The notes below the pieces were generated by a model, which ran no database searches, had not been told where the DNA came from, and saw nothing but the letters and a program-made list of their open reading frames with translations. A stretch of 64,000 nucleotides of DNA, taken from assembly GCF_000622385.1 (NCBI RefSeq), contig NZ_JASD01000008.1:1488001-1552000 (forward strand). The letters are read 5' to 3'. The DNA comes from Sulfitobacter noctilucicola (lineage in GTDB: Bacteria; Pseudomonadota; Alphaproteobacteria; Rhodobacterales; Rhodobacteraceae). The position numbers and the translations under genes are program-made. This document shows positions 1 through 64,000 of the stretch, piece after piece (position 1 is the first letter of the stretch; every line of letters begins with the position of its first letter).

Positions 1-1321
1 CGCGGTCAAATTCTTCCTGCTCCCACTCAGCACAGCGCGTGTAGTGGGTGATAACTTCCTCGCCGAATGCGTCGCGCAAGAACGCGGAATTCCGCAAGGT
101 TTCGGTCGCTGCACGCAAAGTCTGCGGAATATCCGCTGCTTTCGCGTCTTCATAGACATCACCGGTTGTCGCCGGTGCCAGCGTCATCTTGTCTTCGATT
201 CCCTTGATACCTGCGGCAAGCATCGCGGCCTGCGCCAGATAGGGGTTCAGGTCGGACCCGCCGATACGGCACTCGACGCGGACGCCTTTGGTGCCGTCGC
301 CACAAAGGCGGAAGCCAGCGGTACGGTTATCCACGGACCAGACGGTTTTTGTCGGTGCAAAGGTGCCTTTGGCAAACCGCTTGTAGCTGTTGATATAGGG
401 CGCGAGAAAGAAGGTGTAATCAGGCGCATAGGCGATCAGACCCGCCATATAGTGTTCCATCAGCTTGGACATGCCCAGCTTGGCACTCTTGTCATAGAAC
501 GCAGGCTGGCCGTCTTTCCAAAGCGACTGGTGCACGTGAGAGGAACTGCCAACACGGTCCTTGTGCCACTTGGGCAGGAACGACGCGGCATGGCCTTGCT
601 GCCATGCGATTTCCTTGATCGCGTGCTTTGCGATTGTGTGATGGTCAGCGCAGTCCAACGCATCTGCGTAGCGGATGTTCAGCTCTTCCTGCCCCGCCTC
701 CGCTTCGCCTTTGGTATTCTCGATGGGCAGACCGGCCGCGAACAAATGATTGCGGATTGGCCGCATCACGTGCTCTTCCTTGGAAGTCTGCAGAATGTGA
801 TAATCCTCGTTATAGCCACTGATTGGCGTGAGGTCCTGAAAGCCGCCTTTGCGGATTTCCTCAAAGCTTTTCTCGAACAGAAAAAACTCCAGCTCCGTTG
901 CCATCATCGCGTCAAAGCCGAGCGCTTTGAGCCGTTTGACCTGCTTTTTCAACATGGCGCGTGGATCGTGCGGCACAGGCGCGTGCGTGTGGTGGTCCAG
1001 TATGTCGCAAAGCACCATCGCAGTGCCTTCCAGCCACGGCATAGGGCGGATCGTGCTCAGATCGGGGGCCATGATGTAATCGCCGTAACCCGTCTCCCAC
1101 GATGTGGATGCATAGCCATCAGGCGTTGCCATCTCCAGATCGGTTGCCAGCAGATAGTTGCAGCAGTGCGTTTCCTTGAACGATGTCTCTACGAAATTCA
1201 CGGCATGAAACCGCTTGCCCATCAGGCGGCCCTGCATGTCCACAAAGCAGGCCAGAACGGTGTCGATCTCGCCGGATTTCACAGCTTCTTTCAAAGCATC
1301 AAAAGTCATATTCGCGGTCAT
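1..1321 (-). CDS. Glutamine synthetase family protein (GlnT/PuuA-like), 3' end outside window
   Basis: ATP-dependent ligase of the glutamine synthetase fold, expected to join an amine or ammonia to a glutamate-type carboxylate in the cytoplasm. About 440 residues are visible, close to the usual 435-455, so only a few C-terminal residues are missing. Family signatures read in order: ELEFFLF, NTKGEAEAGQEELN, GHAASFLPKW, GSSSHVHQSL, NSYKRF and NRTAGFR. These are the metal, glutamate and ATP sites. The ATG at 1321 is preferred over the ATG at 1330 because AAAGGA then lies 8 bases upstream. It follows dctP by 69 bp, with a stem-loop between them. The nearby N-formylglutamate amidohydrolase suggests a glutamate-derivative pathway. 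It could be a gamma-glutamylpolyamine or gamma-glutamylamide synthetase; sequence alone does not decide. Confidence 0.88.
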   Translation of the reverse strand, partial: MTANMTFDALKEAVKSGEIDTVLACFVDMQGRLMGKRFHAVNFVETSFKETHCCNYLLATDLEMATPDGYASTSWETGYGDYIMAPDLSTIRPMPWLEGTAMVLCDILDHHTHAPVPHDPRAMLKKQVKRLKALGFDAMMATELEFFLFEKSFEEIRKGGFQDLTPISGYNEDYHILQTSKEEHVMRPIRNHLFAAGLPIENTKGEAEAGQEELNIRYADALDCADHHTIAKHAIKEIAWQQGHAASFLPKWHKDRVGSSSHVHQSLWKDGQPAFYDKSAKLGMSKLMEHYMAGLIAYAPDYTFFLAPYINSYKRFAKGTFAPTKTVWSVDNRTAGFRLCGDGTKGVRVECRIGGSDLNPYLAQAAMLAAGIKGIEDKMTLAPATTGDVYEDAKAADIPQTLRAATETLRNSAFLRDAFGEEVITHYTRCAEWEQEEFDR

Positions 1322-1344
1322 CGGAGGCATCCTTTGTGTTGGCA

Positions 1345-1370
1345 AGGCGCCCCTGAACAAAGGGACGCCT
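1345..1370 (-). promoter_or_regulatory. Stem-loop between dctP and the glutamine synthetase gene
   Basis: Ten-base arms AGGCGCCCCT and AGGGACGCCT (one wobble pair) surround a 6-base loop. No T-run follows in the direction of transcription, so it looks like an mRNA 3'-stabilising or partial attenuator element rather than a full terminator. Comparable stem-loops follow the other two TRAP binding-protein genes in this window. Confidence 0.6.
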
Positions 1371-1390
1371 CAAGATTGTCTTCGCGCAAT

Positions 1391-2428
1391 TTACTCGAAG
1401 TTGTAAGGGGCACCGGCTTGGTTGATTACGCCGTTGTACTCTTTGAAGATGTTGACGATCTTCTGGTGTACTTCACCTTCCTGCGCCACTTCTTCCCAGA
1501 ACTCCTTGGCCGCGTTTTCGACTTCGGCCCATTCGCCGGCAGGGACAGAGCGTAGTTGCAGTTTGTCACCGTTTGCACGCAGTGCGGCTTCACCGCCCCA
1601 ATACCACTGGTTACGATAGGTGTGGCCAGCCTCGGTGCCCGCCATAACGATCGCTTTGAGGTGCTCTGGCAGGTCTGCCCAACGCTCTTCGTTGACGAAC
1701 CATGATCCGATCCATGCGCCCGAGATGTTGTTGGTCAGGAAGTAATCGGTCACATCGGCCCAGCCCACGGTGTAGTCTTCGGTGATGCCCGACCACGCCA
1801 TACCGTCAAGCTCGCCCGTCTGCACAGCAACTTCGGCATCCTCGTAAGGGATGTTCACCGGCACGACACCGAACTTCGACAAAAAGCGACCGGCGGTGGG
1901 GAAGGTATAGAGTTTCAGACCATCCAGATCGGCAACCGAAGTGATCTCCTTTGTGGTGTTGAAGTTGCAAGGGTCCTGACCCGCCGCGGACAGCCATTTA
2001 ACGCCGACCTTCGCGTATTCTTCTTCCCAGATTTGTTTCAAACCGTACTGGTTGAACAACACAGGCACGTCGAGGATGTGCTTGGTCGCGAACGGGAAAT
2101 ACCCGCCGAACTGCTGCAACGGCGTGGGTGATGCCATGGAATCGTCGTCGGAATGCACGCCGTCAATGGTGCCGCGCTGCAATGCCTGAAACAACTCGCC
2201 TGTTGGCACGATCTGGTCTGCATAAAACAGCTCGATCTCCAACTCGCCGTTTGCCGCGGTGTTGATGTAGTCGATGACCGGCTTTGTTACATGCTCACCC
2301 AAAGCTGAACCGGCATAGGTCTGGAAACGCCATTTGATGGCTTCCTGTGCACGTGCGATTGAGGGCGCGGCAAGCGTCGCGGCACCGGCAAGACCCGCAT
2401 TGCGGATGAAGTTACGTCTGGTTGTCAT
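1391..2428 (-). CDS. TRAP transporter substrate-binding protein, DctP family (Tat signal)
   Basis: Periplasmic ligand-binding subunit of a tripartite TRAP transporter, 345 aa. It starts at the ATG at 2428, which has an AAGGAG Shine-Dalgarno, not further upstream. The N-terminus TTRRNFIRNAGLAGAATLA followed by an AxA-type site (SIARAQ) is a twin-arginine signal, so it is probably exported folded. The body matches the DctP fold (FQALQRGTIDG, TGELDGMAWSG). The segment where many DctP proteins have the carboxylate-binding Arg (G-L-K-x-R) reads GLKLYTFPTAGR, so the ligand may be bound differently. The operon order on the minus strand is amidohydrolase, dctQ, dctM, dctP, glutamine synthetase. The ligand is unknown; a glutamate-related or other nitrogen compound is an inference from the neighbours. 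Confidence 0.9.
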   Translation of the reverse strand: MTTRRNFIRNAGLAGAATLAAPSIARAQEAIKWRFQTYAGSALGEHVTKPVIDYINTAANGELEIELFYADQIVPTGELFQALQRGTIDGVHSDDDSMASPTPLQQFGGYFPFATKHILDVPVLFNQYGLKQIWEEEYAKVGVKWLSAAGQDPCNFNTTKEITSVADLDGLKLYTFPTAGRFLSKFGVVPVNIPYEDAEVAVQTGELDGMAWSGITEDYTVGWADVTDYFLTNNISGAWIGSWFVNEERWADLPEHLKAIVMAGTEAGHTYRNQWYWGGEAALRANGDKLQLRSVPAGEWAEVENAAKEFWEEVAQEGEVHQKIVNIFKEYNGVINQAGAPYNFE

Positions 2429-2452
2429 GTCGTTCTCCTTGTTGAAATTGAG

Positions 2453-2466
2453 CTCCGTTAACGGAG
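2453..2466 (-). promoter_or_regulatory. 14-bp palindrome between dctM and dctP
   Basis: CTCCGTTAACGGAG is a perfect palindrome that can form a 5-bp hairpin with a TTAA loop in the 47-bp dctM-dctP gap. It could be an operator or a small mRNA processing structure. There is no T-run. Confidence 0.4.
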
Positions 2467-2475
2467 TTCTTATGG

Positions 2476-3801
2476 TTAATTCCCGTAAATAAGTGTCGGC
2501 AGCCAAAGTGCGATCTGCGGAAAGACCATGACTGTGATCAGGGCAAATACCATCACGGCGACAAACGGTCCGATTGAGCGGTAGATGTCCTGAATCGAGA
2601 TTTCCGGCGGGGCCATCGCCCGCATGAGGAACAGGTTATAGCCGAAGGGCGGCGTCATATAAGCAATCTGACAGGTGATCGTGTAAAGGATGCCGTACCA
2701 GATGAGGTCAAACCCCAACGCTCCGACCAGTGGCACATACAAAGGTGCGACGATGACCAGCATCGCTGTATCATCCAGAAAGGTGCCCATGATGATAAAT
2801 GAAAGCTGCATCAAGATCAGGATCACCCAAGGGTTCAGGTTCAGCCGCTCTGTGAACAGGTTTTCAATCGCCTTGACCGCACCCAGACCGTCAAACACCG
2901 CGCCGAAAGCGAGGGCGGCAAGAATGATCCACATGAACATACAGGTGATGCCCAGCGTATTGCGCACGGAATTTTCGAATACTTCGCGGGTCATCCGGCC
3001 CTTGAGCACAGCAGCAAGGAATGCCGCAATCGCACCAATGGCAGAGCTTTCGACCAGCGATGTCCAGCCATTCACAAACGGCACCATCATCACCGCAAAA
3101 ATACCCAGCGGCAGCACACCTGCCCACAGCAACCGCAGTTTTTCGGCACGCGGGATGTCGCGGTCTTCGGGTGGTAATACAGGCCCCAAGGACGGGTTCA
3201 GCCGACACCGGATGGCGATATAAGCGATGAACATTGCGGCCATCATCAGACCCGGCACCACACCTGCGAGCCACAACTGTCCCACCGGCTGACGTGCGAT
3301 CATCGCGTAAAGAACAAGGACGACCGAAGGCGGCACAAGGATGCCAAGCGATGATCCCGCCTGGATGACCCCCGTCACCATCCGCTTGTCATACCCGCGC
3401 TTCAACAGCTCCGGCAGCGCGATGGTCGCACCAATCGCCATACCTGCCACGCTTAGGCCGTTCATTGCGGAAATCAGCACCATCAGGCCAATCGTCCCGA
3501 TGGCCAGTCCACCGCGCAGGCCACCCATCCAGACGTGGAACATCTTGTAAAGATCATCCGCGATTTTGGATTCCGACAGCACGTAGCCCATGAAAATGAA
3601 CATGGGCAGCGTAAGCAGCGGATACCACTTCATCAGCTTCATCGCGGCGGCAAACCCGATGTCAAAGCCACCCCGGTCCCCCCAAAGTAGCAACGCTGCA
3701 ACAACAGCGACAAAGCCGATTGCACCAAATACCCGCTGGCCCGTGAGCAGCATCAGCATCATCGTCGAGAACATCAGTGTAGCGATTAATTCATAGGGCA
3801 T
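2476..3801 (-). CDS. TRAP transporter large permease, DctM family
   Basis: Ion-coupled membrane permease of the TRAP system, 441 aa, the usual DctM length. It has about a dozen hydrophobic segments and typical DctM stretches such as LLTLPMFIFMGYVLSES near residue 60 and PPFGYNLFLMRAMAPPEI near the C-terminus. The start overlaps the dctQ stop in a TGATG junction, so the two are translationally coupled. dctP follows 47 bp downstream in the direction of transcription. It works with the DctQ and DctP encoded beside it. Confidence 0.95.
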   Translation of the reverse strand: MPYELIATLMFSTMMLMLLTGQRVFGAIGFVAVVAALLLWGDRGGFDIGFAAAMKLMKWYPLLTLPMFIFMGYVLSESKIADDLYKMFHVWMGGLRGGLAIGTIGLMVLISAMNGLSVAGMAIGATIALPELLKRGYDKRMVTGVIQAGSSLGILVPPSVVLVLYAMIARQPVGQLWLAGVVPGLMMAAMFIAYIAIRCRLNPSLGPVLPPEDRDIPRAEKLRLLWAGVLPLGIFAVMMVPFVNGWTSLVESSAIGAIAAFLAAVLKGRMTREVFENSVRNTLGITCMFMWIILAALAFGAVFDGLGAVKAIENLFTERLNLNPWVILILMQLSFIIMGTFLDDTAMLVIVAPLYVPLVGALGFDLIWYGILYTITCQIAYMTPPFGYNLFLMRAMAPPEISIQDIYRSIGPFVAVMVFALITVMVFPQIALWLPTLIYGN

Positions 3802-4370
3802 CAGACAGGTTCACCCTTCAATCGCAACACGTCTTTAAACAACTCCGATACGCATTGCAGCAGCATCAGGAAAAAACCGAGGATCATCACAACCTTGATG
3901 GGCCAAAGATAGGGCCGCCAAGCGGAGTTTGACCGTTCCATCGTGCCGATCTCTTCCGATCCCGTGATAACCCCGAACAGGAAGGAAAATGGCTCGGACT
4001 TCCAATAGCCTAATGAATAGGCGGTAGAACTCACCGCGCCGTAAAGCAGCACGCACAGATAGAAGATCAAGAAGCATACGGTCAGCAAATCGAACCACGC
4101 TTTGCGCTCAATCGACCAGTCGCCATAGAGCAAGTCCATGCGCACGTTCGACCCCAGCTGGATCGAATACGGCCCGCCAAGAACATAGTAGCCGACCATC
4201 ACAAACTGCGCCATTTCCAGCGTCCACAGCGTCGGGACAAAGAATGTCTTGCTGATCGAGGACCACAAAAGCACCCCCATCAGCGCAAAAATGCCGTACA
4301 TCGCGATGCGCCCCACACGGCGGTTCACCGCGTCCACGCCGTTGATATACCCGCGCATCAATCCGAGCAT
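3801..4370 (-). CDS. TRAP transporter small permease, DctQ family
   Basis: Four-helix small membrane subunit (189 aa) that pairs with DctM in a TRAP transporter. Four hydrophobic segments are visible (about residues 25-42, 52-70, 92-112 and 155-178) with the characteristic LWTLEMAQFVMVGYYVLGG region. The gene overlaps the upstream amidohydrolase by 13 bp and dctM by one base, consistent with one transcript. The loop between helices 3 and 4 is longer than in many DctQ proteins. Confidence 0.92.
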   Translation of the reverse strand: MLGLMRGYINGVDAVNRRVGRIAMYGIFALMGVLLWSSISKTFFVPTLWTLEMAQFVMVGYYVLGGPYSIQLGSNVRMDLLYGDWSIERKAWFDLLTVCFLIFYLCVLLYGAVSSTAYSLGYWKSEPFSFLFGVITGSEEIGTMERSNSAWRPYLWPIKVVMILGFFLMLLQCVSELFKDVLRLKGEPV

Positions 4371-5131
4371 GATGTCGCCTTCTCAAGCTGTGCCACCGCA
4401 GCGGCCACCCAGCCCGAAAGCTCCAGCGCGATCTGTTGTTGTGATTGCTGATCCAGCAGCAGATCATTGCGCACTTCGATCATCACATTGGGGCGCATGT
4501 TACGTAGACCATGTTCTTTCAATGTATGGGTAACACCATCTTCCGGTCCGTAGGGCGCGTTGCGCTGCACGTTATGCACACTGTGCTCCGCTGCACTTTC
4601 CAGCATTGCATCCGCCAACCTTGTGTCGCTGTCATGCAAGATGCCAATTTCAACATCCCGCCGCTTGCCATGGTAGACAGGCGTAAAGCTGTGGATCGTT
4701 ACTAGGGTCCCATCAGGCCGCGCTGATATCGCCTTGGCTACTGCTGCACGGAAAGGCTTATAGTAAGACGCGGTACGGTCGGTCCGCTCGGCCAAAGACA
4801 CATCCGCATTGCCCGGAATGGCGAAAATCTCGCTCTGTGCAGGCATCGCACCTGCGGCTTCCGGTGGGCGGTTGCAGTCATAAACCAGTCTGGACACACG
4901 CGAAGCCACAAGTACCGCATCCAGTTCTGTCGCCATGATCCGAGCCACCGCAAGTGCACCCGGATCCCACGCCGCGTGACTGTTCAGCGCGTCAGCGTCC
5001 AGCCCGAGGTTGTTGAATTCCGGTGGGATAAACGGGCTTGCGTGCTCACAAACCAGCACGACAGAGCCAGCGCCGCCGGGGTTTATCACCTCGACCACTT
5101 CGTCTGATGTTTGCTGGTTTAACTGATTCAT
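4358..5131 (-). CDS. N-formylglutamate amidohydrolase family protein
   Basis: 257-aa member of the N-formylglutamate amidohydrolase family, which hydrolyses N-formyl-L-glutamate to formate and glutamate using a metal centre. Family features include VLVCEHASPFIPPEF near residue 26, HAAWDPGA, SRLVYDCNRPP, the VTIHSFTPV stretch and MIEVRNDL near the C-terminus. It is the first gene of the minus-strand TRAP operon and overlaps dctQ. No other histidine-degradation gene is visible here, so it may act on another N-acyl amino acid imported by the transporter. The family is well supported; the exact substrate is not. Confidence 0.85.
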   Translation of the reverse strand: MNQLNQQTSDEVVEVINPGGAGSVVLVCEHASPFIPPEFNNLGLDADALNSHAAWDPGALAVARIMATELDAVLVASRVSRLVYDCNRPPEAAGAMPAQSEIFAIPGNADVSLAERTDRTASYYKPFRAAVAKAISARPDGTLVTIHSFTPVYHGKRRDVEIGILHDSDTRLADAMLESAAEHSVHNVQRNAPYGPEDGVTHTLKEHGLRNMRPNVMIEVRNDLLLDQQSQQQIALELSGWVAAAVAQLEKATSCSD

Positions 5132-5184
5132 ATCGGCCCCTTGTGCACAAAGGTCTTGCCATAGGGGGCAACTGTCAACAGAAT

Positions 5185-5227
5185 TGTGAAATATTTATCA
5201 CACCTCGCGCGACCTTGATAAATTTAT
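5185..5227. promoter_or_regulatory. Candidate operators in the divergent spacer between the amidohydrolase and the RpiR regulator
   Basis: Two AT-rich dyads lie in the 118-bp divergent intergenic region. TGTGAAATATTTATCACA (5185-5202) pairs in 7 of 9 positions. ATAAATTTAT (5218-5227) is a perfect 10-bp palindrome about 22 bp before the regulator's start codon. They are the natural candidates for RpiR binding that would control both TRAP units. Binding is inferred. Confidence 0.45.
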
Positions 5228-5249
5228 AAGCAAATGGCGGAGGCATCAG

Positions 5250-6122
5250 ATGTCTGAAGAAATGCTCACCATCTCGGACCGGATCCAGCACAAGCTGGAT
5301 GACCTGACCCGCGCCGAGCGACAGTTGGCCCTTTCGATCCTTGAGAATTATCCGGCATCGGGTCTTGGGCCACTGACAGCCCTTGCAAAAGACGCGGATG
5401 TTTCCGTGCCAACAGTCGCGCGCATGGTGCAAAAACTTGGCTATAAAGGGTATCCGGAATTTCAGGCAGAGCTGCGCGAGGAGTTGCGCGCCAAAGCCAA
5501 AAATCCAATCGCCAAACACGACACATGGGCAGAGGCGGCACCGTCGGGCCATATGCTTAATCGCTTTACCGAGGCGGTAATCGACAATATCCGGCACACG
5601 CTGGGTCAAATTGATCCGATAGCATTCGACGCCTCTTGCGATCTGGCAGGCGACACGGACCGGCATCTCTATATCGTTGGCGGGCGGATTACCCACACGC
5701 TGGCCGAGTATCTCTTTTTGCACATGCAGGTGATCCGTCCCAACCTGACCCATGTACAATCAACATCCAACTCATGGCCGCATTACCTGCTGAACGCGCA
5801 AGAGGGCGACGTCTTTATCATCTTCGATGTGCGACGATACGAGAACAACACGCTTAAACTGGCTGAAATGGCGCACGCACGCGGGGCAAAGATCATTCTG
5901 TTTACTGACCAATGGCGCAGCCCGGTGCACCAACTCGCGACCCACAGTTTTTCCAGCCGGATCGTTGTTCCATCGGCATGGGACAGCGCCGCAACCACCA
6001 TGCTGTTGGTCGAAACAATGATCGCGGCCGTGCAGAATTTGCATTGGGAGGAAACCAAAGAGCGGATGGAAGAGCTGGAAGATATGTTCGACCAGACCCG
6101 CTTGTTCCGCAAATTCACCTGA
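5250..6122 (+). CDS. MurR/RpiR family transcriptional regulator
   Basis: 290-aa regulator with an N-terminal RpiR-type helix-turn-helix (about residues 1-77: LTRAERQLALSILENYP, then ALAKDADVSVPTVARMVQKL) and a C-terminal SIS sugar-isomerase-like effector domain (about 120-260, with LYIVGGRITHTLAEYL). The start has a GGAGG site 7 bases upstream. It is divergent from the amidohydrolase-TRAP operon and upstream of the TAXI transporter genes, so it probably controls one or both. SIS domains usually sense phosphosugars, but RpiR proteins next to amino-acid transporters are also known. The effector here is unknown. Confidence 0.9.
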   Translation: MSEEMLTISDRIQHKLDDLTRAERQLALSILENYPASGLGPLTALAKDADVSVPTVARMVQKLGYKGYPEFQAELREELRAKAKNPIAKHDTWAEAAPSGHMLNRFTEAVIDNIRHTLGQIDPIAFDASCDLAGDTDRHLYIVGGRITHTLAEYLFLHMQVIRPNLTHVQSTSNSWPHYLLNAQEGDVFIIFDVRRYENNTLKLAEMAHARGAKIILFTDQWRSPVHQLATHSFSSRIVVPSAWDSAATTMLLVETMIAAVQNLHWEETKERMEELEDMFDQTRLFRKFT

Positions 6123-6218
6123 TTGCCTCCGCTGCCCGGCGCACAACTCTTGCAAGAATGATGTTTTGAGAGCAGGCTGCGCCGACAAAAAAGATAAACA
6201 ACCAACGGGAGAAACCAC

Positions 6219-7223
6219 ATGCTGCACAAACTGAAATCAACCGCTCTCGCGGTTTTGTTGGCGACGGGGCTTGCCTCCGCGCCCTCTGCCCAAGAGCTGA
6301 CGTTCTTTACCATCGGCACAGGCGGTACGTCGTTTACTTATTATCCGGTGGGCGGTGTAATCGCGAACGCGATTTCGAAACCGCCGGGTTCTCGCGAATG
6401 CGGGCAGGGCGGCAGCTGTGGTGTGGACGGTTTGATTGCCTCTGCTGTGTCGTCGCGCGGATCGGTCGATAATATCAACGCCATCATGTCCGGCTTGCGC
6501 AACTCAGGCTTTGCGCAGTCTGACGTTGCCTATTGGGCCTACACCGGTACCGGGACGCAAGAGGGCCAGCCAGCGGCCACCGACCTGCGAACCATTGCTG
6601 CGTTGTTTCAGGAACATATCCACCTCGTCGCGCTTGAAGGTTCGGGCATCAACGGTGTTGCGGATCTTGCGGGCAAACGTGTGTCTGTCGATGAGCCCGG
6701 TTCCGGCACCTATGTTGATGCACAACTGATCCTCGGTGCCTTTGGTCTGGGTCTGGATGACATCACGGAAGAGAACCTCAAAGGCAGCGATGCCACGGAT
6801 GCGCTGCGCAACGGTCAGGTTGACGCGCTCTTTATCGTGGCGGGCTATCCAACCGGTGCGTTGGTTGAGCTTGCCTCTGCTGCGGATATGAAACTGGTCC
6901 CGATTGAGGGCGAAGGCGTGGATAAACTCACGTCTGAATACGGTTTCTTCGCATCCTCCGAGGTTCCTGAAGGGGCTTATGAAGGTGTTGCGGCAGCCGC
7001 CACTGTCGCCGTGGGCGCGCAGTGGTACACCAATGCGTCCGAGGACGAAGAGCTGATTTACAATATCACCAAAGCGCTCTGGAATGACGAAACACGCACG
7101 CTTTTGGATGTGGGTCATGCAAAAGGCGCATCGATTACCAAGGAATCCGCTTTGGCGGGTGTCGGTGTTCCGTTGCATCCGGGAGCAGAGCGTTTCTACA
7201 AAGAAGCGGGCCTTCTGGACTAA
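6219..7223 (+). CDS. TAXI family TRAP transporter solute-binding protein
   Basis: 334-aa periplasmic binding protein of the TAXI type, unrelated to DctP. A Sec signal peptide ends near ASAPSAQ (about residue 25). The TAXI features are FFTIGTGGTSFTYYPVGG, the Cys-containing loop PPGSRECGQGGSCGVDG and GKRVSVDEPGSGTYVDA. Known TAXI proteins bind glutamate, glutamine or dicarboxylates, which fits the glutamate theme of the region. A stem-loop with a T-run separates it from the fused permease 63 bp downstream. The start has a GGGAG site. Confidence 0.93.
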   Translation: MLHKLKSTALAVLLATGLASAPSAQELTFFTIGTGGTSFTYYPVGGVIANAISKPPGSRECGQGGSCGVDGLIASAVSSRGSVDNINAIMSGLRNSGFAQSDVAYWAYTGTGTQEGQPAATDLRTIAALFQEHIHLVALEGSGINGVADLAGKRVSVDEPGSGTYVDAQLILGAFGLGLDDITEENLKGSDATDALRNGQVDALFIVAGYPTGALVELASAADMKLVPIEGEGVDKLTSEYGFFASSEVPEGAYEGVAAAATVAVGAQWYTNASEDEELIYNITKALWNDETRTLLDVGHAKGASITKESALAGVGVPLHPGAERFYKEAGLLD

Positions 7224-7239
7224 ATCTAACTTAAGCATC

Positions 7240-7267
7240 GGGCCGCCTTTCAAAGGTGGCCCTTTTT
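7240..7267 (+). terminator. Partial terminator/attenuator between the TAXI binding protein and its permease
   Basis: GGGCCGCCTTT and AAAGGTGGCCC form an 11-bp stem (one G-T pair) with a one-base spacer, so only the outer pairs fold. TTTTT follows immediately. Lying inside the operon, it would reduce permease expression relative to the binding protein. Confidence 0.65.
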
Positions 7268-7286
7268 GCGACTAAAAGGCGGACCC

Positions 7287-9326
7287 ATGACCGATCAGAG
7301 CACTCTCAGCCAAGCCGAACTTGAAGCGATAGAGCGCAAGTATGACCCCGAACTGGCGTTTCGCACGGCGGGTCCGATCATGGCTGTGGTCATTTCCATC
7401 CCGCTGGTCGCGCTTGCGTTCTACCAATATTATGCGTCCGGTTTTGGACTTATCCGCGAACTGTTGCACCGTGGTATTTTTCTGGCCTTCATGCTGGGCC
7501 TTATTTTCCTTCTGTTCTCATGGCGCAGGTCGCTGACGCCAGAGGTCGCACCGAAGGCTTGGTGGCGCTTTGATGGTGTGCCGATCTTCGACATCGTTCT
7601 GGCCGCGCTCGGTGTCACCGCTGCGCTTTACCTGCCGCTGCTGCCGCCACAGATCACAGCACAACGCGTGGGGAACCCCGCGCCTTTCGACGTCTTCATG
7701 GGCACCGCCTTGTTGCTTCTCGTGCTTGAGGCCACCCGCCGGTCCGTCGGTTGGACACTCCCTTTCATCGCCTGCCTGTTCATCGGTTTCGCCCTTTTTG
7801 GCCCGATCATGCCTGGCGCTTTAAAACATGGCGGCGCAAGCTGGACCGGGCTTATCAATCATCTTTATATGACTAATCAGGGCATCTATGGCATCGCGCT
7901 GGGCGTCATGGCGAAATACGTGTTTCTCTTCGTGCTTTTTGGTGTGCTCGCCATGCGCATCGGGTTGGGTCAGCTCTTCATCGATCTCGCGATGGCAATG
8001 GCGGGGCGCTATGCCGGAGGCCCCGCGAAGGTCGCGATTTTCTCTTCTGCTTTCATGGGCACGATCTCGGGTTCCTCTATTGCCAACACCGTCACAACCG
8101 GTTCGTTGACTATTCCAGCGATGAAACGCATCGGCTATCCGCCCCACTTCGCAGGCGCGGTCGAAGCCACTGCGTCAACAGGTGGCCAGATCACTCCGCC
8201 TATCCTTGGCGCTGCTGCCTTCATCATGGTCGAATATCTTGAAATTCCCTTGCGCGATGTCCTTGCCGCCGCGCTCTTTCCCGCCTTGCTGCACTACTTC
8301 GGTGTTCTGACGATGGTGCATCTTGAGGCCAAAAAGCTTGGACTGCGTGGTCTGTCCCGCGCTGAGTTGCCGCAAGTTCTGCAAGTCCTGCGGGCGCATT
8401 GGGCGGCGATCGTGCCGCTGGCCGTGCTGGTCTATCTGATCCTGTCAGGGCGCACGCCGGATTACGCGGCAGTCTGGGGCATCACGGCCTGTGTGGTCGT
8501 CGGTTTTCTTAACCCCAACCCTGATTACCGTTTGAACCTGCGTAGCTTCTGGAACGCCCTTGCGGACGGTTCCCGTTCGACCCTCGCAGTCGGGGCGGCA
8601 GCGGCAACAGTCGGTGTGGTTGTCGGGGTTGTGACACTTACAGGGGTGGGTTTCCGCCTTGGCTATGTTGTCGTGCAAACGGCCAACGACATCGGCACCT
8701 TTTTTGGTGGCATCTGGCCCTTCAGCTTCTTCTCCGTGGCGCAATGGGCCTTGTTCTTTTCGTTGCTGCTGATCGCCATTGCATGCATCCTGATGGGTGC
8801 GGGCATTCCGACCACGGCCACTTATATCATCCTTGTGGCGGTTGCCGCACCCGCGCTGGCACAGCTTCAGGTGCAGCCGCTCGTTTCGCACTTTTTCGTT
8901 TTCTACTACGGTGTTCTCGCAGACATCACGCCGCCCGTTGCCCTTGCGGCCTATGCCGCGGCGGGCATCGCAGGGTCCAATCCGTTCAAGACCGGTAACA
9001 CGGCCTTTCGCCTCGGCATTGCCAAAGCGCTGGTGCCTTTCATTTTTGTCTACTCACCCTCGCTTTTGCTGGTGGCCGACGGCTTCACCTGGTCCGCTTT
9101 TGTCATCACGCTGACGGGTGCTGTGATCGGCATTGGCCTCTTGGGGGCAGCATTTTCAGGCTACCTGCTCACCCACCTCAAAGGCTGGCAGCGTTGGTAT
9201 ATCGGTTTGGTGTCACTGCTTTTCGTGGCACCGGGGCTTTTAACGATGACGCTCGGATTGTTGCTGATCGTGCCGCTTGTGCTCTTGCAACTGCGTGACA
9301 GACGGGCGGCGGCTCAGGCCGCCTGA
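7287..9326 (+). CDS. TRAP transporter permease, fused 4TM/12TM subunits (TAXI type)
   Basis: 679-aa membrane protein combining the small (DctQ-like) and large (DctM-like) permease subunits, the form that accompanies TAXI binding proteins. The N-terminal part has about four hydrophobic segments. The rest is the large permease with IFSSAFMGTISGSSIANTV, GGQITPPILGAAAFIM and YYGVLADITPPVALAAYAAA, all typical. The ATG at 7287 is chosen over a TTG at 7266 because AGGCGGA sits just upstream. The end overlaps the convergent UdgX gene by 13 bp. Confidence 0.93.
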   Translation: MTDQSTLSQAELEAIERKYDPELAFRTAGPIMAVVISIPLVALAFYQYYASGFGLIRELLHRGIFLAFMLGLIFLLFSWRRSLTPEVAPKAWWRFDGVPIFDIVLAALGVTAALYLPLLPPQITAQRVGNPAPFDVFMGTALLLLVLEATRRSVGWTLPFIACLFIGFALFGPIMPGALKHGGASWTGLINHLYMTNQGIYGIALGVMAKYVFLFVLFGVLAMRIGLGQLFIDLAMAMAGRYAGGPAKVAIFSSAFMGTISGSSIANTVTTGSLTIPAMKRIGYPPHFAGAVEATASTGGQITPPILGAAAFIMVEYLEIPLRDVLAAALFPALLHYFGVLTMVHLEAKKLGLRGLSRAELPQVLQVLRAHWAAIVPLAVLVYLILSGRTPDYAAVWGITACVVVGFLNPNPDYRLNLRSFWNALADGSRSTLAVGAAAATVGVVVGVVTLTGVGFRLGYVVVQTANDIGTFFGGIWPFSFFSVAQWALFFSLLLIAIACILMGAGIPTTATYIILVAVAAPALAQLQVQPLVSHFFVFYYGVLADITPPVALAAYAAAGIAGSNPFKTGNTAFRLGIAKALVPFIFVYSPSLLLVADGFTWSAFVITLTGAVIGIGLLGAAFSGYLLTHLKGWQRWYIGLVSLLFVAPGLLTMTLGLLLIVPLVLLQLRDRRAAAQAA

Positions 9327-10753
9327 GCCATCATCGACGCGACCTCTGCCAGATGCCCGCGCACCGCATCCGTCTGCGCAGCACCAACCGCCTTGTCGGG
9401 TGGGCGCAACAAAGCAGACGGATGCAGTGTGACATAGACAGGCACGCCATCAAGGCCTTGTTCAATTGTGCCGGCGCGCTTCAAAATTCCTTTGCCATTT
9501 CCGGTAAGCGCGCGCGCGGCCGTAGCGCCCAAGGCCACGATCATCTTGGGCTGTACGAGCGCAATCTCTTTGCTTAGCCACCAGCGACAATGGCTGATCT
9601 CGTCACTCGACGGACTTGCGTGAATACGCCGCTTGCCCCGCACCTGAAATTTAAAGTGCTTCACCGCGTTGGTCACATAAGCGGCTTGCCGATCCAGCCC
9701 TGCCTCTTGCGCAAGCCGGTCAAACATCTGCCCTGCCGGTCCCACAAACGGACGCCCTTCGAGGTCTTCCCGATCGCCCGGCTGCTCTCCGACGATCATC
9801 AAATCGGCCTGTTCGGGCCCTTCGCCAGGAACCACCTGTGTGGCCGGCCCGGCCAGCGGACATCGTGCACAGCCCTTCAAGGCGTGCCGCATTTCGTCGA
9901 ATGTACCTTTGGCTATCTGTGGCACCGCCATTTGCAACCGGTCCAGCACACGTTGCGCCCGAACGGGTGGTAGCGTCGGCGCAGTCGCCTGCATGACGCG
10001 CACCTTTGCTTCTGCCTCAGCAATTAACCCGGGGATCAGCGCGGCCTCCGGCAGGTTCTTCCAGTACTTCTTGGGCATCTCCGACTGCATCGCTTTCACT
10101 TTCAACCGCGCCGGATTGAAGATGTTTGCGTAATAGGTCTTCCACAGCTCTTCCGTCTCATCGCTCAGATCAAGCCGGTCGCGTGCGATCGCCTGCTGGG
10201 TAAGTTCACCATTCTCGAATTGTGTTGTCACCTCGGGCGTTACGATTACCCAATCCATGTCACCGAAGCGGCGTGTGAAGAAACCCGCGATCAGCTCCTC
10301 GATACGGTGATCGGGTTCAAACCACGAAATGAATTTGCGGCGGTTCGACCCTTCCGGCGTGGCCTCGCGAAAGCGGACAAACGCTTTCATCTTGTGCATA
10401 TCCCTGCGGATGTTCTTGGCCAATCCCTCGGCGCGGTCCACCTCCGCATCCGCGCGGTTGGTCAGTAGGTGTGGTGTGTCGTTTACTCTCAACAGCAACC
10501 GGTACGCCAGATCAAAGCTTCCCGCCGCGCGACTGGCGCAAAGCTGTTTCGCCAAAGCGGGAAACGCCTTTGGCACTGTCACATTGCGCGGATACCCGTC
10601 GGGCAAGGGATCATCAGCGCTGAACAACGATACCTCGGCGTCTTCCATCTGCCATTCAATGCGGTCGGGCGGCACATCATGCGCCGCCAGCCTGCGCGCC
10701 GCGTCACGCCAGACGTCAAATGTTCCCAAACGGGGTAGATCAACGCGGTACAT
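9314..10753 (-). CDS. udgX: UdgX family uracil-DNA glycosylase/crosslinking protein with N-terminal partner domain
   Basis: 479-aa two-domain protein. Residues about 1-240 match the uncharacterised domain (TIGR03915/DUF4130 type) that accompanies a radical-SAM DNA-repair protein. Residues about 285-479 are a family-4-like uracil-DNA glycosylase with CARCPL (iron-sulfur ligands), GEQPGD (322-327), the UdgX signature KRRIH (374-378) and LHPS (443-446). In mycobacterial UdgX the His of this loop makes a covalent bond to DNA after uracil excision; His378 is the equivalent. The start overlaps the upstream radical-SAM stop in TGATG. The position where many relatives have a fourth cluster Cys (V-C-L-G-A-T-A) reads VALGATA (Ala407). 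Confidence 0.9.
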   Translation of the reverse strand: MYRVDLPRLGTFDVWRDAARRLAAHDVPPDRIEWQMEDAEVSLFSADDPLPDGYPRNVTVPKAFPALAKQLCASRAAGSFDLAYRLLLRVNDTPHLLTNRADAEVDRAEGLAKNIRRDMHKMKAFVRFREATPEGSNRRKFISWFEPDHRIEELIAGFFTRRFGDMDWVIVTPEVTTQFENGELTQQAIARDRLDLSDETEELWKTYYANIFNPARLKVKAMQSEMPKKYWKNLPEAALIPGLIAEAEAKVRVMQATAPTLPPVRAQRVLDRLQMAVPQIAKGTFDEMRHALKGCARCPLAGPATQVVPGEGPEQADLMIVGEQPGDREDLEGRPFVGPAGQMFDRLAQEAGLDRQAAYVTNAVKHFKFQVRGKRRIHASPSSDEISHCRWWLSKEIALVQPKMIVALGATAARALTGNGKGILKRAGTIEQGLDGVPVYVTLHPSALLRPPDKAVGAAQTDAVRGHLAEVASMMAQAA

Positions 10754-11988
10754 CAGATGAGCTGTAGCTGTTCCGCAGGCGGCGCAAATCGCGCGCGCAG
10801 GTTCGCCGCATCAGTAAGCGATCCGGGCTGCCAGTCACGCGCCACGATGAAGGGTTTCGCCTTGCGAACCGATGCCCCGATGCGCCGCAGATCGTCATAT
10901 CCCAAAGCGCCGTTCCTACGCGCGGACAGGATACGGCCCACGGATTTCGTCCCGAACCCCGGTACACGCAGCAGCATGTCGCGTGGGGCACGGTTTACAT
11001 CAACCGGAAAAGCGTGGCGGTTTGCCAAAGCCCAAGCGAGTTTTGGATCAACTTCCAGATCAAGCATCCCAGTGCCGAAATCAGGTGCGATCTCTTCTGC
11101 TTCAAATCCGTAGAACCGCAGTAGCCAATCCGCCTGATAAAGGCGGTGCTCACGGATCAACGGCGGCTTGATAAGCGGCAGTTTCGCGGTGCTGTCGGGG
11201 ATGGGCGAAAACGCGGAATAATACACCCGCTTGAGCTTGTAGGACGAGTAAAGCCGCGTAGAGCTTTGTAAAATTGTGCGGTCATTTGCGCCGTCGGCAC
11301 CTACGATTAACTGCGTGGATTGACCGGCAGGCGCAAATTTCGGGGCCTTTCGGCCTGTGTGCGTGGGCTTCTTCAGTTCTTCCTTGCGCAGGCGCACATT
11401 GCCCATCGCGCGTCTGATCTCGTCCGGGTTTTTTTCTGGCGCATAGGTCTTGATGCCCGCGTCAGTTGGCAGTTCGATGTTCATCGACAAACGGTCCGCC
11501 AGCATGCCTGCTTCCTCAATCAGCGCAGGCGACGCATCGGGAATTGTTTTGAGGTGGATGTATCCGCGAAAGTTATGTTCATGCCGCAAGGTACGGGCAA
11601 TGCGCACCATATCGGCCATGGTATCATCCGGCGATTTAATGATCCCCGAAGACAGGAACAGACCCTCAATATAATTGCGGCGGTAAAACTCCGTCGTCAG
11701 GTGAACGACTTCTTCCACCGTGAACCGCGCGCGCTCTACATTGGATGACACACGGTTGATGCAATAGGCGCAATCGTAGATGCAAAAGTTGGTCATCAGG
11801 ATTTTTAACAGCGAGATACAGCGCCCGTCAGGCGCGTAGGCATGACAGATGCCCGACCCTTCCGTGCTGCCCAACCCCTTGCCATCCGCGCTGCTTCGCT
11901 TGGATGTGCCAGAGGATGCGCAGGAGGCGTCGTATTTTGCGGCATCACTGAGCAACGCCAGCTTTTCTTGGAGATTCATTTTACCCAT
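10753..11988 (-). CDS. Putative DNA modification/repair radical SAM protein
   Basis: 411-aa radical S-adenosylmethionine enzyme. The cluster motif CX3CX2C is Cys69-Cys73-Cys76 (CIYDCAYC). An N-terminal stretch (SGICHAYAPDGRCISLLKIL) and a C-terminal helix-hairpin-helix-like part (VPGFGTKSVGRIL) suggest DNA binding. The family (TIGR03916) is defined by occurrence next to the TIGR03915/UdgX protein, as here, where the two genes overlap by one base. The reaction is unknown. ATG 11988 is used; ATG 11979 is an alternative, and neither has a strong ribosome site. Confidence 0.88.
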   Translation of the reverse strand: MGKMNLQEKLALLSDAAKYDASCASSGTSKRSSADGKGLGSTEGSGICHAYAPDGRCISLLKILMTNFCIYDCAYCINRVSSNVERARFTVEEVVHLTTEFYRRNYIEGLFLSSGIIKSPDDTMADMVRIARTLRHEHNFRGYIHLKTIPDASPALIEEAGMLADRLSMNIELPTDAGIKTYAPEKNPDEIRRAMGNVRLRKEELKKPTHTGRKAPKFAPAGQSTQLIVGADGANDRTILQSSTRLYSSYKLKRVYYSAFSPIPDSTAKLPLIKPPLIREHRLYQADWLLRFYGFEAEEIAPDFGTGMLDLEVDPKLAWALANRHAFPVDVNRAPRDMLLRVPGFGTKSVGRILSARRNGALGYDDLRRIGASVRKAKPFIVARDWQPGSLTDAANLRARFAPPAEQLQLI

Positions 11989-12095
11989 GTGTTCATGATA
12001 TGTTCCGTATGCATCAGCTGCAAGTGGCCTCTGTAAGAATGGACAATTTGGCGCAACTTAGCTGGAACCAATCGCGTCATTGCGCGTTTGCCAAC

Positions 12096-12566
12096 ATGAA
12101 TATTTTTCCAAAGCACCTTGGTGCCGCTTTAACCTTTTGCTTTCTCACACCATCTTTCGCTGTGTCGGACACGGTCGGCAACGTCGATGTGGACTGGCTT
12201 GGCAATGACATTGTGATCGAAGCGGTGCAGGACCCGGAAGTGGAGGGCGTGACTTGCCATCTGGCCTATTTCGAACGGGGTCTGATTGATCGCTTGCAAA
12301 AGGGCAATTGGTTTGAAGATCCGTCGAATTCGTCAATCTCTTGCCGGCAGACCGGTCCAATTTCGGTTGGCGACATTGACCGGAGCGACGAGGGAGAAAA
12401 CGTATTCAGCGAAAGACGTTCGATCATTTTCAAAACCCTGCGGGTTAAGCGAATATTCGATGAGGCCAACAATACGCTGATCTACATCAGCCATGCGCGG
12501 GATGTGCAGAACGGATCAGCCAAAATGTCGATGTCCACGGTTCCGCTCTACTCTGCTGCTGACTGA
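12096..12566 (+). CDS. creA: CreA family periplasmic protein
   Basis: 156-aa exported protein closely resembling E. coli CreA: NVDVDWLGNDIVIEA, VTCHLAYFERGLIDRLQKG and NWFEDPSNSSISCRQTGPI. A Sec signal (LGAALTFCFLTPSFAVS) occupies the first ~24 residues. The start at 12096 gives the usual ~157-aa length and places the signal peptide at the N-terminus, although a longer frame is open from 12000 and no clear Shine-Dalgarno is seen. Two cysteines in the mature part could form a disulfide. The function of CreA is not established. It is divergent from the radical-SAM gene and followed by a strong terminator. Confidence 0.9.
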   Translation: MNIFPKHLGAALTFCFLTPSFAVSDTVGNVDVDWLGNDIVIEAVQDPEVEGVTCHLAYFERGLIDRLQKGNWFEDPSNSSISCRQTGPISVGDIDRSDEGENVFSERRSIIFKTLRVKRIFDEANNTLIYISHARDVQNGSAKMSMSTVPLYSAAD

Positions 12567-12627
12567 TATCGATCACTCGTCCGGACATATTGGTGCCAGA
12601 AATCCGCCGATGGCACTTGAACCATTG

Positions 12628-12652
12628 AAAGCCCGCTTTGCGCGGGCTTTTT
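12628..12652 (+). terminator. Rho-independent terminator after creA
   Basis: AAAGCCCGC and GCGGGCTTT form a perfect 9-bp stem with a 5-base loop, and the 3' arm runs directly into TTTTT. It lies 62 bp after the creA stop and before the transglycosylase start. Confidence 0.85.
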
Positions 12653-12688
12653 CATGGGCTAGTGTTTGACAAAAAAGGATCAGAGCAG

Positions 12689-13840
12689 ATGAACCTCACA
12701 CGAAGAACGACCCTTCTCGGGCTGGGCGCTTTCGGTCTTGCCGCCTGTGGTGGCACCGGTGGTGCACTGGGCCCGCGCTCGAACGCAGCAAGCGGAGGCT
12801 TGCCCGCCGATCTACGGCCTATCCCTAATGCGGCGTATGATCGATGGGTTGCAGCATTCCGAAGCAGGGCGGCCGCGCAAGGCATTTCAAATGCCACACT
12901 GGACGCCGGATTTCGCGGTGCAGGGTTCCTGCCCGGCGTCGTCAAACGCGACCGCAACCAGACCGAGTTTTCCCGCACGCTCGAAGATTACCTCGCCATC
13001 GCGGCCTCGGATGAACGCGTATCAAAGGGGCGCGCTGCATTCGCACGGCACCGCAGCACCCTTGCCGCGGTCGAGGCGCGATATGGTGTTGCCGCTGAGG
13101 TTGTTACAGCCGTTTGGGGGTTAGAGAGCTTTTATGGCGAGCGGCGCGGAAATGTGCCTGTCGTTTCCGCGACCTCAACGCTGGCCTTTGATGGGCGGCG
13201 CGGTGCCTTCTTCGAAAAACAACTGATCGCGGCGCTCAAGATTTTGCAGTCCGGTGATATTTCTGCTTCCGGCCTTAAAGGATCGTGGGCGGGCGCTATG
13301 GGTCATACCCAGTTCATCCCGACCTCTTACCAAGCCTTTGCGGTTGATTTTAACGGGGACGGGCGCCGTGACATCTGGTCTGACGATCCCGCAGACTCGC
13401 TGGCCTCAACAGCGGCCTATCTGTCACGGAACGGTTGGACGCGCGGTCGGAAATGGGGCGGCGAAGTCGGCAACGGCGCGCCACAGGGCCGCACGATCCA
13501 GCCCCAACCGGGCGGGCCGCGCTTCTCCGTCACGTCGAATTTCAACGTGATCAAACGCTATAACAACTCGGACAGCTACGCGATTGGCGTGGGCCACCTG
13601 TCTGACCGCATCGCCGGCGGGGGCCCGATCCGCGCCAGCTTTCCGCCTGACAAATACGGGCTGACCAAGGATGACCGCGTCCGCTTGCAAGAGCGCCTTA
13701 CGGCGCGGGGTTTCGACACAGGCGGTACAGATGGCGTTGTCGGTCCAAACAGCCGTGCGGCAATCAGCGCATATCAGTCAAGCATTGGCCAGTCGCCCAC
13801 CGGCGATCCGTCACAGGCGTTGTTGCGGTCACTTGGTTAA
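12689..13840 (+). CDS. Lytic murein transglycosylase, MltB family, lipoprotein
   Basis: 383-aa cell-wall enzyme that cleaves the MurNAc-GlcNAc bond of peptidoglycan to form anhydro ends. The N-terminus has twin Arg followed by a lipobox (LAAC, Cys20), suggesting an outer-membrane lipoprotein. The catalytic domain contains VWGLESFYG, with Glu146 as the probable catalytic acid, and GAMGHTQFIPTSY. The C-terminal ~60 residues form a peptidoglycan-binding-1 domain (LQERLTARGFDTGGTDG). The ATG at 12689 is preferred over an upstream frame because it begins the lipoprotein signal. Confidence 0.92.
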   Translation: MNLTRRTTLLGLGAFGLAACGGTGGALGPRSNAASGGLPADLRPIPNAAYDRWVAAFRSRAAAQGISNATLDAGFRGAGFLPGVVKRDRNQTEFSRTLEDYLAIAASDERVSKGRAAFARHRSTLAAVEARYGVAAEVVTAVWGLESFYGERRGNVPVVSATSTLAFDGRRGAFFEKQLIAALKILQSGDISASGLKGSWAGAMGHTQFIPTSYQAFAVDFNGDGRRDIWSDDPADSLASTAAYLSRNGWTRGRKWGGEVGNGAPQGRTIQPQPGGPRFSVTSNFNVIKRYNNSDSYAIGVGHLSDRIAGGGPIRASFPPDKYGLTKDDRVRLQERLTARGFDTGGTDGVVGPNSRAAISAYQSSIGQSPTGDPSQALLRSLG

Positions 13841-14069
13841 GGGCAGGGGGGGGCGTAGGTTAAGAGCAAATCTGTCGCTTCCTAAATTGCCTTATCAATA
13901 CCTGTGACGTGAGCGTAACAATTTCTACGAAAGACGCGGGCTTGATGGCGCGCCTCTTTCGCTATTGGTCAAAGTCGTCCAGTCTACGTTCGGGGGATGT
14001 CTGCTTTTGATTGAAGGCAAAGCAGATGTACGTAACTGAAACAAAGAACATCTTCGCGCGGCGCGCACC

Positions 14070-14981
14070 ATGTTGACAGTCGGAGCGATTTTGCGCGAAC
14101 CGTTGGTCGACACTCTTCGCTTTGTCGACTGGTATCAGGAACAGGGCGCAGATCAGGTCATCCTGTGCTTTGATGATACTGATGACCCTGCAATCGAAGC
14201 GCTCGCTCATCGCGAAGGGGTGCGTTGCATTCCGTGTACGCACAAGTTCTGGCGGCAAATCGGGATCAACCCCGGAGCACGTTTCACGAAACGTCAGAAC
14301 GCAGCCATGCAGTTCGTCTATGATAGATCGCCTGTCGGCTGGTTCCTGAACGTTGACGGAGATGAATTTGTGCATCTCGAAGGGAGAAACCTGAAAGAGG
14401 AAGTTTCGCGACAGCCAAAGGACGTCAATGCTTTCATCATCCGTCCTGTGGAACGTATCCGATGCCCGCATTCCCCGGACTATCTGCAATTTCGCATGCC
14501 CATGCCGCGCTGGCGTTGCAAAGCGATTTACGGCGACTTCAGCCAAGCGATGCGAAAAAGACAAGGGCTGGCTGGTCACTGGTACGGCAAGTCAGTGACC
14601 CGTACCGGATTGATCAAACACACGATGCGTCAGCATTTTATGCAAACTCCCGAAGGGGACCATTTGACCGATGTCACATTGGGGCCAGAGCAAGGGGCCT
14701 ACCTTCTTCATTTCGTCGACCAGGGGTTCGAAGCTTGGCGCTCCAAACTGGAGTGGCGCCTGTCATCCAGAGGGTTTCGCCCCGAGATGGCTGCGTTCAT
14801 CAATGCTGCATTGGTTTCGGCAGAGCCGGAAAAAGCGTTGCGCGCAATTCATGATGCCTTGTTTGTTTTTGATGCCCCAAGGATTTCGAAACTAGAGGAG
14901 GCCGGAGCCAGTTTTCGTGTCGATTTACGGGAAAACGAGAAATTCAGAGGATATTTTTCGGGCGAACTAGTTTATGCCTAG
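14070..14981 (+). CDS. Glycosyltransferase family 2-like protein
   Basis: 303-aa probable glycosyltransferase of the Glyco_tranf_2_4 type. The start matches that family (VGAILREPLVDTLRFVDWY), and the sugar-nucleotide/metal motif appears as NVDGDEF at about residues 94-100. An RxxK-type stretch (FTKRQNAAMQF) precedes it, as in the family. There is no signal peptide. It is isolated between the transglycosylase and the von Willebrand protein, so the acceptor cannot be inferred. No strong Shine-Dalgarno is visible, so the start is uncertain. Confidence 0.75.
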   Translation: MLTVGAILREPLVDTLRFVDWYQEQGADQVILCFDDTDDPAIEALAHREGVRCIPCTHKFWRQIGINPGARFTKRQNAAMQFVYDRSPVGWFLNVDGDEFVHLEGRNLKEEVSRQPKDVNAFIIRPVERIRCPHSPDYLQFRMPMPRWRCKAIYGDFSQAMRKRQGLAGHWYGKSVTRTGLIKHTMRQHFMQTPEGDHLTDVTLGPEQGAYLLHFVDQGFEAWRSKLEWRLSSRGFRPEMAAFINAALVSAEPEKALRAIHDALFVFDAPRISKLEEAGASFRVDLRENEKFRGYFSGELVYA

Positions 14982-15191
14982 ACCTCAGCAGTCTCTCACT
15001 CCCGAAGGACCTGCTCAGCCCGCAGACCTGTGAGCCGACCCAATCCAGTTACAGGCGATGAGCCCTGTCGCCTATGCCAAAGAGGGCACAAGCATTGTTG
15101 GAACGGAGCACTTCGTCGCGCAGGAACGGCCCCGCTTCTCAGGCGGATGCCGTTTGCTAGTGTAAGGCAGTGGCTGGTTGCCAGAACCTTT

Positions 15192-16803
15192 CTATTCGAT
15201 TTTCAGCGCCCGTTCGGCAATCGAGACGCGGTCTGCGCCAACGAAATACTTCACCGTATAGTCACCCGGTGTATCCGGAAGCTTGATTGCGAGGACTGGG
15301 CCGTTGGCGGTCTCCCCGTAAGCCTTCCATTGGCTCGATCCACTCCCTCCCGTCTGACCGATACCGACATAGTCGCCATCGTAATTGGGGCCGGTCCAAG
15401 CTACTTCTATGGATGATCCTGCTGCTGCAACTTCAGGCGCGCTCAACGTTGCGGGGGGTGTCGTAACGGATACCGGAACAGTCAAAGCAGGCGTATTGCG
15501 CTGATCGAGGAAGTATTTCACCTCATAGTCACCGCCCGCAGTCGGGATGCGCAGCTTGGCCGGTGATCCGTCAGCGGTAGGGACATAAGAACGCCACTGG
15601 CTTGATCCGCTGGTACCAGCCAGTCCGATCCCTATGAAATCGCCCGAATGGTTCGGGCCGGTCCACGGGATATCCACGATTGTGCCACCAACCATAACGG
15701 CAGGCACGTCCATTGTGACGGTTGTTGGCGTCACGCTGATGGGGGTTTCGACAAGGGGCGTGTTGCCCTGATCGAGGAAGTATTTGATGACATAATCACC
15801 CGGTTCGGCGGGGACCATCAGCTGCAATGGGCTGCCCTCGGACGTGCTCGTGTAGTTGCGCCATTGCCCTGAACCGCTCTGACCCACACGCCCGATGCCG
15901 ATAAAATCACCAGGCGTGTCTGGTCCGGTCCAGGCGACTTCGATCATCCGGCTGACTTCGGCGCTGGCCGGTGCATTTAGCGAAACTTCAGGCGCACGCA
16001 GCGTGATGGGGATCTCGAACAACGGCGTGTTGCCCTGATCCAGAAAATACTTGATCACATAGTCGCCGGGTTCCGGCGGCGTCATGAGCTGTAGCGGGCT
16101 CCCTTCGGCAGTGGGCGTAAAATTGCGCCATTGGCCTGATCCACTTTGTCCAACGCGCCCGATACCGATGAAGTCACCGGGTGTGTTGGGACCGGTCCAA
16201 GCAACTTCGATCATCTGGCTCACGTCCGCTTCATCCGGTGCCGTCAGACTGATCTTCGCCTCTTTAACGACGATGGGCACCTCGAACGCGGCCCAGTTCT
16301 CTTGATCGAAAAAGTACTTGATCAGATAGTCACCGGGCAAGGAGGGCGCGAGCAAGCGGAGTGGATTGCCATCCGCGGTGGGTGCGAAATTCTGCCATTG
16401 GCCCGAGCCACTGTTGCCGGTCATGCCGATACCCAGAAAGTCACCCGCATAATCAGGTCCGGTCCATGACACCTCAAAGGTCTCGGAGACACTTACTTCT
16501 GCCGGAGCGTTGATAGTGATATCGGCGGCCATGACCTCAATCGTGGCAGAGCCAAGCACTGTTTGGGTGGCATCATCGAAATAGGCAATTGTATGCGGAC
16601 CGGGTTCCGGCGGCACCAGAAGCTGCAGGGGAGAACCTTCGGATACGCGCGTATAATTCCGCCATCGCGCGGACCCACCTGCACCAACTTTGCCGATACC
16701 GACATAGTCATCCACATTTGCTGGCCCGTTCCATGTAACTTCGATTGTCGATCCGACGATCGCCGACGAGGGCGCTCCGACTGATGCTGTGATTGCAGGC
16801 GGT
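15192..16803 (-). repeat. Six tandem ~265-bp coding repeats in the VWA protein gene
   Basis: Each unit encodes one ~88-residue Ig-like domain. Units three and four are nearly identical as protein over long stretches (for example GDFIGIGRVGQSGSGQW in both), while their DNA differs at many synonymous positions. This points to older duplication kept by selection rather than very recent copying. Confidence 0.8.
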
Positions 16804-17951
16804 TCGAACACAACAATAATTTCGCGCGGGTCCGCAGTGACAATGAATTGACGCGGGCGGGATGCTGTTTCCTGCGCGGCCCAATAGGCGGTGACAGTGT
16901 GCGATCCCTGCTCAAGCAACAAGGGCAGGGGGTTTGCAGGCTCTTCATCGGCGATTGTGCCTTCAGCCTCGGAGGTGATGGTCCAGAAAACAGGCGTGTC
17001 TATAACCTCGCCGTTTTCTGTCCCGATTACCGCACGAAAGCTCACTTCGGTTGGATCAGGTTGTGGCTCGGGGAAAATCACTTCGATCCGTTGGCCCTGA
17101 TCGCTCTCTGATGTGGCGACTTCAAAGCCCAGACGGGCTTCGGCACTGTCACTCTCGCGAATGCCGACAACATCATAATTGCCGCCGGGCAGATCAGTGG
17201 CGAAACCGGGGCCCATGCCGTCAATGTTCGCGCCAGCCGCAGGCAGGATATTCCAGCGGATCGGCTCGGCGATTTCGGGGCCACCAGACGTCAGCACGCC
17301 AACAATCTGAACGCTTTGCGGGACATAAACCGGTTCAGCCACCACGGTGGTCAGCGCGGTTTCCAATTCGCTTGCGTTCGCGGCTGTCAAAAACTGGCCA
17401 CCGGTTTCATTGGCAAGACATTGCATCTGGGCCAGTGCCTGCGGGTCCGTAACGTCAAAACCCACGACATGCGCTGTGAAGTCTATGCCGGCCTCTTCCA
17501 ACGCGCGTGCAGCTGCGCATGGATCGGGGTTGCAGGTCTCAATCCCGTCCGAAACGAGGATCACTGTCGCGCGTTCTTCTGTATAGCGCAGCGCTTTCGC
17601 GGCAGCGATGATCGCATCTGTCATCGGCGTTTTGCCACGCGGGTTGATGCCGTTCACGGCGTCCCGGATTTGCCCTTTGGTGTCCAGACCGGGAGCCACA
17701 ACTGTCTCGATGTCCGCGCAATTGCCGCGTTCACGGTGCCCATAAACAGTCAGGCCAAGGTTCTGGTCGCTGGGAAAGGTGTCAAGCAAGTCACCAACCA
17801 CGTCTCGTGCGATGACGATTTTGTTGACGCCTTCAATCTGGCCCCACATGGACCCCGATCCATCCATCACGAGGATCGTATTGGCATTGTTTTGCGCGGG
17901 CGCAGCCGAGGCGCAGGCGATGAAAAAGGCTGTAATCAGCAGACGGAGCAT
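15192..17951 (-). CDS. Secreted von Willebrand factor A protein with six tandem Ig-like repeats
   Basis: 919-aa exported protein. A Sec signal peptide covers about residues 1-20. The VWA domain (about 24-200) has an intact MIDAS: DGSGS at residues 30-34, the Thr of GKTPMTDAI and the Asp of LVSDGIETC. Two carboxypeptidase-regulatory-like beta domains follow. Six ~88-residue repeats then fill the C-terminal part, each built around W-x-GP...GD(F/Y)(I/V)GIG...SGS.QW and GDY.(V/I)KYF. The start at 17951 has GGAGG 6 bases upstream. Function unknown; a periplasmic or surface adhesion/binding role is an inference. Confidence 0.85.
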   Translation of the reverse strand: MLRLLITAFFIACASAAPAQNNANTILVMDGSGSMWGQIEGVNKIVIARDVVGDLLDTFPSDQNLGLTVYGHRERGNCADIETVVAPGLDTKGQIRDAVNGINPRGKTPMTDAIIAAAKALRYTEERATVILVSDGIETCNPDPCAAARALEEAGIDFTAHVVGFDVTDPQALAQMQCLANETGGQFLTAANASELETALTTVVAEPVYVPQSVQIVGVLTSGGPEIAEPIRWNILPAAGANIDGMGPGFATDLPGGNYDVVGIRESDSAEARLGFEVATSESDQGQRIEVIFPEPQPDPTEVSFRAVIGTENGEVIDTPVFWTITSEAEGTIADEEPANPLPLLLEQGSHTVTAYWAAQETASRPRQFIVTADPREIIVVFEPPAITASVGAPSSAIVGSTIEVTWNGPANVDDYVGIGKVGAGGSARWRNYTRVSEGSPLQLLVPPEPGPHTIAYFDDATQTVLGSATIEVMAADITINAPAEVSVSETFEVSWTGPDYAGDFLGIGMTGNSGSGQWQNFAPTADGNPLRLLAPSLPGDYLIKYFFDQENWAAFEVPIVVKEAKISLTAPDEADVSQMIEVAWTGPNTPGDFIGIGRVGQSGSGQWRNFTPTAEGSPLQLMTPPEPGDYVIKYFLDQGNTPLFEIPITLRAPEVSLNAPASAEVSRMIEVAWTGPDTPGDFIGIGRVGQSGSGQWRNYTSTSEGSPLQLMVPAEPGDYVIKYFLDQGNTPLVETPISVTPTTVTMDVPAVMVGGTIVDIPWTGPNHSGDFIGIGLAGTSGSSQWRSYVPTADGSPAKLRIPTAGGDYEVKYFLDQRNTPALTVPVSVTTPPATLSAPEVAAAGSSIEVAWTGPNYDGDYVGIGQTGGSGSSQWKAYGETANGPVLAIKLPDTPGDYTVKYFVGADRVSIAERALKIE

Positions 17952-18285
17952 AAGAACCTCCAAGAAATAAATGTGTAATTGAATAGGCAGAGCTTAGACT
18001 GAGTCGGACCTGACCGCCTAGCCCCCTTTTCGCGTAAATTGCGAAGTAGACGCCATGATGAACGATGGCAGAACTTGCCTTACCTTTTATTGTCTTACGG
18101 CGGTAGATCTTGAGCCCCTGTGATCGGTGCTTGGACATTGAGGAAGCAACGCGCCTTCACGGTCGCAACACTCAGCGTGAGGTGGAAAACTATGGGGAAA
18201 GCAGTTCGATATTCGAGTGCGCCTGATGAGCGGTCGGGTCACTAGAGGTGGCGAATTTTTTACCTCCGATGCTCATGATTGCTGC
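17952..18285. other. Intergenic region, no gene recognised
   Basis: This 334-bp spacer lies between the VWA gene start and the stop of the methyltransferase gene. Short open frames exist on both strands but none has a ribosome site or a recognisable product. The promoter of the VWA gene must lie near 17952-18050. No strong terminator is visible for the methyltransferase operon. Confidence 0.5.
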
Positions 18286-18975
18286 TCATGACCCGATCAG
18301 AGCGGCTGTTTTATCAAACATCATACAGCGTACGGGTTGGTCTAACTCAAAACCATTTTCTGTGCGCCGGCAACGCCGCTCGAATTCATCTTGCATACGG
18401 TTCCGGTTCTCCGGCAAGGCAGCTTTCTCGCGGCGCGCAGGATCAACGGCGATCAAATGAGCGAACAGGACGTCAAATGACGGGTAGTGCCGTGTAAGCG
18501 TGTAACCAGCCAAATCGGTGCGGCGCAAACCATGCTGTTGCGGCAGGGTAGAGAGAGAATTCAACGCCGCCGTTCTTACTGCGGTCTCGTCGTCAATCGC
18601 CGCAACAATCCTTGTCATATCCCCATCGATCTCAGGTTCTGCCACGAACACCCGACCATCAGGGCGCAACACGCGTGCTGCTTCGGCAAAAGCCGCATTA
18701 TGGAACTCTTCAGGGATGTGGTGAAAAGAGAAGATGTAGGTGAGCAGATCAAAACGTGCCGGTTCAAAGGGCAGGCTTTGCGCAGTACCGAGACATATAT
18801 CGCAGCCCGATACCTCTTTTGCGCGCGCAACGGCTTCTTCGTCGACCTCGATGCCCGTTGCCCGTGCGCCTTCGCAGGCAAGGGCGCGAACAAAGGCCCC
18901 TTGGCCTGCTCCTACGTCAAGGACGTCAAAGCCGCTGGGGTCAATATCACGCTTCAGAGCATCGAGATGCGACAT
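18286..18975 (-). CDS. Class I SAM-dependent methyltransferase
   Basis: 229-aa methyltransferase with the SAM-binding motif VLDVGAGQGAF near residue 18, an acidic motif II (GIEVDEEAV) and FHHIPEEF/AARVLRPDGRV as in the Methyltransf_11 group. It begins 5 bp after the M29-like gene stop, so it is the last gene of the minus-strand catabolic operon and probably translationally coupled. Its substrate is unknown. It may modify a pathway intermediate or simply be co-expressed. Confidence 0.85.
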   Translation of the reverse strand: MSHLDALKRDIDPSGFDVLDVGAGQGAFVRALACEGARATGIEVDEEAVARAKEVSGCDICLGTAQSLPFEPARFDLLTYIFSFHHIPEEFHNAAFAEAARVLRPDGRVFVAEPEIDGDMTRIVAAIDDETAVRTAALNSLSTLPQQHGLRRTDLAGYTLTRHYPSFDVLFAHLIAVDPARREKAALPENRNRMQDEFERRCRRTENGFELDQPVRCMMFDKTAALIGS

Positions 18976-18980
18976 GCAGG

Positions 18981-20603
18981 TTAATGTCCGCAGCAGTTGC
19001 CGCCAAGAACAGGTGCTTCAACGCCGCTGTGATTGCAGCAGCCGCCCTTCCACCAGTCCGCGCCCGCGCCATGGCAATACTTGTCGTCCGCTCCGACCAT
19101 TTTCATGAACATCGGATGATAGTTGCGGCAAATCTCAAGCTCTGATTTCACCCAGTGCAACGGGTCACGCGCGTAATGATCCCAATAGTTGCCGTCCATA
19201 TTGATACCGGGCACGGCCGGGTTCCACGACTCGTCCAGCCACATGTCAGGATCGCCATATTTGGCCGCGATTTTGCGGATTGCCGGATCATCTAGCGCAC
19301 CAAGGCGACCGTTCTCGATGATTGTCTCGTTGTCTCCGGCCATCTCGGCCTCGTAGGTCGGAAAGTAGAGATGAAGATGCCAGTGGCCCACAAGGTGACC
19401 CATACGCGCGGCCTCACGTTCCGCCATCGACGAAATGATGGTACCGAACCCCATGTGGATCACGCCGGAGCGCACACGTTCGTAAAGGCAATTCACGAAG
19501 CCCGATGGAAAATCCTTGCGGGGGCGGTGAATGTGCGGATTGGTCCCGATTGACGCTTCCCACCAGTGCATAATGCCTTTGTCGGGGAAGGTCGGATATT
19601 GAATCTCCTTCGTCCGCTCCATCACATCGCGCAGCTTGTCGCCAAATTCCCCGCCTTCGCGGATTTCGGTGATTTTGGACCGTTCCACAATCAATTGGGT
19701 CCAGTCCACGGCGGCGATATGGTTCGTGGTGCCTGCGATGACACCTTCGCCATCCTCTTTGGTCGGGTGGAACATCCAGGGGCGCCCCGTGACGTGGCCC
19801 GGCAGATAGGTTTTGCCGAAATGCTCGTTGCCTGTCCAGGTCGCCGCAGTCAGGTCGGGATCGTAGAATTTACGCTCGCTGTCCCAATACTCATCGTGGT
19901 TGGTAAAGCTGAGGTCTGTCCCCTCGGGGTCCGTGATCCGGCATCGTTTGGCCGCGCGAATGCGCTCCCACGTCCACATGTCCATCGCATTCAGGACTTC
20001 AATCGGCATGGTATGTGCGGGCGAGGCAAGGATTTCAGGTGTGATGAACGGCATCCGTTGGATTTTGATCAGCCGTTCGGCCAGAACCGGACCGCCGTAG
20101 CCCATCAGGATCTTGTCGTAGGCCTGCTTCTTTTCCTCTTCCTCCCACATGTCCATCCATTCAGCCAATTCCTTGGTGCGGAACAGATAGTATTCGACTT
20201 CATCCGCGCCGACCCATTGGGGGATCGGGCCACGGTCGATGTACTTGATGTCGTATTTGACCTGATACTTTTCGAGAATCTTCTTGCAGGCTTCGATGGT
20301 CAGCTCGGAATGCCAGTTATCAACGCGCAACATCACACGTTCACCCGGCTGCAAGTCCCAACAGGCATTCAGGCCATGGTTGTAGGGGCGTTGCGCGACG
20401 TGTTCGAGATAGGGGAGCAATTGGTCGCTGTTGGTGATCTCGACAAATGGCGGACAGCGCGGTGGCCGCGAAGACTGGAGTGGCGGCGCGGTGAAGTTCG
20501 GCAAACCCTGCGGGCGGATCAGTCCGCTGCGGTCACGCTCAGGCGTGGTCGACATGTTATTGGGCGCACGTTCCGCCGCGATGCGGGTAAAATCCTCTGG
20601 CAT
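18981..20603 (-). CDS. M29 aminopeptidase/NicX-like putative metalloenzyme with Cys-rich tail
   Basis: 540-aa protein resembling the M29 superfamily, which includes leucyl aminopeptidases and the Fe(II) ring-cleaving 2,5-dihydroxypyridine dioxygenase NicX. Matching segments are GLNACWDLQPGERVMLRVD, DPEGTDLSFTNHDEYW, EASIGTNPH, SGVIHMGFG and NETIIENGRLGAL. It is longer than typical members (about 350-410) because of extra sequence at the N-terminus and a tail with Cys510, Cys522-Cys523, Cys537-Cys538 and several His. It has no signal peptide. It lies between the lyase-family gene (12-bp gap) and the methyltransferase. Superfamily membership is well supported by motif order; the reaction is unknown. 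Confidence 0.7.
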   Translation of the reverse strand: MPEDFTRIAAERAPNNMSTTPERDRSGLIRPQGLPNFTAPPLQSSRPPRCPPFVEITNSDQLLPYLEHVAQRPYNHGLNACWDLQPGERVMLRVDNWHSELTIEACKKILEKYQVKYDIKYIDRGPIPQWVGADEVEYYLFRTKELAEWMDMWEEEEKKQAYDKILMGYGGPVLAERLIKIQRMPFITPEILASPAHTMPIEVLNAMDMWTWERIRAAKRCRITDPEGTDLSFTNHDEYWDSERKFYDPDLTAATWTGNEHFGKTYLPGHVTGRPWMFHPTKEDGEGVIAGTTNHIAAVDWTQLIVERSKITEIREGGEFGDKLRDVMERTKEIQYPTFPDKGIMHWWEASIGTNPHIHRPRKDFPSGFVNCLYERVRSGVIHMGFGTIISSMAEREAARMGHLVGHWHLHLYFPTYEAEMAGDNETIIENGRLGALDDPAIRKIAAKYGDPDMWLDESWNPAVPGINMDGNYWDHYARDPLHWVKSELEICRNYHPMFMKMVGADDKYCHGAGADWWKGGCCNHSGVEAPVLGGNCCGH

Positions 20604-20615
20604 GATCTTTCCTTC

Positions 20616-21497
20616 TCAACTTTTGAGGTCGGTCAGCATGAATTGCAGCTGCTGTTGCTCGATGTCTTCGAACCCGATGAACGTTTTGAAATCGGCCATG
20701 CTCATCACCGGATGTGGCAGGTTGGCCGTTCCTTTGTCGGAAAGAAGTTTTGCATAATTGTCCTGCATTGCCTGCGCGGCCGACATCAACCCGACGAGTG
20801 GATAGCAGGCCACTCCGGCGACTTGCGCCATCTGCTGCTGTGTCAGGTCTTTCTCCAACCAACCAAGGATTTGCAGTGACAGGGGCACACCCACAGCCTC
20901 GCGCATCCGCTTCAGACCGTCGAAGTCGGTGAATGTCCGGCTGATCGGCTGGATCAGGTCGGCACCGGCCTCGGCATACATCTTGGCACGGTCAATCGCT
21001 TCGTCCTGCGTCATTGCATCTGTGCGGGCAATGATGAGTGTATCTGGATCGCGCCGGGCCTGCACAGCCGCGCGAATTTTGCTCGCGTGCTCGTAAGCGG
21101 GGATGATCTCCAACTGCTTGGCCGCGGCGGCACACCGTTTCGGCGCGACCTGATCCTCAAAGATCATGGCGCAAACGCCTGCCTGTTCAAACTCGCGCAC
21201 GGTGCGCATCACGTTCATCGCATTGCCGTATCCGGTATCCGTATCGGCGACTACCGGCACATCTACGGCGTTCGCGATGTTGCGCACGACGTTAAGGTTC
21301 TCGGTCATCGTATAAAGCTCGACGTCAGGAAAGCCGAGGTGGCTCGCCGAGACGGCGAAACCTGATGTCATAACCGCCTGCGCGCCACCCTTGACTGCCA
21401 GCATCGCTGACATCGCATCAAAACAACCCGGTGCGATTTGCATCTCACCGGCCCGCAGCGCTGCGGCAAAATCCTTCTTTTGTTGCTGGCTGATCAT
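20616..21497 (-). CDS. Isocitrate lyase/PEP mutase family enzyme with altered active-site loop
   Basis: 293-aa TIM-barrel enzyme of the isocitrate lyase/PEP mutase superfamily. Members cleave or form C-C bonds next to a carboxylate, for example methylisocitrate and 2,3-dimethylmalate lyases. Metal-site residues are present: ADTDTGYGN (Asp85, Asp87) and FEDQV (Glu114, Asp115). The mobile loop, usually KRCGH in lyases, reads KRCAAAA (Lys120-Arg121-Cys122). The general acid Cys is kept but the Gly-His is lost. The start overlaps the aconitase-like small-subunit stop (ATGA). A role splitting a substituted malate is plausible but inferred. Confidence 0.85.
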   Translation of the reverse strand: MISQQQKKDFAAALRAGEMQIAPGCFDAMSAMLAVKGGAQAVMTSGFAVSASHLGFPDVELYTMTENLNVVRNIANAVDVPVVADTDTGYGNAMNVMRTVREFEQAGVCAMIFEDQVAPKRCAAAAKQLEIIPAYEHASKIRAAVQARRDPDTLIIARTDAMTQDEAIDRAKMYAEAGADLIQPISRTFTDFDGLKRMREAVGVPLSLQILGWLEKDLTQQQMAQVAGVACYPLVGLMSAAQAMQDNYAKLLSDKGTANLPHPVMSMADFKTFIGFEDIEQQQLQFMLTDLKS

Positions 21498-22015
21498 CCG
21501 ACAGTCTCCTCTTTGTCGCGCGCGTGTAGGTATCCTACCAACCCTCCCGCTTCGAGCATCAGGCGGTCGCCATCGCTGAGCGGTTCAATAGGAAGGGACA
21601 CGCCGGTTGTATGGTTGTGAAAAGTGCTGCTTGCCCAGTCGATCTCGATCTCGTCCCAGCGGTTCACTGCCGCAAGGACACCGGGGCAGGCCACCTGTGG
21701 AAACCCCATCGCGATCTCTCCACGCCAGTACCCGGGCGAAAAGCTCTCTGCGATGACGCCACCAATGCCCAATTGACGCATCCCGATCATAGGCGGGTAA
21801 TGCGGGTGGCCATAACCGAAATTGTGGTTTCCGATGAGCAAATCACCGGGCCGCACCTTTGCGGCGAACTCGGGGTCTTCCGCGCTCATCGCAAGCTTGC
21901 CCAGCTCCACGGGGTCTTTGATCTTGATATTCTTGACCCCGACGATCTGATCGACATCGAAGTCCTCGTCTTCAAATACCCAAGCCACCCGACCTTTGAG
22001 ATTGTCCAAAGCCAT
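21494..22015 (-). CDS. Aconitase-superfamily small subunit (LeuD/DmdB-like)
   Basis: 173-aa swivel-domain subunit related to 3-isopropylmalate dehydratase small subunits. The fold markers are GRVAWVFEDEDFDVDQIVG, RPGDLLIGNHNFGYG and IGGVIAESFSPGYWR. The usual catalytic loop with Ser-Arg (GSSREH in aconitases and LeuD) is replaced by GYGHPHYPP (residues 67-75), so the residue that serves as base in aconitase is absent. It pairs with the large subunit, which ends 4 bp upstream. Possible activities include a dimethylmaleate-type hydratase or another substituted malate dehydratase; not decided. Confidence 0.85.
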   Translation of the reverse strand: MALDNLKGRVAWVFEDEDFDVDQIVGVKNIKIKDPVELGKLAMSAEDPEFAAKVRPGDLLIGNHNFGYGHPHYPPMIGMRQLGIGGVIAESFSPGYWRGEIAMGFPQVACPGVLAAVNRWDEIEIDWASSTFHNHTTGVSLPIEPLSDGDRLMLEAGGLVGYLHARDKEETVG

Positions 22016-22019
22016 GATG

Positions 22020-23282
22020 CTATCCCTTCAGGTAAGGGCGGGGATCGGCGATGCGCCCTTCAATGGCCGCAGCAGCAACTGCAGCAGCATTTACGATGTA
22101 GATTTCGCTGTCCGGCGACCCCATCCGCCCGCGAACATTCAGCGTACCGGTTGAAACGGCCTTTTGGCCGGCGCGCATCACGCCCATCCTCCCAAAGCAA
22201 TAGTCACAACTGGACGAACTGATGAAAGCACCCGCATTGATCAGTCGGCTGATAATGCCACGCTCGGCAGCGACCTCCATGATCTCTTTACTGGTTGGAA
22301 TGACATTGAGCTGGAAACCATCCTTAACCTTGTGGCCTTCCAAGACATCTGCTGCGATCTCGAGGTCTTCAACACGACCGGACGCGCAGGAGCCCAGATA
22401 ACCAACCTGAACCTCGGTTCCTGCAAATTCACTCAGGTTTCGTGTGTCAGCAGGGCTGGGCGGCACAACGATGATCGGCTCCAGTGCGCTCACATCTATC
22501 TCGTGCCGCGCGGCATAGGTGGCGTCGGGGTCCGAGAACAGCGGGTCGATGTCCAGCCGCGCCCGCTCTTTCATATACGTAAGTGCTTTTTCATCGGGGT
22601 TCATAAGCGCGGTTATCGCACCGGTGAACATCGCCAGACAGTTGATCGACTGACGGCCCTCAAGGCTCATGTTGTCGATGGTGTCACCGCCCAATTCCAT
22701 CACATGCCCGCGACAACCCCGTGGGCCAAGAACGCGCACGATATGATGGAACACGTCCCGCGCTGTCACGCCGGGTTGCAGTGTACCTGTCAGATCAATG
22801 CGCGTCGTCTCAGGCACCTTGAACTTGATGCGCTCTTTTACAAAGGCCTCAAGCAGATGCCGGCGAACACCAATGGCAAGCGTACCAAAGGTACCAAGTT
22901 GAGAGATATGCCCGTCGAAGTGCACGACAAATGCACCGGGGGTCGCATATCCCAGCTCGGCGGCGACCTGATGGCCGATCCCCTTGCGTTCGTAGACAGG
23001 CACCTTGTTCTTGGCGCCCCAGTCACGCGTCAGTTGGTGGAGCTCTTCTTCCTGAGTTGTAGCAGCAGGCACCATATGGTCGATGAACAGCGCATAGCGG
23101 TCCGGTTCGGCAACCTTGTCGATGCCAAAGTCTTCTTCCATCTGTTTGAAGATCACATCGGTGTAGCCGGGGAAGTCATATGCAATGACAAAGTCAGGCT
23201 TCGCCAGAACTTCGTCCCCTGCGCGCACTGCGCCGTTCTCGGAAACGCGCGCCAAAATCTTTTCGGCAATTGTATAGCCCAC
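22020..23282 (-). CDS. Aconitase-superfamily large subunit (LeuC/DmdA-like)
   Basis: 420-aa iron-sulfur subunit of a hydro-lyase. The [4Fe-4S] ligands are Cys299 (GSCASGR) and Cys359/Cys362 (SSSCDYC). Further signatures are DHMVPA, GIGHQ, GADGH-like VVHFDGHISQLG and FGRMGVMRAG near the C-terminus. The GTG at 23282 is the likely start because GGGAGGACGACA precedes it with ideal spacing. It is the first gene of the minus-strand operon, 71 bp after a TTTCA-N5-TGAAA palindrome that probably binds the IclR protein. Its substrate is unknown. Confidence 0.88.
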   Translation of the reverse strand: MGYTIAEKILARVSENGAVRAGDEVLAKPDFVIAYDFPGYTDVIFKQMEEDFGIDKVAEPDRYALFIDHMVPAATTQEEELHQLTRDWGAKNKVPVYERKGIGHQVAAELGYATPGAFVVHFDGHISQLGTFGTLAIGVRRHLLEAFVKERIKFKVPETTRIDLTGTLQPGVTARDVFHHIVRVLGPRGCRGHVMELGGDTIDNMSLEGRQSINCLAMFTGAITALMNPDEKALTYMKERARLDIDPLFSDPDATYAARHEIDVSALEPIIVVPPSPADTRNLSEFAGTEVQVGYLGSCASGRVEDLEIAADVLEGHKVKDGFQLNVIPTSKEIMEVAAERGIISRLINAGAFISSSSCDYCFGRMGVMRAGQKAVSTGTLNVRGRMGSPDSEIYIVNAAAVAAAAIEGRIADPRPYLKG

Positions 23283-23353
23283 TGTCGTCCTCCCAACGCA
23301 ATAGATCACACAAGCATTCGCCGAATCGAGATATTAGTCAACTGGTAACTATA

Positions 23354-23370
23354 ATTTCATTAAGTGAAAT
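23354..23370. promoter_or_regulatory. Candidate IclR operator in front of the aconitase-like operon
   Basis: ATTTCATTAAGTGAAAT is a near-perfect 17-bp palindrome whose outer arms (ATTTCA and TGAAAT) are exact. It overlaps the last base of the iclR-type gene and lies 71 bp upstream of the operon's start codon. The same TTTCA-N5-TGAAA pattern occurs in the divergent spacer at 24173-24187. Confidence 0.6.
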
Positions 23371-24155
23371 CAGACGCTGTAACCCCTGAGTTTTTCACCC
23401 ATGTCTGCGGCTGCTTTTGTCATCAGGTTCTCCATCTCGCTCCGGTCCGCGCCCTTGTATCTTGGGCTTAATCCTCCGGTCGAAATCGCAGCGAGGATCA
23501 TGCCGTTCTGATCTAGCAGGGGCACCGCCATCGCTGACAGTCCCGTGGCGATCTCGTCATGCTTCACGATGACGCCAGTTGCGCGGATGTCGTCCAGTTC
23601 GTTCCTCAGTTCCGTTATCTGGTCAGCTTCCAATGCAAGAGTGTTTTTCATAACGACCTCGCGCCGTTCCTCCGGCTGATAGGCCAGAAGCACGCGCGGG
23701 CCGGTCCCTTTGTTAAAGGCGCGTTCCTCGCCCACAGCCCACCAGCGCACTTCGATTGCGCGGCCGCCGTTATGCCTCGCGGTGCACACAACCGCATCGC
23801 CGCTCACGACCGACAAATAGACTGTTGTCTGCGTTTCTTCTGCCAACTGCTTGATCTGCTCTTCGACAAGCGCCGTGAGGGAGAGCGATTCAGGCACTGC
23901 GCGGCTCAATTCCAGAAGCCCGATGGAGGCGCTATAAAGCCCGCTTGCCGGATCCTGACGCACCAGACCTTCGTCGCGCAACGTCACCAGAAGGCGCCTT
24001 GTTGTGCCTGCGTCTAATCCTGTCATTTTGACGATTTCACCTAGTGCCAGATTGGGCCTTCCCGGGGTGAATGTGCGCAGGATCGATACTGCTCTTGTGA
24101 CTGCTCTGACGCGGGGCAGGCTGCTGCCATCCCGTGCTGCTGGTTTTGTTTCCAA
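23370..24155 (-). CDS. IclR family transcriptional regulator
   Basis: 261-aa regulator with an N-terminal winged helix (about residues 14-75: VTRAVSILRTFTPGRPNLAL, TGLDAGTTRRLLVTL) and a C-terminal IclR effector domain (VYLSVVSGDAVVCTARHN, ATGLSAMAVPLLD). It starts at a TTG at 24155 with AAGGG 8 bases upstream. It lies between the catabolic operon and the divergent TRAP genes and very probably controls both. IclR effectors are commonly small carboxylates or aromatic compounds, which suits a carboxylate catabolic locus. Confidence 0.92.
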   Translation of the reverse strand: METKPAARDGSSLPRVRAVTRAVSILRTFTPGRPNLALGEIVKMTGLDAGTTRRLLVTLRDEGLVRQDPASGLYSASIGLLELSRAVPESLSLTALVEEQIKQLAEETQTTVYLSVVSGDAVVCTARHNGGRAIEVRWWAVGEERAFNKGTGPRVLLAYQPEERREVVMKNTLALEADQITELRNELDDIRATGVIVKHDEIATGLSAMAVPLLDQNGMILAAISTGGLSPRYKGADRSEMENLMTKAAADMGEKLRGYSV

Positions 24156-24172
24156 GGTATCTGCCCTTCTTA

Positions 24173-24187
24173 TTTCATCTGTTGAAA
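24173..24187. promoter_or_regulatory. Second candidate IclR operator in the iclR-TRAP divergent spacer
   Basis: TTTCATCTGTTGAAA carries the same 5-base inverted arms with a 5-base spacer as the site at 23354-23370. It is 13 bp upstream of a TTGACA hexamer and so is placed to regulate the TRAP promoter and the regulator itself. Confidence 0.6.
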
Positions 24188-24200
24188 CATAAATTACTTG

Positions 24201-24231
24201 TTGACATAAAGCAAAGAAATTGTGCGATAAT
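24201..24231 (+). promoter_or_regulatory. Candidate promoter of the dctPQM operon
   Basis: TTGACA at 24201-24206 is followed by GATAAT at 24226-24231. The 19-bp spacing is longer than ideal. It sits 40 bp before the dctP start and next to the IclR palindrome. Confidence 0.4.
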
Positions 24232-24270
24232 TGGGTTCTGGACGTCGATCCAGACTAGGGAGGATTACGA

Positions 24271-25350
24271 ATGAACAAGCTCATTAAAGGACTATTGTTG
24301 CCTGCGCTCATGACGGCGGGCATCCTGACTTTCACAGCACCCACAAGCGCTGAAGCGCAGATGCGTGAGCTGCGATTTGCTGAATTTGGACCCAATCGCG
24401 GCACCCGTGCAGGGGCGCTTGAGTGGCTCGATGAACAATTGCGCGAACGTTCCGGCGGCGCGCTGGGGCTTGATATCACGTGGGGCGGTGCCCTTCTGGG
24501 TGCTAAGACCGCTGCCCAAGGCCTGTCTGACGGTGTGGCCGACATGGCCTCGATCGTGCCTGTCTATGCGCCGGGCCAATTGGTTGCCTACGAAGTCACG
24601 GACACAATTCAGTTCGGCGATGAATGGGTCGGCATGATGGCCACCTACGACTTCATGACAACAAACGAAGCTGCTTTGGCCGAACAGAAAAAAGCCAACA
24701 TCAAGTATTTCGGGAACTACACCACGGGTCCTACCCAGTTGCTGACCAAAGAAAAGCCGGTGACGACAGCGGCCGACCTTGACGGGCTGACCCTTCGCGC
24801 GACCGGTGCTTTTGTTCCCGCGCTTGAAGCCAAAGGTGCGTCCACAGTTTCAGTGTCACAACCGCAAGTGTACGAGTCGCTATCCAACGGGTCCGTCGAC
24901 GGCTCAACAACATACTACTACGTGGTGAAGGCGTACAAACAGTATGAGGTTGCCAACTACATTACCGAGCTCAACATGGGCCAAACGCTCGCATTCGGTA
25001 TCGGCATGAACATGAACACCTACATGAGCCTGACGCCTGACCAGCAAGAACTTGTTGATGATCTGGGTCTTGAATTCACTCAATACGTTGCCGAAAAGAT
25101 GTATGCATCGCGGACTGAAGTAAAAGCAGAGCTTGAAGCGGGCATCGACGGCCACAAAATCGAAGTGGTTCAGCCAACGGAAGAACTCCGCACATCTCTT
25201 GTCCAGATCGCGAACGAAGATGTCGCTTCGTGGAAGTCCAAAGCAGCTGACAAAGGCATCGACCCTGATGGCGTCTACGGTGATTTCGAAGCGCTGGTTG
25301 GAAAATATACAGCCGAGCGTGACGACAAGGGATATCCTTGGGATCGCTGA
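24271..25350 (+). CDS. TRAP transporter substrate-binding protein, DctP family
   Basis: 359-aa periplasmic binding protein with a Sec signal ending near TSAEAQ (residue 30). The DctP core includes GVADMASIVPVYAPGQL and SNGSVDGSTTYYYVVKAYK. The ligand Arg region reads GLTLRATGAF, with the Arg that normally grips a substrate carboxylate retained, unlike the binding protein at 1391-2428. GGGAGGA precedes the start. It is divergent from the iclR-type gene, so its ligand is probably the carboxylate that feeds the aconitase-like/lyase pathway. Confidence 0.93.
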   Translation: MNKLIKGLLLPALMTAGILTFTAPTSAEAQMRELRFAEFGPNRGTRAGALEWLDEQLRERSGGALGLDITWGGALLGAKTAAQGLSDGVADMASIVPVYAPGQLVAYEVTDTIQFGDEWVGMMATYDFMTTNEAALAEQKKANIKYFGNYTTGPTQLLTKEKPVTTAADLDGLTLRATGAFVPALEAKGASTVSVSQPQVYESLSNGSVDGSTTYYYVVKAYKQYEVANYITELNMGQTLAFGIGMNMNTYMSLTPDQQELVDDLGLEFTQYVAEKMYASRTEVKAELEAGIDGHKIEVVQPTEELRTSLVQIANEDVASWKSKAADKGIDPDGVYGDFEALVGKYTAERDDKGYPWDR

Positions 25351-25365
25351 TTTGCCAAAGTCCTG

Positions 25366-25390
25366 ACCTGCGCCCCTGACCGGCGCAGGT
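25366..25390 (+). promoter_or_regulatory. Stem-loop between dctP and dctQ
   Basis: ACCTGCGCC and GGCGCAGGT form a perfect 9-bp stem with a 7-base loop in the 71-bp gap. Only TTCTTC follows, not a clean T-run. It probably protects the dctP message or attenuates dctQM. Confidence 0.65.
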
Positions 25391-25421
25391 TCTTCACCTG
25401 ACAGAATATCGAGGCAAGTCG

Positions 25422-25919
25422 ATGATGCGATTGATTACCTATATCGAAAACGTGGCCCTGTGGATTGGCTGCGCGGCACTCCTTACCATGGGACTGATCG
25501 TGACGGGTTCTGTGGTGGGCCGTGGTCTTTTCAACAAACCTGTTCCTGACGATCTGTTGCTTATCGGTCTGCTGATGGTCTGCGTGATTATCCTGCCTTT
25601 GGGATATGTAGAACGTCAAAAAGGCCATATCGCCGTCACAGTCATCGCCAATCTATTGCCGTTGCGCATGCAGGCCGTTCTGACCGCTTTCGGTAATCTG
25701 CTATTCGGGTTGTTCCTTGGCACCATGGGTTTCGTCGTGGCCAAGAAGGTGCCTTCCGAAATTGCACAGAACCTCTACTACGATGGCCGCCTCGACGTGC
25801 CCACATGGCCGATGAAATGCATCTTTGCCTTCGGCATCGCCGCCTTTTTGCTGCGCCTGACTGTGGACACATACAAAAACCTGCGCGAAGCCTTCCGCAA
25901 TGCCAAGCAGGACGTCTAG
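25422..25919 (+). CDS. TRAP transporter small permease, DctQ family
   Basis: 165-aa four-helix membrane subunit with hydrophobic segments near residues 12-35, 45-62, 83-103 and 125-148. GRGLFNKPVPDDLLLIGLLM resembles the conserved helix-2 region. dctM starts 3 bp after its stop, so the two are co-translated. It completes a DctPQM set with the genes on either side. Confidence 0.92.
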   Translation: MMRLITYIENVALWIGCAALLTMGLIVTGSVVGRGLFNKPVPDDLLLIGLLMVCVIILPLGYVERQKGHIAVTVIANLLPLRMQAVLTAFGNLLFGLFLGTMGFVVAKKVPSEIAQNLYYDGRLDVPTWPMKCIFAFGIAAFLLRLTVDTYKNLREAFRNAKQDV

Positions 25920-25922
25920 GAC

Positions 25923-27263
25923 ATGGATCCGCTTACAGTAGGTATCATCGGACTTGTCTCAACACTTGTCCTTCTCGCGCTGCGCGTGCCGATCGCGGCA
26001 TCGCTGGGGGTCGTCTCCTCCGTCGGCATATTTATCATCTTCGCATGGCGGCCAGGTGCAGAGTTTGCCGCGCAATGGGCGTGGCAACCGACGTTCTCGC
26101 TCATGGCGAACAACCCTTATGCGTTCATCACCAGCTCTACGCTGTCGACGATCCCGCTGTTCATCTTTATGGGCCATCTCGCCTTCGAATCCGGTTTCAC
26201 GACAGACATCTACCGCGCCGCACGACTTTGGTTGGCAAAGCTTCCGGGCGGTGTTGCGATGGCTTCTGTCATGGGGTGCGGTGGCTTTGCGGCAATCACC
26301 GGCTCGTCCGTGGCCTGTGCGGCGGCCATGGGCCGGATCGCCATCCCGGAGATGCTGCGCTTTGGTTACTCCAAATCCCTCGCGTCCGGTTCTGTCGCGA
26401 TTGGTGGCACGCTCGGCTCTTTGATCCCGCCAAGCGTCCTGTTCATTCTCTATGGCATCTTCGCTGAGCAATCGATTGCAAAGCTTTTCATTGCCGCGGT
26501 CATTCCCGGATTGTTGTCGCTTCTGGCCTACCTGTTGGTGATCTACATCTGGGTGCGTCTGCGACCACAGGATGCACCTGTGCCTGACGAAGAAATCACC
26601 CGCTCCGCACGTATGAAAGCGCTGGGTGACTGCTGGGCCATCGTTGTAATTTTCATCGTCGTGGTCGGCGGCATCTACATCGGCCTCTTCACCCCGACAG
26701 AGGCTGCAGGCATCGGCGCAGCCGCAACGCTCGTCCTTGGCGCGGTTCTTGGACGCCTCGACTTGGCCCGTATCTACGCCGCTCTCAAAGAAAGCGTGTT
26801 CCAGTCTTCGATGATCTTTGTGATCGCCATTGGCGGCAAACTTTTCGTCAACTTCATTGCCCTGACTGGCATGGCAGCCGACATCACAAACTGGATCGAA
26901 ACCTCGGGGGTGTCGGTCATCGCGGTCATAGCCCTCATCGTCCTGCTATATATCTTTCTCGGCATGTTTCTTGATTCAATCGGGATCATCCTGCTGACCC
27001 TCCCCCTGACCATCCCGATCGTTGAAAGCTTCGGTTTCTCCCTGATCTGGTTCGGTGTCGTGGTCATCAAGCTGCTCGAGATCGGGTTGGTAACGCCCCC
27101 GATTGGGTTGAACGTCTTTGTGATCAAATCAATCGTAGGAGAGCGCATATCGCTCGAGGCCATCTTTGGCGGGGTCGCCTGGTTCTTCCTCGCAGAGGTA
27201 TTCGTGTTGGCCGCGATCCTGTTCATCCCGGCGCTGTCGCTGTTCCTGACGACATTTGTCTAG
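25923..27263 (+). CDS. TRAP transporter large permease, DctM family
   Basis: 446-aa multi-helix permease. Typical DctM features are TLSTIPLFIFMGHLAFESG, the glycine-rich GCGGFAAITGSSVACAAAMG and GTLGSLIPPSVLFILYGI, and VTPPIGLNVFVIKSI near the C-terminus. It is the last gene of the TRAP operon regulated from the IclR spacer. No clear terminator follows; a short GC-rich dyad lies just after the stop. Confidence 0.95.
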   Translation: MDPLTVGIIGLVSTLVLLALRVPIAASLGVVSSVGIFIIFAWRPGAEFAAQWAWQPTFSLMANNPYAFITSSTLSTIPLFIFMGHLAFESGFTTDIYRAARLWLAKLPGGVAMASVMGCGGFAAITGSSVACAAAMGRIAIPEMLRFGYSKSLASGSVAIGGTLGSLIPPSVLFILYGIFAEQSIAKLFIAAVIPGLLSLLAYLLVIYIWVRLRPQDAPVPDEEITRSARMKALGDCWAIVVIFIVVVGGIYIGLFTPTEAAGIGAAATLVLGAVLGRLDLARIYAALKESVFQSSMIFVIAIGGKLFVNFIALTGMAADITNWIETSGVSVIAVIALIVLLYIFLGMFLDSIGIILLTLPLTIPIVESFGFSLIWFGVVVIKLLEIGLVTPPIGLNVFVIKSIVGERISLEAIFGGVAWFFLAEVFVLAAILFIPALSLFLTTFV

Positions 27264-27475
27264 GCGGCGCGAAGACGCGCGCACTTGGGTCAGGGACAGA
27301 TCGCGTATAGGTTGCGGTCCTGCAGGAGAATTCTATGCCTTAGCCGCGTCATCAAACTTTCAGTGATATGTCTTCGAAAAGCCCATTTTTCCGTGATTTA
27401 ATAAGATAGTCGCTGCACAGCTCCGGTGGGTTGCTGGTTGGGAAGGCTTGCGACGTTTTTCTAGGATCGGAACAA

Positions 27476-28696
27476 ATGAAAAGTCTCATCTCAGCACTTC
27501 TTGCGATTTTCATCTCTTTACTTGCATCAGTTGTAGTAGCGCAAACCGCAGAGCACCCGAATTTCCCGGTTGTTGTCTTGGATCGGGATGACGGTACGAT
27601 TGCAATTGCAGGCAAGATTGATTTCCGGACGCCGCTGGCATTTGAGAACACGTTGGCTGAAGTTCCTAACGCATCTGTCTTGATCCTGGACAGCCCAGGA
27701 GGCGGAGTTCACAGCGCCCTTTCAATTGCGAGTCGGGTTAGGAGATTGGGTTTAACCACGGTTATCTTGAACGACAGCCAGTGCTTGTCTGCCTGTGCAT
27801 TCATTTTTCTCGCTGGAATGGAGCGGCTGGCCTGGGGTGACTTGGGGGTGCACCAGATAAGTGCGTCTGAGGGAGAAGGGAATCTAGTAGGCGGGCAGTT
27901 TGCGCTGGCCGACATAATGGACGCACTGGACGAATACGACACGCCCTCGGAACTGGTTGGAATGATGCTGAGAACTCCACCTGAAGATATGTACACACTC
28001 TCCTCAGAGGAGAAGCAACAGTTTGGCTTCCTTCAACAACGAAGAGAACCATCCAACGTACCGCAACCGCCGCTGTCACGCGTTGATCTTGCGAACCCCG
28101 AAACGTGGCGGGGTAAAGTGGTAACAGGCGAACTGGTGTCTAGCGGAAAAAGATGGTTCGCTTCATTGAACGTTAACGGCACAACAGTTTTCGAATTCGC
28201 TAGCGGGAAGCGTTCCTTTGGCCACTATATCGTTTCTGACGGCGCAGTTTGTTTTCGGCTCGATGATAACCCTCAGTTTGCATGTCGCAGACCTGTGGCT
28301 AGTCAAACAGGTATCCGATGGTATGACGAGAAGGGAAATTTCCAATCAGTCATTGTGGGTGTCGAAGACAACAAGATTGGAGCAGTCCGCATGGGCGCAA
28401 CGTTGGTGCCGGCCGTGTCAGAGTACATCCATCCCGGTGAATGCGCGCTGATAGTTGCTTCTAGACCTACTGTAATCGACGCTCGAAACTACGTCCTGCA
28501 GAATATTTCGGATCGTCGCTTCCTTAAGACCTTCCGTAGTAAAAATGGATGGATTGCGATTTCAATTGGCACGCTGAAGTTTGATCAAGTGGATGCTGTC
28601 CTAACAGAATGGAAACAGTCTGGTCGGATACCCTGGGACAGCTACTGCTCCACCGGGAAGAGTTATCAACAAGTTATCAATCTTGGTTTGAACTGA
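27476..28696 (+). CDS. Secreted protein with ClpP/SppA-like (crotonase-fold) domain
   Basis: 406-aa exported protein. The signal peptide covers about residues 1-22. Residues about 45-180 resemble the periplasmic ClpP-like family (COG3904 type): SVLILDSPGGGVHSALSIAS with SPGG at 73-76, then SQCLSACAFIFLAG, where Ser105 is the candidate nucleophile, followed by a His in LGVHQIS. The C-terminal ~220 residues are not recognised. The ATG at 27476 is used because it starts the signal peptide. It precedes the curli operon in the same direction but is separated by 346 bp. A protease role is possible; function unproven. Confidence 0.75.
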   Translation: MKSLISALLAIFISLLASVVVAQTAEHPNFPVVVLDRDDGTIAIAGKIDFRTPLAFENTLAEVPNASVLILDSPGGGVHSALSIASRVRRLGLTTVILNDSQCLSACAFIFLAGMERLAWGDLGVHQISASEGEGNLVGGQFALADIMDALDEYDTPSELVGMMLRTPPEDMYTLSSEEKQQFGFLQQRREPSNVPQPPLSRVDLANPETWRGKVVTGELVSSGKRWFASLNVNGTTVFEFASGKRSFGHYIVSDGAVCFRLDDNPQFACRRPVASQTGIRWYDEKGNFQSVIVGVEDNKIGAVRMGATLVPAVSEYIHPGECALIVASRPTVIDARNYVLQNISDRRFLKTFRSKNGWIAISIGTLKFDQVDAVLTEWKQSGRIPWDSYCSTGKSYQQVINLGLN

Positions 28697-29042
28697 AAGT
28701 CGACAGGTATTGGCGTTGCGATGCGATTTCGCCAAAATGAGACTTAGTAAACAAACGAAGGTCATGCTGGCGAACTTCTGTGGAGTCTTTCCTGACGATC
28801 TGATCTTTGAACAATCGTTCAATTTGGCGGCGAATGTTCTGATAATACCGATAAGATTTCAATCTCTGGTTGAATAATTCGGGGCGTTCTAAAAAAATGT
28901 TTATGTATTGCAATCTGTTGATTAATTGTGGCGATATAGTGTTGTTAATCTCTATCGCGATAAGTTAATATTTAAAGAATAGAGAGATGATTGTATTTAT
29001 CCAGTAATTTTTGTTCATAGACGCCCATTTTAGGATGTTGAT
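28697..29042. promoter_or_regulatory. AT-rich spacer upstream of the curli operon
   Basis: This 346-bp region has no convincing gene and is much more AT-rich than its surroundings. It must contain the csgF promoter. TATCGCGATA (28953-28962) is a perfect 10-bp palindrome about 80 bp before csgF, with an imperfect second copy of its half (GCGATA at 28931-28936). TCTCTAT and ATAGAGA form a wider inverted repeat around it. A 78-codon TTG-initiated minus frame (28677-28913) exists but lacks a ribosome site. Confidence 0.5.
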
Positions 29043-29480
29043 ATGAAAAGTTGTGCATTTTTCACTGCATTTTTGCTAACAACTATGGCTACCCCGTCGA
29101 TTTCACAGGATCTGAGTTTTCAGTTCGTGAGCCCAACTTTTGGTGGAAGTTCGTTTAATTCCGGACACTTGCTGGCTCTTGCCGATATTCAGAATCAGCA
29201 CACCGAAGATGGGAGTACCCAATCGAGTACGGGAAGCTCACAGTCCGATCTATTCGTTCGTCAACTTCAGAGCCGACTTCTTTCTTCTTTGTCCTCGGGG
29301 CTTTCCGAAGTCATTACCGGAGCTGAGCCTGGAGACACGGATACTATTGTTATCGGGGACCAGCAGATATTCTATGAACGGTCTCTCGAAGATATCAGAG
29401 TTCAAATTACAAACCTTTTGGATGGCTCGAGTACCGAGATCCTTCTTCCTGTTGTAGACGGCAGCCAATTGGCGAATTAA
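29043..29480 (+). CDS. csgF: Curli assembly protein CsgF
   Basis: 145-aa exported protein matching CsgF, the accessory that binds the CsgG pore and links curlin nucleation to secretion. After a signal peptide (about residues 1-21), the mature N-terminus LSFQFVSPTFGGSSFNSGHL is the conserved CsgF stretch that inserts into the CsgG channel. AGGATG lies 5 bases before the start. csgG follows 11 bp downstream. Confidence 0.9.
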   Translation: MKSCAFFTAFLLTTMATPSISQDLSFQFVSPTFGGSSFNSGHLLALADIQNQHTEDGSTQSSTGSSQSDLFVRQLQSRLLSSLSSGLSEVITGAEPGDTDTIVIGDQQIFYERSLEDIRVQITNLLDGSSTEILLPVVDGSQLAN

Positions 29481-29491
29481 TTAAGGCGATT

Positions 29492-30505
29492 ATGCAAGTG
29501 ATTATCCGAAAAGATACGCCGCGTCGAAAGTTGACGAATAGGGCCCGGTTTCTTTTGCTTGGAGCTTTTATTGCGCTGGGTGCGGGATGTTCCGAGTTTC
29601 CGGAGCTCACTGCCGAAGAATTGCAGCCAACCGTGACTGCAACGCGCAGTCTTTTGCATGATATGCCTGCCCCTAGCCGCAGGCTTGATGTCGCGGTGTA
29701 CGAATTTGAAGACCTGACCGGTCAGTTCAAGCCGTCGGAAGGGTTTCAGACCTTGTCCAAGGCGGTGTCTCAGGGTGGTGGCTCTGTCCTGATCAAAGCC
29801 CTGCGCGACACAGGCGAGGGCAAGTGGTTCCGGGTCGTGGAGCGGAGCAATCTGAACAACCTTCTACAGGAGAGAAGAGTAATTCAGGAGATGCGGCAGC
29901 TCTACCTTGGAGAACAGAAAGTAAATCCCGAAGCGTTGCCACCGATGCTGTTTGCAGGCGTTATCATCGAAGGCGGTGTGATCGGGTATGACTCTAATAC
30001 GGAGACAGGCGGTGCCGGTGCGGCGCTGCTTGGTATCGGCGCGCGTGCGCAGTATCGACAGGATACGATGAGCGTGAATTTGCGTGCCGTAAGCGTAAAA
30101 ACCGGTGAAGTTCTTTCATCGGTCGTTGTTCAGAAATCAATAATTTCAACCAGTATTAGCGCGAATGTTTTCCGCTATGTTGATTCTGACAAACTCCTGG
30201 AGGTTGAAGCAGGAGTTAGCACCAACGAGCCAAGCTTTGTTGCGCTAACGCGTACCATAGAAAAGGCAGTATTCTCCCTGATTATGGAGATGGCTCAAAG
30301 AGACCTCTGGCAGTTCAAAGATCGCAAGAAAGGTAAGGCGCTGCTGCGTCATTATCTCGAAAACGACGGTCGTAGAAACGAGGCAAACAATACACACAAT
30401 CTTGGCGAGGAGAAATTTTTGCCATCTGGAATGCTAGACGCATCACCACCAACGGTGCAGCTTGCTAGCGATTTCAGAAACAGAGTTCGCCCAACTATTG
30501 GGTGA
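29492..30505 (+). CDS. csgG: Curli secretion channel lipoprotein CsgG
   Basis: 337-aa outer-membrane lipoprotein that forms the curlin export pore. The lipobox is LGAGC with Cys33. The core matches CsgG: LDVAVYEFEDLTGQFKP, GEGKWFRVVERSNLNNLLQE, FAGVIIEGGVIGYDSNTETG, GIGARAQYRQDTMSVNLRAV and SVVVQKSIIST. These contain the transmembrane beta-hairpin regions. AAGGCG precedes the start. Several strong stem-loops separate it from the first curlin gene. Confidence 0.95.
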   Translation: MQVIIRKDTPRRKLTNRARFLLLGAFIALGAGCSEFPELTAEELQPTVTATRSLLHDMPAPSRRLDVAVYEFEDLTGQFKPSEGFQTLSKAVSQGGGSVLIKALRDTGEGKWFRVVERSNLNNLLQERRVIQEMRQLYLGEQKVNPEALPPMLFAGVIIEGGVIGYDSNTETGGAGAALLGIGARAQYRQDTMSVNLRAVSVKTGEVLSSVVVQKSIISTSISANVFRYVDSDKLLEVEAGVSTNEPSFVALTRTIEKAVFSLIMEMAQRDLWQFKDRKKGKALLRHYLENDGRRNEANNTHNLGEEKFLPSGMLDASPPTVQLASDFRNRVRPTIG

Positions 30506-30516
30506 GTAAAGAAGGA

Positions 30517-30553
30517 CGCGGTGTTCATTCGGCTGGACACCTCAAACACCGCG
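30517..30553 (+). promoter_or_regulatory. Stem-loop 1 between csgG and the first curlin gene
   Basis: CGCGGTGTT and AACACCGCG form a perfect 9-bp stem around a 19-base loop, beginning 12 bp after the csgG stop. No T-run follows. Confidence 0.6.
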
Positions 30554-30564
30554 CCCTGATCAGA

Positions 30565-30582
30565 GGCCGCATTCCTGCGGCC
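30565..30582 (+). promoter_or_regulatory. Stem-loop 2 between csgG and the first curlin gene
   Basis: GGCCGCA and TGCGGCC form a perfect 7-bp stem with a TTCC tetraloop. Confidence 0.6.
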
Positions 30583-30590
30583 GCCAACCG

Positions 30591-30612
30591 GCACCAAAGG
30601 TACCTTTGGTGC
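30591..30612 (+). promoter_or_regulatory. 22-bp perfect palindrome just before the first curlin gene
   Basis: Ten-base arms GCACCAAAGG and CCTTTGGTGC flank TA, ending 20 bp before the start codon and close to the GAGGAG ribosome site. It may be a regulator site or an mRNA 5' structure created by processing. Confidence 0.6.
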
Positions 30613-30632
30613 TTATAGAGGAGCTTTGTCTC

Positions 30633-31622
30633 ATGAAAAAGTACCTATTTGCCACAGCCTCAGTCTTTGCGCTGACATTGGCCACCACAGCCCAAGCCAA
30701 CGACAGTACGATTTCGCAGATCGGCGCGACACAAACAGCGACGGTTGACCAGACCGGCGGTAGTGAAGGTGTTTCATCGATCAATCAGATCGGTGCAAAT
30801 CACACAGCAAGCGTTACGCAAGCGGACGACCCCAATAACGGAACGCCTGCTTTCAATACGGCGTCCAATACTTCGTCAATTAGTCAGGAAGGCGATGGCG
30901 CAATTGCGACGGTAAATCAGACAGGTGATCCCTCCGGAGCCCCCGGCAACATTTCGGAAGTCACTCAGTTCAATGATGGCCCTCCAAGTGCGATTGCTGA
31001 TGTTCTGCAAGACGGCACCAATAACTTCTCAAGTGTCGAGCAAGGTCGTGATGTTGATCCTGTTGATCGTCGCGGACAGAACGCATTGATCAGCCAAACT
31101 GGCTCGGACCATATCTCTACGGTCCTTCAGCGGGGCAACCTGAACGATGCGACTGTCACTCAATCCGGTTTGGGCAACACGTCCGATGTGACGCAAGGCG
31201 GCTTGGACAACCTTGCTGGTGTCACGCAATCGGGTGACGGAAACCTCAGCACAGTAAGCCAAAGCGCGAACTTTGGTGAGGCACAGATCGAACAGTCGGG
31301 TAACAGCAACGAAAGCGACGTCGTACAAGACGGTCGCGCGAATTCGTCTGTTGCTGCGCTGATCTTGCAAGACGGTAACAACAACACCAGCACCGTTTTG
31401 CAGACATCGCTCGTCGCGGGCCCAGGAAGCGGGAACCAGTTTGCAGAAGTCACTCAGTCTACGGATTGGAACTCGTCGGTCATCACACAAGATGGCGGTG
31501 ATCCTGTGGTGGATACGGTGAATACCGGAAACTCTGCTTCGGTTTTCCAGACGGTCACAAGCGGCAACATGTCGAACATCGCCCAGTCCGGTGCCGGCAA
31601 CAGCGCGACCGTAAACCAATAA
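30633..31622 (+). CDS. Curlin-repeat amyloid protein 1 (CsgA/CsgB-like)
   Basis: 329-aa secreted protein with a signal peptide of about 22 residues (ends TTAQAN) followed by imperfect curlin repeats of the form xQxGxxNxAxVxQ, for example ISQIGATQTATVDQ and VTQSGLGNTSDVTQ. Such repeats stack as beta-arcs in functional amyloid. It is more than twice the length of E. coli CsgA and rich in Asn, Gln, Ser and Gly, with no Cys. GAGGAG precedes the ATG at 30633. It is expected to pass through CsgG as an extracellular fibre subunit. Confidence 0.9.
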   Translation: MKKYLFATASVFALTLATTAQANDSTISQIGATQTATVDQTGGSEGVSSINQIGANHTASVTQADDPNNGTPAFNTASNTSSISQEGDGAIATVNQTGDPSGAPGNISEVTQFNDGPPSAIADVLQDGTNNFSSVEQGRDVDPVDRRGQNALISQTGSDHISTVLQRGNLNDATVTQSGLGNTSDVTQGGLDNLAGVTQSGDGNLSTVSQSANFGEAQIEQSGNSNESDVVQDGRANSSVAALILQDGNNNTSTVLQTSLVAGPGSGNQFAEVTQSTDWNSSVITQDGGDPVVDTVNTGNSASVFQTVTSGNMSNIAQSGAGNSATVNQ

Positions 31623-31649
31623 AAACGTCCGAATTTTCCGTTCGAGACT

Positions 31650-31675
31650 GCCAATCCCTGATCATGGGGATTGGC
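31650..31675 (+). promoter_or_regulatory. Stem-loop between curlin genes 1 and 2
   Basis: GCCAATCCC and GGGATTGGC form a perfect 9-bp stem with an 8-base loop in the 86-bp gap. No T-run follows. Confidence 0.65.
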
Positions 31676-31708
31676 GCAATTAACCTACAAATTTGAAGGA
31701 CGAATAAG

Positions 31709-32920
31709 ATGAAAAATCTCTTAATCACAAGTGTGTCCGCGCTCGCTCTTGGCATCACTGCGTCAGCAGTTATGGCGAATGACAGTGTTATTGGCCAAAT
31801 TGGTGCATTGAACACCGCATCCGTCGATCAGACCGGTGGCAACGAAGGTGTGTCGAACATCAACCAGGATGGATCGAACAACCTCGCGGAAGTAACGCAG
31901 TCCGAGGATCCGGATGGTATCTCCAGCTTCAACACGGCTGCGAATGATGCAACGATTGACCAGATCGGCGGAAATTCCCGCGCGCGTATCGAACAAGATA
32001 GCGACAATCCTGGCGGGGCGTCGAACACCGCTTCCATTTCTCAGAACTCCAATGGAACACCGCAAGCGGGGGGTGGCGTGCCGTCCGGCTACAGCATGAA
32101 TGGCCGCATCATTCAGAGCGGTTCTGCCAACGCGTCTTCGATCACACAATCGGGCAACCCCAACCAACCGCCAGCTGACGGTCTGGGGTCAGGGGTAACC
32201 GCACGCAACGATCAGACAGGTGACGGAAACCAGTCATCCATTCTTCAGGATGTCTTTGCGCAGGATGCCAATCCGTATACCGATGCGAATATCTTCCAGA
32301 CGGGAGATGGCAACATGTCGGATGTCCGGCAGCGCGGCTCCGAGGCGTTGGCAAACGTCACCCAGACCGGCGTGAACAACATGTCTGATGTTTCACAAGG
32401 TGCGAACCGTGGCATGACGGCCGAAGTGACACAGACTGGCAGTGACAACGAAAGTCTGGTCGATCAAGTCGCCAGAGATGTTCTCGCTACGGTCACTCAA
32501 TCCGGAACAAGCCAGTATTCCCTGATCAATCAGGGACCTCAAAGCCGGGAAGCGACTGCGACTGTCACACAGAGCAATGACAACAACTCAAGTATCATTA
32601 ACCAGACCAACGTCAGCTCTGATGCCGACGTCATCCAGTCTGGTGTTGATGGCCTGAGCACCATTACCCAATCCAACGGTAACAACGTCTATGCATCCTT
32701 GATGCAGTCTGGTTTCGGCAATGAAAGTATCATGTCTCAATCGGGGGATGATCACTCTGCCTATGTGACCCAAAGCACTGATCTGAACTTCAGCGAGATC
32801 ACTCAGTCCGGCACGACACCTGGTGGCAACACTGCAAGCGTCATGCAGACAGTGACCAGCAGCAACAGCTCGATCATCAACCAGAGTGGCTCAGGCAACA
32901 TGGCGACGGTGATGCAATAA
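31709..32920 (+). CDS. Curlin-repeat amyloid protein 2 (CsgA/CsgB-like)
   Basis: 403-aa paralogue of the preceding gene with a signal peptide ending near SAVMAN and many xQxGxxNxAxVxQ repeats (for example NINQDGSNNLAEVTQ and ITQSNGNNVYASLMQ). The segment after the signal and the C-terminal end (MQTVTSSNSSIINQ, GNMATVMQ) match curlin 1 and curlin 3, showing gene duplication. AAGGACG precedes the start. No Cys is present in the mature part. Confidence 0.9.
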   Translation: MKNLLITSVSALALGITASAVMANDSVIGQIGALNTASVDQTGGNEGVSNINQDGSNNLAEVTQSEDPDGISSFNTAANDATIDQIGGNSRARIEQDSDNPGGASNTASISQNSNGTPQAGGGVPSGYSMNGRIIQSGSANASSITQSGNPNQPPADGLGSGVTARNDQTGDGNQSSILQDVFAQDANPYTDANIFQTGDGNMSDVRQRGSEALANVTQTGVNNMSDVSQGANRGMTAEVTQTGSDNESLVDQVARDVLATVTQSGTSQYSLINQGPQSREATATVTQSNDNNSSIINQTNVSSDADVIQSGVDGLSTITQSNGNNVYASLMQSGFGNESIMSQSGDDHSAYVTQSTDLNFSEITQSGTTPGGNTASVMQTVTSSNSSIINQSGSGNMATVMQ

Positions 32921-32934
32921 GTCCTGCGGGACGC

Positions 32935-32963
32935 AGCCCGGTGCGGGATATCCGCGCCGGGCT
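32935..32963 (+). promoter_or_regulatory. Stem-loop between curlin genes 2 and 3
   Basis: AGCCCGGTGCGG and CCGCGCCGGGCT form a 12-bp stem (one G-T pair) with loop GATAT. No T-run follows. Confidence 0.65.
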
Positions 32964-32990
32964 TCAGCATTCAAATCAAAGGATTGAGAC

Positions 32991-34187
32991 ATGAAAAATC
33001 TACTTATCACGACGGCCTTGAGCGTCGGTTTTGCATCTGCCGCATTTGCAAACGACAGCGACATTGACCAGATCGGCTTGGGCAATAACGCGGTTGTAAC
33101 CCAGTCAGGTGGTACGGGCAGCAGCTCTACCGTATTGCAGAACGGTGACAATGATCTTGCGACAGTTTTGCAGTCTGACGGCGCGGGTACCGATACCAAC
33201 ATCTCCTCCATTCAGCAGCTAGGTGGTTCCGGCACTCAAACGGCGAACGTCAAACAGAACAATGCCGCCAATGGTCCCACCAACAATGCACAGGTGATCC
33301 AGGACTCCACCCAGGGTGGTAACTTCGCTGGCATCGATCAGGATGGTGATGGAAACTCGGCATTGGCTCAGCAAGGTCCGGGCGACGCAGTCAATTGCGG
33401 CCTGTTCGGTTGTTCGTCGACATCACCACTCGATATTACAAACAGCGTCGCGTCGCTTCAGCAAGTCGGAACTGGCAACACGGCGACCACACTGCAAGTG
33501 GTCGGATCGAACGGCGGCGATAACAACGTCGCTGGTACAATGCAGGATGGTATCGGAAACACCGCGTCGATCAGGCAGGGTACAGGTGCGGTCAATTCGG
33601 TATGGTTTGTTCCGAATCCTGCGTCGAATGACAATGACAACCTTGCGCAGATCGACCAGACCGGTGACGGCAACACATCTGCTATCGAACAGGGTGGGGA
33701 ATCCGGTACTGCAAACAACATGCAAGTTGGGATGGACAACGATTCAACCATCGTACAATCAGGTGGTCTGCCCGGCCTCGGCAACAACGCTCTGGTCACG
33801 CAGAACGGGGACCGTAACACCAGCTTGGTTGCGCAAACCTCTGCGAACGGCGATCTGCCTGCCCTACCTTCCGGCACACGTGCAGTTGTCACCCAGAACG
33901 CGGATGATAGCGAAAGCACCATCATCCAGAAGCCGTTGGGTGGTCACCTTGCTGTCCTGACGCAAAATGGTGCTGATCACTACAGCATGATCGAACAGGA
34001 CGGGTTGTTGAACACGGCTGAGGTGACCCAGTCTCTGACAGGTCAAGAAAGCACGATCTTCCAGACCGGACCATCGGTTGTCGGGCCAGTCGGAAACGTT
34101 GCGCTGGTCACCCAGACAATGACCAGCGGGAATGGTTCACTGATCACGCAAAGCGGTATCGGTAACCTCTCGACAGTCATGCAATAG
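32991..34187 (+). CDS. Curlin-repeat amyloid protein 3 with a Cys-containing insertion
   Basis: 398-aa curlin-repeat protein with a signal peptide ending near SAAFAN and repeats such as IDQIGLGNNAVVTQ and VTQNGDRNTSLVAQ. It differs from its two paralogues by non-repeat insertions around residues 130-148, which hold Cys136 and Cys141 (NCGLFGCSS), and around 195-208 (SVWFVPNPAS). Its C-terminus matches the other curlins (GNLSTVMQ). AAAGGATTGAGAC precedes the start. The cysteines are unusual for a curli subunit and could form an intramolecular loop or a crosslink. Confidence 0.9.
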   Translation: MKNLLITTALSVGFASAAFANDSDIDQIGLGNNAVVTQSGGTGSSSTVLQNGDNDLATVLQSDGAGTDTNISSIQQLGGSGTQTANVKQNNAANGPTNNAQVIQDSTQGGNFAGIDQDGDGNSALAQQGPGDAVNCGLFGCSSTSPLDITNSVASLQQVGTGNTATTLQVVGSNGGDNNVAGTMQDGIGNTASIRQGTGAVNSVWFVPNPASNDNDNLAQIDQTGDGNTSAIEQGGESGTANNMQVGMDNDSTIVQSGGLPGLGNNALVTQNGDRNTSLVAQTSANGDLPALPSGTRAVVTQNADDSESTIIQKPLGGHLAVLTQNGADHYSMIEQDGLLNTAEVTQSLTGQESTIFQTGPSVVGPVGNVALVTQTMTSGNGSLITQSGIGNLSTVMQ

Positions 34188-34212
34188 GCTGAGTACCTGA
34201 AAACTGCTATAG

Positions 34213-34244
34213 TCATCGTCAGGACGTTCGTTCTGACGATGACG
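34213..34244 (+). promoter_or_regulatory. Stem-loop between curlin gene 3 and the short curlin gene
   Basis: GTCATCGTCAG and CTGACGATGAC form a perfect 11-bp stem, extendable inward, starting 26 bp after the stop. It contains the alternative ATG at 34239, which argues for the later start at 34260. Confidence 0.65.
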
Positions 34245-34259
34245 CAATTTAGGACAACA

Positions 34260-34913
34260 ATGATGATGCGCTATCTGATTTCTTTTGCGGTCTATGCGAT
34301 TGCAGCGACACCGGTTTTGGCTCAGTCGAACATCTCTGAGATAAGTCAGGTCTCGGTCGGGAACAGCAGCCTGATTGACCAAACCCGTGCGGTGAGCAGC
34401 GAAGTGTCCATCGACCAGATTGGTCGGGACAATGTTGCAGATGTCGCAGACCAAGGCACGAATAGCTTTCTCATCATCGAGCAATCAGGGACCAGACAAA
34501 GCGCCCTGGTCCAACTGGATGGGTCCGGCAACCAAGGTGATGTGATACAGGATGGCGCAGGTAATACTGCAGACATCTCTGTCGTCGGTACGCTGAACAA
34601 TTTCCGGCTGAGTCAAAGCGCAGCCGAACTTTTGATCGGGAGCCGGGGCAACACAGCCGCCTTGGAACAGGCTGGTACGGGGAATACAGCGTTCCAAACG
34701 CAACTGGGTGCAGACAATGCCATGTTGCTCAGCCAGAACGGCGCTGACAACTATGCCGACCTGCTCCAGAACGGTGATAGAAACTCGATGCAGCTTGAAC
34801 AATCGGGGGATAACAATTCGGCTGAACTCAAACAATTCGGGTCCGAGGCTACCCCCATCGTCGTGACACAAATTGGCGGAATGTCCGTTCAGATAACGCA
34901 GACGGGAGAGTAA
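34260..34913 (+). CDS. Short curlin-repeat protein (CsgB-like nucleator candidate)
   Basis: 217-aa secreted protein with a signal peptide ending TPVLAQ and fewer, more degenerate curlin repeats (ISEISQVSVGNSSLIDQ, ALEQAGTGNTAFQTQ, LEQSGDNNSAELKQ). Its smaller size and divergent repeats resemble minor curlin CsgB, which nucleates fibres, but the assignment rests on size and position. Three consecutive ATGs occur; 34260 is chosen because AGGA lies 5 bases upstream. The next gene begins 5 bp after its stop. Confidence 0.8.
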   Translation: MMMRYLISFAVYAIAATPVLAQSNISEISQVSVGNSSLIDQTRAVSSEVSIDQIGRDNVADVADQGTNSFLIIEQSGTRQSALVQLDGSGNQGDVIQDGAGNTADISVVGTLNNFRLSQSAAELLIGSRGNTAALEQAGTGNTAFQTQLGADNAMLLSQNGADNYADLLQNGDRNSMQLEQSGDNNSAELKQFGSEATPIVVTQIGGMSVQITQTGE

Positions 34914-34918
34914 TCTCC

Positions 34919-35368
34919 GTGCTGTTCTTGATGAGAGTAGCCTTGGGAGTCATGGGAAGTTTTCTTTTCGCAACATCCCTGATTGCGCAATCAAATCTCG
35001 AAGCAAGTTCAGGAAACTCATCCGAGGTCCAGCAGATAGAAATTCAATCTGATGAGGATGGGCAGGATGATTTGCAAGGGGACAGCGCGGAGGAAACCGC
35101 GGAAGCGCAGCCCGTTGCAGAAGGCCCTGAAGCGGAAGCTTCAATTGAAGGCGACTGCGAGCCAAACCTGCAGCTCACGTCTTCGTCCCAAAACACAGGG
35201 GACTGTGCCGGACAAATTAGCCAGACTATTGCTGATCCGGTTCAGGACGAAACCGAAGAAATCCTGCTCCGCGAGGACGGCGCTTATATAAAAGTCCCGG
35301 GCAGCCATTCCGTTGATCAGCAGGGCTTAAAGACAACAGACCCGAATTCCGATGTTCCAGTGCAATAA
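34919..35368 (+). CDS. Unknown acidic secreted protein in the curli operon
   Basis: 149-aa protein starting at a GTG with GGGAGA upstream (an ATG at 34931 is an alternative). A signal peptide ends near SLIAQ. The mature part is very acidic and low in complexity (residues about 40-80, rich in Glu, Asp, Ala and Gln), then has two Cys (GDCEPN and GDCAGQ) and short curlin-like pieces (GQISQTI). I do not recognise the family. Tight spacing to the curlin genes and csgH implies a curli-related role, for example as chaperone, gatekeeper or minor fibre part. Confidence 0.65.
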   Translation: MLFLMRVALGVMGSFLFATSLIAQSNLEASSGNSSEVQQIEIQSDEDGQDDLQGDSAEETAEAQPVAEGPEAEASIEGDCEPNLQLTSSSQNTGDCAGQISQTIADPVQDETEEILLREDGAYIKVPGSHSVDQQGLKTTDPNSDVPVQ

Positions 35369-35379
35369 AGGACGACAAA

Positions 35380-35736
35380 ATGAAACTAATTTCAGCAGTT
35401 TTTTCCTTAGTGTTCCCGATTGCGCTTTCCGCAAGCGCTGACGAGGCCGACAAAGCGTGGCTTGAACTGAAAAACGAAAATGGCTCGGTTCAGGTTCAGG
35501 CTTTCGCTGAAATAGCAGTCCCCGAAAACGGTTCGTATGAACTTGTCGCGACGAAGAAGGGAAAGAGCGGAAGCTCGGTCAGCAAGCAAGCCGGCACTAT
35601 CTCTGGCGCTTCGGACCAACCTCTCTCGGTCTCTAGATTCTCGGTTGAGGAAGGCGCGATGCTTGAAGTCATCTTGAAAGTGACAAACGCCGCAGGCGAG
35701 GTGTTTGAGGCAAAGGAACTTTTTGTCGGAGAGTAG
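35380..35736 (+). CDS. csgH: Curli amyloid inhibitor CsgH-like protein
   Basis: 118-aa periplasmic protein with a signal peptide ending near ALSASAD. The mature ~95 residues match the CsgH beta-sandwich pattern: WLELKNENGSVQVQAFAEI, GSYELVATKKGKSGSSVSKQ and a C-terminal GEVFEAKELFV strand. CsgH is the alphaproteobacterial counterpart of CsgC, which stops curlin from polymerising in the periplasm. It is the last gene of the curli operon, 11 bp after the unknown acidic protein. Confidence 0.85.
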   Translation: MKLISAVFSLVFPIALSASADEADKAWLELKNENGSVQVQAFAEIAVPENGSYELVATKKGKSGSSVSKQAGTISGASDQPLSVSRFSVEEGAMLEVILKVTNAAGEVFEAKELFVGE

Positions 35737-36134
35737 GGTTTACAAGGGAGTAGGCACCGGACCTTGGGCCTGCGTATCGTCGCAATCAATCTCTTCCCGT
35801 TTGACCTGAATGTCGTTCGGGCTTTCCAGGAAAAACGCGATCCTGAAAACCCAGATTTTGCCAAACCCGCGCTAACGGGCGAAAAACAAGCACGAAACCG
35901 ATGCCGGCAGTCCCGATGTGCCGCCTGACCTTTCTGCGCAGCTAACGTTTTTGGGTTATAAATCGGAGCTATCCAATTGCCGCAACTTTCGCTTTCATTT
36001 GCAGATAGAACCAGTGACTTGCGCGCATCTTCCTGAGGTCCACCGAAATTGGTTTCGCGTCTGAAAAAGAAGAAAAGATGAACTGAGCAAGGCCGCCGCG
36101 GCTGGATCGATATGATTGGAATACAGAGGCTTCG
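35737..36134. other. Intergenic region between csgH and tRNA-Thr, no gene recognised
   Basis: 398 bp without a supported gene. A long minus-strand frame here begins inside the tRNA gene and is an artefact. A plus-strand stretch (about 35815-35925) reads as a plausible but very short peptide with no start signal. No strong terminator was found for the curli operon, and no integrase remnant or att-like repeat of the tRNA end is visible. Confidence 0.5.
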
Positions 36135-36209
<75 letters not shown>

Positions 36210-36295
36210 GCCGACGTGGGCGGTGATTAGCGGCAAACTAAAAACACTGCAACCCAAATCTGGACGTCGCCACAGGGCTGGGTTAGACACCCCGC

Positions 36296-36460
36296 ATGGC
36301 ACAGGACAAGACGCCCCCCGCACCTAAAACAAAGGCCCAAGCCCGCGAAGAACGGCTTAAGGCCGCGCTCAAGGCGAATATGGGTCGGCGAAAGGCGCAG
36401 GCCCGCGGCAGAGCCGCAGAAAACAACGGCCCGAAAGCGGCAAACGAGGAAAGCAGTTAA
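36296..36460 (+). CDS. Small basic protein upstream of murA
   Basis: 54-aa highly basic, Ala/Lys/Arg-rich peptide with core [20 protein letters not shown]. Its stop is one base before the murA start, so the two are almost certainly co-translated. Similar short basic proteins precede murA in related Rhodobacteraceae (from memory). It is predicted to be one long amphipathic or disordered helix. Its role is unknown. Confidence 0.7.
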
Positions 36461-36461
36461 T

Positions 36462-37733
36462 ATGGATTCAATTCTGGTCAAAGGCGGCAAGGAGCTGCAC
36501 GGCGAAATCCCGATTGCAGGGGCCAAGAACGCCTGTCTTGCTCTTATGCCAGCGACGCTGCTGAGCGAAGAGCCTTTGACGCTGACCAATGCGCCGCGCC
36601 TCAGTGACATCCGCACCATGACAGAATTGCTCGGCTCTCTGGGCACCGAAGTAACCTCGTTGCAGGATGGCAAGGTGCTGGCGATGTCGAGCCAGGGACC
36701 GATAAACACCCACGCGGACTATGATATCGTGCGCAAGATGCGCGCTTCGAACCTTGTGCTTGGCCCGCTTCTGGCGCGCGAAGGTCAGGCAGAGGTTTCT
36801 TTGCCCGGCGGTTGTGCCATCGGGGCGCGGCCAATGGACATCCATACCGACGGTCTGGCGCTTATGGGGGCAGAAATCGAACTGCGTGACGGCTACCTTC
36901 ATGCCAAGGCGCAGGGCGGCAAGCTTAAAGGCGCAGTGATCGATTTTCCTTTCGCTTCTGTCGGGGCCACTGAGAACATCATGATGGCTGCGACCCTCGC
37001 CAAGGGGACCACCGTCATCAACAACGCCGCGCGCGAGCCCGAGATCGTCGACCTTGCGACCTGCCTGCGGGCGATGGGCGCGCAGATCGAGGGGGACGGC
37101 ACGCCGTCCATTACCATTCAGGGCGTCGATAGCCTGCATGGGGCCACGCACAAAGTGGTCACAGACCGCATCGAGCTTGGCACCTACATGCTTGCCCCCG
37201 CTATTTGCGGCGGCGAGGTAGAGCTTTTAGGCGGCCGTATCGAACTGCTGTCTGCATTCTGTGAAAAGCTGGACGCCGCAGGCATCAGCGTGTCGGAGAC
37301 GGAAAAAGGCCTCACCGTGGCGCGAAAGAATGGCCGTATCCACGCGGTTGACGTCACGACCGAACCTTTCCCCGGCTTTCCAACAGACCTGCAAGCCCAG
37401 ATGATGGCGCTTTTGTGCACGGCAGACGGCACCTCTGTGCTTGAAGAAAAAATCTTCGAGAACCGCTTTATGCACGCCCCCGAGCTTGAGCGTATGGGCG
37501 CGGACATTGAAGTGCATGGCGGTACGGCGACCGTCAAAGGGGTTGAGAAACTGAAAGGCGCGCCTGTCATGGCGACCGATCTGCGGGCCTCCGTTTCGCT
37601 GATCCTCGCGGGTCTCGCGGCAGAGGGCGAAACCAAGGTTTCCCGCGTCTATCACCTTGATCGCGGTTACGAGCATGTTGTGGCGAAATTCCGCGGTGTT
37701 GGTGCCGATATTGAACGGATCAAAGACCAATGA
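36462..37733 (+). CDS. murA: UDP-N-acetylglucosamine 1-carboxyvinyltransferase
   Basis: 423-aa cytoplasmic enzyme for the first committed step of peptidoglycan synthesis: transfer of enolpyruvate from PEP to UDP-GlcNAc. Diagnostic residues are Lys22-Asn23 (GAKNACL), the catalytic Cys118 in the loop [14 protein letters not shown] and the C-terminal [14 protein letters not shown]. The active-site residue is Cys, not the Asp seen in fosfomycin-insensitive forms. It overlaps the DUF2948 gene by 4 bp (ATGA). Confidence 0.97.
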
Positions 37734-38200
37734 CCCAAGACGCACGGTTCGAGGACGGACGCGAAGCACCGCTGAACCTTGGTGCCATGGATGCTGATGA
37801 CTTGAATGTCATTTCGTCACTTGTGCAGGATGCGGTATTCCCTGCGTCCGAAATGCGCTGGGATAGATCCAAAAAACGCTTTGCGCTGCTGCTCAACCGC
37901 GTACGTTGGGAAGACACGGGCAAGACGCGCCACGCGCCAGAGCGCGTTCAATCGGTGCTGATGTTCCACACGGTTCAGGCTGTCGCCAGTCAGGATGTTC
38001 CGAAAGGCGATGCCGACACCATTCTGTCTGTCTTGAGCTTGACGTTTGAAGAAACAGATGCGCCGTCGGGTCACGTCACGCTGACGCTTGCAGGCGACGG
38101 TGCCATCCGCCTGACAGTTGAAGCGGTTGAGGTGACGCTAAAAGATGTGACGAAACCTTATGTCGCGCCGTCCAAGAAGCTGCCAAGGCATGATATTTGA
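37730..38200 (+). CDS. DUF2948 family protein
   Basis: 156-aa cytoplasmic protein of a family conserved in alphaproteobacteria. Recognisable stretches are [33 protein letters not shown] and a C-terminal [13 protein letters not shown]. No enzymatic motif is visible. It is translationally coupled to murA (ATGA overlap) and overlaps the acetyltransferase start by 11 bp, so the three genes form one unit. Confidence 0.88.
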
Positions 38201-38702
38201 GATCCGCCGCCTGACCGGTGATGACGCCGCACTTTGGCGCACGCTCAGGCTTGAGGCCCTAAAACTGCATCCGGAAAACTTCCTGACAACCTACGCCGAA
38301 GAGGTTGAGCGCACCGATGCTGAGCGCGCCGCAATGCTGGACGGGCGGATGGTGTTCGCGATTTTTGGAGAAGGCGAGCCGCTTGGTACCGCAGCACTTG
38401 ATCCCGAAATCAACCCAGCCGAAGCCCATCGCGCCAGTCTGAATGCGGTCTATATCCGCAAGGCCGCACGCGGGCAGGGGGCGGCGCAGGCTCTGATGGA
38501 TCACGTGATTGCAACAGCACGCACGCTCAATATCGTGCAACTCGAACTTTGCGTTGCACAGGAAAACGCGCCGGCCATTGCCTTTTATCAGCGGAATTAT
38601 TTTGTGCAGTGGGGGTGTCTGCCCCGCGCCGTCAAACTACCTGACCGTCACCAGACCGATCTGTTCTTTTACCGCCCTTTGGATGATGCCGCGCTCCCTT
38701 GA
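38190..38702 (+). CDS. GNAT family N-acetyltransferase
   Basis: 170-aa acetyl-CoA-dependent acetyltransferase. The GNAT core runs from IRRLTGDDAALWRTLRLEAL through the acetyl-CoA binding motif region VYIRKAARGQGAAQALMDHV (motif A, R-x-x-G-x-G/A) to ENAPAIAFYQRNYF. The ATG at 38190 is chosen because the family begins there and CAAGG lies upstream. The acceptor substrate is unknown. It is coupled to DUF2948. Confidence 0.9.
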   Translation: MIFEIRRLTGDDAALWRTLRLEALKLHPENFLTTYAEEVERTDAERAAMLDGRMVFAIFGEGEPLGTAALDPEINPAEAHRASLNAVYIRKAARGQGAAQALMDHVIATARTLNIVQLELCVAQENAPAIAFYQRNYFVQWGCLPRAVKLPDRHQTDLFFYRPLDDAALP

Positions 38703-38760
38703 GCCTTGCGCGTGATCCCGTTATCCGACGTCCACCTCTTTGCCTCGATTGGAGCGCCCT

Positions 38761-40062
38761 ATGCCCGTAACCCTCGATACGTCAGCGCCCGACTTTGAAA
38801 CCGCCTTCACCACCTTGCTGAACGCAAAGCGGGAGGACAGCCCCGATGTGGATGCGACAGTCGCAAAGATCATCGCAGACGTGCGGTCGCGTGGCGATGC
38901 GGCCGTTATCGACCTGACGGCCAAGTTTGACCGGATTACCCTAACGCCGGACACGCTGCGCATCACGGCGCAGGAAATCGCAGATGCCGAAGCGCAGGTC
39001 AGCCCCGAGGATGCGCAAGCGCTGCACCTTGCTGCCGAACGCATCCGCGCCTACCACGAACGCCAGCTGCCCGAAGACGCGGAATGGACCGATGAAGCGG
39101 GTGCTACGCTGGGGTGGCGCTGGACAGCCATCTCAGCCGCTGGCCTCTATGTGCCAGGCGGCCTTGCGAGCTATCCCAGTTCTGTCTTGATGAATGCGAT
39201 CCCCGCCAAGGTTGCCGGTGTCGAGCGTCTTGCCATGGTCGTACCCACGCCTGACGGTATCCTGAACCCGCTGGTCTTGTTGGCGGCCAAAATATCAGGT
39301 GTGGACGAGATATACCGCATTGGCGGTGCCCAGGCCGTCGCGGCACTGGCCTATGGCACGGACACCATCGCGCCTGTCGACAAAATCACTGGCCCCGGAA
39401 ACGCTTTCGTCGCTGCGGCCAAACGCCGTGTTTTTGGCAAGGTCGGCATCGATATGATTGCGGGCCCCTCCGAAATCCTCGTGATCGCGGATGCCGACAA
39501 TGATCCCGACTGGATAGCGCTCGATCTGTTGTCCCAAGCCGAACACGATGAAAGCGCCCAATCCATCCTGATCACCACTGATGCCGACTTTGGGAAAGCT
39601 GTTGGCCGCGCGGTGATCAAGCGGCTCGAAACACTCGAGCGCCGCGCGATTGCCGGACCCAGCTGGCGCGACTTCGGCGCGATCATCACCGTGCCCGATT
39701 TGGCCACTGCTGCCGCATTGTCCAACCGCATTGCGCCTGAACACCTCGAACTCTGCGTGGCAGAGCCTGATGCCCTGAGCGCGCAGATCACCCACGCAGG
39801 TGCCATCTTTCTAGGTCAATGGACGCCAGAAGCCATCGGCGACTACATCGGCGGCCCCAACCACGTGCTGCCCACAGCCCGCTCCGCCCGCTTTTCCTCG
39901 GGCCTGTCCGTCCTCGACTTCATGAAACGGACCACACTGGCCCGTATGACACCCGAAGCGCTCCGCGCCATCGGCCCCTCTGCCGAACGCCTGGCCACTT
40001 CAGAAAGCCTTCAGGCACACGGCTTGAGTGTGACCGCCCGTCTGGACAAACTGAACCGCTAG
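38761..40062 (+). CDS. hisD: Histidinol dehydrogenase
   Basis: 433-aa zinc enzyme that oxidises L-histidinol to histidine in two NAD-dependent steps. Signature regions are GLYVPGGLASYPSSVLMNA, IGGAQAVAALAYGTDTI, KITGPGN, DMIAGPSEILVIAD, LLSQAEHDESAQSILIT, RIAPEHLELCV and YIGGPNHVLPTARSARFSSG. The ATG at 38761 has GGAG 6 bases upstream, so the longer open frame is not used. No other his gene is visible in the window. Confidence 0.97.
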   Translation: MPVTLDTSAPDFETAFTTLLNAKREDSPDVDATVAKIIADVRSRGDAAVIDLTAKFDRITLTPDTLRITAQEIADAEAQVSPEDAQALHLAAERIRAYHERQLPEDAEWTDEAGATLGWRWTAISAAGLYVPGGLASYPSSVLMNAIPAKVAGVERLAMVVPTPDGILNPLVLLAAKISGVDEIYRIGGAQAVAALAYGTDTIAPVDKITGPGNAFVAAAKRRVFGKVGIDMIAGPSEILVIADADNDPDWIALDLLSQAEHDESAQSILITTDADFGKAVGRAVIKRLETLERRAIAGPSWRDFGAIITVPDLATAAALSNRIAPEHLELCVAEPDALSAQITHAGAIFLGQWTPEAIGDYIGGPNHVLPTARSARFSSGLSVLDFMKRTTLARMTPEALRAIGPSAERLATSESLQAHGLSVTARLDKLNR

Positions 40063-40072
40063 ACCGTTGGTC

Positions 40073-40117
40073 GCGCATTTGACATTCCGCAAAGTGCCGA
40101 AACCTGTCAATTTGCGC
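40073..40117. repeat. Imperfect inverted repeat after hisD
   Basis: GCGCATTTGACA (40073-40084) and TGTCAATTTGCGC (40105-40117) are inverted with one extra base, separated by 20 bp. It could be an operator or a weak terminator between hisD and the hypothetical gene. Confidence 0.4.
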
Positions 40118-40138
40118 ACGGAAGGGGTATGATGCGTC

Positions 40139-40582
40139 GTGGAAACCCCTAATCTTTCATCTCAGCCAAGACAGCCCACGCACCGTCAGAACGTGTTGGC
40201 AATATGCCTTCTTGTCGTGATGCTGACCCTTCTATTGGCCGTTATCACCGCTGGAGGATGCCGATCCGAAAGCTTTGCGCATAAGACAAAGTTGGCCTTT
40301 TGTAACGCTGCCCTTGTCACCGCCACTCCGTTTCATGTTTTCCCGATTGAGCGTGACCGAAGTTCGATGATACGGCTCGAACGCGGCATTGCATTGGCAC
40401 AATTGGAACGGACGAGCGACGCAAGAAGTGACTTTGCGGCAGCGCTCAGGTTCATGGTCAACAAAGGGCAGGCCTCATGGCTGCGGGATGAACACCTGCG
40501 CCGCATTGCGCGCCTAAGAGGCACAAGGACCGAGGCACTTTGGCGATCAGTGCTGGATGGTTTGATCGCAGACGAATACTGA
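40139..40582 (+). CDS. Hypothetical single-pass membrane protein
   Basis: 147-aa protein starting at a GTG with AAGGGG upstream at slightly long spacing. One hydrophobic helix (about residues 19-40, VLAICLLVVMLTLLLAVI) is followed by a soluble part with a TPR-like helix pair (RLERGIALAQLERTSDARSDFAAAL). I recognise no family. It lies between hisD and UPF0262 in the same direction. Confidence 0.6.
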   Translation: METPNLSSQPRQPTHRQNVLAICLLVVMLTLLLAVITAGGCRSESFAHKTKLAFCNAALVTATPFHVFPIERDRSSMIRLERGIALAQLERTSDARSDFAAALRFMVNKGQASWLRDEHLRRIARLRGTRTEALWRSVLDGLIADEY

Positions 40583-40699
40583 ACTCGACAAAGCGGCTCT
40601 TGTCTCACTCCAACCCGATTGTTGCTGCGCTGCGGCATTGCGTTGCACGCATGAAGCGCGTATCCATCCTGCGAACCCGTAATCAAAAGGATGCGATCC

Positions 40700-41179
40700 A
40701 TGTCCCGCATCAGCCACATCAACCTAGACGACGCAGGCCTGCCGCCTCCCACGCCCGAGATCGAGCAGGAGCGCAAGGTCGCCGTCTTCGACCTGCTCGA
40801 AGACAACACCTTTGTTATACCCTCGCGTGACGACCGCCCCGTGCCGCAAGGCCCCTACCATCTGGGTCTGTCAATCCGTGACAAGCGGTTGGTGTTCGAA
40901 GTTGAGACAGAGCAGGCCGAAAAGGCCGCCGAATTCCACCTTTCCCTCGGCCCCTTCCGGCAAGTCGTCAAAGACTACTTCCAGATCTGCGAATCCTACT
41001 TCGACGCGGTAAAGAAACTGCCCCCCAGCCAGATCGAAACCATCGACATGGCACGCCGCGGTATCCACAACGAAGGCTCCCGCGTGTTGCAGGAACGCCT
41101 TGAGGGCAAAGCCGAAATCGACATTGACACCGCACGCCGCCTCTTTACCCTGATCTGCGTTCTTCATTTCGGAGGCTGA
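40700..41179 (+). CDS. UPF0262 family protein
   Basis: 159-aa protein of UPF0262, conserved in alphaproteobacteria next to hisD and a low-molecular-weight phosphatase, as here. Typical stretches are KVAVFDLLEDNTF, PYHLGLSIRDKRLVFEV, FRQVVKDYFQICESYFDA and IDMARRGIHNEGSRVLQERL. The ATG at 40700 has AAAAGG upstream. Function unknown. Its stop is immediately followed by the GTG of the phosphatase. Confidence 0.92.
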   Translation: MSRISHINLDDAGLPPPTPEIEQERKVAVFDLLEDNTFVIPSRDDRPVPQGPYHLGLSIRDKRLVFEVETEQAEKAAEFHLSLGPFRQVVKDYFQICESYFDAVKKLPPSQIETIDMARRGIHNEGSRVLQERLEGKAEIDIDTARRLFTLICVLHFGG

Positions 41180-41638
41180 GTGTCCGAACCACTCCCCCAA
41201 TCGGTGCTTTTCTGCTGCGATCACAACGCAGTACGCTCTCCTATGGCAGAGGGCATCATGAAGAAATTCTACGGCACGGACACTTACGTGCAGTCCGTGG
41301 GCGTGAAAAACGATCTCGAAATTGACGGCTTCTCTATCGCCGTCTGTGCCGAAATGGATGTGGAATTAAGCCGCCACCGCAGCCGCAGCTTTGATGAAAT
41401 GGAACAATGGGGCGACGATTTGTCTTCTTTCGATCTGGTCATAGCGCTCAGCCCTGCCAGCCAGCGGCGCGCGCTGGAACTCACACGTTTTTTCCATCTC
41501 GAAGTGGAATACTGGCCGATCCTTGATCCGACAGGTCTGGGCGAAAACCGTGACGCCAAACTGGTGCAATTCCGCGCCGCCCGCGACCAGATCGTGACCC
41601 GCCTCAAGGATCGCTTCGGCCCGCCGCTTGAGGATTGA
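41180..41638 (+). CDS. Low-molecular-weight protein-tyrosine-phosphatase-like protein
   Basis: 152-aa member of the LMW phosphatase/arsenate-reductase fold. The P-loop is Cys13-X5-Arg19-Ser (CDHNAVRS) and the general acid Asp116 lies in WPILDPTG, so catalysis should be intact. It starts at a GTG directly after the UPF0262 stop (TGAGTG), showing coupling. The substrate is unknown; phosphotyrosine or a small phosphate ester are candidates. Confidence 0.88.
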   Translation: MSEPLPQSVLFCCDHNAVRSPMAEGIMKKFYGTDTYVQSVGVKNDLEIDGFSIAVCAEMDVELSRHRSRSFDEMEQWGDDLSSFDLVIALSPASQRRALELTRFFHLEVEYWPILDPTGLGENRDAKLVQFRAARDQIVTRLKDRFGPPLED

Positions 41639-41705
41639 ACTCTTGCGTCACAGTGCAGTTTTCTGAAAATTCCGCACCGTTTTCATTGAAAGAAACCGCC
41701 CTGCC

Positions 41706-42062
41706 TCAGACGCCGGAACAGGTGCGCGTCGCACTTTGCCCATATGCTTTCCAAGCCGCCCAAAAGCGCCTGTTGCTTGCGTTATTGTCCTGATTCTGCC
41801 GAACCTGCTGCAAGGCATGGGGATCTTTGAAATACTTCGCCCCGCGCCGCTGGTCCGCCGCTGACAATTCGCGGTTCGCGACCGCCTGAACACAGCCGCA
41901 CCGCGCCCTCGTTGCTGCCTTGCGATCCTGCGCCTGACAGGCTTTCTGTATCGGGCCGGAGGCGAACTGTACCTGCGAAAACACCCTTTCACGCTGAGAG
42001 GATGATCCTCCGCAAGCGACCAAACCCAAAAGCGCAACAAGCGCCAAACCGGTACGTTTCAT
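41706..42062 (-). CDS. Conserved small lipoprotein
   Basis: 118-aa lipoprotein with a lipobox LVACGG after a short hydrophobic signal. The mature part carries four further Cys (QKACQAQ, RCGCVQ and the C-terminal RTCSGV), which could form disulfides. Similar Rhodobacteraceae proteins are sometimes labelled arginine transporter, but nothing here supports transport. The ATG at 42062 is preferred to the GTG at 42068. It is convergent with the phosphatase gene. Confidence 0.75.
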   Translation of the reverse strand: MKRTGLALVALLGLVACGGSSSQRERVFSQVQFASGPIQKACQAQDRKAATRARCGCVQAVANRELSAADQRRGAKYFKDPHALQQVRQNQDNNASNRRFWAAWKAYGQSATRTCSGV

Positions 42063-42212
42063 AACCACTGCCTCTGCCCATGGACCTGTGGGGTTTGCCC
42101 CTTGGTGGTCCTGTTCTGCCTGTCGCGCAGTATGACGGATTTAGGGCAGGGGGGCAAATCACGAATGGTGGGGTGGGATGTCACACTGTAGGGCGGGACT
42201 GGTCCCGTCGGA

Positions 42213-43862
42213 TCAGCCCGTGATCAACCCATACAAGTTGAACAGCAAGGATTGATAGCCATACAGAAAAGGCCCAACCAAACTTGACCAGAACACAACC
42301 CCGATCCAGTAGATCAACAGAAGTGGAACTGCGAGGCCGAGAGTGAAAAACGATCCCAACAAAAACGTCGCCGCCACCCCGTCCAACGCCACGCCCTCAT
42401 GCGCACGGCGGATCAAACCACACAAACCATTCCGCCACCGGAGCGGCAACAAAGCTTGCAGGCTGAGGCAGGCCAGACACAAGTGCAATACGGTGGGCAA
42501 GGCAGTGGAAAACAACATTGCATACAGCCACCAGTATTCCGACGCGCCGATTCGCTGTGTCAGTAGGGTATTCAGGTCGGCGAAAGGCACACCCGACAAC
42601 GCCTCCATTCCACTGATCACCACCACCAGTACAGCGCCCAAGGCAAGGAACAGCGTCATAGCGACTGCTGCATCTGCCAACCCCCAAAGGAGCGCCCAGT
42701 CGTTTCGACCCCGCTCTGCAAGGGCCAGCGTGACCCCGTAGCTGACCGTATCGAACAGGGCGTTGAGAACGGGAAGGATGCCTAGGAACAGGAGGACTGT
42801 GGCCGCCAAAGGCGCGCTATCGCCAAATCCTTCCCAAGGCAGAAGCCACACGACGAGCAAAGCGCCAATCGAGGGGAAACCGATCGCCAGGAGCGAAGCG
42901 GTTTTCGTTCGTTCTGAGGCGATGAGCTTTGCGCTTGCGATTGCGAATGCGACTGTGCCTGCGACTGCGCCTGCGAATGCGACTGCGACTGCGACTGCGA
43001 TTGCGATTGCGACTGTGCCTGCGACTGCGCCTGCGAATGCGACTGTGCCTGCGACTGCGAATGCGAATGCGACTGCGATTGCGACTGCGACTGCGCCTGC
43101 GAATGCGAATGCGACTGCGCCTGCGATTGCGAATGCGACTGCGACTGCGAATGCGCCTGTGGGCAATTCCGCAAAGTAATTAAACACGGTAAAACCAACA
43201 ATCGCACCCGCACCCAGTAAGCTCGAAACACTTCGAACGAACCGTTTCGGGCTTACTGCGGCCCGTGTCTCACTAAAATAGGCCAGAAAGATCATGGCAA
43301 CCCCGCCTAATGTCGCAGGCCCTTTCCAATACGCATCGGCTGGCGGGATGATCTGAACCTCCCCCAGAAATCCGCCTTGCCCGACCAGCGCCCAGTACAG
43401 CAGCAACAGCAACACGGGATAGGCTACTGCAATCAGCATGGCCCGGTCCAGCAAACGGTAAGTAAACACATCTGACAGCAAGGAAAAAAGCCCGCTGCCT
43501 TCCCGCGGTTCACTGATGGTCAAGGCAGCGCGCAATCTGGGCAGGGCAAAATCCAGCGACAGGTTATAGGCCGTCGGTGGTTTCGCGCTGGACAAGGCCG
43601 AGATGATCCAGTCTGCGGTCGTATATTTGTCAATCAGCAGCGCCGTGGCGGCAAACACCAGCGTCAACCCAAGCGTCACACAGATCATCAAGGGCATCTG
43701 GAACGCGGTAAACACGCCAATGAACAGTGCCCCTATTGCAAGATATGCCGCGCCAATCGCCAATTCGGGCATCTTGCTTGATTTTGGCACCTGCACGATG
43801 CGCTGCGACATATCTGAACCGCCCGTATCATCCACCTTGACCAAACCCCCAAACCGCCTCAT
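42213..43862 (-). CDS. Multi-pass membrane protein with hexanucleotide-encoded Ala-rich hydrophobic core
   Basis: About 549-aa integral membrane protein of no recognised family. Hydrophobic segments occur throughout. The central ~77 residues are an almost perfect alternation of Ala with Val, Phe, Ile, Gly or Thr (for example [18 protein letters not shown]), encoded by 6-bp repeats at 42931-43160. Several starts are possible: 43874 would overlap the lepA start codon, 43862 has GGGGAT upstream and 43811 leaves a 61-bp spacer. It is divergent from lepA. Because the repeat is a multiple of three, changes in copy number would alter length without breaking the frame. Confidence 0.7.
42931..43160. 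repeat. Hexanucleotide tandem repeat (about 38 units)
   Basis: The plus strand is built of 6-bp units of the type GCGAYT, GCGAAT, GCGCCT and GTGCCT. A higher-order period of 60 bp is visible: GACTGTGCCTGCGACTGCGC starts at 42951 and again at 43011. On the minus strand the units read GCA-NTC and related codons, giving Ala alternating with Val/Phe/Ile/Gly/Thr. Most frames stay open here, which creates spurious reading frames. Confidence 0.9.
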
Positions 43863-43872
43863 ATCCCCATAC

Positions 43873-45672
43873 ATGACACCACTTTCACACATCCGCAATT
43901 TCTCCATCGTCGCCCATATCGACCACGGGAAATCCACGCTGGCGGACCGCCTCATCCAATCGACGCACACCGTCGCTGATCGTGACATGAAAGAGCAGAT
44001 GCTCGACAGCATGGACATCGAACGCGAACGCGGGATCACGATCAAGGCCCAGACCGTGCGGATCAACTACACCGCCAAAGATGGCGAGGATTACGTCCTC
44101 AACCTGATCGACACCCCCGGTCACGTAGATTTTGCCTATGAGGTGTCCCGCTCCATGCGTGCGGTCGAAGGGTCGTTGCTGGTTGTGGACAGCACCCAAG
44201 GGGTCGAGGCACAGACACTGGCCAATGTGTATCACGCGATCGAGGCCGATCATGAAATCGTGCCCGTCCTGAACAAGATTGACCTGCCTGCGGCCGATTG
44301 TGACCGCGTGGCCGAACAGATCGAAGATGTCATCGGTATCGACGCCACAGACGCCATCCGCGTCTCTGCCAAGACCGGTGTCGGGATCGCCGAAACACTC
44401 GAAGCGATTGTGACCAAACTGCCCGCCCCCAAAGGCACCCGCGATGCGCCGCTTAAGGCGATGCTGGTGGATTCGTGGTACGACAGCTATCTCGGTGTCA
44501 TCGTCCTTGTCCGCATCATGGATGGCGTGCTGAAAAAGGGCGAGCGTATCCGCATGCTCTCCAACGACAGCACCCACCACGTGGACCGCATCGGCGTCTT
44601 CCGCCCCGCCATGACAGAGATTGACGAGCTTGGACCGGGCGAGCTTGGCTTCCTCACCGCCTCCATTAAACAGGTGCGCGACACCCGCGTGGGCGACACA
44701 ATCACGCACGAACGCAAAGGCACCACCGAACGCCTGCCGGGCTTTAAACCCTCGCAGCCTGTGGTTTTCTGTGGGCTCTTCCCCGTAGACGCCAACGATT
44801 TCGAAGACCTGCGCGACAGTATCGAAAAACTCGCCCTCAACGACGCGTCCTTCAGCTTCGAGATGGAAACTTCCGCGGCTCTCGGTTTCGGCTTCCGCTG
44901 CGGCTTCCTCGGGCTTTTGCACCTCGAAGTTATCCGCGACCGGATCGAGCGCGAGTATGACATCGACCTTATCACCACCGCGCCGAGCGTGATCTACGAC
45001 ATCCACATGAAGGACGGCACGGTTACGCAGTTGCACAACCCCGCCGATATGCCCGACATGACGCTGGTCGACCACATCGAAGAGCCGCGGATCAAGGCGA
45101 CGATCCTCGTGCCCGACGAATACCTCGGCGATGTGCTCAAGCTCTGTCAGGACCGCCGCGGCATGCAGCAGGATCTGACCTACGCAGGCTCCCGCGCCAT
45201 GGCCGTATATGACCTGCCTCTGAACGAAGTGGTGTTCGACTTCTACGACCGTCTCAAATCCGTCACCAAAGGCTATGCGTCCTTCGACTACCAGATGGTC
45301 GGCTACCGGACAGATAACCTTGTAAAAATGTCGATCCTTGTGAACGATGAACCGGTCGATGCGCTCTCCATGATGGTCCACCGTGACCGGGCCGAAACGC
45401 GGGGCCGCGCGATGGTCGAAAAGCTCAAAGACCTGATCCCCCGCCACATGTTCAAAATCCCGATTCAGGCGGCGATTGGCGGCAAGGTGATCGCGCGCGA
45501 GACATTGTCAGCGATGCGCAAGGACGTGACGGCGAAATGCTACGGCGGCGACGCCACGCGTAAGAAAAAGCTGCTGGAAAAGCAGAAGGCCGGTAAGAAG
45601 AAAATGCGCCAGTTCGGTAAGGTGGATATTCCGCAGGAAGCGTTTATTTCAGCGCTCAAGATGGATGGGTAA
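43873..45672 (+). CDS. lepA: Elongation factor 4 (LepA)
   Basis: 599-aa translational GTPase that acts on the ribosome. The G1 motif is AHIDHGKST (residues 14-22), with [14 protein letters not shown] and NKIDLPAAD following. The LepA-specific C-terminal domain is present ([20 protein letters not shown] and [16 protein letters not shown]). Length is exactly that of the family from the ATG at 43873, although the frame is open further upstream. No good Shine-Dalgarno is visible. It is divergent from the repeat-containing membrane protein. Confidence 0.97.
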
Positions 45673-45747
45673 CTTGAGTGAGACCCTGGCGTCGCCCGCC
45701 TGCAACCCCCTGCAAAGCTTAGGTTTCACCTTGACTACACCATCGCT

Positions 45748-46260
45748 ATGAACTGCCCTCTCTGCGACACACCCGATACACCACTGGTCAGCACCCCCGT
45801 CCCCGGAGGCCCTGCTGACGCATCTGTCGACATCTGTGGCATCTGCGCAGACCAGACGCAAAACAACACGCCCAACCCCGACCACTTTCGCGCCCTCGCT
45901 TCGACCATGTGGTCCGAAGACCCCGCTCTTCAGGTTCTCGCCGCGCGCACGCTCAAGCGCCTCGACACAGACTGGGCGCGTGATCTCTCCGATCAGCTGT
46001 ACCTCGACGACGAAACGCAAGTCTGGGCTGACAATGTCCCTCAGGACACCGCACATAAGGACAGCAACGGCGTCCCGCTTAGTGCGGGCGATACCGTGGT
46101 GCTGATCAAGGACCTACCCGTCAAAGGCGCGGGCTTTACCGCCAAACGTGGTACCGCCGTCCACAAAATTTCGCTGGTCGCCGATAATCCTGCCCACATC
46201 GAAGGGCGCGTCGAAGGCCAGCGCATCGTGATCCTGACCGAGTTTGTCAAAAAGCGCTGA
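45748..46260 (+). CDS. PhnA/YjdM-like zinc-ribbon protein
   Basis: 170-aa protein with an N-terminal zinc ribbon (Cys3-Cys6 and Cys30-Cys33: CPLC and CGIC) and a C-terminal PhnA domain (LSAGDTVVLIKDLPVKGAGF, KRGTAVHKISLVADNPAHIE). Despite the historical name, this family has no proven role in phosphonate metabolism. It follows lepA by 75 bp and may be transcribed with it. Confidence 0.88.
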   Translation: MNCPLCDTPDTPLVSTPVPGGPADASVDICGICADQTQNNTPNPDHFRALASTMWSEDPALQVLAARTLKRLDTDWARDLSDQLYLDDETQVWADNVPQDTAHKDSNGVPLSAGDTVVLIKDLPVKGAGFTAKRGTAVHKISLVADNPAHIEGRVEGQRIVILTEFVKKR

Positions 46261-46276
46261 ACCCAGCTTCCGAAAT

Positions 46277-46290
46277 TTGACCCAAATCAA
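46277..46290. promoter_or_regulatory. FNR/FnrL-like box
   Basis: TTGACCCAAATCAA matches the TTGAY-N4-RTCAA pattern of FNR-type regulators. It lies 61 bp upstream of the small membrane protein at 46352, a position suited to activation under low oxygen. Binding is predicted only. Confidence 0.5.
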
Positions 46291-46351
46291 CGTAGCGGCC
46301 CGTCACATCCCGTAATCCTTTCGCAGCGCAATCTGATCGAAAGGTTTCTCC

Positions 46352-46534
46352 ATGCTTCGTCTCGCCTCCGTCCTCTATTCCATAATCGCTACAGCTATGG
46401 CTGGTGCGGGCGTGATCGCTGTGCTCTCCGCTGGATACGGAACGCTTACTCCGATCCTTGTCGCTGCGGGTATCGGGGCGGTTTTGGCATTTCCGGTGTC
46501 CTATTTTGTGGCACGGGAAATCACGAAACCCTGA
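46352..46534 (+). CDS. Small two-helix membrane protein
   Basis: 60-aa protein with two hydrophobic helices (about residues 5-27 and 33-54) and a short charged tail (REITKP). Related Rhodobacteraceae proteins are sometimes mislabelled CTP synthetase; no such domain is present. AAAGG lies upstream of the start, and a candidate FNR box precedes it, suggesting oxygen-linked expression. Function unknown. Confidence 0.7.
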   Translation: MLRLASVLYSIIATAMAGAGVIAVLSAGYGTLTPILVAAGIGAVLAFPVSYFVAREITKP

Positions 46535-46681
46535 AGGTCAAACATCGTCCGATAGCCGCTTCATTCAACGCTTTGTGCATGCGCGGTGTACAAGGTGTGA
46601 CATTTAACGCAATGTAGAGAAAATCCAAAACCGCCATTGGGTAAGCGCTGCTTTTACCAATGTATTCAACGGAGTGCGTTC

Positions 46682-47512
46682 ATGTCCAATCCCTGCATCC
46701 TCTGCGTCGCAATCACCGGATCTGTCCCGACCAAAGCGGCAAACCCTGCCGTGCCGACCACCACCTCCGAACAGATTGAAAGCACCCACGCGGCCTATGA
46801 GGCCGGTGCCGCGATCTGCCACGCCCATGTCCGCAATGCTGATGAAACCCCGTCCTCAGACCCCGATAAATTCGCCGCATTGATGGAAGGGTTGAAGAAG
46901 CACTGCCCTGACATGATCATCCAGCTGTCCACCGGTGGCCGCTCTGGCGCGGGTGAAGAACGCGGCGGTATGCTCCCCCTGCGCCCCGATATGGCGAGCC
47001 TCTCTGTCGGCTCCAATAACTTCCCCACACGTGTCTACGAAAACCCGCCACAGCTTGTCGATTGGCTCGCGGGCGAGATGCGGACCTATGACATCAAGCC
47101 GGAAATCGAGGCTTTCGATCTGTCCCATATCCACAAAGCGGCCGAGATGAACCGCGATGGCCGCATTCCCGGAAAGCTGTATGTGCAGTTCGTCATGGGC
47201 GTGAAGAATGCCATGCCCGCTGACAAAGAAACCTTTGATTTCTATATCAAAACGCTGGGGCGCTTGGCACCGGACGCGCTCTGGTGTGCGGCGGGCATCG
47301 GGCCAAATCAGGTCGTTGTTAACGAATGGGCTATCGCGGCAGGTGGCCACACCCGCGCGGGCCTGGAGGATAACGTGCGCATGGACAAAAACACGCTGGC
47401 CCCGTCCAACGCGGCGCTCATACAGCGCGCGGTCGATCTTTGCGACAAATATGAACGCCCTGTCGCGACGCCACAGCAAGCCCGCGAAATTCTGGGTCTA
47501 CGTCCCGCCTGA
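46682..47512 (+). CDS. BKACE family beta-keto acid cleavage enzyme (DUF849)
   Basis: 276-aa zinc enzyme of the BKACE family, which uses acetyl-CoA to cleave a beta-keto acid into acetoacetate and an acyl-CoA. The metal site includes His47 and His49 (CHAHVRN) and a Glu in VVVNEWAIA. QLSTGGRSGAGEERGG is the substrate loop. The ATG at 46682 with ACGGAG upstream fits the usual ~275-aa length. The substrate varies widely in the family and is not predictable here. It ends 11 bp from the convergent glycan operon. Confidence 0.92.
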   Translation: MSNPCILCVAITGSVPTKAANPAVPTTTSEQIESTHAAYEAGAAICHAHVRNADETPSSDPDKFAALMEGLKKHCPDMIIQLSTGGRSGAGEERGGMLPLRPDMASLSVGSNNFPTRVYENPPQLVDWLAGEMRTYDIKPEIEAFDLSHIHKAAEMNRDGRIPGKLYVQFVMGVKNAMPADKETFDFYIKTLGRLAPDALWCAAGIGPNQVVVNEWAIAAGGHTRAGLEDNVRMDKNTLAPSNAALIQRAVDLCDKYERPVATPQQAREILGLRPA

Positions 47513-47523
47513 TATTCCGCTGT

Positions 47524-48285
47524 TCAAGGTAGGATAGCGCCGGATTTGCGTAGATCGACGGCGTCCGCGCCGCCATCGAGCAGGGTCTTGATGAGGCTTT
47601 CGGTGAACGCCCAAATCGCTTCGTCATGCACCAGATGATGGGTTAAAATACCAAGCGGTTCATCATTGTCGGTCTTGCCTTTTCGTCGGGCGGTCAGGTT
47701 TGCCGTGACCACAGCGACAATGTCGTCCGGCTCAACCAAGCCACCGCCTGCTTTCCAATGGATCGGATCAATGTGGGTATTGATTTGTGCCAGCCCGCGG
47801 GCCGCCAGCGGCGCTCGGCGCGGCGTGAATGTGGAAAGCGCTTTATATCCCAACCCTGCAAGTTGCGGTAAAAGGCCGGCGTCCACGCGGTTCCACGGCG
47901 GCGTGAAGACGGGCAGCAAATCATCCCCGAACAACCCTCGCAGTCGGACAATCCCTCGCTCAGCGTCATTGATTAGGTCGGCCCGCTGGTGGCCGAACTC
48001 AGCCTTCTTTTGATCCGCCGGCGCGTGATTAGCGTGAGCCCATCCATGCACAATCGGGATGATCTCGCTATGCTCTGCACAGTGCCGGACCAAACTGGCA
48101 TCGGCGAATTTCGGGATAACAGCGAGGTGGACAGGCAGGCCGCTTGCATCAGACAACCGCGTCAACCGGTCGAGTTCTTTTGTCTGTGTTACCGCATCAT
48201 CATCCCGCCACCACAGCTTTAAAGACAGGTTCTGCTGCCGCCAACGCTGGAATTCCTGCTCTAACGGTTGCCAGTCAACCTTCAT
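47524..48285 (-). CDS. Polysaccharide deacetylase-like protein
   Basis: 253-aa protein with NodB-type features: an acidic motif LKLWWRDDDA (Asp28-30) and a metal-binding HGWAH (His80, His84), followed by TPPWNRVDAGLLPQLAGLGY. These fit a metal-dependent sugar N-deacetylase. It has no signal peptide, so it is probably cytoplasmic. It is the last gene of the six-gene glycan operon and overlaps the preceding glycosyltransferase by 11 bp. The ATG at 48285 is chosen from that junction. Confidence 0.82.
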   Translation of the reverse strand: MKVDWQPLEQEFQRWRQQNLSLKLWWRDDDAVTQTKELDRLTRLSDASGLPVHLAVIPKFADASLVRHCAEHSEIIPIVHGWAHANHAPADQKKAEFGHQRADLINDAERGIVRLRGLFGDDLLPVFTPPWNRVDAGLLPQLAGLGYKALSTFTPRRAPLAARGLAQINTHIDPIHWKAGGGLVEPDDIVAVVTANLTARRKGKTDNDEPLGILTHHLVHDEAIWAFTESLIKTLLDGGADAVDLRKSGAILP

Positions 48286-49420
48286 GCCGCGCCCCGATGT
48301 ACTGTTCCACAATGTCCACCGCAGTCGCCGCACCCTCAAAATTGACCGCTGAATTCGTCGCCCGCCCCTCGGCCACACAAGCATCCACCGCCGAAATCAG
48401 ACCCGCGGGTGACAGATTTGCCGAAGTGACCAACCCAAAGCCGCGCTGTTCAGCCAGTGCTTTGGCGCGGATCATCTGTTCCACTTCACTGCCTTCGTCA
48501 AAGGGGACAAAAACGCCCGGACAAGGCGACTGCAACAGGTCCAGCGCAGTGTTGTACCCGCACATCGACACGGATGCGCGGGCATGATGCAGCATTTGGC
48601 GGAACTCCGGGCGGGCCGCTTCGACTTGCAGGTTCGCCGATGCCTGCCTAAGCAGTCGCTCAATACGGGGCGCGGCATCCCGCCCGCCGACAAGGATACG
48701 CCATGTCTGGTCCGGTGTGTCGAACGCGGCTTGTCGCGCGCAGTCGAACAATGCGTCCCCCACGCTGCCGCCGCCTGCGGTCACGATAATCTCGCCTGCG
48801 CCGATCCTATCCGGATGCGGCGCAGCTGCGGGCGGCGCAACAAATCCGGTGTAGCGCAGCATCGCTTCAAGAGGGGCAGAGACCGGCCAGCTTAGCGAAA
48901 GCGGCGCAATTGCGGGATCAGAATGCACAAGCACCGCGTCATAGAAAGCGCTCAGCGTCGCCTCGGCAAAATCTGCCTTGGACGGTTTGCTGGGCGGGGC
49001 AAGGATGTCACGAATAGAGGCGAAGACAGAGGGCGGCGCTGGCATCGCTTTTGCTGCACGGAGCAACGTTTGAAACTCTTCTTTCAAGACACGCCTTCCG
49101 AACGGAAAAAGCTCGGTAATCAACGCATCCGGTGCAAATTCGTCTAGCGTTTCACACAGCAGTTGCTTGCGCTGTTCAAGTGTCTGGGTCGAGGCGACAG
49201 AGCCGTTCAAATCCAGAAGCCGTGTAAAATCAACACCGTCAGAGCGCAGCGGCGGCAGCTGTACGTGCTCGACATCCTCAAAACGCAAGTGGTCGACAGA
49301 CAAGCCACCGGAAACCAGCCTTACCGGGTGGCCCGCTTTCCGAAATGCTTTGGCAAGCGTTAAGGCGCGTGTCAGGTGACCCGTGCCCAACAGATGCGTG
49401 ACAACGATCATCACCTTCAC
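48275..49420 (-). CDS. Glycosyltransferase, GT28-like (MurG/COG4671 type)
   Basis: 381-aa GT-B fold enzyme. The N-terminal glycine loop is THLLGTGHLTRAL, and the C-terminal donor site has SMCGYNTALDLLQSPCPGVFVPF followed by EGSEVEQMIRAKAL. The GTG start at 49420 overlaps the upstream stop as GTGA and has GGAG 8 bases upstream. Donor and acceptor are unknown. A second protein with the same GYNT arrangement is the first gene of this operon. Confidence 0.82.
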   Translation of the reverse strand: MKVMIVVTHLLGTGHLTRALTLAKAFRKAGHPVRLVSGGLSVDHLRFEDVEHVQLPPLRSDGVDFTRLLDLNGSVASTQTLEQRKQLLCETLDEFAPDALITELFPFGRRVLKEEFQTLLRAAKAMPAPPSVFASIRDILAPPSKPSKADFAEATLSAFYDAVLVHSDPAIAPLSLSWPVSAPLEAMLRYTGFVAPPAAAPHPDRIGAGEIIVTAGGGSVGDALFDCARQAAFDTPDQTWRILVGGRDAAPRIERLLRQASANLQVEAARPEFRQMLHHARASVSMCGYNTALDLLQSPCPGVFVPFDEGSEVEQMIRAKALAEQRGFGLVTSANLSPAGLISAVDACVAEGRATNSAVNFEGAATAVDIVEQYIGARHEG

Positions 49421-50001
49421 ATTGACCGCTCCACCAATGGGATCGTATCGGGCTCCAGATACCATTCTCCATCTGCAATCCGGATGACATAAAGCCGGTT
49501 GCGCTTGATCCGGAACGGGGCGGGGCCTTCAAATTGCCATCCCGTCGCAAGCGCGAGCGCCGCGCGCATCACACCGATATGACAAACAGCAAGTGTGTCT
49601 TCGCTCAGGTTTTCCGCCCATGGTTTCAGCCTCTCGCGAAGCGCAGCAGGGGCTTCACCATTCGGCGGCGTATAGTTCCAGCCCCATGTCTCGATCGGGC
49701 GGTGGTCTGCATCTTCGGCAGCATGCAGGTCCGCCGCATGAAGACCTTCCCAATCACCCCAATCCATCTCCATGAGCGCGGGAACTTTCTCAGGTTCCCG
49801 ACCCGACACCAGCCGCGCTGTCTCAGCGGCACGGGCCAGCGGACTTGAAGCCAGTGCACACGTGTCCCATGGACGCGGCAACGCCAAGGACCGCAGAACA
49901 TCCGCGGCTTCTGGGTCTAGCGGAATGTCCGTGCGTCCCTGAATTCGGCCTGCGCGGTTCCACGACGTATGGCCATGGCGGAGCAGCGCAAGCCGTATCA
50001 C
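49417..50001 (-). CDS. Histidine phosphatase family protein
   Basis: 194-aa phosphoglycerate-mutase-like phosphatase. The catalytic motif is LLRHGHTSWN (His9), with LASSPLARAAETARL, a Glu in MEMDWGDWEG and the second His in AVCHIGVMRAA. In a glycosyltransferase operon it may dephosphorylate a sugar phosphate or lipid-linked intermediate. It overlaps its neighbours by 4 bp on both sides. Confidence 0.88.
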   Translation of the reverse strand: MIRLALLRHGHTSWNRAGRIQGRTDIPLDPEAADVLRSLALPRPWDTCALASSPLARAAETARLVSGREPEKVPALMEMDWGDWEGLHAADLHAAEDADHRPIETWGWNYTPPNGEAPAALRERLKPWAENLSEDTLAVCHIGVMRAALALATGWQFEGPAPFRIKRNRLYVIRIADGEWYLEPDTIPLVERSM

Positions 50002-51074
50002 GCGGTTACTCCCGCGATGCTCAGACCGTATTTCAACGTAGCAACCGCTGATGGCATCAGATTGTTTTCACTTGTGTAATCACGTATCCGCATGATCTCG
50101 GCTTGTGATGTGCAGCTCTCGCGCAGCTGCTGCTCAAGCACCCTCGCAAGACCCGCCGCGCCTTCTTCCACAGCAGGATATTCGCCGGGTGCCAGCACAT
50201 CCCGCATGCCGGGTCGGTCTTGTGCAACAACCAGAAGGCCATGCGCCTGCGCTTCCAGATAAACCAATCCCAGTGCCTCATTCACACCGGGCCACAGCAG
50301 AATTCGTGCTGATTGATAGAGGTCCGACAGACCATCCGAAGATAGCTCTCCCAGAAATTGCACACGTTCGCCGAAGGGGGCCATCATGGCCTCGACCTTG
50401 GCACGGGCAGGGCCATCACCCGCGATATAAAGCTGCCATTCATCGCGCTGCAAAAGCGCCAGCGCTTCCGCGATGAGGGCATAAGATGCAAGCTTATCTC
50501 CTTCTCGCATCATGCCAACTGCGATCAAAGGGCCGAAACCTTCGGTAGCGTATGGTAGATCGGTACGTTGCAAAAACGGCTTCAGGTGGACAAGGGTTTG
50601 GCCCGCCGGCTGGTTCTCTTCCAACCCGATTGCGTCACGATGAGAGAAATAGAACACGACATCCGCCGCATCTGTTGCGGCCTCTGCCGCGTGCGCATAC
50701 GCTTCCCAATCCCCGTGCAGTCGCTTTCGCGCGCGTGTGCTTTCGACCTGCAAATAGGGGATGCCCAAAGCGCGGGCGACATATGGCCCGACAAGATCAG
50801 GCGCTTTGTAATAGTTGTGATACGTGATCCATGCCTGCCAGCCGGATGTTCGCCCCAAACCGATACAACGGTCCACCTCAAGCTTGGCAGCCTGCATAAT
50901 CTGCGCTTGCCGTTTTTGGTCACCCTTGCCATCACGACTGCGCAAGGAGCTTGGGACCTCTGTCTCAACACCCATCTCCGCCAGCGCCTGTCGCAAGGCG
51001 CGCGCAATTGTGCGGTCGCCCGACGGCACTGGATCGTCAGGCGGCTTCATCGGCGCATAGAAGGCAAGCTTCAT
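49998..51074 (-). CDS. Glycosyltransferase family 4-like protein
   Basis: 358-aa GT-B enzyme with a C-terminal Glycos_transf_1 domain: LYIAGDGPARAKVEAMMAPF, VQFLGELSSDGLSDLYQSA and PGVNEALGLVYLEAQAHGLL, which contains the E-x7-E nucleotide-sugar motif. The N-terminal acceptor domain includes PVPSGDRTIARALRQAL. There is no signal peptide or membrane helix, so it is cytoplasmic. The start overlaps the previous gene by 4 bp. Confidence 0.85.
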   Translation of the reverse strand: MKLAFYAPMKPPDDPVPSGDRTIARALRQALAEMGVETEVPSSLRSRDGKGDQKRQAQIMQAAKLEVDRCIGLGRTSGWQAWITYHNYYKAPDLVGPYVARALGIPYLQVESTRARKRLHGDWEAYAHAAEAATDAADVVFYFSHRDAIGLEENQPAGQTLVHLKPFLQRTDLPYATEGFGPLIAVGMMREGDKLASYALIAEALALLQRDEWQLYIAGDGPARAKVEAMMAPFGERVQFLGELSSDGLSDLYQSARILLWPGVNEALGLVYLEAQAHGLLVVAQDRPGMRDVLAPGEYPAVEEGAAGLARVLEQQLRESCTSQAEIMRIRDYTSENNLMPSAVATLKYGLSIAGVTA

Positions 51075-52315
51075 ACGCCGCCAGCTGACAACATTGCGTC
51101 CAGCCGCTTTTTCAGATGTACAATTCCGGGATGCATCAGGAAGTCTTGCGTCAGCCGTTCAAACGCAGCCTCCGTCATCTTGTCAGCCAGTGCCGGATCT
51201 GCCGCAAGCCGCATCATTTCAGATGCAAGGCTGGCAGGATCATCAGAGCTCAGAACGCCATGCACGCCATTGTCGATGAATTCGGGGATCGCAGACACAG
51301 GCGTGCTGAGGATAGCGAGCTTTTGGCTGGCCGCTTCCATCAGGACATTGGGCAATCCGTCCCGATCTCCGTCCTCGGCAATACGAGAGGGCAAGACAAA
51401 CAAATCCGCTTGCCGCATGGCTTCGATCACTTCGGGCTGATCGCAGGCACCGCGCCATGTAATGCGGTCGTCGACACCCTTGTCAGCTGCACGCGCGCGC
51501 ATCTGCGCATCAAGTGCGCCGCCGCCGATATGCGTCCAGTGCCAGTCCAACGTCGCAGGCAGCAACGCCAGCGCATCGATCAAATTGTCAAAGCCCTTCT
51601 TTTCCACAAGTCGTCCAACAGACATCATGTGAAAAGGCGAAGCCGGATTGCGCAGAGGGCGGTCTGGCGGAGATGGGAACCGGCTCAGGTCCAGCCCGTG
51701 ATAGACCAGATCAACGCGGGTCGGTGTATCGGCAAGGTCTTGTAGATGCTTCGCGCCAAATCCGGTGCAGGTCGCACCGAATGATGCACCATGGGTCGTC
51801 GCCGACAGCTTTTCACGCAGTTCCCATTCGGGCGAGGTCCAGATGTCCTTGGCATGCGCAGAAAAGGACCATGGCAAGCCGCGCAGGATCGCCGCATACC
51901 GCGCAACCGAAGAAGGCGTATGTAGGAAATGGGCGTATATCCCGCCCACATCCGCAGGCAATTCATGTGCCATGACACAAGCCTGACCCCAACGCCTCCG
52001 CCGGTTGACGGTGTCATCGCGCGCAAGATCGGCGCGGTACGCCTCAGCGGCTGCTTCAAAACCCGGCATCTCTGCAGCGGCACCCATCGCGCGGGCAACC
52101 CGTGCAGGATCATCGCGCAGGTATTCCGGAAGATACAGCACCGGTGCTTTCAGCCGGTCATGCAGCGGATGGGTTTTGCCATCTGTCGGGTGGCGCAGGG
52201 ACCAGATGTCGAAATCAACACCGGCTTCCTCCAACGCGACCAATTCTTGCGCGATGAACGTTTCTGACAGGCGCGGCCATCCCTTCACCACAATCGCCAA
52301 ACGTTGACCGGTCAT
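51071..52315 (-). CDS. Glycosyltransferase family 4 protein (exopolysaccharide type)
   Basis: 414-aa GT-B glycosyltransferase resembling colanic-acid-type enzymes. The N-terminal part begins IVVKGWPRLSETFIAQELVALEEAG. The C-terminal domain has MMSVGRLVEKKGFDNLIDAL, ITWRGACDQPEVIEAMRQAD and a donor site DGLPNVLMEAASQKLAIL. It overlaps genes on both sides by 4 bp (ATGA). It is likely to add a sugar to a growing glycan or glycolipid at the cytoplasmic face of the membrane. Confidence 0.88.
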   Translation of the reverse strand: MTGQRLAIVVKGWPRLSETFIAQELVALEEAGVDFDIWSLRHPTDGKTHPLHDRLKAPVLYLPEYLRDDPARVARAMGAAAEMPGFEAAAEAYRADLARDDTVNRRRRWGQACVMAHELPADVGGIYAHFLHTPSSVARYAAILRGLPWSFSAHAKDIWTSPEWELREKLSATTHGASFGATCTGFGAKHLQDLADTPTRVDLVYHGLDLSRFPSPPDRPLRNPASPFHMMSVGRLVEKKGFDNLIDALALLPATLDWHWTHIGGGALDAQMRARAADKGVDDRITWRGACDQPEVIEAMRQADLFVLPSRIAEDGDRDGLPNVLMEAASQKLAILSTPVSAIPEFIDNGVHGVLSSDDPASLASEMMRLAADPALADKMTEAAFERLTQDFLMHPGIVHLKKRLDAMLSAGGV

Positions 52316-53523
52316 CGCACGGTTCCCTTCTCCATCAGGCGGCGGGCGCGTTCCACGACAACACCAAGTCCGTCCAGTAATCCATCCGCACCCGCTTCCG
52401 ACGGCTTGCGCTGGTCGGGCAGGGCGCGGATTGCACGAATCATCGAATCTGTAGTCATTCCGTCACGGCTTTCGTCCAACATACGCACAAGGCCAAGCCC
52501 TTCGGCGCGGCTCGCACGTATCCACTGCTCAAGCCTTGGTTTGGTGCGCGGCAAGATCACCGCAGGTTTATCGAAGGATAGTACTTCGCAGAACGTGTTG
52601 TATCCGCCCATGCACACAACCCCGACAGCACCGGCAAAAAGCGCCTCGATCCGGCTGTCAAATCCAACGGCGGTCACGCGTCCGTTCAGCTTGGCCACCC
52701 GCGCATCAAAGGCGTCGCGTACTTCGCCTGACAGGAACGGGCCATAGATCAACATGGCATCCGGGCCCAGATCAGGGTCCTGTTCATAGGCCGACAAAAC
52801 CAGTGACACCATTGCAGCACCATCACCGCCCCCGCCGGGGGTGACAAGAATATAGGGCGATTGCGGAATGTCGGAGGCATCTGTTACCTGACGCCGCAGG
52901 TATCCGGTCCAGTGAATACGCGCACGCGCCTCATCCGATAGCGGCAAACCTTCGGTGGGGTCATAGACGTCGCGCACGCCGTAAACCCAGATTTCGTCAT
53001 ATAGGTTTTCGGTCGCGGCAACCGCGCCCTTGCGCGCCCATTCCGCTTCCAGCACTTCCGGCTCGTCCAGAACATCGCGCAGTCCAAGCACCACACGGGT
53101 CCGCCCGCGCATCCGCAGATACTCAAGTGAAGGCAACAGCTCGCCGCGAAAGCCGGTGGGCTCCTTGTCCACAATCAAAAGGTCTGGCTCGTAGCGTTCG
53201 ATCGCGCTCTGGATCAGACCGGCACGGATCGAAGTGGTATCGTCAATGTCCAATCCCATCGCCTGCGAAACATAGGTCCCGTCCTGCAATTTGGTCACGC
53301 CGGGCAAGCGGATGTGATCGACGCGTTCGGGAAACGTAAAGCGCCCCGCAACCGGAGACCCTGTCAGGATGATCGCCGAAGACCGGTCGTTGTCCTGTGT
53401 CAAGGCAGTGGCAAGTGCCCGCGAACGGCGCAAATGACCTAACCCGAAGGTATCGTGGCTATACAGAATAACGCGGCGGGCTTCCGTCTGCTCGCCTTGT
53501 GCGGTCGCGGGGAGGTGTCGCAT
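52312..53523 (-). CDS. Glycosyltransferase, GT28-like (COG4671 type)
   Basis: 403-aa GT-B enzyme and first gene of the glycan operon. The start of the fold is LYSHDTFGLGHLRRSRALA; the donor site is VVCMGGYNTFCEVLSFDKPA followed by PRLEQWIRASRAEGLGLV. The ATG at 53523 is used although the frame is open to 53613; the Shine-Dalgarno is weak. It shares architecture with the protein at 48275-49420, suggesting two related transfer steps. Confidence 0.83.
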   Translation of the reverse strand: MRHLPATAQGEQTEARRVILYSHDTFGLGHLRRSRALATALTQDNDRSSAIILTGSPVAGRFTFPERVDHIRLPGVTKLQDGTYVSQAMGLDIDDTTSIRAGLIQSAIERYEPDLLIVDKEPTGFRGELLPSLEYLRMRGRTRVVLGLRDVLDEPEVLEAEWARKGAVAATENLYDEIWVYGVRDVYDPTEGLPLSDEARARIHWTGYLRRQVTDASDIPQSPYILVTPGGGGDGAAMVSLVLSAYEQDPDLGPDAMLIYGPFLSGEVRDAFDARVAKLNGRVTAVGFDSRIEALFAGAVGVVCMGGYNTFCEVLSFDKPAVILPRTKPRLEQWIRASRAEGLGLVRMLDESRDGMTTDSMIRAIRALPDQRKPSEAGADGLLDGLGVVVERARRLMEKGTVR

Positions 53524-53787
53524 AAAGGTCTTGTTCCTATCGGGCCTGCACGAAATATGCGCAAACCAGTCGTTTTGCTTTAGCCCGTTACCGCTTTGGA
53601 CCGCTCTGATCAAAGTCTCGGAATCCTCTGACCCTAGACCGCTATGGCATAAACCGGGTTGCTTTGTAAAACATCGGCAATACGCAATCGCGTGATCCTG
53701 TTCCAGCCGCGCGATATGCGGCCAACATTGCCTTGAAAGGTGGCGTCGATTACCGTTGCCGGAAGAAGTTTATTCAGAAAGATACTG

Positions 53788-56226
53788 ATGCGCATTTTGA
53801 TGGCTTTATTGGCGCTGGTTTTCTCGTGCTTTGTTGCGTTCCCGCACAGCGTAGCGGCGCAAAGCCTGTCGGGGCTGTTAAGCGGCTCCCAACAGACCGA
53901 AGATGCAGCCACCGGCAACATTGACGACATCATGCGACAAGCCGCTGAGAACGGCGTCGGCGTGATTGTTATCGATGCAGAAGGCAACCTGCTGTCGCAG
54001 CCCGTTCCCCCCCAGGAGCCGGAGGTCGAGGAAACGCCTTCTGCCGAAGGCTCGGCGCTGATGAAAATTCAGGACCGCACGGTGCGTTTTCGCGGGGCTT
54101 TGGTCGACCGTCTGATCCATCTGCCCGATGCCATCAACGAGGTGCTATATATCCTGCGCGCGGCCAGCCCCGATGGCACGCTCTGGGCGTTCGGCAAGGT
54201 ATTGCTTTACAGCCTGCTCCTGCTCGCTCTTGGTGTTGTGGTTGAGCGCCAAATCTATGGCAAACGCTTGATGAAAAGCGTCGTCATGTCCCGCATTCTC
54301 GATGCTCCCGAAGGCTACGTCGAAAAAATGCCCTTCCTCGTTCTGCGGTTCTTTGCAGGGGTCGGCGGCATTTTTGTATCAATGATGGTGGCCTATGTTG
54401 TCGGCTTTACGCTCTTTGGCGCGATTGAAGATACGGCGATCCAGTTCACCGCGACCTTGGTCAACATCGGGTATTTCGCATGCCGTTTTGTTGCAGGCCT
54501 GTGGCGCATGATACTGTCCCCATTCTTGTCACAGTACCGCATCCCCGCGCTGAACGATCGGGAGGCGAAGCGACTGCACCGCTGGCTCTGGGGGCTGGCA
54601 ACCTTCGACATCTGCGCAATACTGTTCGGCGTCTGGATCGCGGAACTGGGCCTCAATTACGATGTCTTCGCATTCCTGACCTCCGGCCTTTCTGCGGTGA
54701 ACGTGCTGGCGAACATTGCGCTTGTTCTGGTGAACCGCCGTGCAATTTCCGGCGCCTTGCGCCACGGCAGAACGCCAGATCAAAGCAGCATGCTGGTACG
54801 GATTCTCAGCGCTGTCTGGGCACCCGCGGTTATCATTTACATCGTCTTTGCTTGGTTCGAACTGACCTTTGATCTGGTGGTTGGCCAACCCGGTGGCATT
54901 CCTCTGATTGCCGGTGCCTATGGCATTCTGATCTCCATCATCGTGGTCTACGGTGTCATTAATTACCTGATCGAGCGCAGCTTTGCCCGTGCCCGTGCCG
55001 TGCGCCGCATGAACGAAATCATGCAAGAGGAAGAAGCGCAGGAAAGCGCACTTGCCCAGGCTCAGGAAGCGCAAGACAATTCCGAAGAAGTCGAACGTCT
55101 GACCGAAGAACTCCAAGAGACGCGGGCGACCGAAGAGGAAATGCGTGCCGTGGTCGGGCAGCGCACGCACATGAATACCTTTGAGGGACTGGCACGGCGC
55201 GTCGCGGGTATTCTTGCCTTTGTCGCTGGTGTCTATGCGTTCTTTTATATCTGGGACAACAACTCCGCCCGGATGGTCGAAAGCTATGCGGACCGGATGC
55301 TGGATATCATGGCGATCATCTTTATTGGCTACGTTGTGTATCATGCGTTCCGCATCTGGATCGACACCAAGATCCGCGAAGAATCCGGTGACGAGGTCGA
55401 GGCGGAACTGGGTGATGAGGGGGGCGGTTCTTCGGCCAGCCGGCTTGCAACGCTTCTGCCGCTTTTCCGTAATATAATGCTGATTGTGGTGGTCGTGACC
55501 ATCATCCTCATTGTTCTGATGGAAATCGGGATCAACGTTGGGCCGCTCTTTGCAGGTGCGGGCATCGTGGGTGTGGCTGTGGGCTTTGGCTCGCAGGCGC
55601 TGGTGCGCGATATCTTTGCCGGTGCGTTCTTTCTGTTCGATGATGCGTTTCGCAAAGGCGAATATCTGGATGTCGGCGGCGTCAAAGGCACGGTTGAGAA
55701 AATCTCGGTCCGGTCCTTCCAGCTTCGCCACCATCTGGGTGCGCTGCACACCATTCCTTTTGGCGAATTGCAGGTGATGACCAACTATTCACGCGACTGG
55801 GTGATGATGAAACTGCCCTTGCGTGTGACCTATGACACTGATGTCGAAAAGGTCCGCAAGATGATAAAAAAGTTGGGTCAGGAACTGCTCAACGATCCTG
55901 TCATCGGGCCGGATTTCATCCAGCCGCTTAAATCCCAGGGCGTGATCGAAATGCAGGACAGTGCGATGATCATCCGTGTCAAGTTTATGACCAAACCCGG
56001 CGATCAATGGGTCATCCGCAAGCGAGTCTATGAAGAAATCCGCACCCTGTTCGAACAAAACGGCATCAATTTTGCCCACCGCGAGGTGACGGTGCGTTTG
56101 GCGGACGGCAAGGTGGCGGACCTGTCCGAGCAAGAACGCAAAACAGTCACCGCCGCGGCGCAAGCATCGTTGGAAGAGGACTTGCTGGAAGGCGGCGCGG
56201 ACCCGTCAGGAGGTGACGACAGGTAG
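53788..56226 (+). CDS. MscS-family mechanosensitive ion channel with large N-terminal extension
   Basis: 812-aa membrane protein. A signal peptide (about residues 1-24) is followed by a periplasmic segment, several membrane helices, a coiled-coil-like acidic stretch (residues about 410-460, rich in Glu, Gln and Ala) and the conserved MscS core. The pore helix is AGAGIVGVAVGFGSQALVRD and the beta domain FDDAFRKGEYLDVGGVKG. It probably releases osmolytes under hypo-osmotic stress. The ATG at 53788 with AGAAAG upstream starts the signal peptide better than the GTG at 53740. The C-terminal tail is acidic and Ala-rich. Confidence 0.92.
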   Translation: MRILMALLALVFSCFVAFPHSVAAQSLSGLLSGSQQTEDAATGNIDDIMRQAAENGVGVIVIDAEGNLLSQPVPPQEPEVEETPSAEGSALMKIQDRTVRFRGALVDRLIHLPDAINEVLYILRAASPDGTLWAFGKVLLYSLLLLALGVVVERQIYGKRLMKSVVMSRILDAPEGYVEKMPFLVLRFFAGVGGIFVSMMVAYVVGFTLFGAIEDTAIQFTATLVNIGYFACRFVAGLWRMILSPFLSQYRIPALNDREAKRLHRWLWGLATFDICAILFGVWIAELGLNYDVFAFLTSGLSAVNVLANIALVLVNRRAISGALRHGRTPDQSSMLVRILSAVWAPAVIIYIVFAWFELTFDLVVGQPGGIPLIAGAYGILISIIVVYGVINYLIERSFARARAVRRMNEIMQEEEAQESALAQAQEAQDNSEEVERLTEELQETRATEEEMRAVVGQRTHMNTFEGLARRVAGILAFVAGVYAFFYIWDNNSARMVESYADRMLDIMAIIFIGYVVYHAFRIWIDTKIREESGDEVEAELGDEGGGSSASRLATLLPLFRNIMLIVVVVTIILIVLMEIGINVGPLFAGAGIVGVAVGFGSQALVRDIFAGAFFLFDDAFRKGEYLDVGGVKGTVEKISVRSFQLRHHLGALHTIPFGELQVMTNYSRDWVMMKLPLRVTYDTDVEKVRKMIKKLGQELLNDPVIGPDFIQPLKSQGVIEMQDSAMIIRVKFMTKPGDQWVIRKRVYEEIRTLFEQNGINFAHREVTVRLADGKVADLSEQERKTVTAAAQASLEEDLLEGGADPSGGDDR

Positions 56227-56314
56227 CGAATTGCTGCTGGTCGCCAACCGGCTTTGCTTGATCCGGCGCGCGGCCCGTCTAGGTTGAAGGGTATCACAAT
56301 CAGAGGATTCCTTG

Positions 56315-57103
56315 ATGTCTCAGAACTTTACCGCCCCGACGCGCCGCAGCTTTCTTGTGACCGGTGCCGCAGCAGCAGGCACTATTACGCTTCTGCCGTT
56401 TGCCGCCCGTGCCGCTGGCCATGGTGCCGATACATTTGAAACCGCCGCAGGCCCGATCACCGTCCATCCGGTGGCACATGCCTCTGTCGTGCTGGAAACT
56501 CCCAAAGGTACAATCTATGTCGATCCGGTAGGCGAGGCCGCTCAATACGAAAACATGCCGGCCCCCGATCTGATCCTGATCACCCACGAGCATGGCGATC
56601 ACTACAATGAGGAAACCCTTCAGGCCATCGTCGCGGACAACACGGAAATCATCGCGAACCCCGCTGTAATGGGCAAACTCTCGGACGGGCTGAAGGCACG
56701 CGCAAGCGAAGTTGCAAACGGCGGCACGGCGACCTTTGCTGACATGGATATCGAAGCAATTCCTGCCTACAACACCACCGAAGAGCGCCTGAACTTCCAC
56801 CCCCAAGGGCGCGACAACGGCTATGTCCTGAATTTCGACAGCTTCCGTGTGTATCTGTCCGGCGATACCGAAGACATCCCAGAGATGCGTAACCTGCAGA
56901 ATATCGATCTGGCCTTTGTCTGCATGAACCTGCCTTTCACCATGGACGCGAATGCTGCCGCATCAGCGGTGTCCGAATTTGCGCCGACATATGTATATCC
57001 CTACCACTACCGTGGCCGAGACGGTGGCACGCAAGATCCCGAAAGCTTTGCCAAAATGATCGGGACCGGAACCGAGGTTAAGCTGGGCAACTGGTACGGA
57101 TAA
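56315..57103 (+). CDS. MBL-fold metallo-hydrolase with Tat signal
   Basis: 262-aa exported metallo-beta-lactamase-fold protein. The Tat signal reads TRRSFLVTGAAAAG. The metal motif is THEHGDHY (His91, His93, Asp95, His96). YLSGDTEDIPEM and YVYPYHYRGRDGGT supply further ligands, as in UlaG/YfnR-like hydrolases. The ATG at 56315 has GAGGA 8 bases upstream. The periplasmic substrate is unknown. A strong stem-loop follows the gene. Confidence 0.9.
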   Translation: MSQNFTAPTRRSFLVTGAAAAGTITLLPFAARAAGHGADTFETAAGPITVHPVAHASVVLETPKGTIYVDPVGEAAQYENMPAPDLILITHEHGDHYNEETLQAIVADNTEIIANPAVMGKLSDGLKARASEVANGGTATFADMDIEAIPAYNTTEERLNFHPQGRDNGYVLNFDSFRVYLSGDTEDIPEMRNLQNIDLAFVCMNLPFTMDANAAASAVSEFAPTYVYPYHYRGRDGGTQDPESFAKMIGTGTEVKLGNWYG

Positions 57104-57152
57104 ATCTCAACCGACAGCCATCGGGCGGCATCGCTGATGGTAGCCAACAGCA

Positions 57153-57197
57153 GGGCGCGGGACGGGACGAATTGCCCGGTCCGCGCCCTTAGCTTTT
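57153..57197 (+). terminator. Terminator between the metallo-hydrolase and the convergent ABC operon
   Basis: GGGCGCGG and CCGCGCCC form a perfect 8-bp outer stem, with additional inner GGG/CCC pairing around a short loop, followed by TTAGCTTTT. The structure lies at the 3' ends of both convergent genes and may serve both, although a T-rich tail is present only on the plus strand. Confidence 0.65.
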
Positions 57198-58346
57198 GTA
57201 AGGATCAAGAGAGGCGCGCAGGCCGTCACCAAGGAAGTTGAACGCCAGTACCACAACGATAATTGGCAGCATCGGAATGGCCGTCCACCAATAAATCTCG
57301 ATACTCGCAAGGTTCTGTGCATCGTTCAGCATCACGCCCCACGACACCGCTGGTGCCCGCAGACCAAGACCCAGAAAGCTGAGAGCGGTTTCACCCAGGA
57401 TCATTGCAGGAATGGAGAGGGTCGCACTGGCAATCAGATGCGACATAAAATTCGGCAACAGGTGCCTGCGGATCACCCGCGAGGGCTTGGCCCCCATCAT
57501 CTCGGCTGCTTTTACATATTCCTCTTCGCGCAACGACAGGAACTTCGATCGCACCGCACGGGCCAGACCGGGCCAGTCAAGAATGCCAAGAATGATCGAG
57601 ATGATAAAGAACACCGCCACTGGTCCCCAGTTAGACGGCACAGCAGCAGACAGCGCGAGCCACAGCGGCAATTCGGGCAAGGACCGCAAAATTTCGATGG
57701 CGCGGTTGATGATCCAGTCTGTTTTGCCACCGAAATACCCCGCCATCGCACCAAAGGTGATGCCGAGCAGGAACGACACGGTAATACCGATCAGACCCAC
57801 TGTCAGTGACAGCTGCGCCCCGTATAGGATACGGCTGAAAACATCGCGGCCCAGACGGTCAGACCCCCACAAAAACACCGTGGCACCATCTGGCGCGCAG
57901 AACAGGTGGGTATCTGACGGGATGAGGCCGAACAAACGGTAGGTCTCGCCTTCGCAGAAATACTCCAACGGCATCGGCGTCGTTTCGTCAGTCTCATAGA
58001 CCCAGCGGAAATTGACCAGATCGGCCTCTCCGGTGATGGGATAGACATAGGGGCCAACCAGCTTGCCCTCGTGCCAGAGGTTAATGCTTTGCGGGGGGGC
58101 ATAGAGATAGTCGGCACTACGTTCGTTCGGGGTATAAGGCGCGATAAAGCCTGCGATTGGCAGGATCAGGTAACAGGTCAAAAGAAAAATGCCCGAGATC
58201 AGCGCCAGCTTGTGGCGCCGGAACTTGCGCCAAGTAAGCAACCAACCCGGCGCATCCATGTCCGACCGCTCCGGCGCGCTGATGTCGCTCTCGTCGGTCC
58301 AAGGCGCGCTGTCGACAAAGCGGTTGTCAGGCTGGATACCACTCAT
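57189..58346 (-). CDS. Peptide ABC transporter permease, YejE/OppC-like
   Basis: 385-aa inner-membrane permease of the DppC/OppC family. An N-terminal helix lies near residue 45-65, a long periplasmic loop includes GSDRLGRDVFSRILYGAQLSLTVG, and the EAA loop reads EYVKAAEMMGAKPSRVIRRHLLPN. Its extra periplasmic length is typical of the YejE type. It overlaps the upstream permease by 4 bp and is the last gene of a four-gene operon. Confidence 0.93.
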   Translation of the reverse strand: MSGIQPDNRFVDSAPWTDESDISAPERSDMDAPGWLLTWRKFRRHKLALISGIFLLTCYLILPIAGFIAPYTPNERSADYLYAPPQSINLWHEGKLVGPYVYPITGEADLVNFRWVYETDETTPMPLEYFCEGETYRLFGLIPSDTHLFCAPDGATVFLWGSDRLGRDVFSRILYGAQLSLTVGLIGITVSFLLGITFGAMAGYFGGKTDWIINRAIEILRSLPELPLWLALSAAVPSNWGPVAVFFIISIILGILDWPGLARAVRSKFLSLREEEYVKAAEMMGAKPSRVIRRHLLPNFMSHLIASATLSIPAMILGETALSFLGLGLRAPAVSWGVMLNDAQNLASIEIYWWTAIPMLPIIVVVLAFNFLGDGLRASLDPYKS

Positions 58347-59371
58347 TTGCCACGCTCCCCGTAGCGGATGCGCGGATCAAGAAGTACCAGCAGAATGTCC
58401 GAAATCATCGTCCCGATCAGTGTTAACAGGGCCACGAACATCAGCACGAAAGCAGCCAGAAACTGATCTTGCGATTTTAGCGCCGTCAGCAGGGACGGCC
58501 CGATGGTCTGCAAACCCAGAACAACCGACACCAGAACAGAACCGGACACCATCGCAGGCAACAGGTTGCCGATATCCGCGACAAAAGGATTGAACGCCAT
58601 GCGCAGCGGATATTTCGTCAGCATCCGCGTCGGTGACATCCCTTTCGCGATGGCTGTCTCCACGTAGGGTTTGCTCAACTCGTCCAGCATATTGGCCCGC
58701 AAACGCTGCATCATCGCGGCAGCACCCGATGTGCCGATCACAAAGGTAGGGACGATCAGGTGCAAAAGGATGGACCGCACCTTTTCCCATGACATCGGTT
58801 CGCCCTCATAGATGGGGTTCATCAGCCCGCCAATGGGCAGATTGAAATACTTGTTGCCATAGTAGAACAGGATCAACGCCAGCAGAAAGTTCGGCGTAGC
58901 AAGGCCGAGGTAGCCCACAAAACCGGCGGTATAATCCACCCAGGTCTCTGATTTGGCCGCTGCCAGCACGCCCAGCGGCAGTGCCACGGCATAGACGAAC
59001 AAAACAGCAGCAAGGTTTACAAGAACCGTGAGCCACAAAGCGTCGCCCACGATCTCGCCCACCGGACGGTCAAATTCGAACGACCAGCCGAAATCACCCT
59101 GTATCAGCCCGGAAAAGCCGTTGGGACCAGGCAGCATGCCCACCCAGATGAAGTATTGCTCCCACAAGGGACGGTCCAGCGCGTATTCCTGTCGCAGAAA
59201 CTCCGCCTTCGCAACACCCTCGGCCTGCCCGGTCGCGCGCAGTTCGGCGATCTGGTTGGATAGATAGTCGCCGGGCGGCAGGTTGATGATGACGAAGACA
59301 AGGATCGACACAACCCAAAGGGTCAGAAGCATCGTGATCAGGCGCCAGAAAGCATACCGCAGCAGGATCAT
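58343..59371 (-). CDS. Peptide ABC transporter permease, YejB/OppB-like
   Basis: 342-aa inner-membrane permease of the DppB/OppB family. The N-terminus RYAFWRLITMLLTLWVVSIL and the EAA loop (YVETAIAKGMSPTRMLTKYPLR) are characteristic. About six membrane helices are visible. The start overlaps the binding-protein stop by 4 bp and the end overlaps the second permease. Confidence 0.94.
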   Translation of the reverse strand: MILLRYAFWRLITMLLTLWVVSILVFVIINLPPGDYLSNQIAELRATGQAEGVAKAEFLRQEYALDRPLWEQYFIWVGMLPGPNGFSGLIQGDFGWSFEFDRPVGEIVGDALWLTVLVNLAAVLFVYAVALPLGVLAAAKSETWVDYTAGFVGYLGLATPNFLLALILFYYGNKYFNLPIGGLMNPIYEGEPMSWEKVRSILLHLIVPTFVIGTSGAAAMMQRLRANMLDELSKPYVETAIAKGMSPTRMLTKYPLRMAFNPFVADIGNLLPAMVSGSVLVSVVLGLQTIGPSLLTALKSQDQFLAAFVLMFVALLTLIGTMISDILLVLLDPRIRYGERGK

Positions 59372-61275
59372 TGCGTCACCTGCATGAACGGTTCTTCGAA
59401 ATAGAATTCGTCAATCCGGTGAACGCCGAAGTGCGCACCGGGCTCGTAGGCCCAGATGGCGGTTTCCGGCACGTTGCGCAGTTTCTTTGAGACCACGACC
59501 GGCTGCGGTGCTTCAGACAGGATACCAATTCCGAATTGCTGTTCGGCATGTATGTCCAGCATCCGGTGCCAGATCTCTGTCCGTTTCGCGGTGTTCGTGG
59601 TGTGGTCCCAGTCCTGCGACAGCGCCAGCAACTCTTGTGCGGCATCAATATCCGGCGGCTCGCCCGCGCTGCCGGCGGTGGCATAGTACTGCCCCCACTT
59701 TGGCCATGCGAAAAATTCTTGATTGGTTGGCGCCAGATAGCGCGGCGAGGTGCCGGGCGTGGGCAGGCCATTGTCCCAACCGAACCAGATCGCGGCCATT
59801 GTGACACCTGCATAAACACGGTTGCGCAGAATATCGCGGTCCAGCGGCCGCATCACCAGCTTGATGCCCAATTCGCGCCATGTGTCGGTGACGATCGCCA
59901 AAGCGTTTTCGACCTCTTGCCGCTCGCCTGCGGTCTCGATCACAAATTCCATGGGCCGTCCGTCCGGCAGCTTGCGCAGACCGGAAGGCATCCGCTCCGT
60001 CAGGCCCATGTCGTCCAGCAGCGCGTTGGCCGCGTCGATGTCCATCTGCGACCACATCGTCAGGTCTTCGGCCTTGTAAAGCGGGCTGGACGACAACGCG
60101 GTCATGCCACCTTCTTTCGCCAGACCGAAATAAAGTGCGCGGTTAATCATGCGCCGGTCGATACCAAGGCTTAGCGCACGGCGGAACCGCACATCACGCA
60201 TGATGTCGCGCCAGACCGGATCACGGAAATTCAGGTTCGGATAGATGGTGATCTGGTTCGACACGCCGTTCCCCCACAAAAGGGTCCGGTAGTTGCCGCC
60301 GTCCGTCTCGCCCTTGCGCAGGATTGCGATGTCGGGAAAATCCAGCCCGCGCGCCTGAAGATCCACCTCGCCCGCATTTGCCTTGGCCGCGACCAGTCCA
60401 CCGCCGACAATGTCCATATTCACCACATCGATGTACGGCAGTTGCAAGCCCTTGGCGTCGATACGGTGGTAATATGGGTTGCGGACAAAAAGCTGTCGTG
60501 ACGTGCGCCCGCTGGCGTTGATCCACGGCTGCAAGGTCGGCTGATCGGGGTTGTCGTATTTATACATGTTGTCGCGCTTGTTGTGCAGCGCGGCCCAACT
60601 CTTCACACGGGCGCGACGCACTTCGTTGGCAAGCGATTCAGTCTCTGCAAATTCGATGTGAAACTGTTTGAGGTAATGCGCAGGCCGGTAGATGAAGGGC
60701 GGTGAAGCCTGCGCCAGCAGCGGCAGGAAATTGGGGTTTGGCGCATCCCATTCAAAGACAACCGTGTGCAGATCAGGGAATGTCACGCGCCCCGGTTTGT
60801 CATCGACCAGCATGAATTCCGGCGTGCCTGAAGGCGTGATTTCACTGTTGTTGGCAATCTTTTCCCACCAATAGCGGAAATCATCCGATGTGAAAGGCGC
60901 GCCGTCTGACCAGCGGTGTCCGGGGCGCAGGTGCATGATGAACTTGCGGTCGTCGATCACCTCGATATCGCGCAGAATATCTGGATAAAGCTCGTATTTG
61001 GAATTGTACCCCACCAGCCGCGCATAGCCGTAGACCACCATTTGCCGCACATCCTTGGACCGCGTCACCATCGTGCGCAATGTGCCGCCTTGGGTACCAA
61101 AGGTACGGCCTTTTGCTTCCAGATCGACGATCAGCGGCGTTTCGGGAATACGCTCGGCAATCGGGGGCAGGTCGCCCGCGCTGACCTCGGATTCCCAGAA
61201 TGTTGTTTCCTGCAATACAGGTTGCGGAAGGGCGGGTGTCGCAATCAGCAGCAAAAGGCACAGAAGCTTACGCAT
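59368..61275 (-). CDS. Peptide ABC transporter substrate-binding protein, family 5 (YejA-like)
   Basis: 635-aa periplasmic binding protein of solute-binding family 5. A Sec signal (about residues 1-18, LLCLLLLIATPALPQ) is followed by family features DIEVIDDRKFIMHLRPGHRW, APFTSDDFRYWWEKI and DVRFRRALSLGIDRRMINRA. Its size and gene partners match YejA, which handles oligopeptides and microcin-C-like molecules in enterobacteria. The ATG at 61275 is chosen because it begins the signal peptide; it overlaps the ATPase gene by 8 bp. Confidence 0.92.
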   Translation of the reverse strand: MRKLLCLLLLIATPALPQPVLQETTFWESEVSAGDLPPIAERIPETPLIVDLEAKGRTFGTQGGTLRTMVTRSKDVRQMVVYGYARLVGYNSKYELYPDILRDIEVIDDRKFIMHLRPGHRWSDGAPFTSDDFRYWWEKIANNSEITPSGTPEFMLVDDKPGRVTFPDLHTVVFEWDAPNPNFLPLLAQASPPFIYRPAHYLKQFHIEFAETESLANEVRRARVKSWAALHNKRDNMYKYDNPDQPTLQPWINASGRTSRQLFVRNPYYHRIDAKGLQLPYIDVVNMDIVGGGLVAAKANAGEVDLQARGLDFPDIAILRKGETDGGNYRTLLWGNGVSNQITIYPNLNFRDPVWRDIMRDVRFRRALSLGIDRRMINRALYFGLAKEGGMTALSSSPLYKAEDLTMWSQMDIDAANALLDDMGLTERMPSGLRKLPDGRPMEFVIETAGERQEVENALAIVTDTWRELGIKLVMRPLDRDILRNRVYAGVTMAAIWFGWDNGLPTPGTSPRYLAPTNQEFFAWPKWGQYYATAGSAGEPPDIDAAQELLALSQDWDHTTNTAKRTEIWHRMLDIHAEQQFGIGILSEAPQPVVVSKKLRNVPETAIWAYEPGAHFGVHRIDEFYFEEPFMQVTQ

Positions 61276-63037
61276 GGCACCGTACCTTATGGCCGGGTTC
61301 CAGCTCGCGCAAGGCGGGGGCCGCAGCACCGTCAAAGCGGAACATTTCCGGCCATGTAGTTGGCGCGCCGGCCCCTTTTGCCACCAGATCAAGGTCGATG
61401 GGGCGGGTGATGTCAGGCTCCGGCTGGGCCGCAATCAGCGCTTTTGTATAGGGATGTCGCGGGTTGTAGAATAGTGTGTCGGGCGGTGCCTGCTCCACGA
61501 TCACACCGGCACGCATCACCGCGACTTCATCGGCAATCCGCGCCACGACAGCAAGATCGTGACTGATAAACAGATAGCTCAGACCCGCGCGGTCGCGGAT
61601 GTCCTCCAGCAGCGTCAAAATCTGGTCCTGCACCGAAACATCAAGCGCACTCGTCGGTTCGTCGCAGATCAGCAGTTGCGGATCGAGCGTCAGGGCACGT
61701 GCAATCGACAGACGCTGACGCTGACCACCGGAAAAGGCATGCGGATAGCGACGCAGCATATCGGGGTTCAGTCCCACCAGCTCAAGCATCGCGGCGGCCT
61801 TGTCCCGCCGGTCGGCCCGTGTCCCGATGCGGTGGATTTCCATCGGTTCAACCATCGCATCCAGAACTCTCATGCGGGGGCTAAGCGAAGAATATGGGTC
61901 TTGGAAAACCATCTGCGCCTGCCGCTGGAATGCGGTGCGCTGGGCCTTGGTCATGTCATGAACCGGCATCGGGGCTGTGGCCTGATCCGGACAGAAAAGC
62001 ACCTCGCCCCCCGGATCAGGGCGTTCCGCACCCAGCGCCACACGCGCGCAGGTCGTCTTGCCGGATCCGCTTTCCCCAACCACCGCCAGCGTCTTGCCGC
62101 GCGGCAGTTGCAGGTTCACATCGCGGCATGCCGTCACCTGCTGCGGTTTGCGCCAGCCACCCGCCTTGAGCGTATAGGTCTTGGTCACGTTCTTCAGATC
62201 AAGGATGATGTCGCCGTATTCTAGTTCCGGCGCGGGCGTCGCAACTGTCGGGATCATCGGTGCGGCGGCAAACAGTTTCGCGGTATAGCCATGAGCCGGA
62301 CTGCCCAGAACATCCTCGGCACTGCCCGCCTCCATCACGCGGCCCTTGTTCATCACCACGACGCGCTCCGCCATGTTGGCCACAACACCCAGATCATGCG
62401 TCACAAGGATCACGCCCATACCGGTCTCTTTTTGCAGGCCATTAATCAGCCCCAGCACCTGCGCCTGCGTGGTGACATCCAGTGCGGTTGTCGGCTCGTC
62501 CGCGATCAACAGTTCAGGCTGTGCAACCATCGCCATGGCGATCATGGCGCGCTGCCGCATACCGCCCGACATCTCGAACGGATAGCTGCGAAAGGCGCGC
62601 TCCGGGTCGACAAACCCGACTTTCTCGAATTGTTCCAGCACCCGCACCTTGGCCTCTGACGATCCCATATTGCGGTGCAACCGCAGAACTTCGCCCACCT
62701 GATTGCCCAGACGGTGCAGTGGCGACAAGGAGCGCATCGGCTCCTGAAAGATCATCGCAATCCGGTTGCCGCGCAATTTGCGCATCTGCCGCTCGGGGGC
62801 GCGCAGCATGTCGATGGGCGCACCCTGTCCGGCAAACATCACGCTACCGCCCCTGATCTGCGCGGATGAAGGCAGGATCCGCAGCGCACTGCGGCAGGTC
62901 AGCGTCTTGCCTGATCCACTTTCGCCCACCAACGCCAGTGTCTCGCCCGCTTGCACGGAAAATGACACGTCCGATACCACAGGCGGGGCGGACCCGAACC
63001 CGATCGTCAGCGCATCTACATCCAGCAAAGCGGTCAT
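61268..63037 (-). CDS. Fused dual ATP-binding protein of a peptide ABC transporter (YejF-like)
   Basis: 589-aa protein with two complete ABC ATPase domains. The first has Walker A GESGSGKTLTC, signature MSGGMRQRAMIAMAM and Walker B LLIADEPT. The second has GESGSGKTTCA, FSGGQRQRLSIARAL and LLICDEPT. Each is followed by an oligopeptide-type C-terminal extension. It is the first gene of the operon that also encodes the binding protein and two permeases. The ATG at 63037 is preferred over the longer open frame. Confidence 0.94.
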   Translation of the reverse strand: MTALLDVDALTIGFGSAPPVVSDVSFSVQAGETLALVGESGSGKTLTCRSALRILPSSAQIRGGSVMFAGQGAPIDMLRAPERQMRKLRGNRIAMIFQEPMRSLSPLHRLGNQVGEVLRLHRNMGSSEAKVRVLEQFEKVGFVDPERAFRSYPFEMSGGMRQRAMIAMAMVAQPELLIADEPTTALDVTTQAQVLGLINGLQKETGMGVILVTHDLGVVANMAERVVVMNKGRVMEAGSAEDVLGSPAHGYTAKLFAAAPMIPTVATPAPELEYGDIILDLKNVTKTYTLKAGGWRKPQQVTACRDVNLQLPRGKTLAVVGESGSGKTTCARVALGAERPDPGGEVLFCPDQATAPMPVHDMTKAQRTAFQRQAQMVFQDPYSSLSPRMRVLDAMVEPMEIHRIGTRADRRDKAAAMLELVGLNPDMLRRYPHAFSGGQRQRLSIARALTLDPQLLICDEPTSALDVSVQDQILTLLEDIRDRAGLSYLFISHDLAVVARIADEVAVMRAGVIVEQAPPDTLFYNPRHPYTKALIAAQPEPDITRPIDLDLVAKGAGAPTTWPEMFRFDGAAAPALRELEPGHKVRCHA

Positions 63038-63224
63038 CAAAGTCCTGACTGTGAAAGCATTTCCCTTGGATTCGGAGTGAAGCCGATTTGTGCCGCACCG
63101 TCCAGCGATCAAAGCATTTCTTTGGGTAAGCTGCCCCTCTGGCGCTGTGGGGGCGTTTCGCGCTATGGCAGGATCAACCGGAGCCGCAAGACACCGTTCT
63201 CCCCGAAACCAAAGGACACTCCCC

Positions 63225-63707
63225 ATGAGCCGACTGGATAAATTCATCAACCGCATGACATCGCAACGCGCCTGTCTGAACCATGCCGCTAATCTTACTT
63301 CGGATATGCCGGGCCCTGTCTATGAACTGGGTCTGGGCAATGGCCGGACGTATCACCACATGGTCGAAATTATGCCGGGCCGCGAGGTCTACGTGTTTGA
63401 GCGTGCCGTTGCGTCCCACCCCGAAAGCACACCACCCGATGAAATGCTGATGCTGGGCGACGTTTACGAGACGCTGCCACAGGCGCTGGAGCGCTTCGGC
63501 CCAACCGCATCGCTGATCCACGCGGATCTAGGCGGGCATAACCCGAAAAAGAATGACGAATTTGCCCGCTCGATTTCCAAGGTGATCGAACCGATGCTGG
63601 CCAAAGGCGGTCTGATGGTTGCCAGTGACCGGATGTACTTCGAGGGCTTGACCGAACAGCCCCTGCCGGAAGGCGCTGTCGAGGGCAGCTGCTTTATCTA
63701 CGGTTAA
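63225..63707 (+). CDS. Small class I SAM methyltransferase-like protein
   Basis: 160-aa protein with a Rossmann-type SAM motif YELGLGNGRTYHHM, an acidic strand end (VYVFERAV) and SLIHADLGGHN. This is a compact family seen in alphaproteobacteria, shorter than most methyltransferases, and the substrate is unknown. AAAGGA lies upstream of the ATG at 63225. It is divergent from the ABC transporter operon. Confidence 0.75.
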   Translation: MSRLDKFINRMTSQRACLNHAANLTSDMPGPVYELGLGNGRTYHHMVEIMPGREVYVFERAVASHPESTPPDEMLMLGDVYETLPQALERFGPTASLIHADLGGHNPKKNDEFARSISKVIEPMLAKGGLMVASDRMYFEGLTEQPLPEGAVEGSCFIYG

Positions 63708-63751
63708 ATCTGACGCGGCGTGGCACTTGCAGCCCGCCGCCCGATCAACGC

Positions 63752-63800
63752 ATGATGCATCCCAAATGGGGGGCATCATCGCCGCACGGTTTTCGTGCGG
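63752..63800 (+). promoter_or_regulatory. Two adjacent stem-loops before the FadJ-type gene
   Basis: ATGATGC and GCATCAT (63752-63779) close an outer stem that also allows CCC/GGG pairing. CCGCACG and CGTGCGG (63782-63800) form a perfect 7-bp stem with a GTTTT loop. They may terminate the upstream gene or shape the leader of the downstream mRNA. No T-run follows either. Confidence 0.45.
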
Positions 63801-63850
63801 AACACGGCTCTCCTGCCCGCAAGGGACGACAAATACATCAGGAGAGTATG

Positions 63851-64000
63851 ATGAGCGACAAAATAGCATACGCCCGTCACGGTGATATCGCCGTGCTGCG
63901 GATCGAGAATCCCCCCGTCAATGCATTGAGCCAGGCCGTGCGGCAGGGTCTTTGGGATGCCATGGACCGCGCCGAATCCGACGAGGGCGTGCGCGCCGTC
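63851..64000 (+). CDS. Enoyl-CoA hydratase/3-hydroxyacyl-CoA dehydrogenase (FadJ-type), N-terminal part only
   Basis: Only the first 50 codons are in the window. The start resembles the enoyl-CoA hydratase domain of bifunctional fatty-acid oxidation enzymes: VLRIENPPVNALSQAVRQGL, with the conserved N-P-P-V-N-A-L. GGAG lies 6 bases before the ATG at 63851. It could be a single-domain hydratase or a full FadJ/FadB-type protein; the rest is outside. Confidence 0.75.
   Translation, partial: MSDKIAYARHGDIAVLRIENPPVNALSQAVRQGLWDAMDRAESDEGVRAV

Follow-up and report, generated by a model that had tools for sequence, protein, structure and literature searches.

A conserved operon of Sulfitobacter noctilucicola, putatively carboxylate-catabolic, with unusual aconitase-type and PEP-mutase-type enzymes and a protein of NicX-like predicted fold

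The window analysed here is a stretch of 64,000 nucleotides from Sulfitobacter noctilucicola (contig NZ_JASD01000008.1), in which nine open reading frames make up the locus under study (Table 1). All nine were re-found at the places given in a preliminary description of this DNA, with gene families assigned by Pfam and NCBIfam. Between the six minus-strand genes lie gaps of 4 to 60 bp, save for one pair with a 4-bp overlap, and a complete TRAP transporter, whose DctP, DctQ and DctM components are all recognised by Pfam, is encoded divergently from them. The regulator has both the HTH_IclR and the IclR_C domain, and the locus looks, as proposed earlier, like a dedicated catabolic operon equipped with a TRAP importer and an IclR regulator of its own. 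An Rfam search gave no match, including in the divergent intergenic region, where a promoter and terminator scan, which performed at chance level, also found no promoter.

Table 1 Features of the locus, with positions in the window
Positions	Strand	Feature	Supporting match
18286..18975	-	Class I SAM methyltransferase, accessory	Pfam Methyltransf_11 4.4e-20
18981..20603	-	U540, metalloenzyme-like, 540 aa, predicted NicX fold	
20616..21497	-	ICL/PEP-mutase superfamily lyase, motifs KRC[AP] and QPIS	Pfam PEP_mutase 9.1e-45
21494..22015	-	Aconitase-type small (swivel) subunit, GHPH replacing GSSRE	
22020..23309	-	Aconitase-type large subunit, [4Fe-4S] cysteine motifs	Pfam Aconitase 6.2e-66; 4nqy 2.1e-75
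23370..24155	-	IclR-family regulator	Pfam IclR_C 9.9e-18, HTH_IclR 2.3e-14
24156..24270	.	Divergent intergenic region, presumed operator/promoters	
24271..25350	+	DctP solute-binding protein, core-associated group	Pfam DctP 5e-29; tree
25422..25919	+	DctQ, small TRAP permease subunit	Pfam DctQ 1.8e-17
25923..27263	+	DctM, large TRAP permease subunit	Pfam DctM 6.5e-82

The two aconitase-type subunits share their two-subunit layout, cluster cysteine motifs and subunit folds with the archaeal isopropylmalate/citramalate isomerase and homoaconitase (4nqy/3vba and 4kp2/2pkp). The [4Fe-4S] motifs GSC and CxxC are kept in all 27 aligned large subunits, and the swivel fold is present in the small subunit, which has no Pfam match and scores best against the LeuD/DmdB model TIGR02087 of NCBIfam (1.4e-27; 96.4 bits, under the cut-off of 108.95). 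The aconitase-type subunit pair described previously is supported. The alignment suggests a later start for the large subunit: in most relatives the protein begins some nine residues further on, at a Met or Val before the motif [GP].T[IML][AT]EK, so that a GTG near 23282 is the probable start in place of 23309.

In aconitase, the catalytic loop GSSRE contains Ser642 and Arg644. Where the archaeal enzymes have GSSRE, NRNF and DSH, the subunits in the window have GHPHY, TLN and DGH. The GHPH of the window aligns to the GSSRE of three solved relatives; of the 28 small subunits aligned, 27 have it in place of this loop, and it recurs in all 120 listed small-subunit matches out of 1555. TLN stands in place of the large-subunit NRNF loop in 26 of 27 sequences, and a separate alignment set the large subunit against 4nqy, 4kp2 and 1b0k. 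The outlier L113, a 39% relative, was retained in the alignments. Since the small subunit has other residues where aconitase has its serine and arginine, the hydratase activity of the pair is only putative. Should the altered hydratase prove active, it would be an aconitase-type enzyme acting without the serine base and some of the substrate-binding residues.

The neighbouring lyase had been placed in the ICL/PEP-mutase family, an assignment that its PEP_mutase match and its metal/oxo-acid-site and catalytic cysteine motifs (DTG, EDQ, KRC and ARTD) uphold. K[RK]C and [AG]RTD are retained in all 31 rows of the lyase alignment, DTG and EDQ in 30. Methylisocitrate lyase, isocitrate lyase and 2,3-dimethylmalate lyase (3eoo, 1mum, 3fa3) belong to the same superfamily and have EDQ..PKRC and ARTD in common with it, but their CGH, EA and AN become C[AP], QPIS and LQ in the window. 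This replacement of the substrate motifs CGH and EA by C[AP] and QPIS is found in 27 of 31 rows, whereas three other PEP_mutase proteins of the same genome have CGH and EAP (the pattern displayed three of the five other PEP_mutase matches).

Anaerobic nicotinate breakdown ends with dimethylmaleate hydratase (DmdAB) and dimethylmalate lyase (Dml), the same pairing of enzyme superfamilies as in this operon. The preliminary description drew on this parallel, in which homologues of the two enzymes would hydrate a substituted maleate to a substituted malate and then split it. The superfamilies are right, and the LeuD/DmdB model gives the small subunit its best score, yet that score lies under the model's cut-off, and the motifs believed to grip the substrate carboxylates are replaced throughout the family by GHPH, TLN, C[AP] and QPIS. 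These replacements weaken the parallel and make a dimethylmaleate-type pathway distinctly improbable. The superfamily members compared here have other motifs than the enzymes of this locus, and no linked enzymes of anaerobic nicotinate breakdown were found among the nine genes of the locus.

That the enzymes are housekeeping duplicates, such as an extra LeuCD or further methylcitrate-cycle enzymes, is very improbable. Annotation pipelines do label the small subunit 3-isopropylmalate dehydratase; among the listed members of its 1555 matches, the names, where given, are this one or hypothetical protein. But the same genome encodes further large and small subunits of the aconitase family, with SSRE seen in two of them (the motif pattern displayed two of three small-subunit domains), in addition to its other PEP_mutase proteins, and 14 sampled congeners yielded no match to the large subunit or to U540. 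Across the order, the large subunit occurs in 3 of 341 genomes at E 1e-120, its own genome included. The methylcitrate cycle and leucine biosynthesis were dropped as candidate functions.

U540 alone has no match in Pfam, NCBIfam or PDB, and neither a search of a 50-member family set against Pfam nor one of the U540 profile against PDB returned anything credible. The family comprises 474 matches among 7993 scored candidates, 120 of the 474 being listed; in the viral contigs searched there was no match. The fold predicted for U540 is nearest to that of NicX (7cn3/7cup), which places it in the NicX fold at the level of predicted structure. NicX differs in that identity is 13%, in its length of about 350 aa against the 540 aa of U540, and in its operon. 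The M29 aminopeptidases AmpT, PepS and AmpS give a weaker fold match than NicX and no sequence match; their model, PF02073, matches none of the 50 U540-family proteins searched with a threshold of E 10, and nothing in the genome of S. noctilucicola at E 0.001, with positives in 4 of 14 control genomes. The earlier description of U540 as M29/NicX-like stands as a statement on predicted fold only.

The candidate metal ligands of U540 lie among H359, H383, S391/S392, H409 and H411. For an indirect residue comparison with NicX, we used as a bridge c55, a second NicX/M29-like protein encoded in loci L050, L052 and L057, which itself is without a match in Pfam or NCBIfam and without a credible one in the PDB. 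H409-L-H411 of U540 aligns with an H-L-D of c55, and H411 is conserved in 50 of 50 family members. The corresponding motif of NicX is His318-x-Asp320 (PMC7910607). Through c55, H409 and H411 would correspond to the NicX Fe(II) ligands His318 and Asp320, with histidine replacing the aspartate, so that the HxD of NicX would read HLH in U540. H359 and S391/S392 would match the Fe(II) ligands His265 and Ser302 only by their NicX-like spacing; c55 has an arginine opposite the former and a gap opposite the latter.

The metal and catalytic motif of M29 aminopeptidases is EEHYHD, as given in PMC7023490, and the same c55 alignment sets H409-L-H411 where this motif expects H-x-D. We consider it possible, though rather unlikely, that U540 is an M29-like hydrolase (an amidase or peptidase) freeing the substrate of the neighbouring enzymes from an imported conjugate; apart from the chemistry of U540, this proposal overlaps with the explanation that we prefer below.

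To place the operon in context, we compared U540 loci, taken as the best 80 of 113 confirmed relatives with flanks of at most 10 kb. Genes were called by a custom codon-score script, which missed the large subunit in L111 (recovered by genome search); neighbour clusters were named from one or two representatives each against Pfam, and other gene names were read from sequence. The operon consists of two separable parts: U540, and a core made up of the importer, the large and small subunits, the lyase and usually IclR. Large subunit, small subunit and lyase occur together in 14 of the 80 loci, 13 of which also hold IclR and DctPQM. Set against the large subunit's 3 of 341 genomes, this co-location exceeds chance. 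The methyltransferase is optional, being present in 9 of 80 loci, mostly directly after U540. The five enzymes proposed as a set are not a fixed one. Cultured carriers include Sulfitobacter brevis DSM 11443 (locus L022) and Aestuariivita boseongensis BS-B2 (L016), both environmental strains.

The gene-neighbourhood check called for in the preliminary description shows that the genes travel together in part, but that each module stands alone in most genomes tested. Among ten genomes with a core outside U540 loci, nine are without U540 and the tenth has U540 on another contig. Conversely, when 14 genomes whose U540 locus has no core were searched for the large subunit at E 1e-80, 13 gave no match and the last one only a 39% relative. 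A strict order from U540 to core is therefore not required. These counts are to be read with the extent of the contigs: among U540 loci without the core, 26 show less than 7 kb on one side, the contigs of L030 and L049 end before the core could be visible, and L096 ends at the large subunit (its genome, G127, is 74% complete). The L010 and G105 genomes, with identical match coordinates, are probably one genome.

On the U540 tree, built without the partial U540 of L084, 15 rows were labelled as having the core and 39 as lacking it (at least 7 kb visible on both sides), with 26 unlabelled. The core label needs six changes, and well-supported branches force at least four of these; shuffled labels need 13.3 on average, and none of 500 shuffles was as low as six. 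Gains and losses are not distinguished here, and the changes could reflect one pairing followed by several losses. Two unrelated pathways, placed in one operon under one regulator for substrates that co-occur, with U540 not feeding the core, would agree with each module usually being alone and with each having its own importers and regulators elsewhere. Against this stand the forced changes of pairing, together with the rearranged gene order in L022 and L043, the gaps of 11 to 36 bp between lyase and U540 on the same strand in eight loci, and the core-type DctP of paired loci; we regard such a coincidence as unlikely.

Importers of the TRAP, Liv-ABC, Dpp-ABC or Bug type accompany the core where it recurs, which ties it to uptake. 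The tree of DctP proteins has a branch that separates those of U540-only loci from those of core and contig-edge loci (support 90/89, 93% of bootstrap trees, none of 500 shuffles as low). The solute-binding protein follows the core.

A reading to which we give nearly an even chance is that of an inducible uptake-and-breakdown operon of two modules, with a presumed order of import, a U540 step, hydration and retro-aldol cleavage to an oxo-acid. DctPQM would import an organic carboxylate, and the IclR regulator may sense this compound or a metabolite of it. U540 would act upstream on a related compound, yielding the substrate of the core, most likely as a mononuclear-iron oxygenase and less likely as a hydrolase. 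The [4Fe-4S] aconitase-type hydro-lyase would then add (or remove) water at a C=C bond, and the ICL/PEP-mutase-type enzyme may split the resulting 2-hydroxy acid by a retro-aldol reaction, releasing pyruvate or glyoxylate as the 2-oxo acid along with a second fragment. The core substrate probably has fewer carboxylates than the substrates of the known relatives.

A more specific and improbable version is a new aerobic route of ring degradation, in which U540 would found a widespread NicX-fold oxygenase family with a histidine-rich iron site. The product of ring opening, for instance a substituted maleamate or another mono-acid amide, would be hydrated and split directly by the aconitase-type enzyme, with histidine for the serine base, and by a lyase remodelled so that it frees a fragment other than a carboxylate. 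Deformylase, amidase and maleate isomerase, which usually take part, would be bypassed.

The gene set is real and conserved, and it seems to take up and degrade an organic acid with atypical forms of three known kinds of enzyme. In line with the preliminary description, to which the combination was unfamiliar, the titles and abstract openings listed for dimethylmaleate/dimethylmalate, for LeuCD with lyase and TRAP, and for NicX/M29 do not describe the operon, and neither do those on roseobacter homarine, on tryptophan/indole pyruvate TRAP binding proteins or on crocagin CgnE. Annotation hides two testable units here, namely a hydratase of aconitase type that bears GHPH, together with its QPIS lyase, and a family of NicX-like fold that lacks a Pfam or NCBIfam model. 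With importer, regulator and enzymes together, the substrate can be sought by binding-protein screens.

Other neighbours of U540 vary. Of the 80 loci, 6 encode AcnX and 12 an OSBS-like protein of the mandelate racemase/muconate cycloisomerase type, neither being a firm clue to the substrate. In loci such as L023, L029 and L041, where no other conserved enzyme is seen, U540 lies beside a GntR regulator and a Bug protein.

The gene layout proposed in the preliminary description was borne out: six genes on the minus strand, with the three genes of a TRAP set running divergently. The methyltransferase, the PEP-mutase/ICL-type lyase, the aconitase-type large subunit and the IclR regulator were named by both Pfam and NCBIfam, and DctPQM by Pfam; searches of both collections recognised the small subunit only through NCBIfam LeuD-type models. 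By sequence, the lyase matched methylisocitrate lyase 3eoo in the PDB (2.5e-38) and the large subunit an archaeal isopropylmalate/citramalate isomerase (2.1e-75). The metalloenzyme-like protein U540, with a predicted NicX fold, matched no model in Pfam or NCBIfam and no PDB sequence.

Features of the window and their positions
Feature	Position	Strand	Content
Putative catabolic locus	18286-27263		Minus-strand genes and divergent TRAP set
U540	18981-20603	-	540 aa
Curli-type cluster	29043-32920		CsgF, CsgG, two long curlin-repeat proteins (338 and 403 aa)
VWA protein	15192-17963		923 aa, VWA domain at N-terminus

Scanning GTDB contigs with a U540 alignment confirmed 113 relatives, and the best 80 loci were analysed. 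Both hydratase subunits and the lyase share the locus with U540 in 14 of the 80, and 13 of these 14 additionally carry IclR and DctPQM. U540 directly adjoins the lyase in 11 of the 14, and 10 of the 11 pairs lie on one strand, 11 to 218 bp apart. No core (importer, hydratase and lyase) was visible in 66 loci; 65 of these entered the tree, and since in 26 of them less than 7 kb can be seen to one side of U540, some of these absences are not firm.

The core also occurs elsewhere. With each count including the source genome, the large subunit was found in 7/289 genomes of the class (E 1e-80), 3/341 of the order and 4/398 of the phylum (both E 1e-120). We called genes in 12 stretches around new matches, from 10 genomes: both subunits and the lyase occur together, an IclR-family gene is seen in 8/12, and the transporter type varies, being a TRAP set in L100, Liv-type ABC in L097-L099 and L110, Dpp-type ABC in L101, L102 and L111, and a Bug protein in L114-L116 (representatives of both ABC types and of Bug confirmed by Pfam). 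In L096 the core adjoins Rieske- and hydantoinase-type (HyuA-like) genes. At a further locus, L113, a 39% relative of the core's large subunit is accompanied by a lyase and by a small subunit whose loop is neither GSSRE nor GHPH.

Co-occurrence of U540 and core is partial. U540 is absent (E 1e-10) from 9 of the 10 genomes carrying the core outside U540 loci, the tenth, G287, having a copy (68%) on another contig; an eleventh genome, G105, whose large subunit is a 39% relative, has two copies. Conversely, of 14 genomes taken from the 66 loci that show no core, 13 gave no large-subunit match (E 1e-80) and one had a 39% relative, with 4/4 positive controls found.

On the U540 tree (80 rows: 15 with core, 39 without core and at least 7 kb visible on both sides, 26 unlabelled), at least 6 switches of the core label are required, and well-supported branches force 4 of these; the mean in label shuffles was 13.3, with 0/500 as low. 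The pairing is thus clustered on the tree yet has switched repeatedly; the tree does not distinguish gains from losses, and a single gain followed by several losses may account for it. In the DctP tree (31 rows), a branch with support 90/89, present in 93% of bootstrap trees, separates the U540-only group from the core and contig-edge rows (0/500 shuffles as low). The core side takes in L100, a TRAP set without U540 nearby. The binding protein thus tracks the hydratase-lyase core rather than U540. The solved structures nearest to DctP in sequence are 4n6d, 4pgn and 4nap; we take the latter two to bind indole pyruvate and tryptophan (a literature search gave no confirming text), which would be in keeping with an aromatic acid.

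We read the importer, hydratase and lyase as the invariant unit, to which IclR usually belongs, and U540 as a front-end that recurs. The operon is accessory and patchily distributed: U540 was found in 2/341 genomes of the order (E 1e-100, own included), and neither it nor the large subunit in 14 sampled congeners. The interpretation in the preliminary description is partly supported; its five enzymes do not form one fixed set, U540 and core being mostly separate. Both hydratase and lyase have lost several presumed carboxylate-gripping positions, and these motifs suggest that the substrate carries fewer carboxylates than acids of the citrate, isopropylmalate or dimethylmalate type. As far as our searches reach, the enzyme subfamilies and their combination are undescribed.

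Neighbour clusters in the 80 U540 loci, named from representatives, include a GntR regulator (34), a TctC/Bug protein (16), a mandelate racemase/muconate cycloisomerase-type protein (12), an Fbp-type binding protein (7) and two-subunit aconitase X (6); the methyltransferase is present in 9. Aconitase X, an aconitase-type enzyme of another kind, accompanies U540 in L053, L058, L059, L060, L067 and L085, where it, a GntR regulator and a DUF3604-like protein lie near U540 or divergent from it. HyuA-like (hydantoinase/oxoprolinase-type) genes recur near U540 in 5/80 loci (L011, L014, L049, L078, L079) and beside the core in L096; Pfam confirmed two of them. U540 is adjoined in L050, L052 and L057 by c55, a second NicX/M29-like protein (351-353 aa) without Pfam or NCBIfam match; judged by eye, the genes around it in L057 resemble a more extensive catabolic island, among them acyl-CoA dehydrogenase-, CoA-transferase- and amidohydrolase-like ones. 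In L028 and L030, U540 is adjoined by another TRAP set, which has a lyase of its own bearing the canonical motifs KRCG and VEAP, and by a FeeM-like N-acyl amino acid synthase that carries a cyclic-nucleotide-binding domain.

Elsewhere in the window, the curli-type cluster follows, in the downstream direction, the TRAP genes and a protein whose NfeD-like match is weak and below cut-off, and the C-terminal half of the VWA protein contains several similar repeats, judged by eye.
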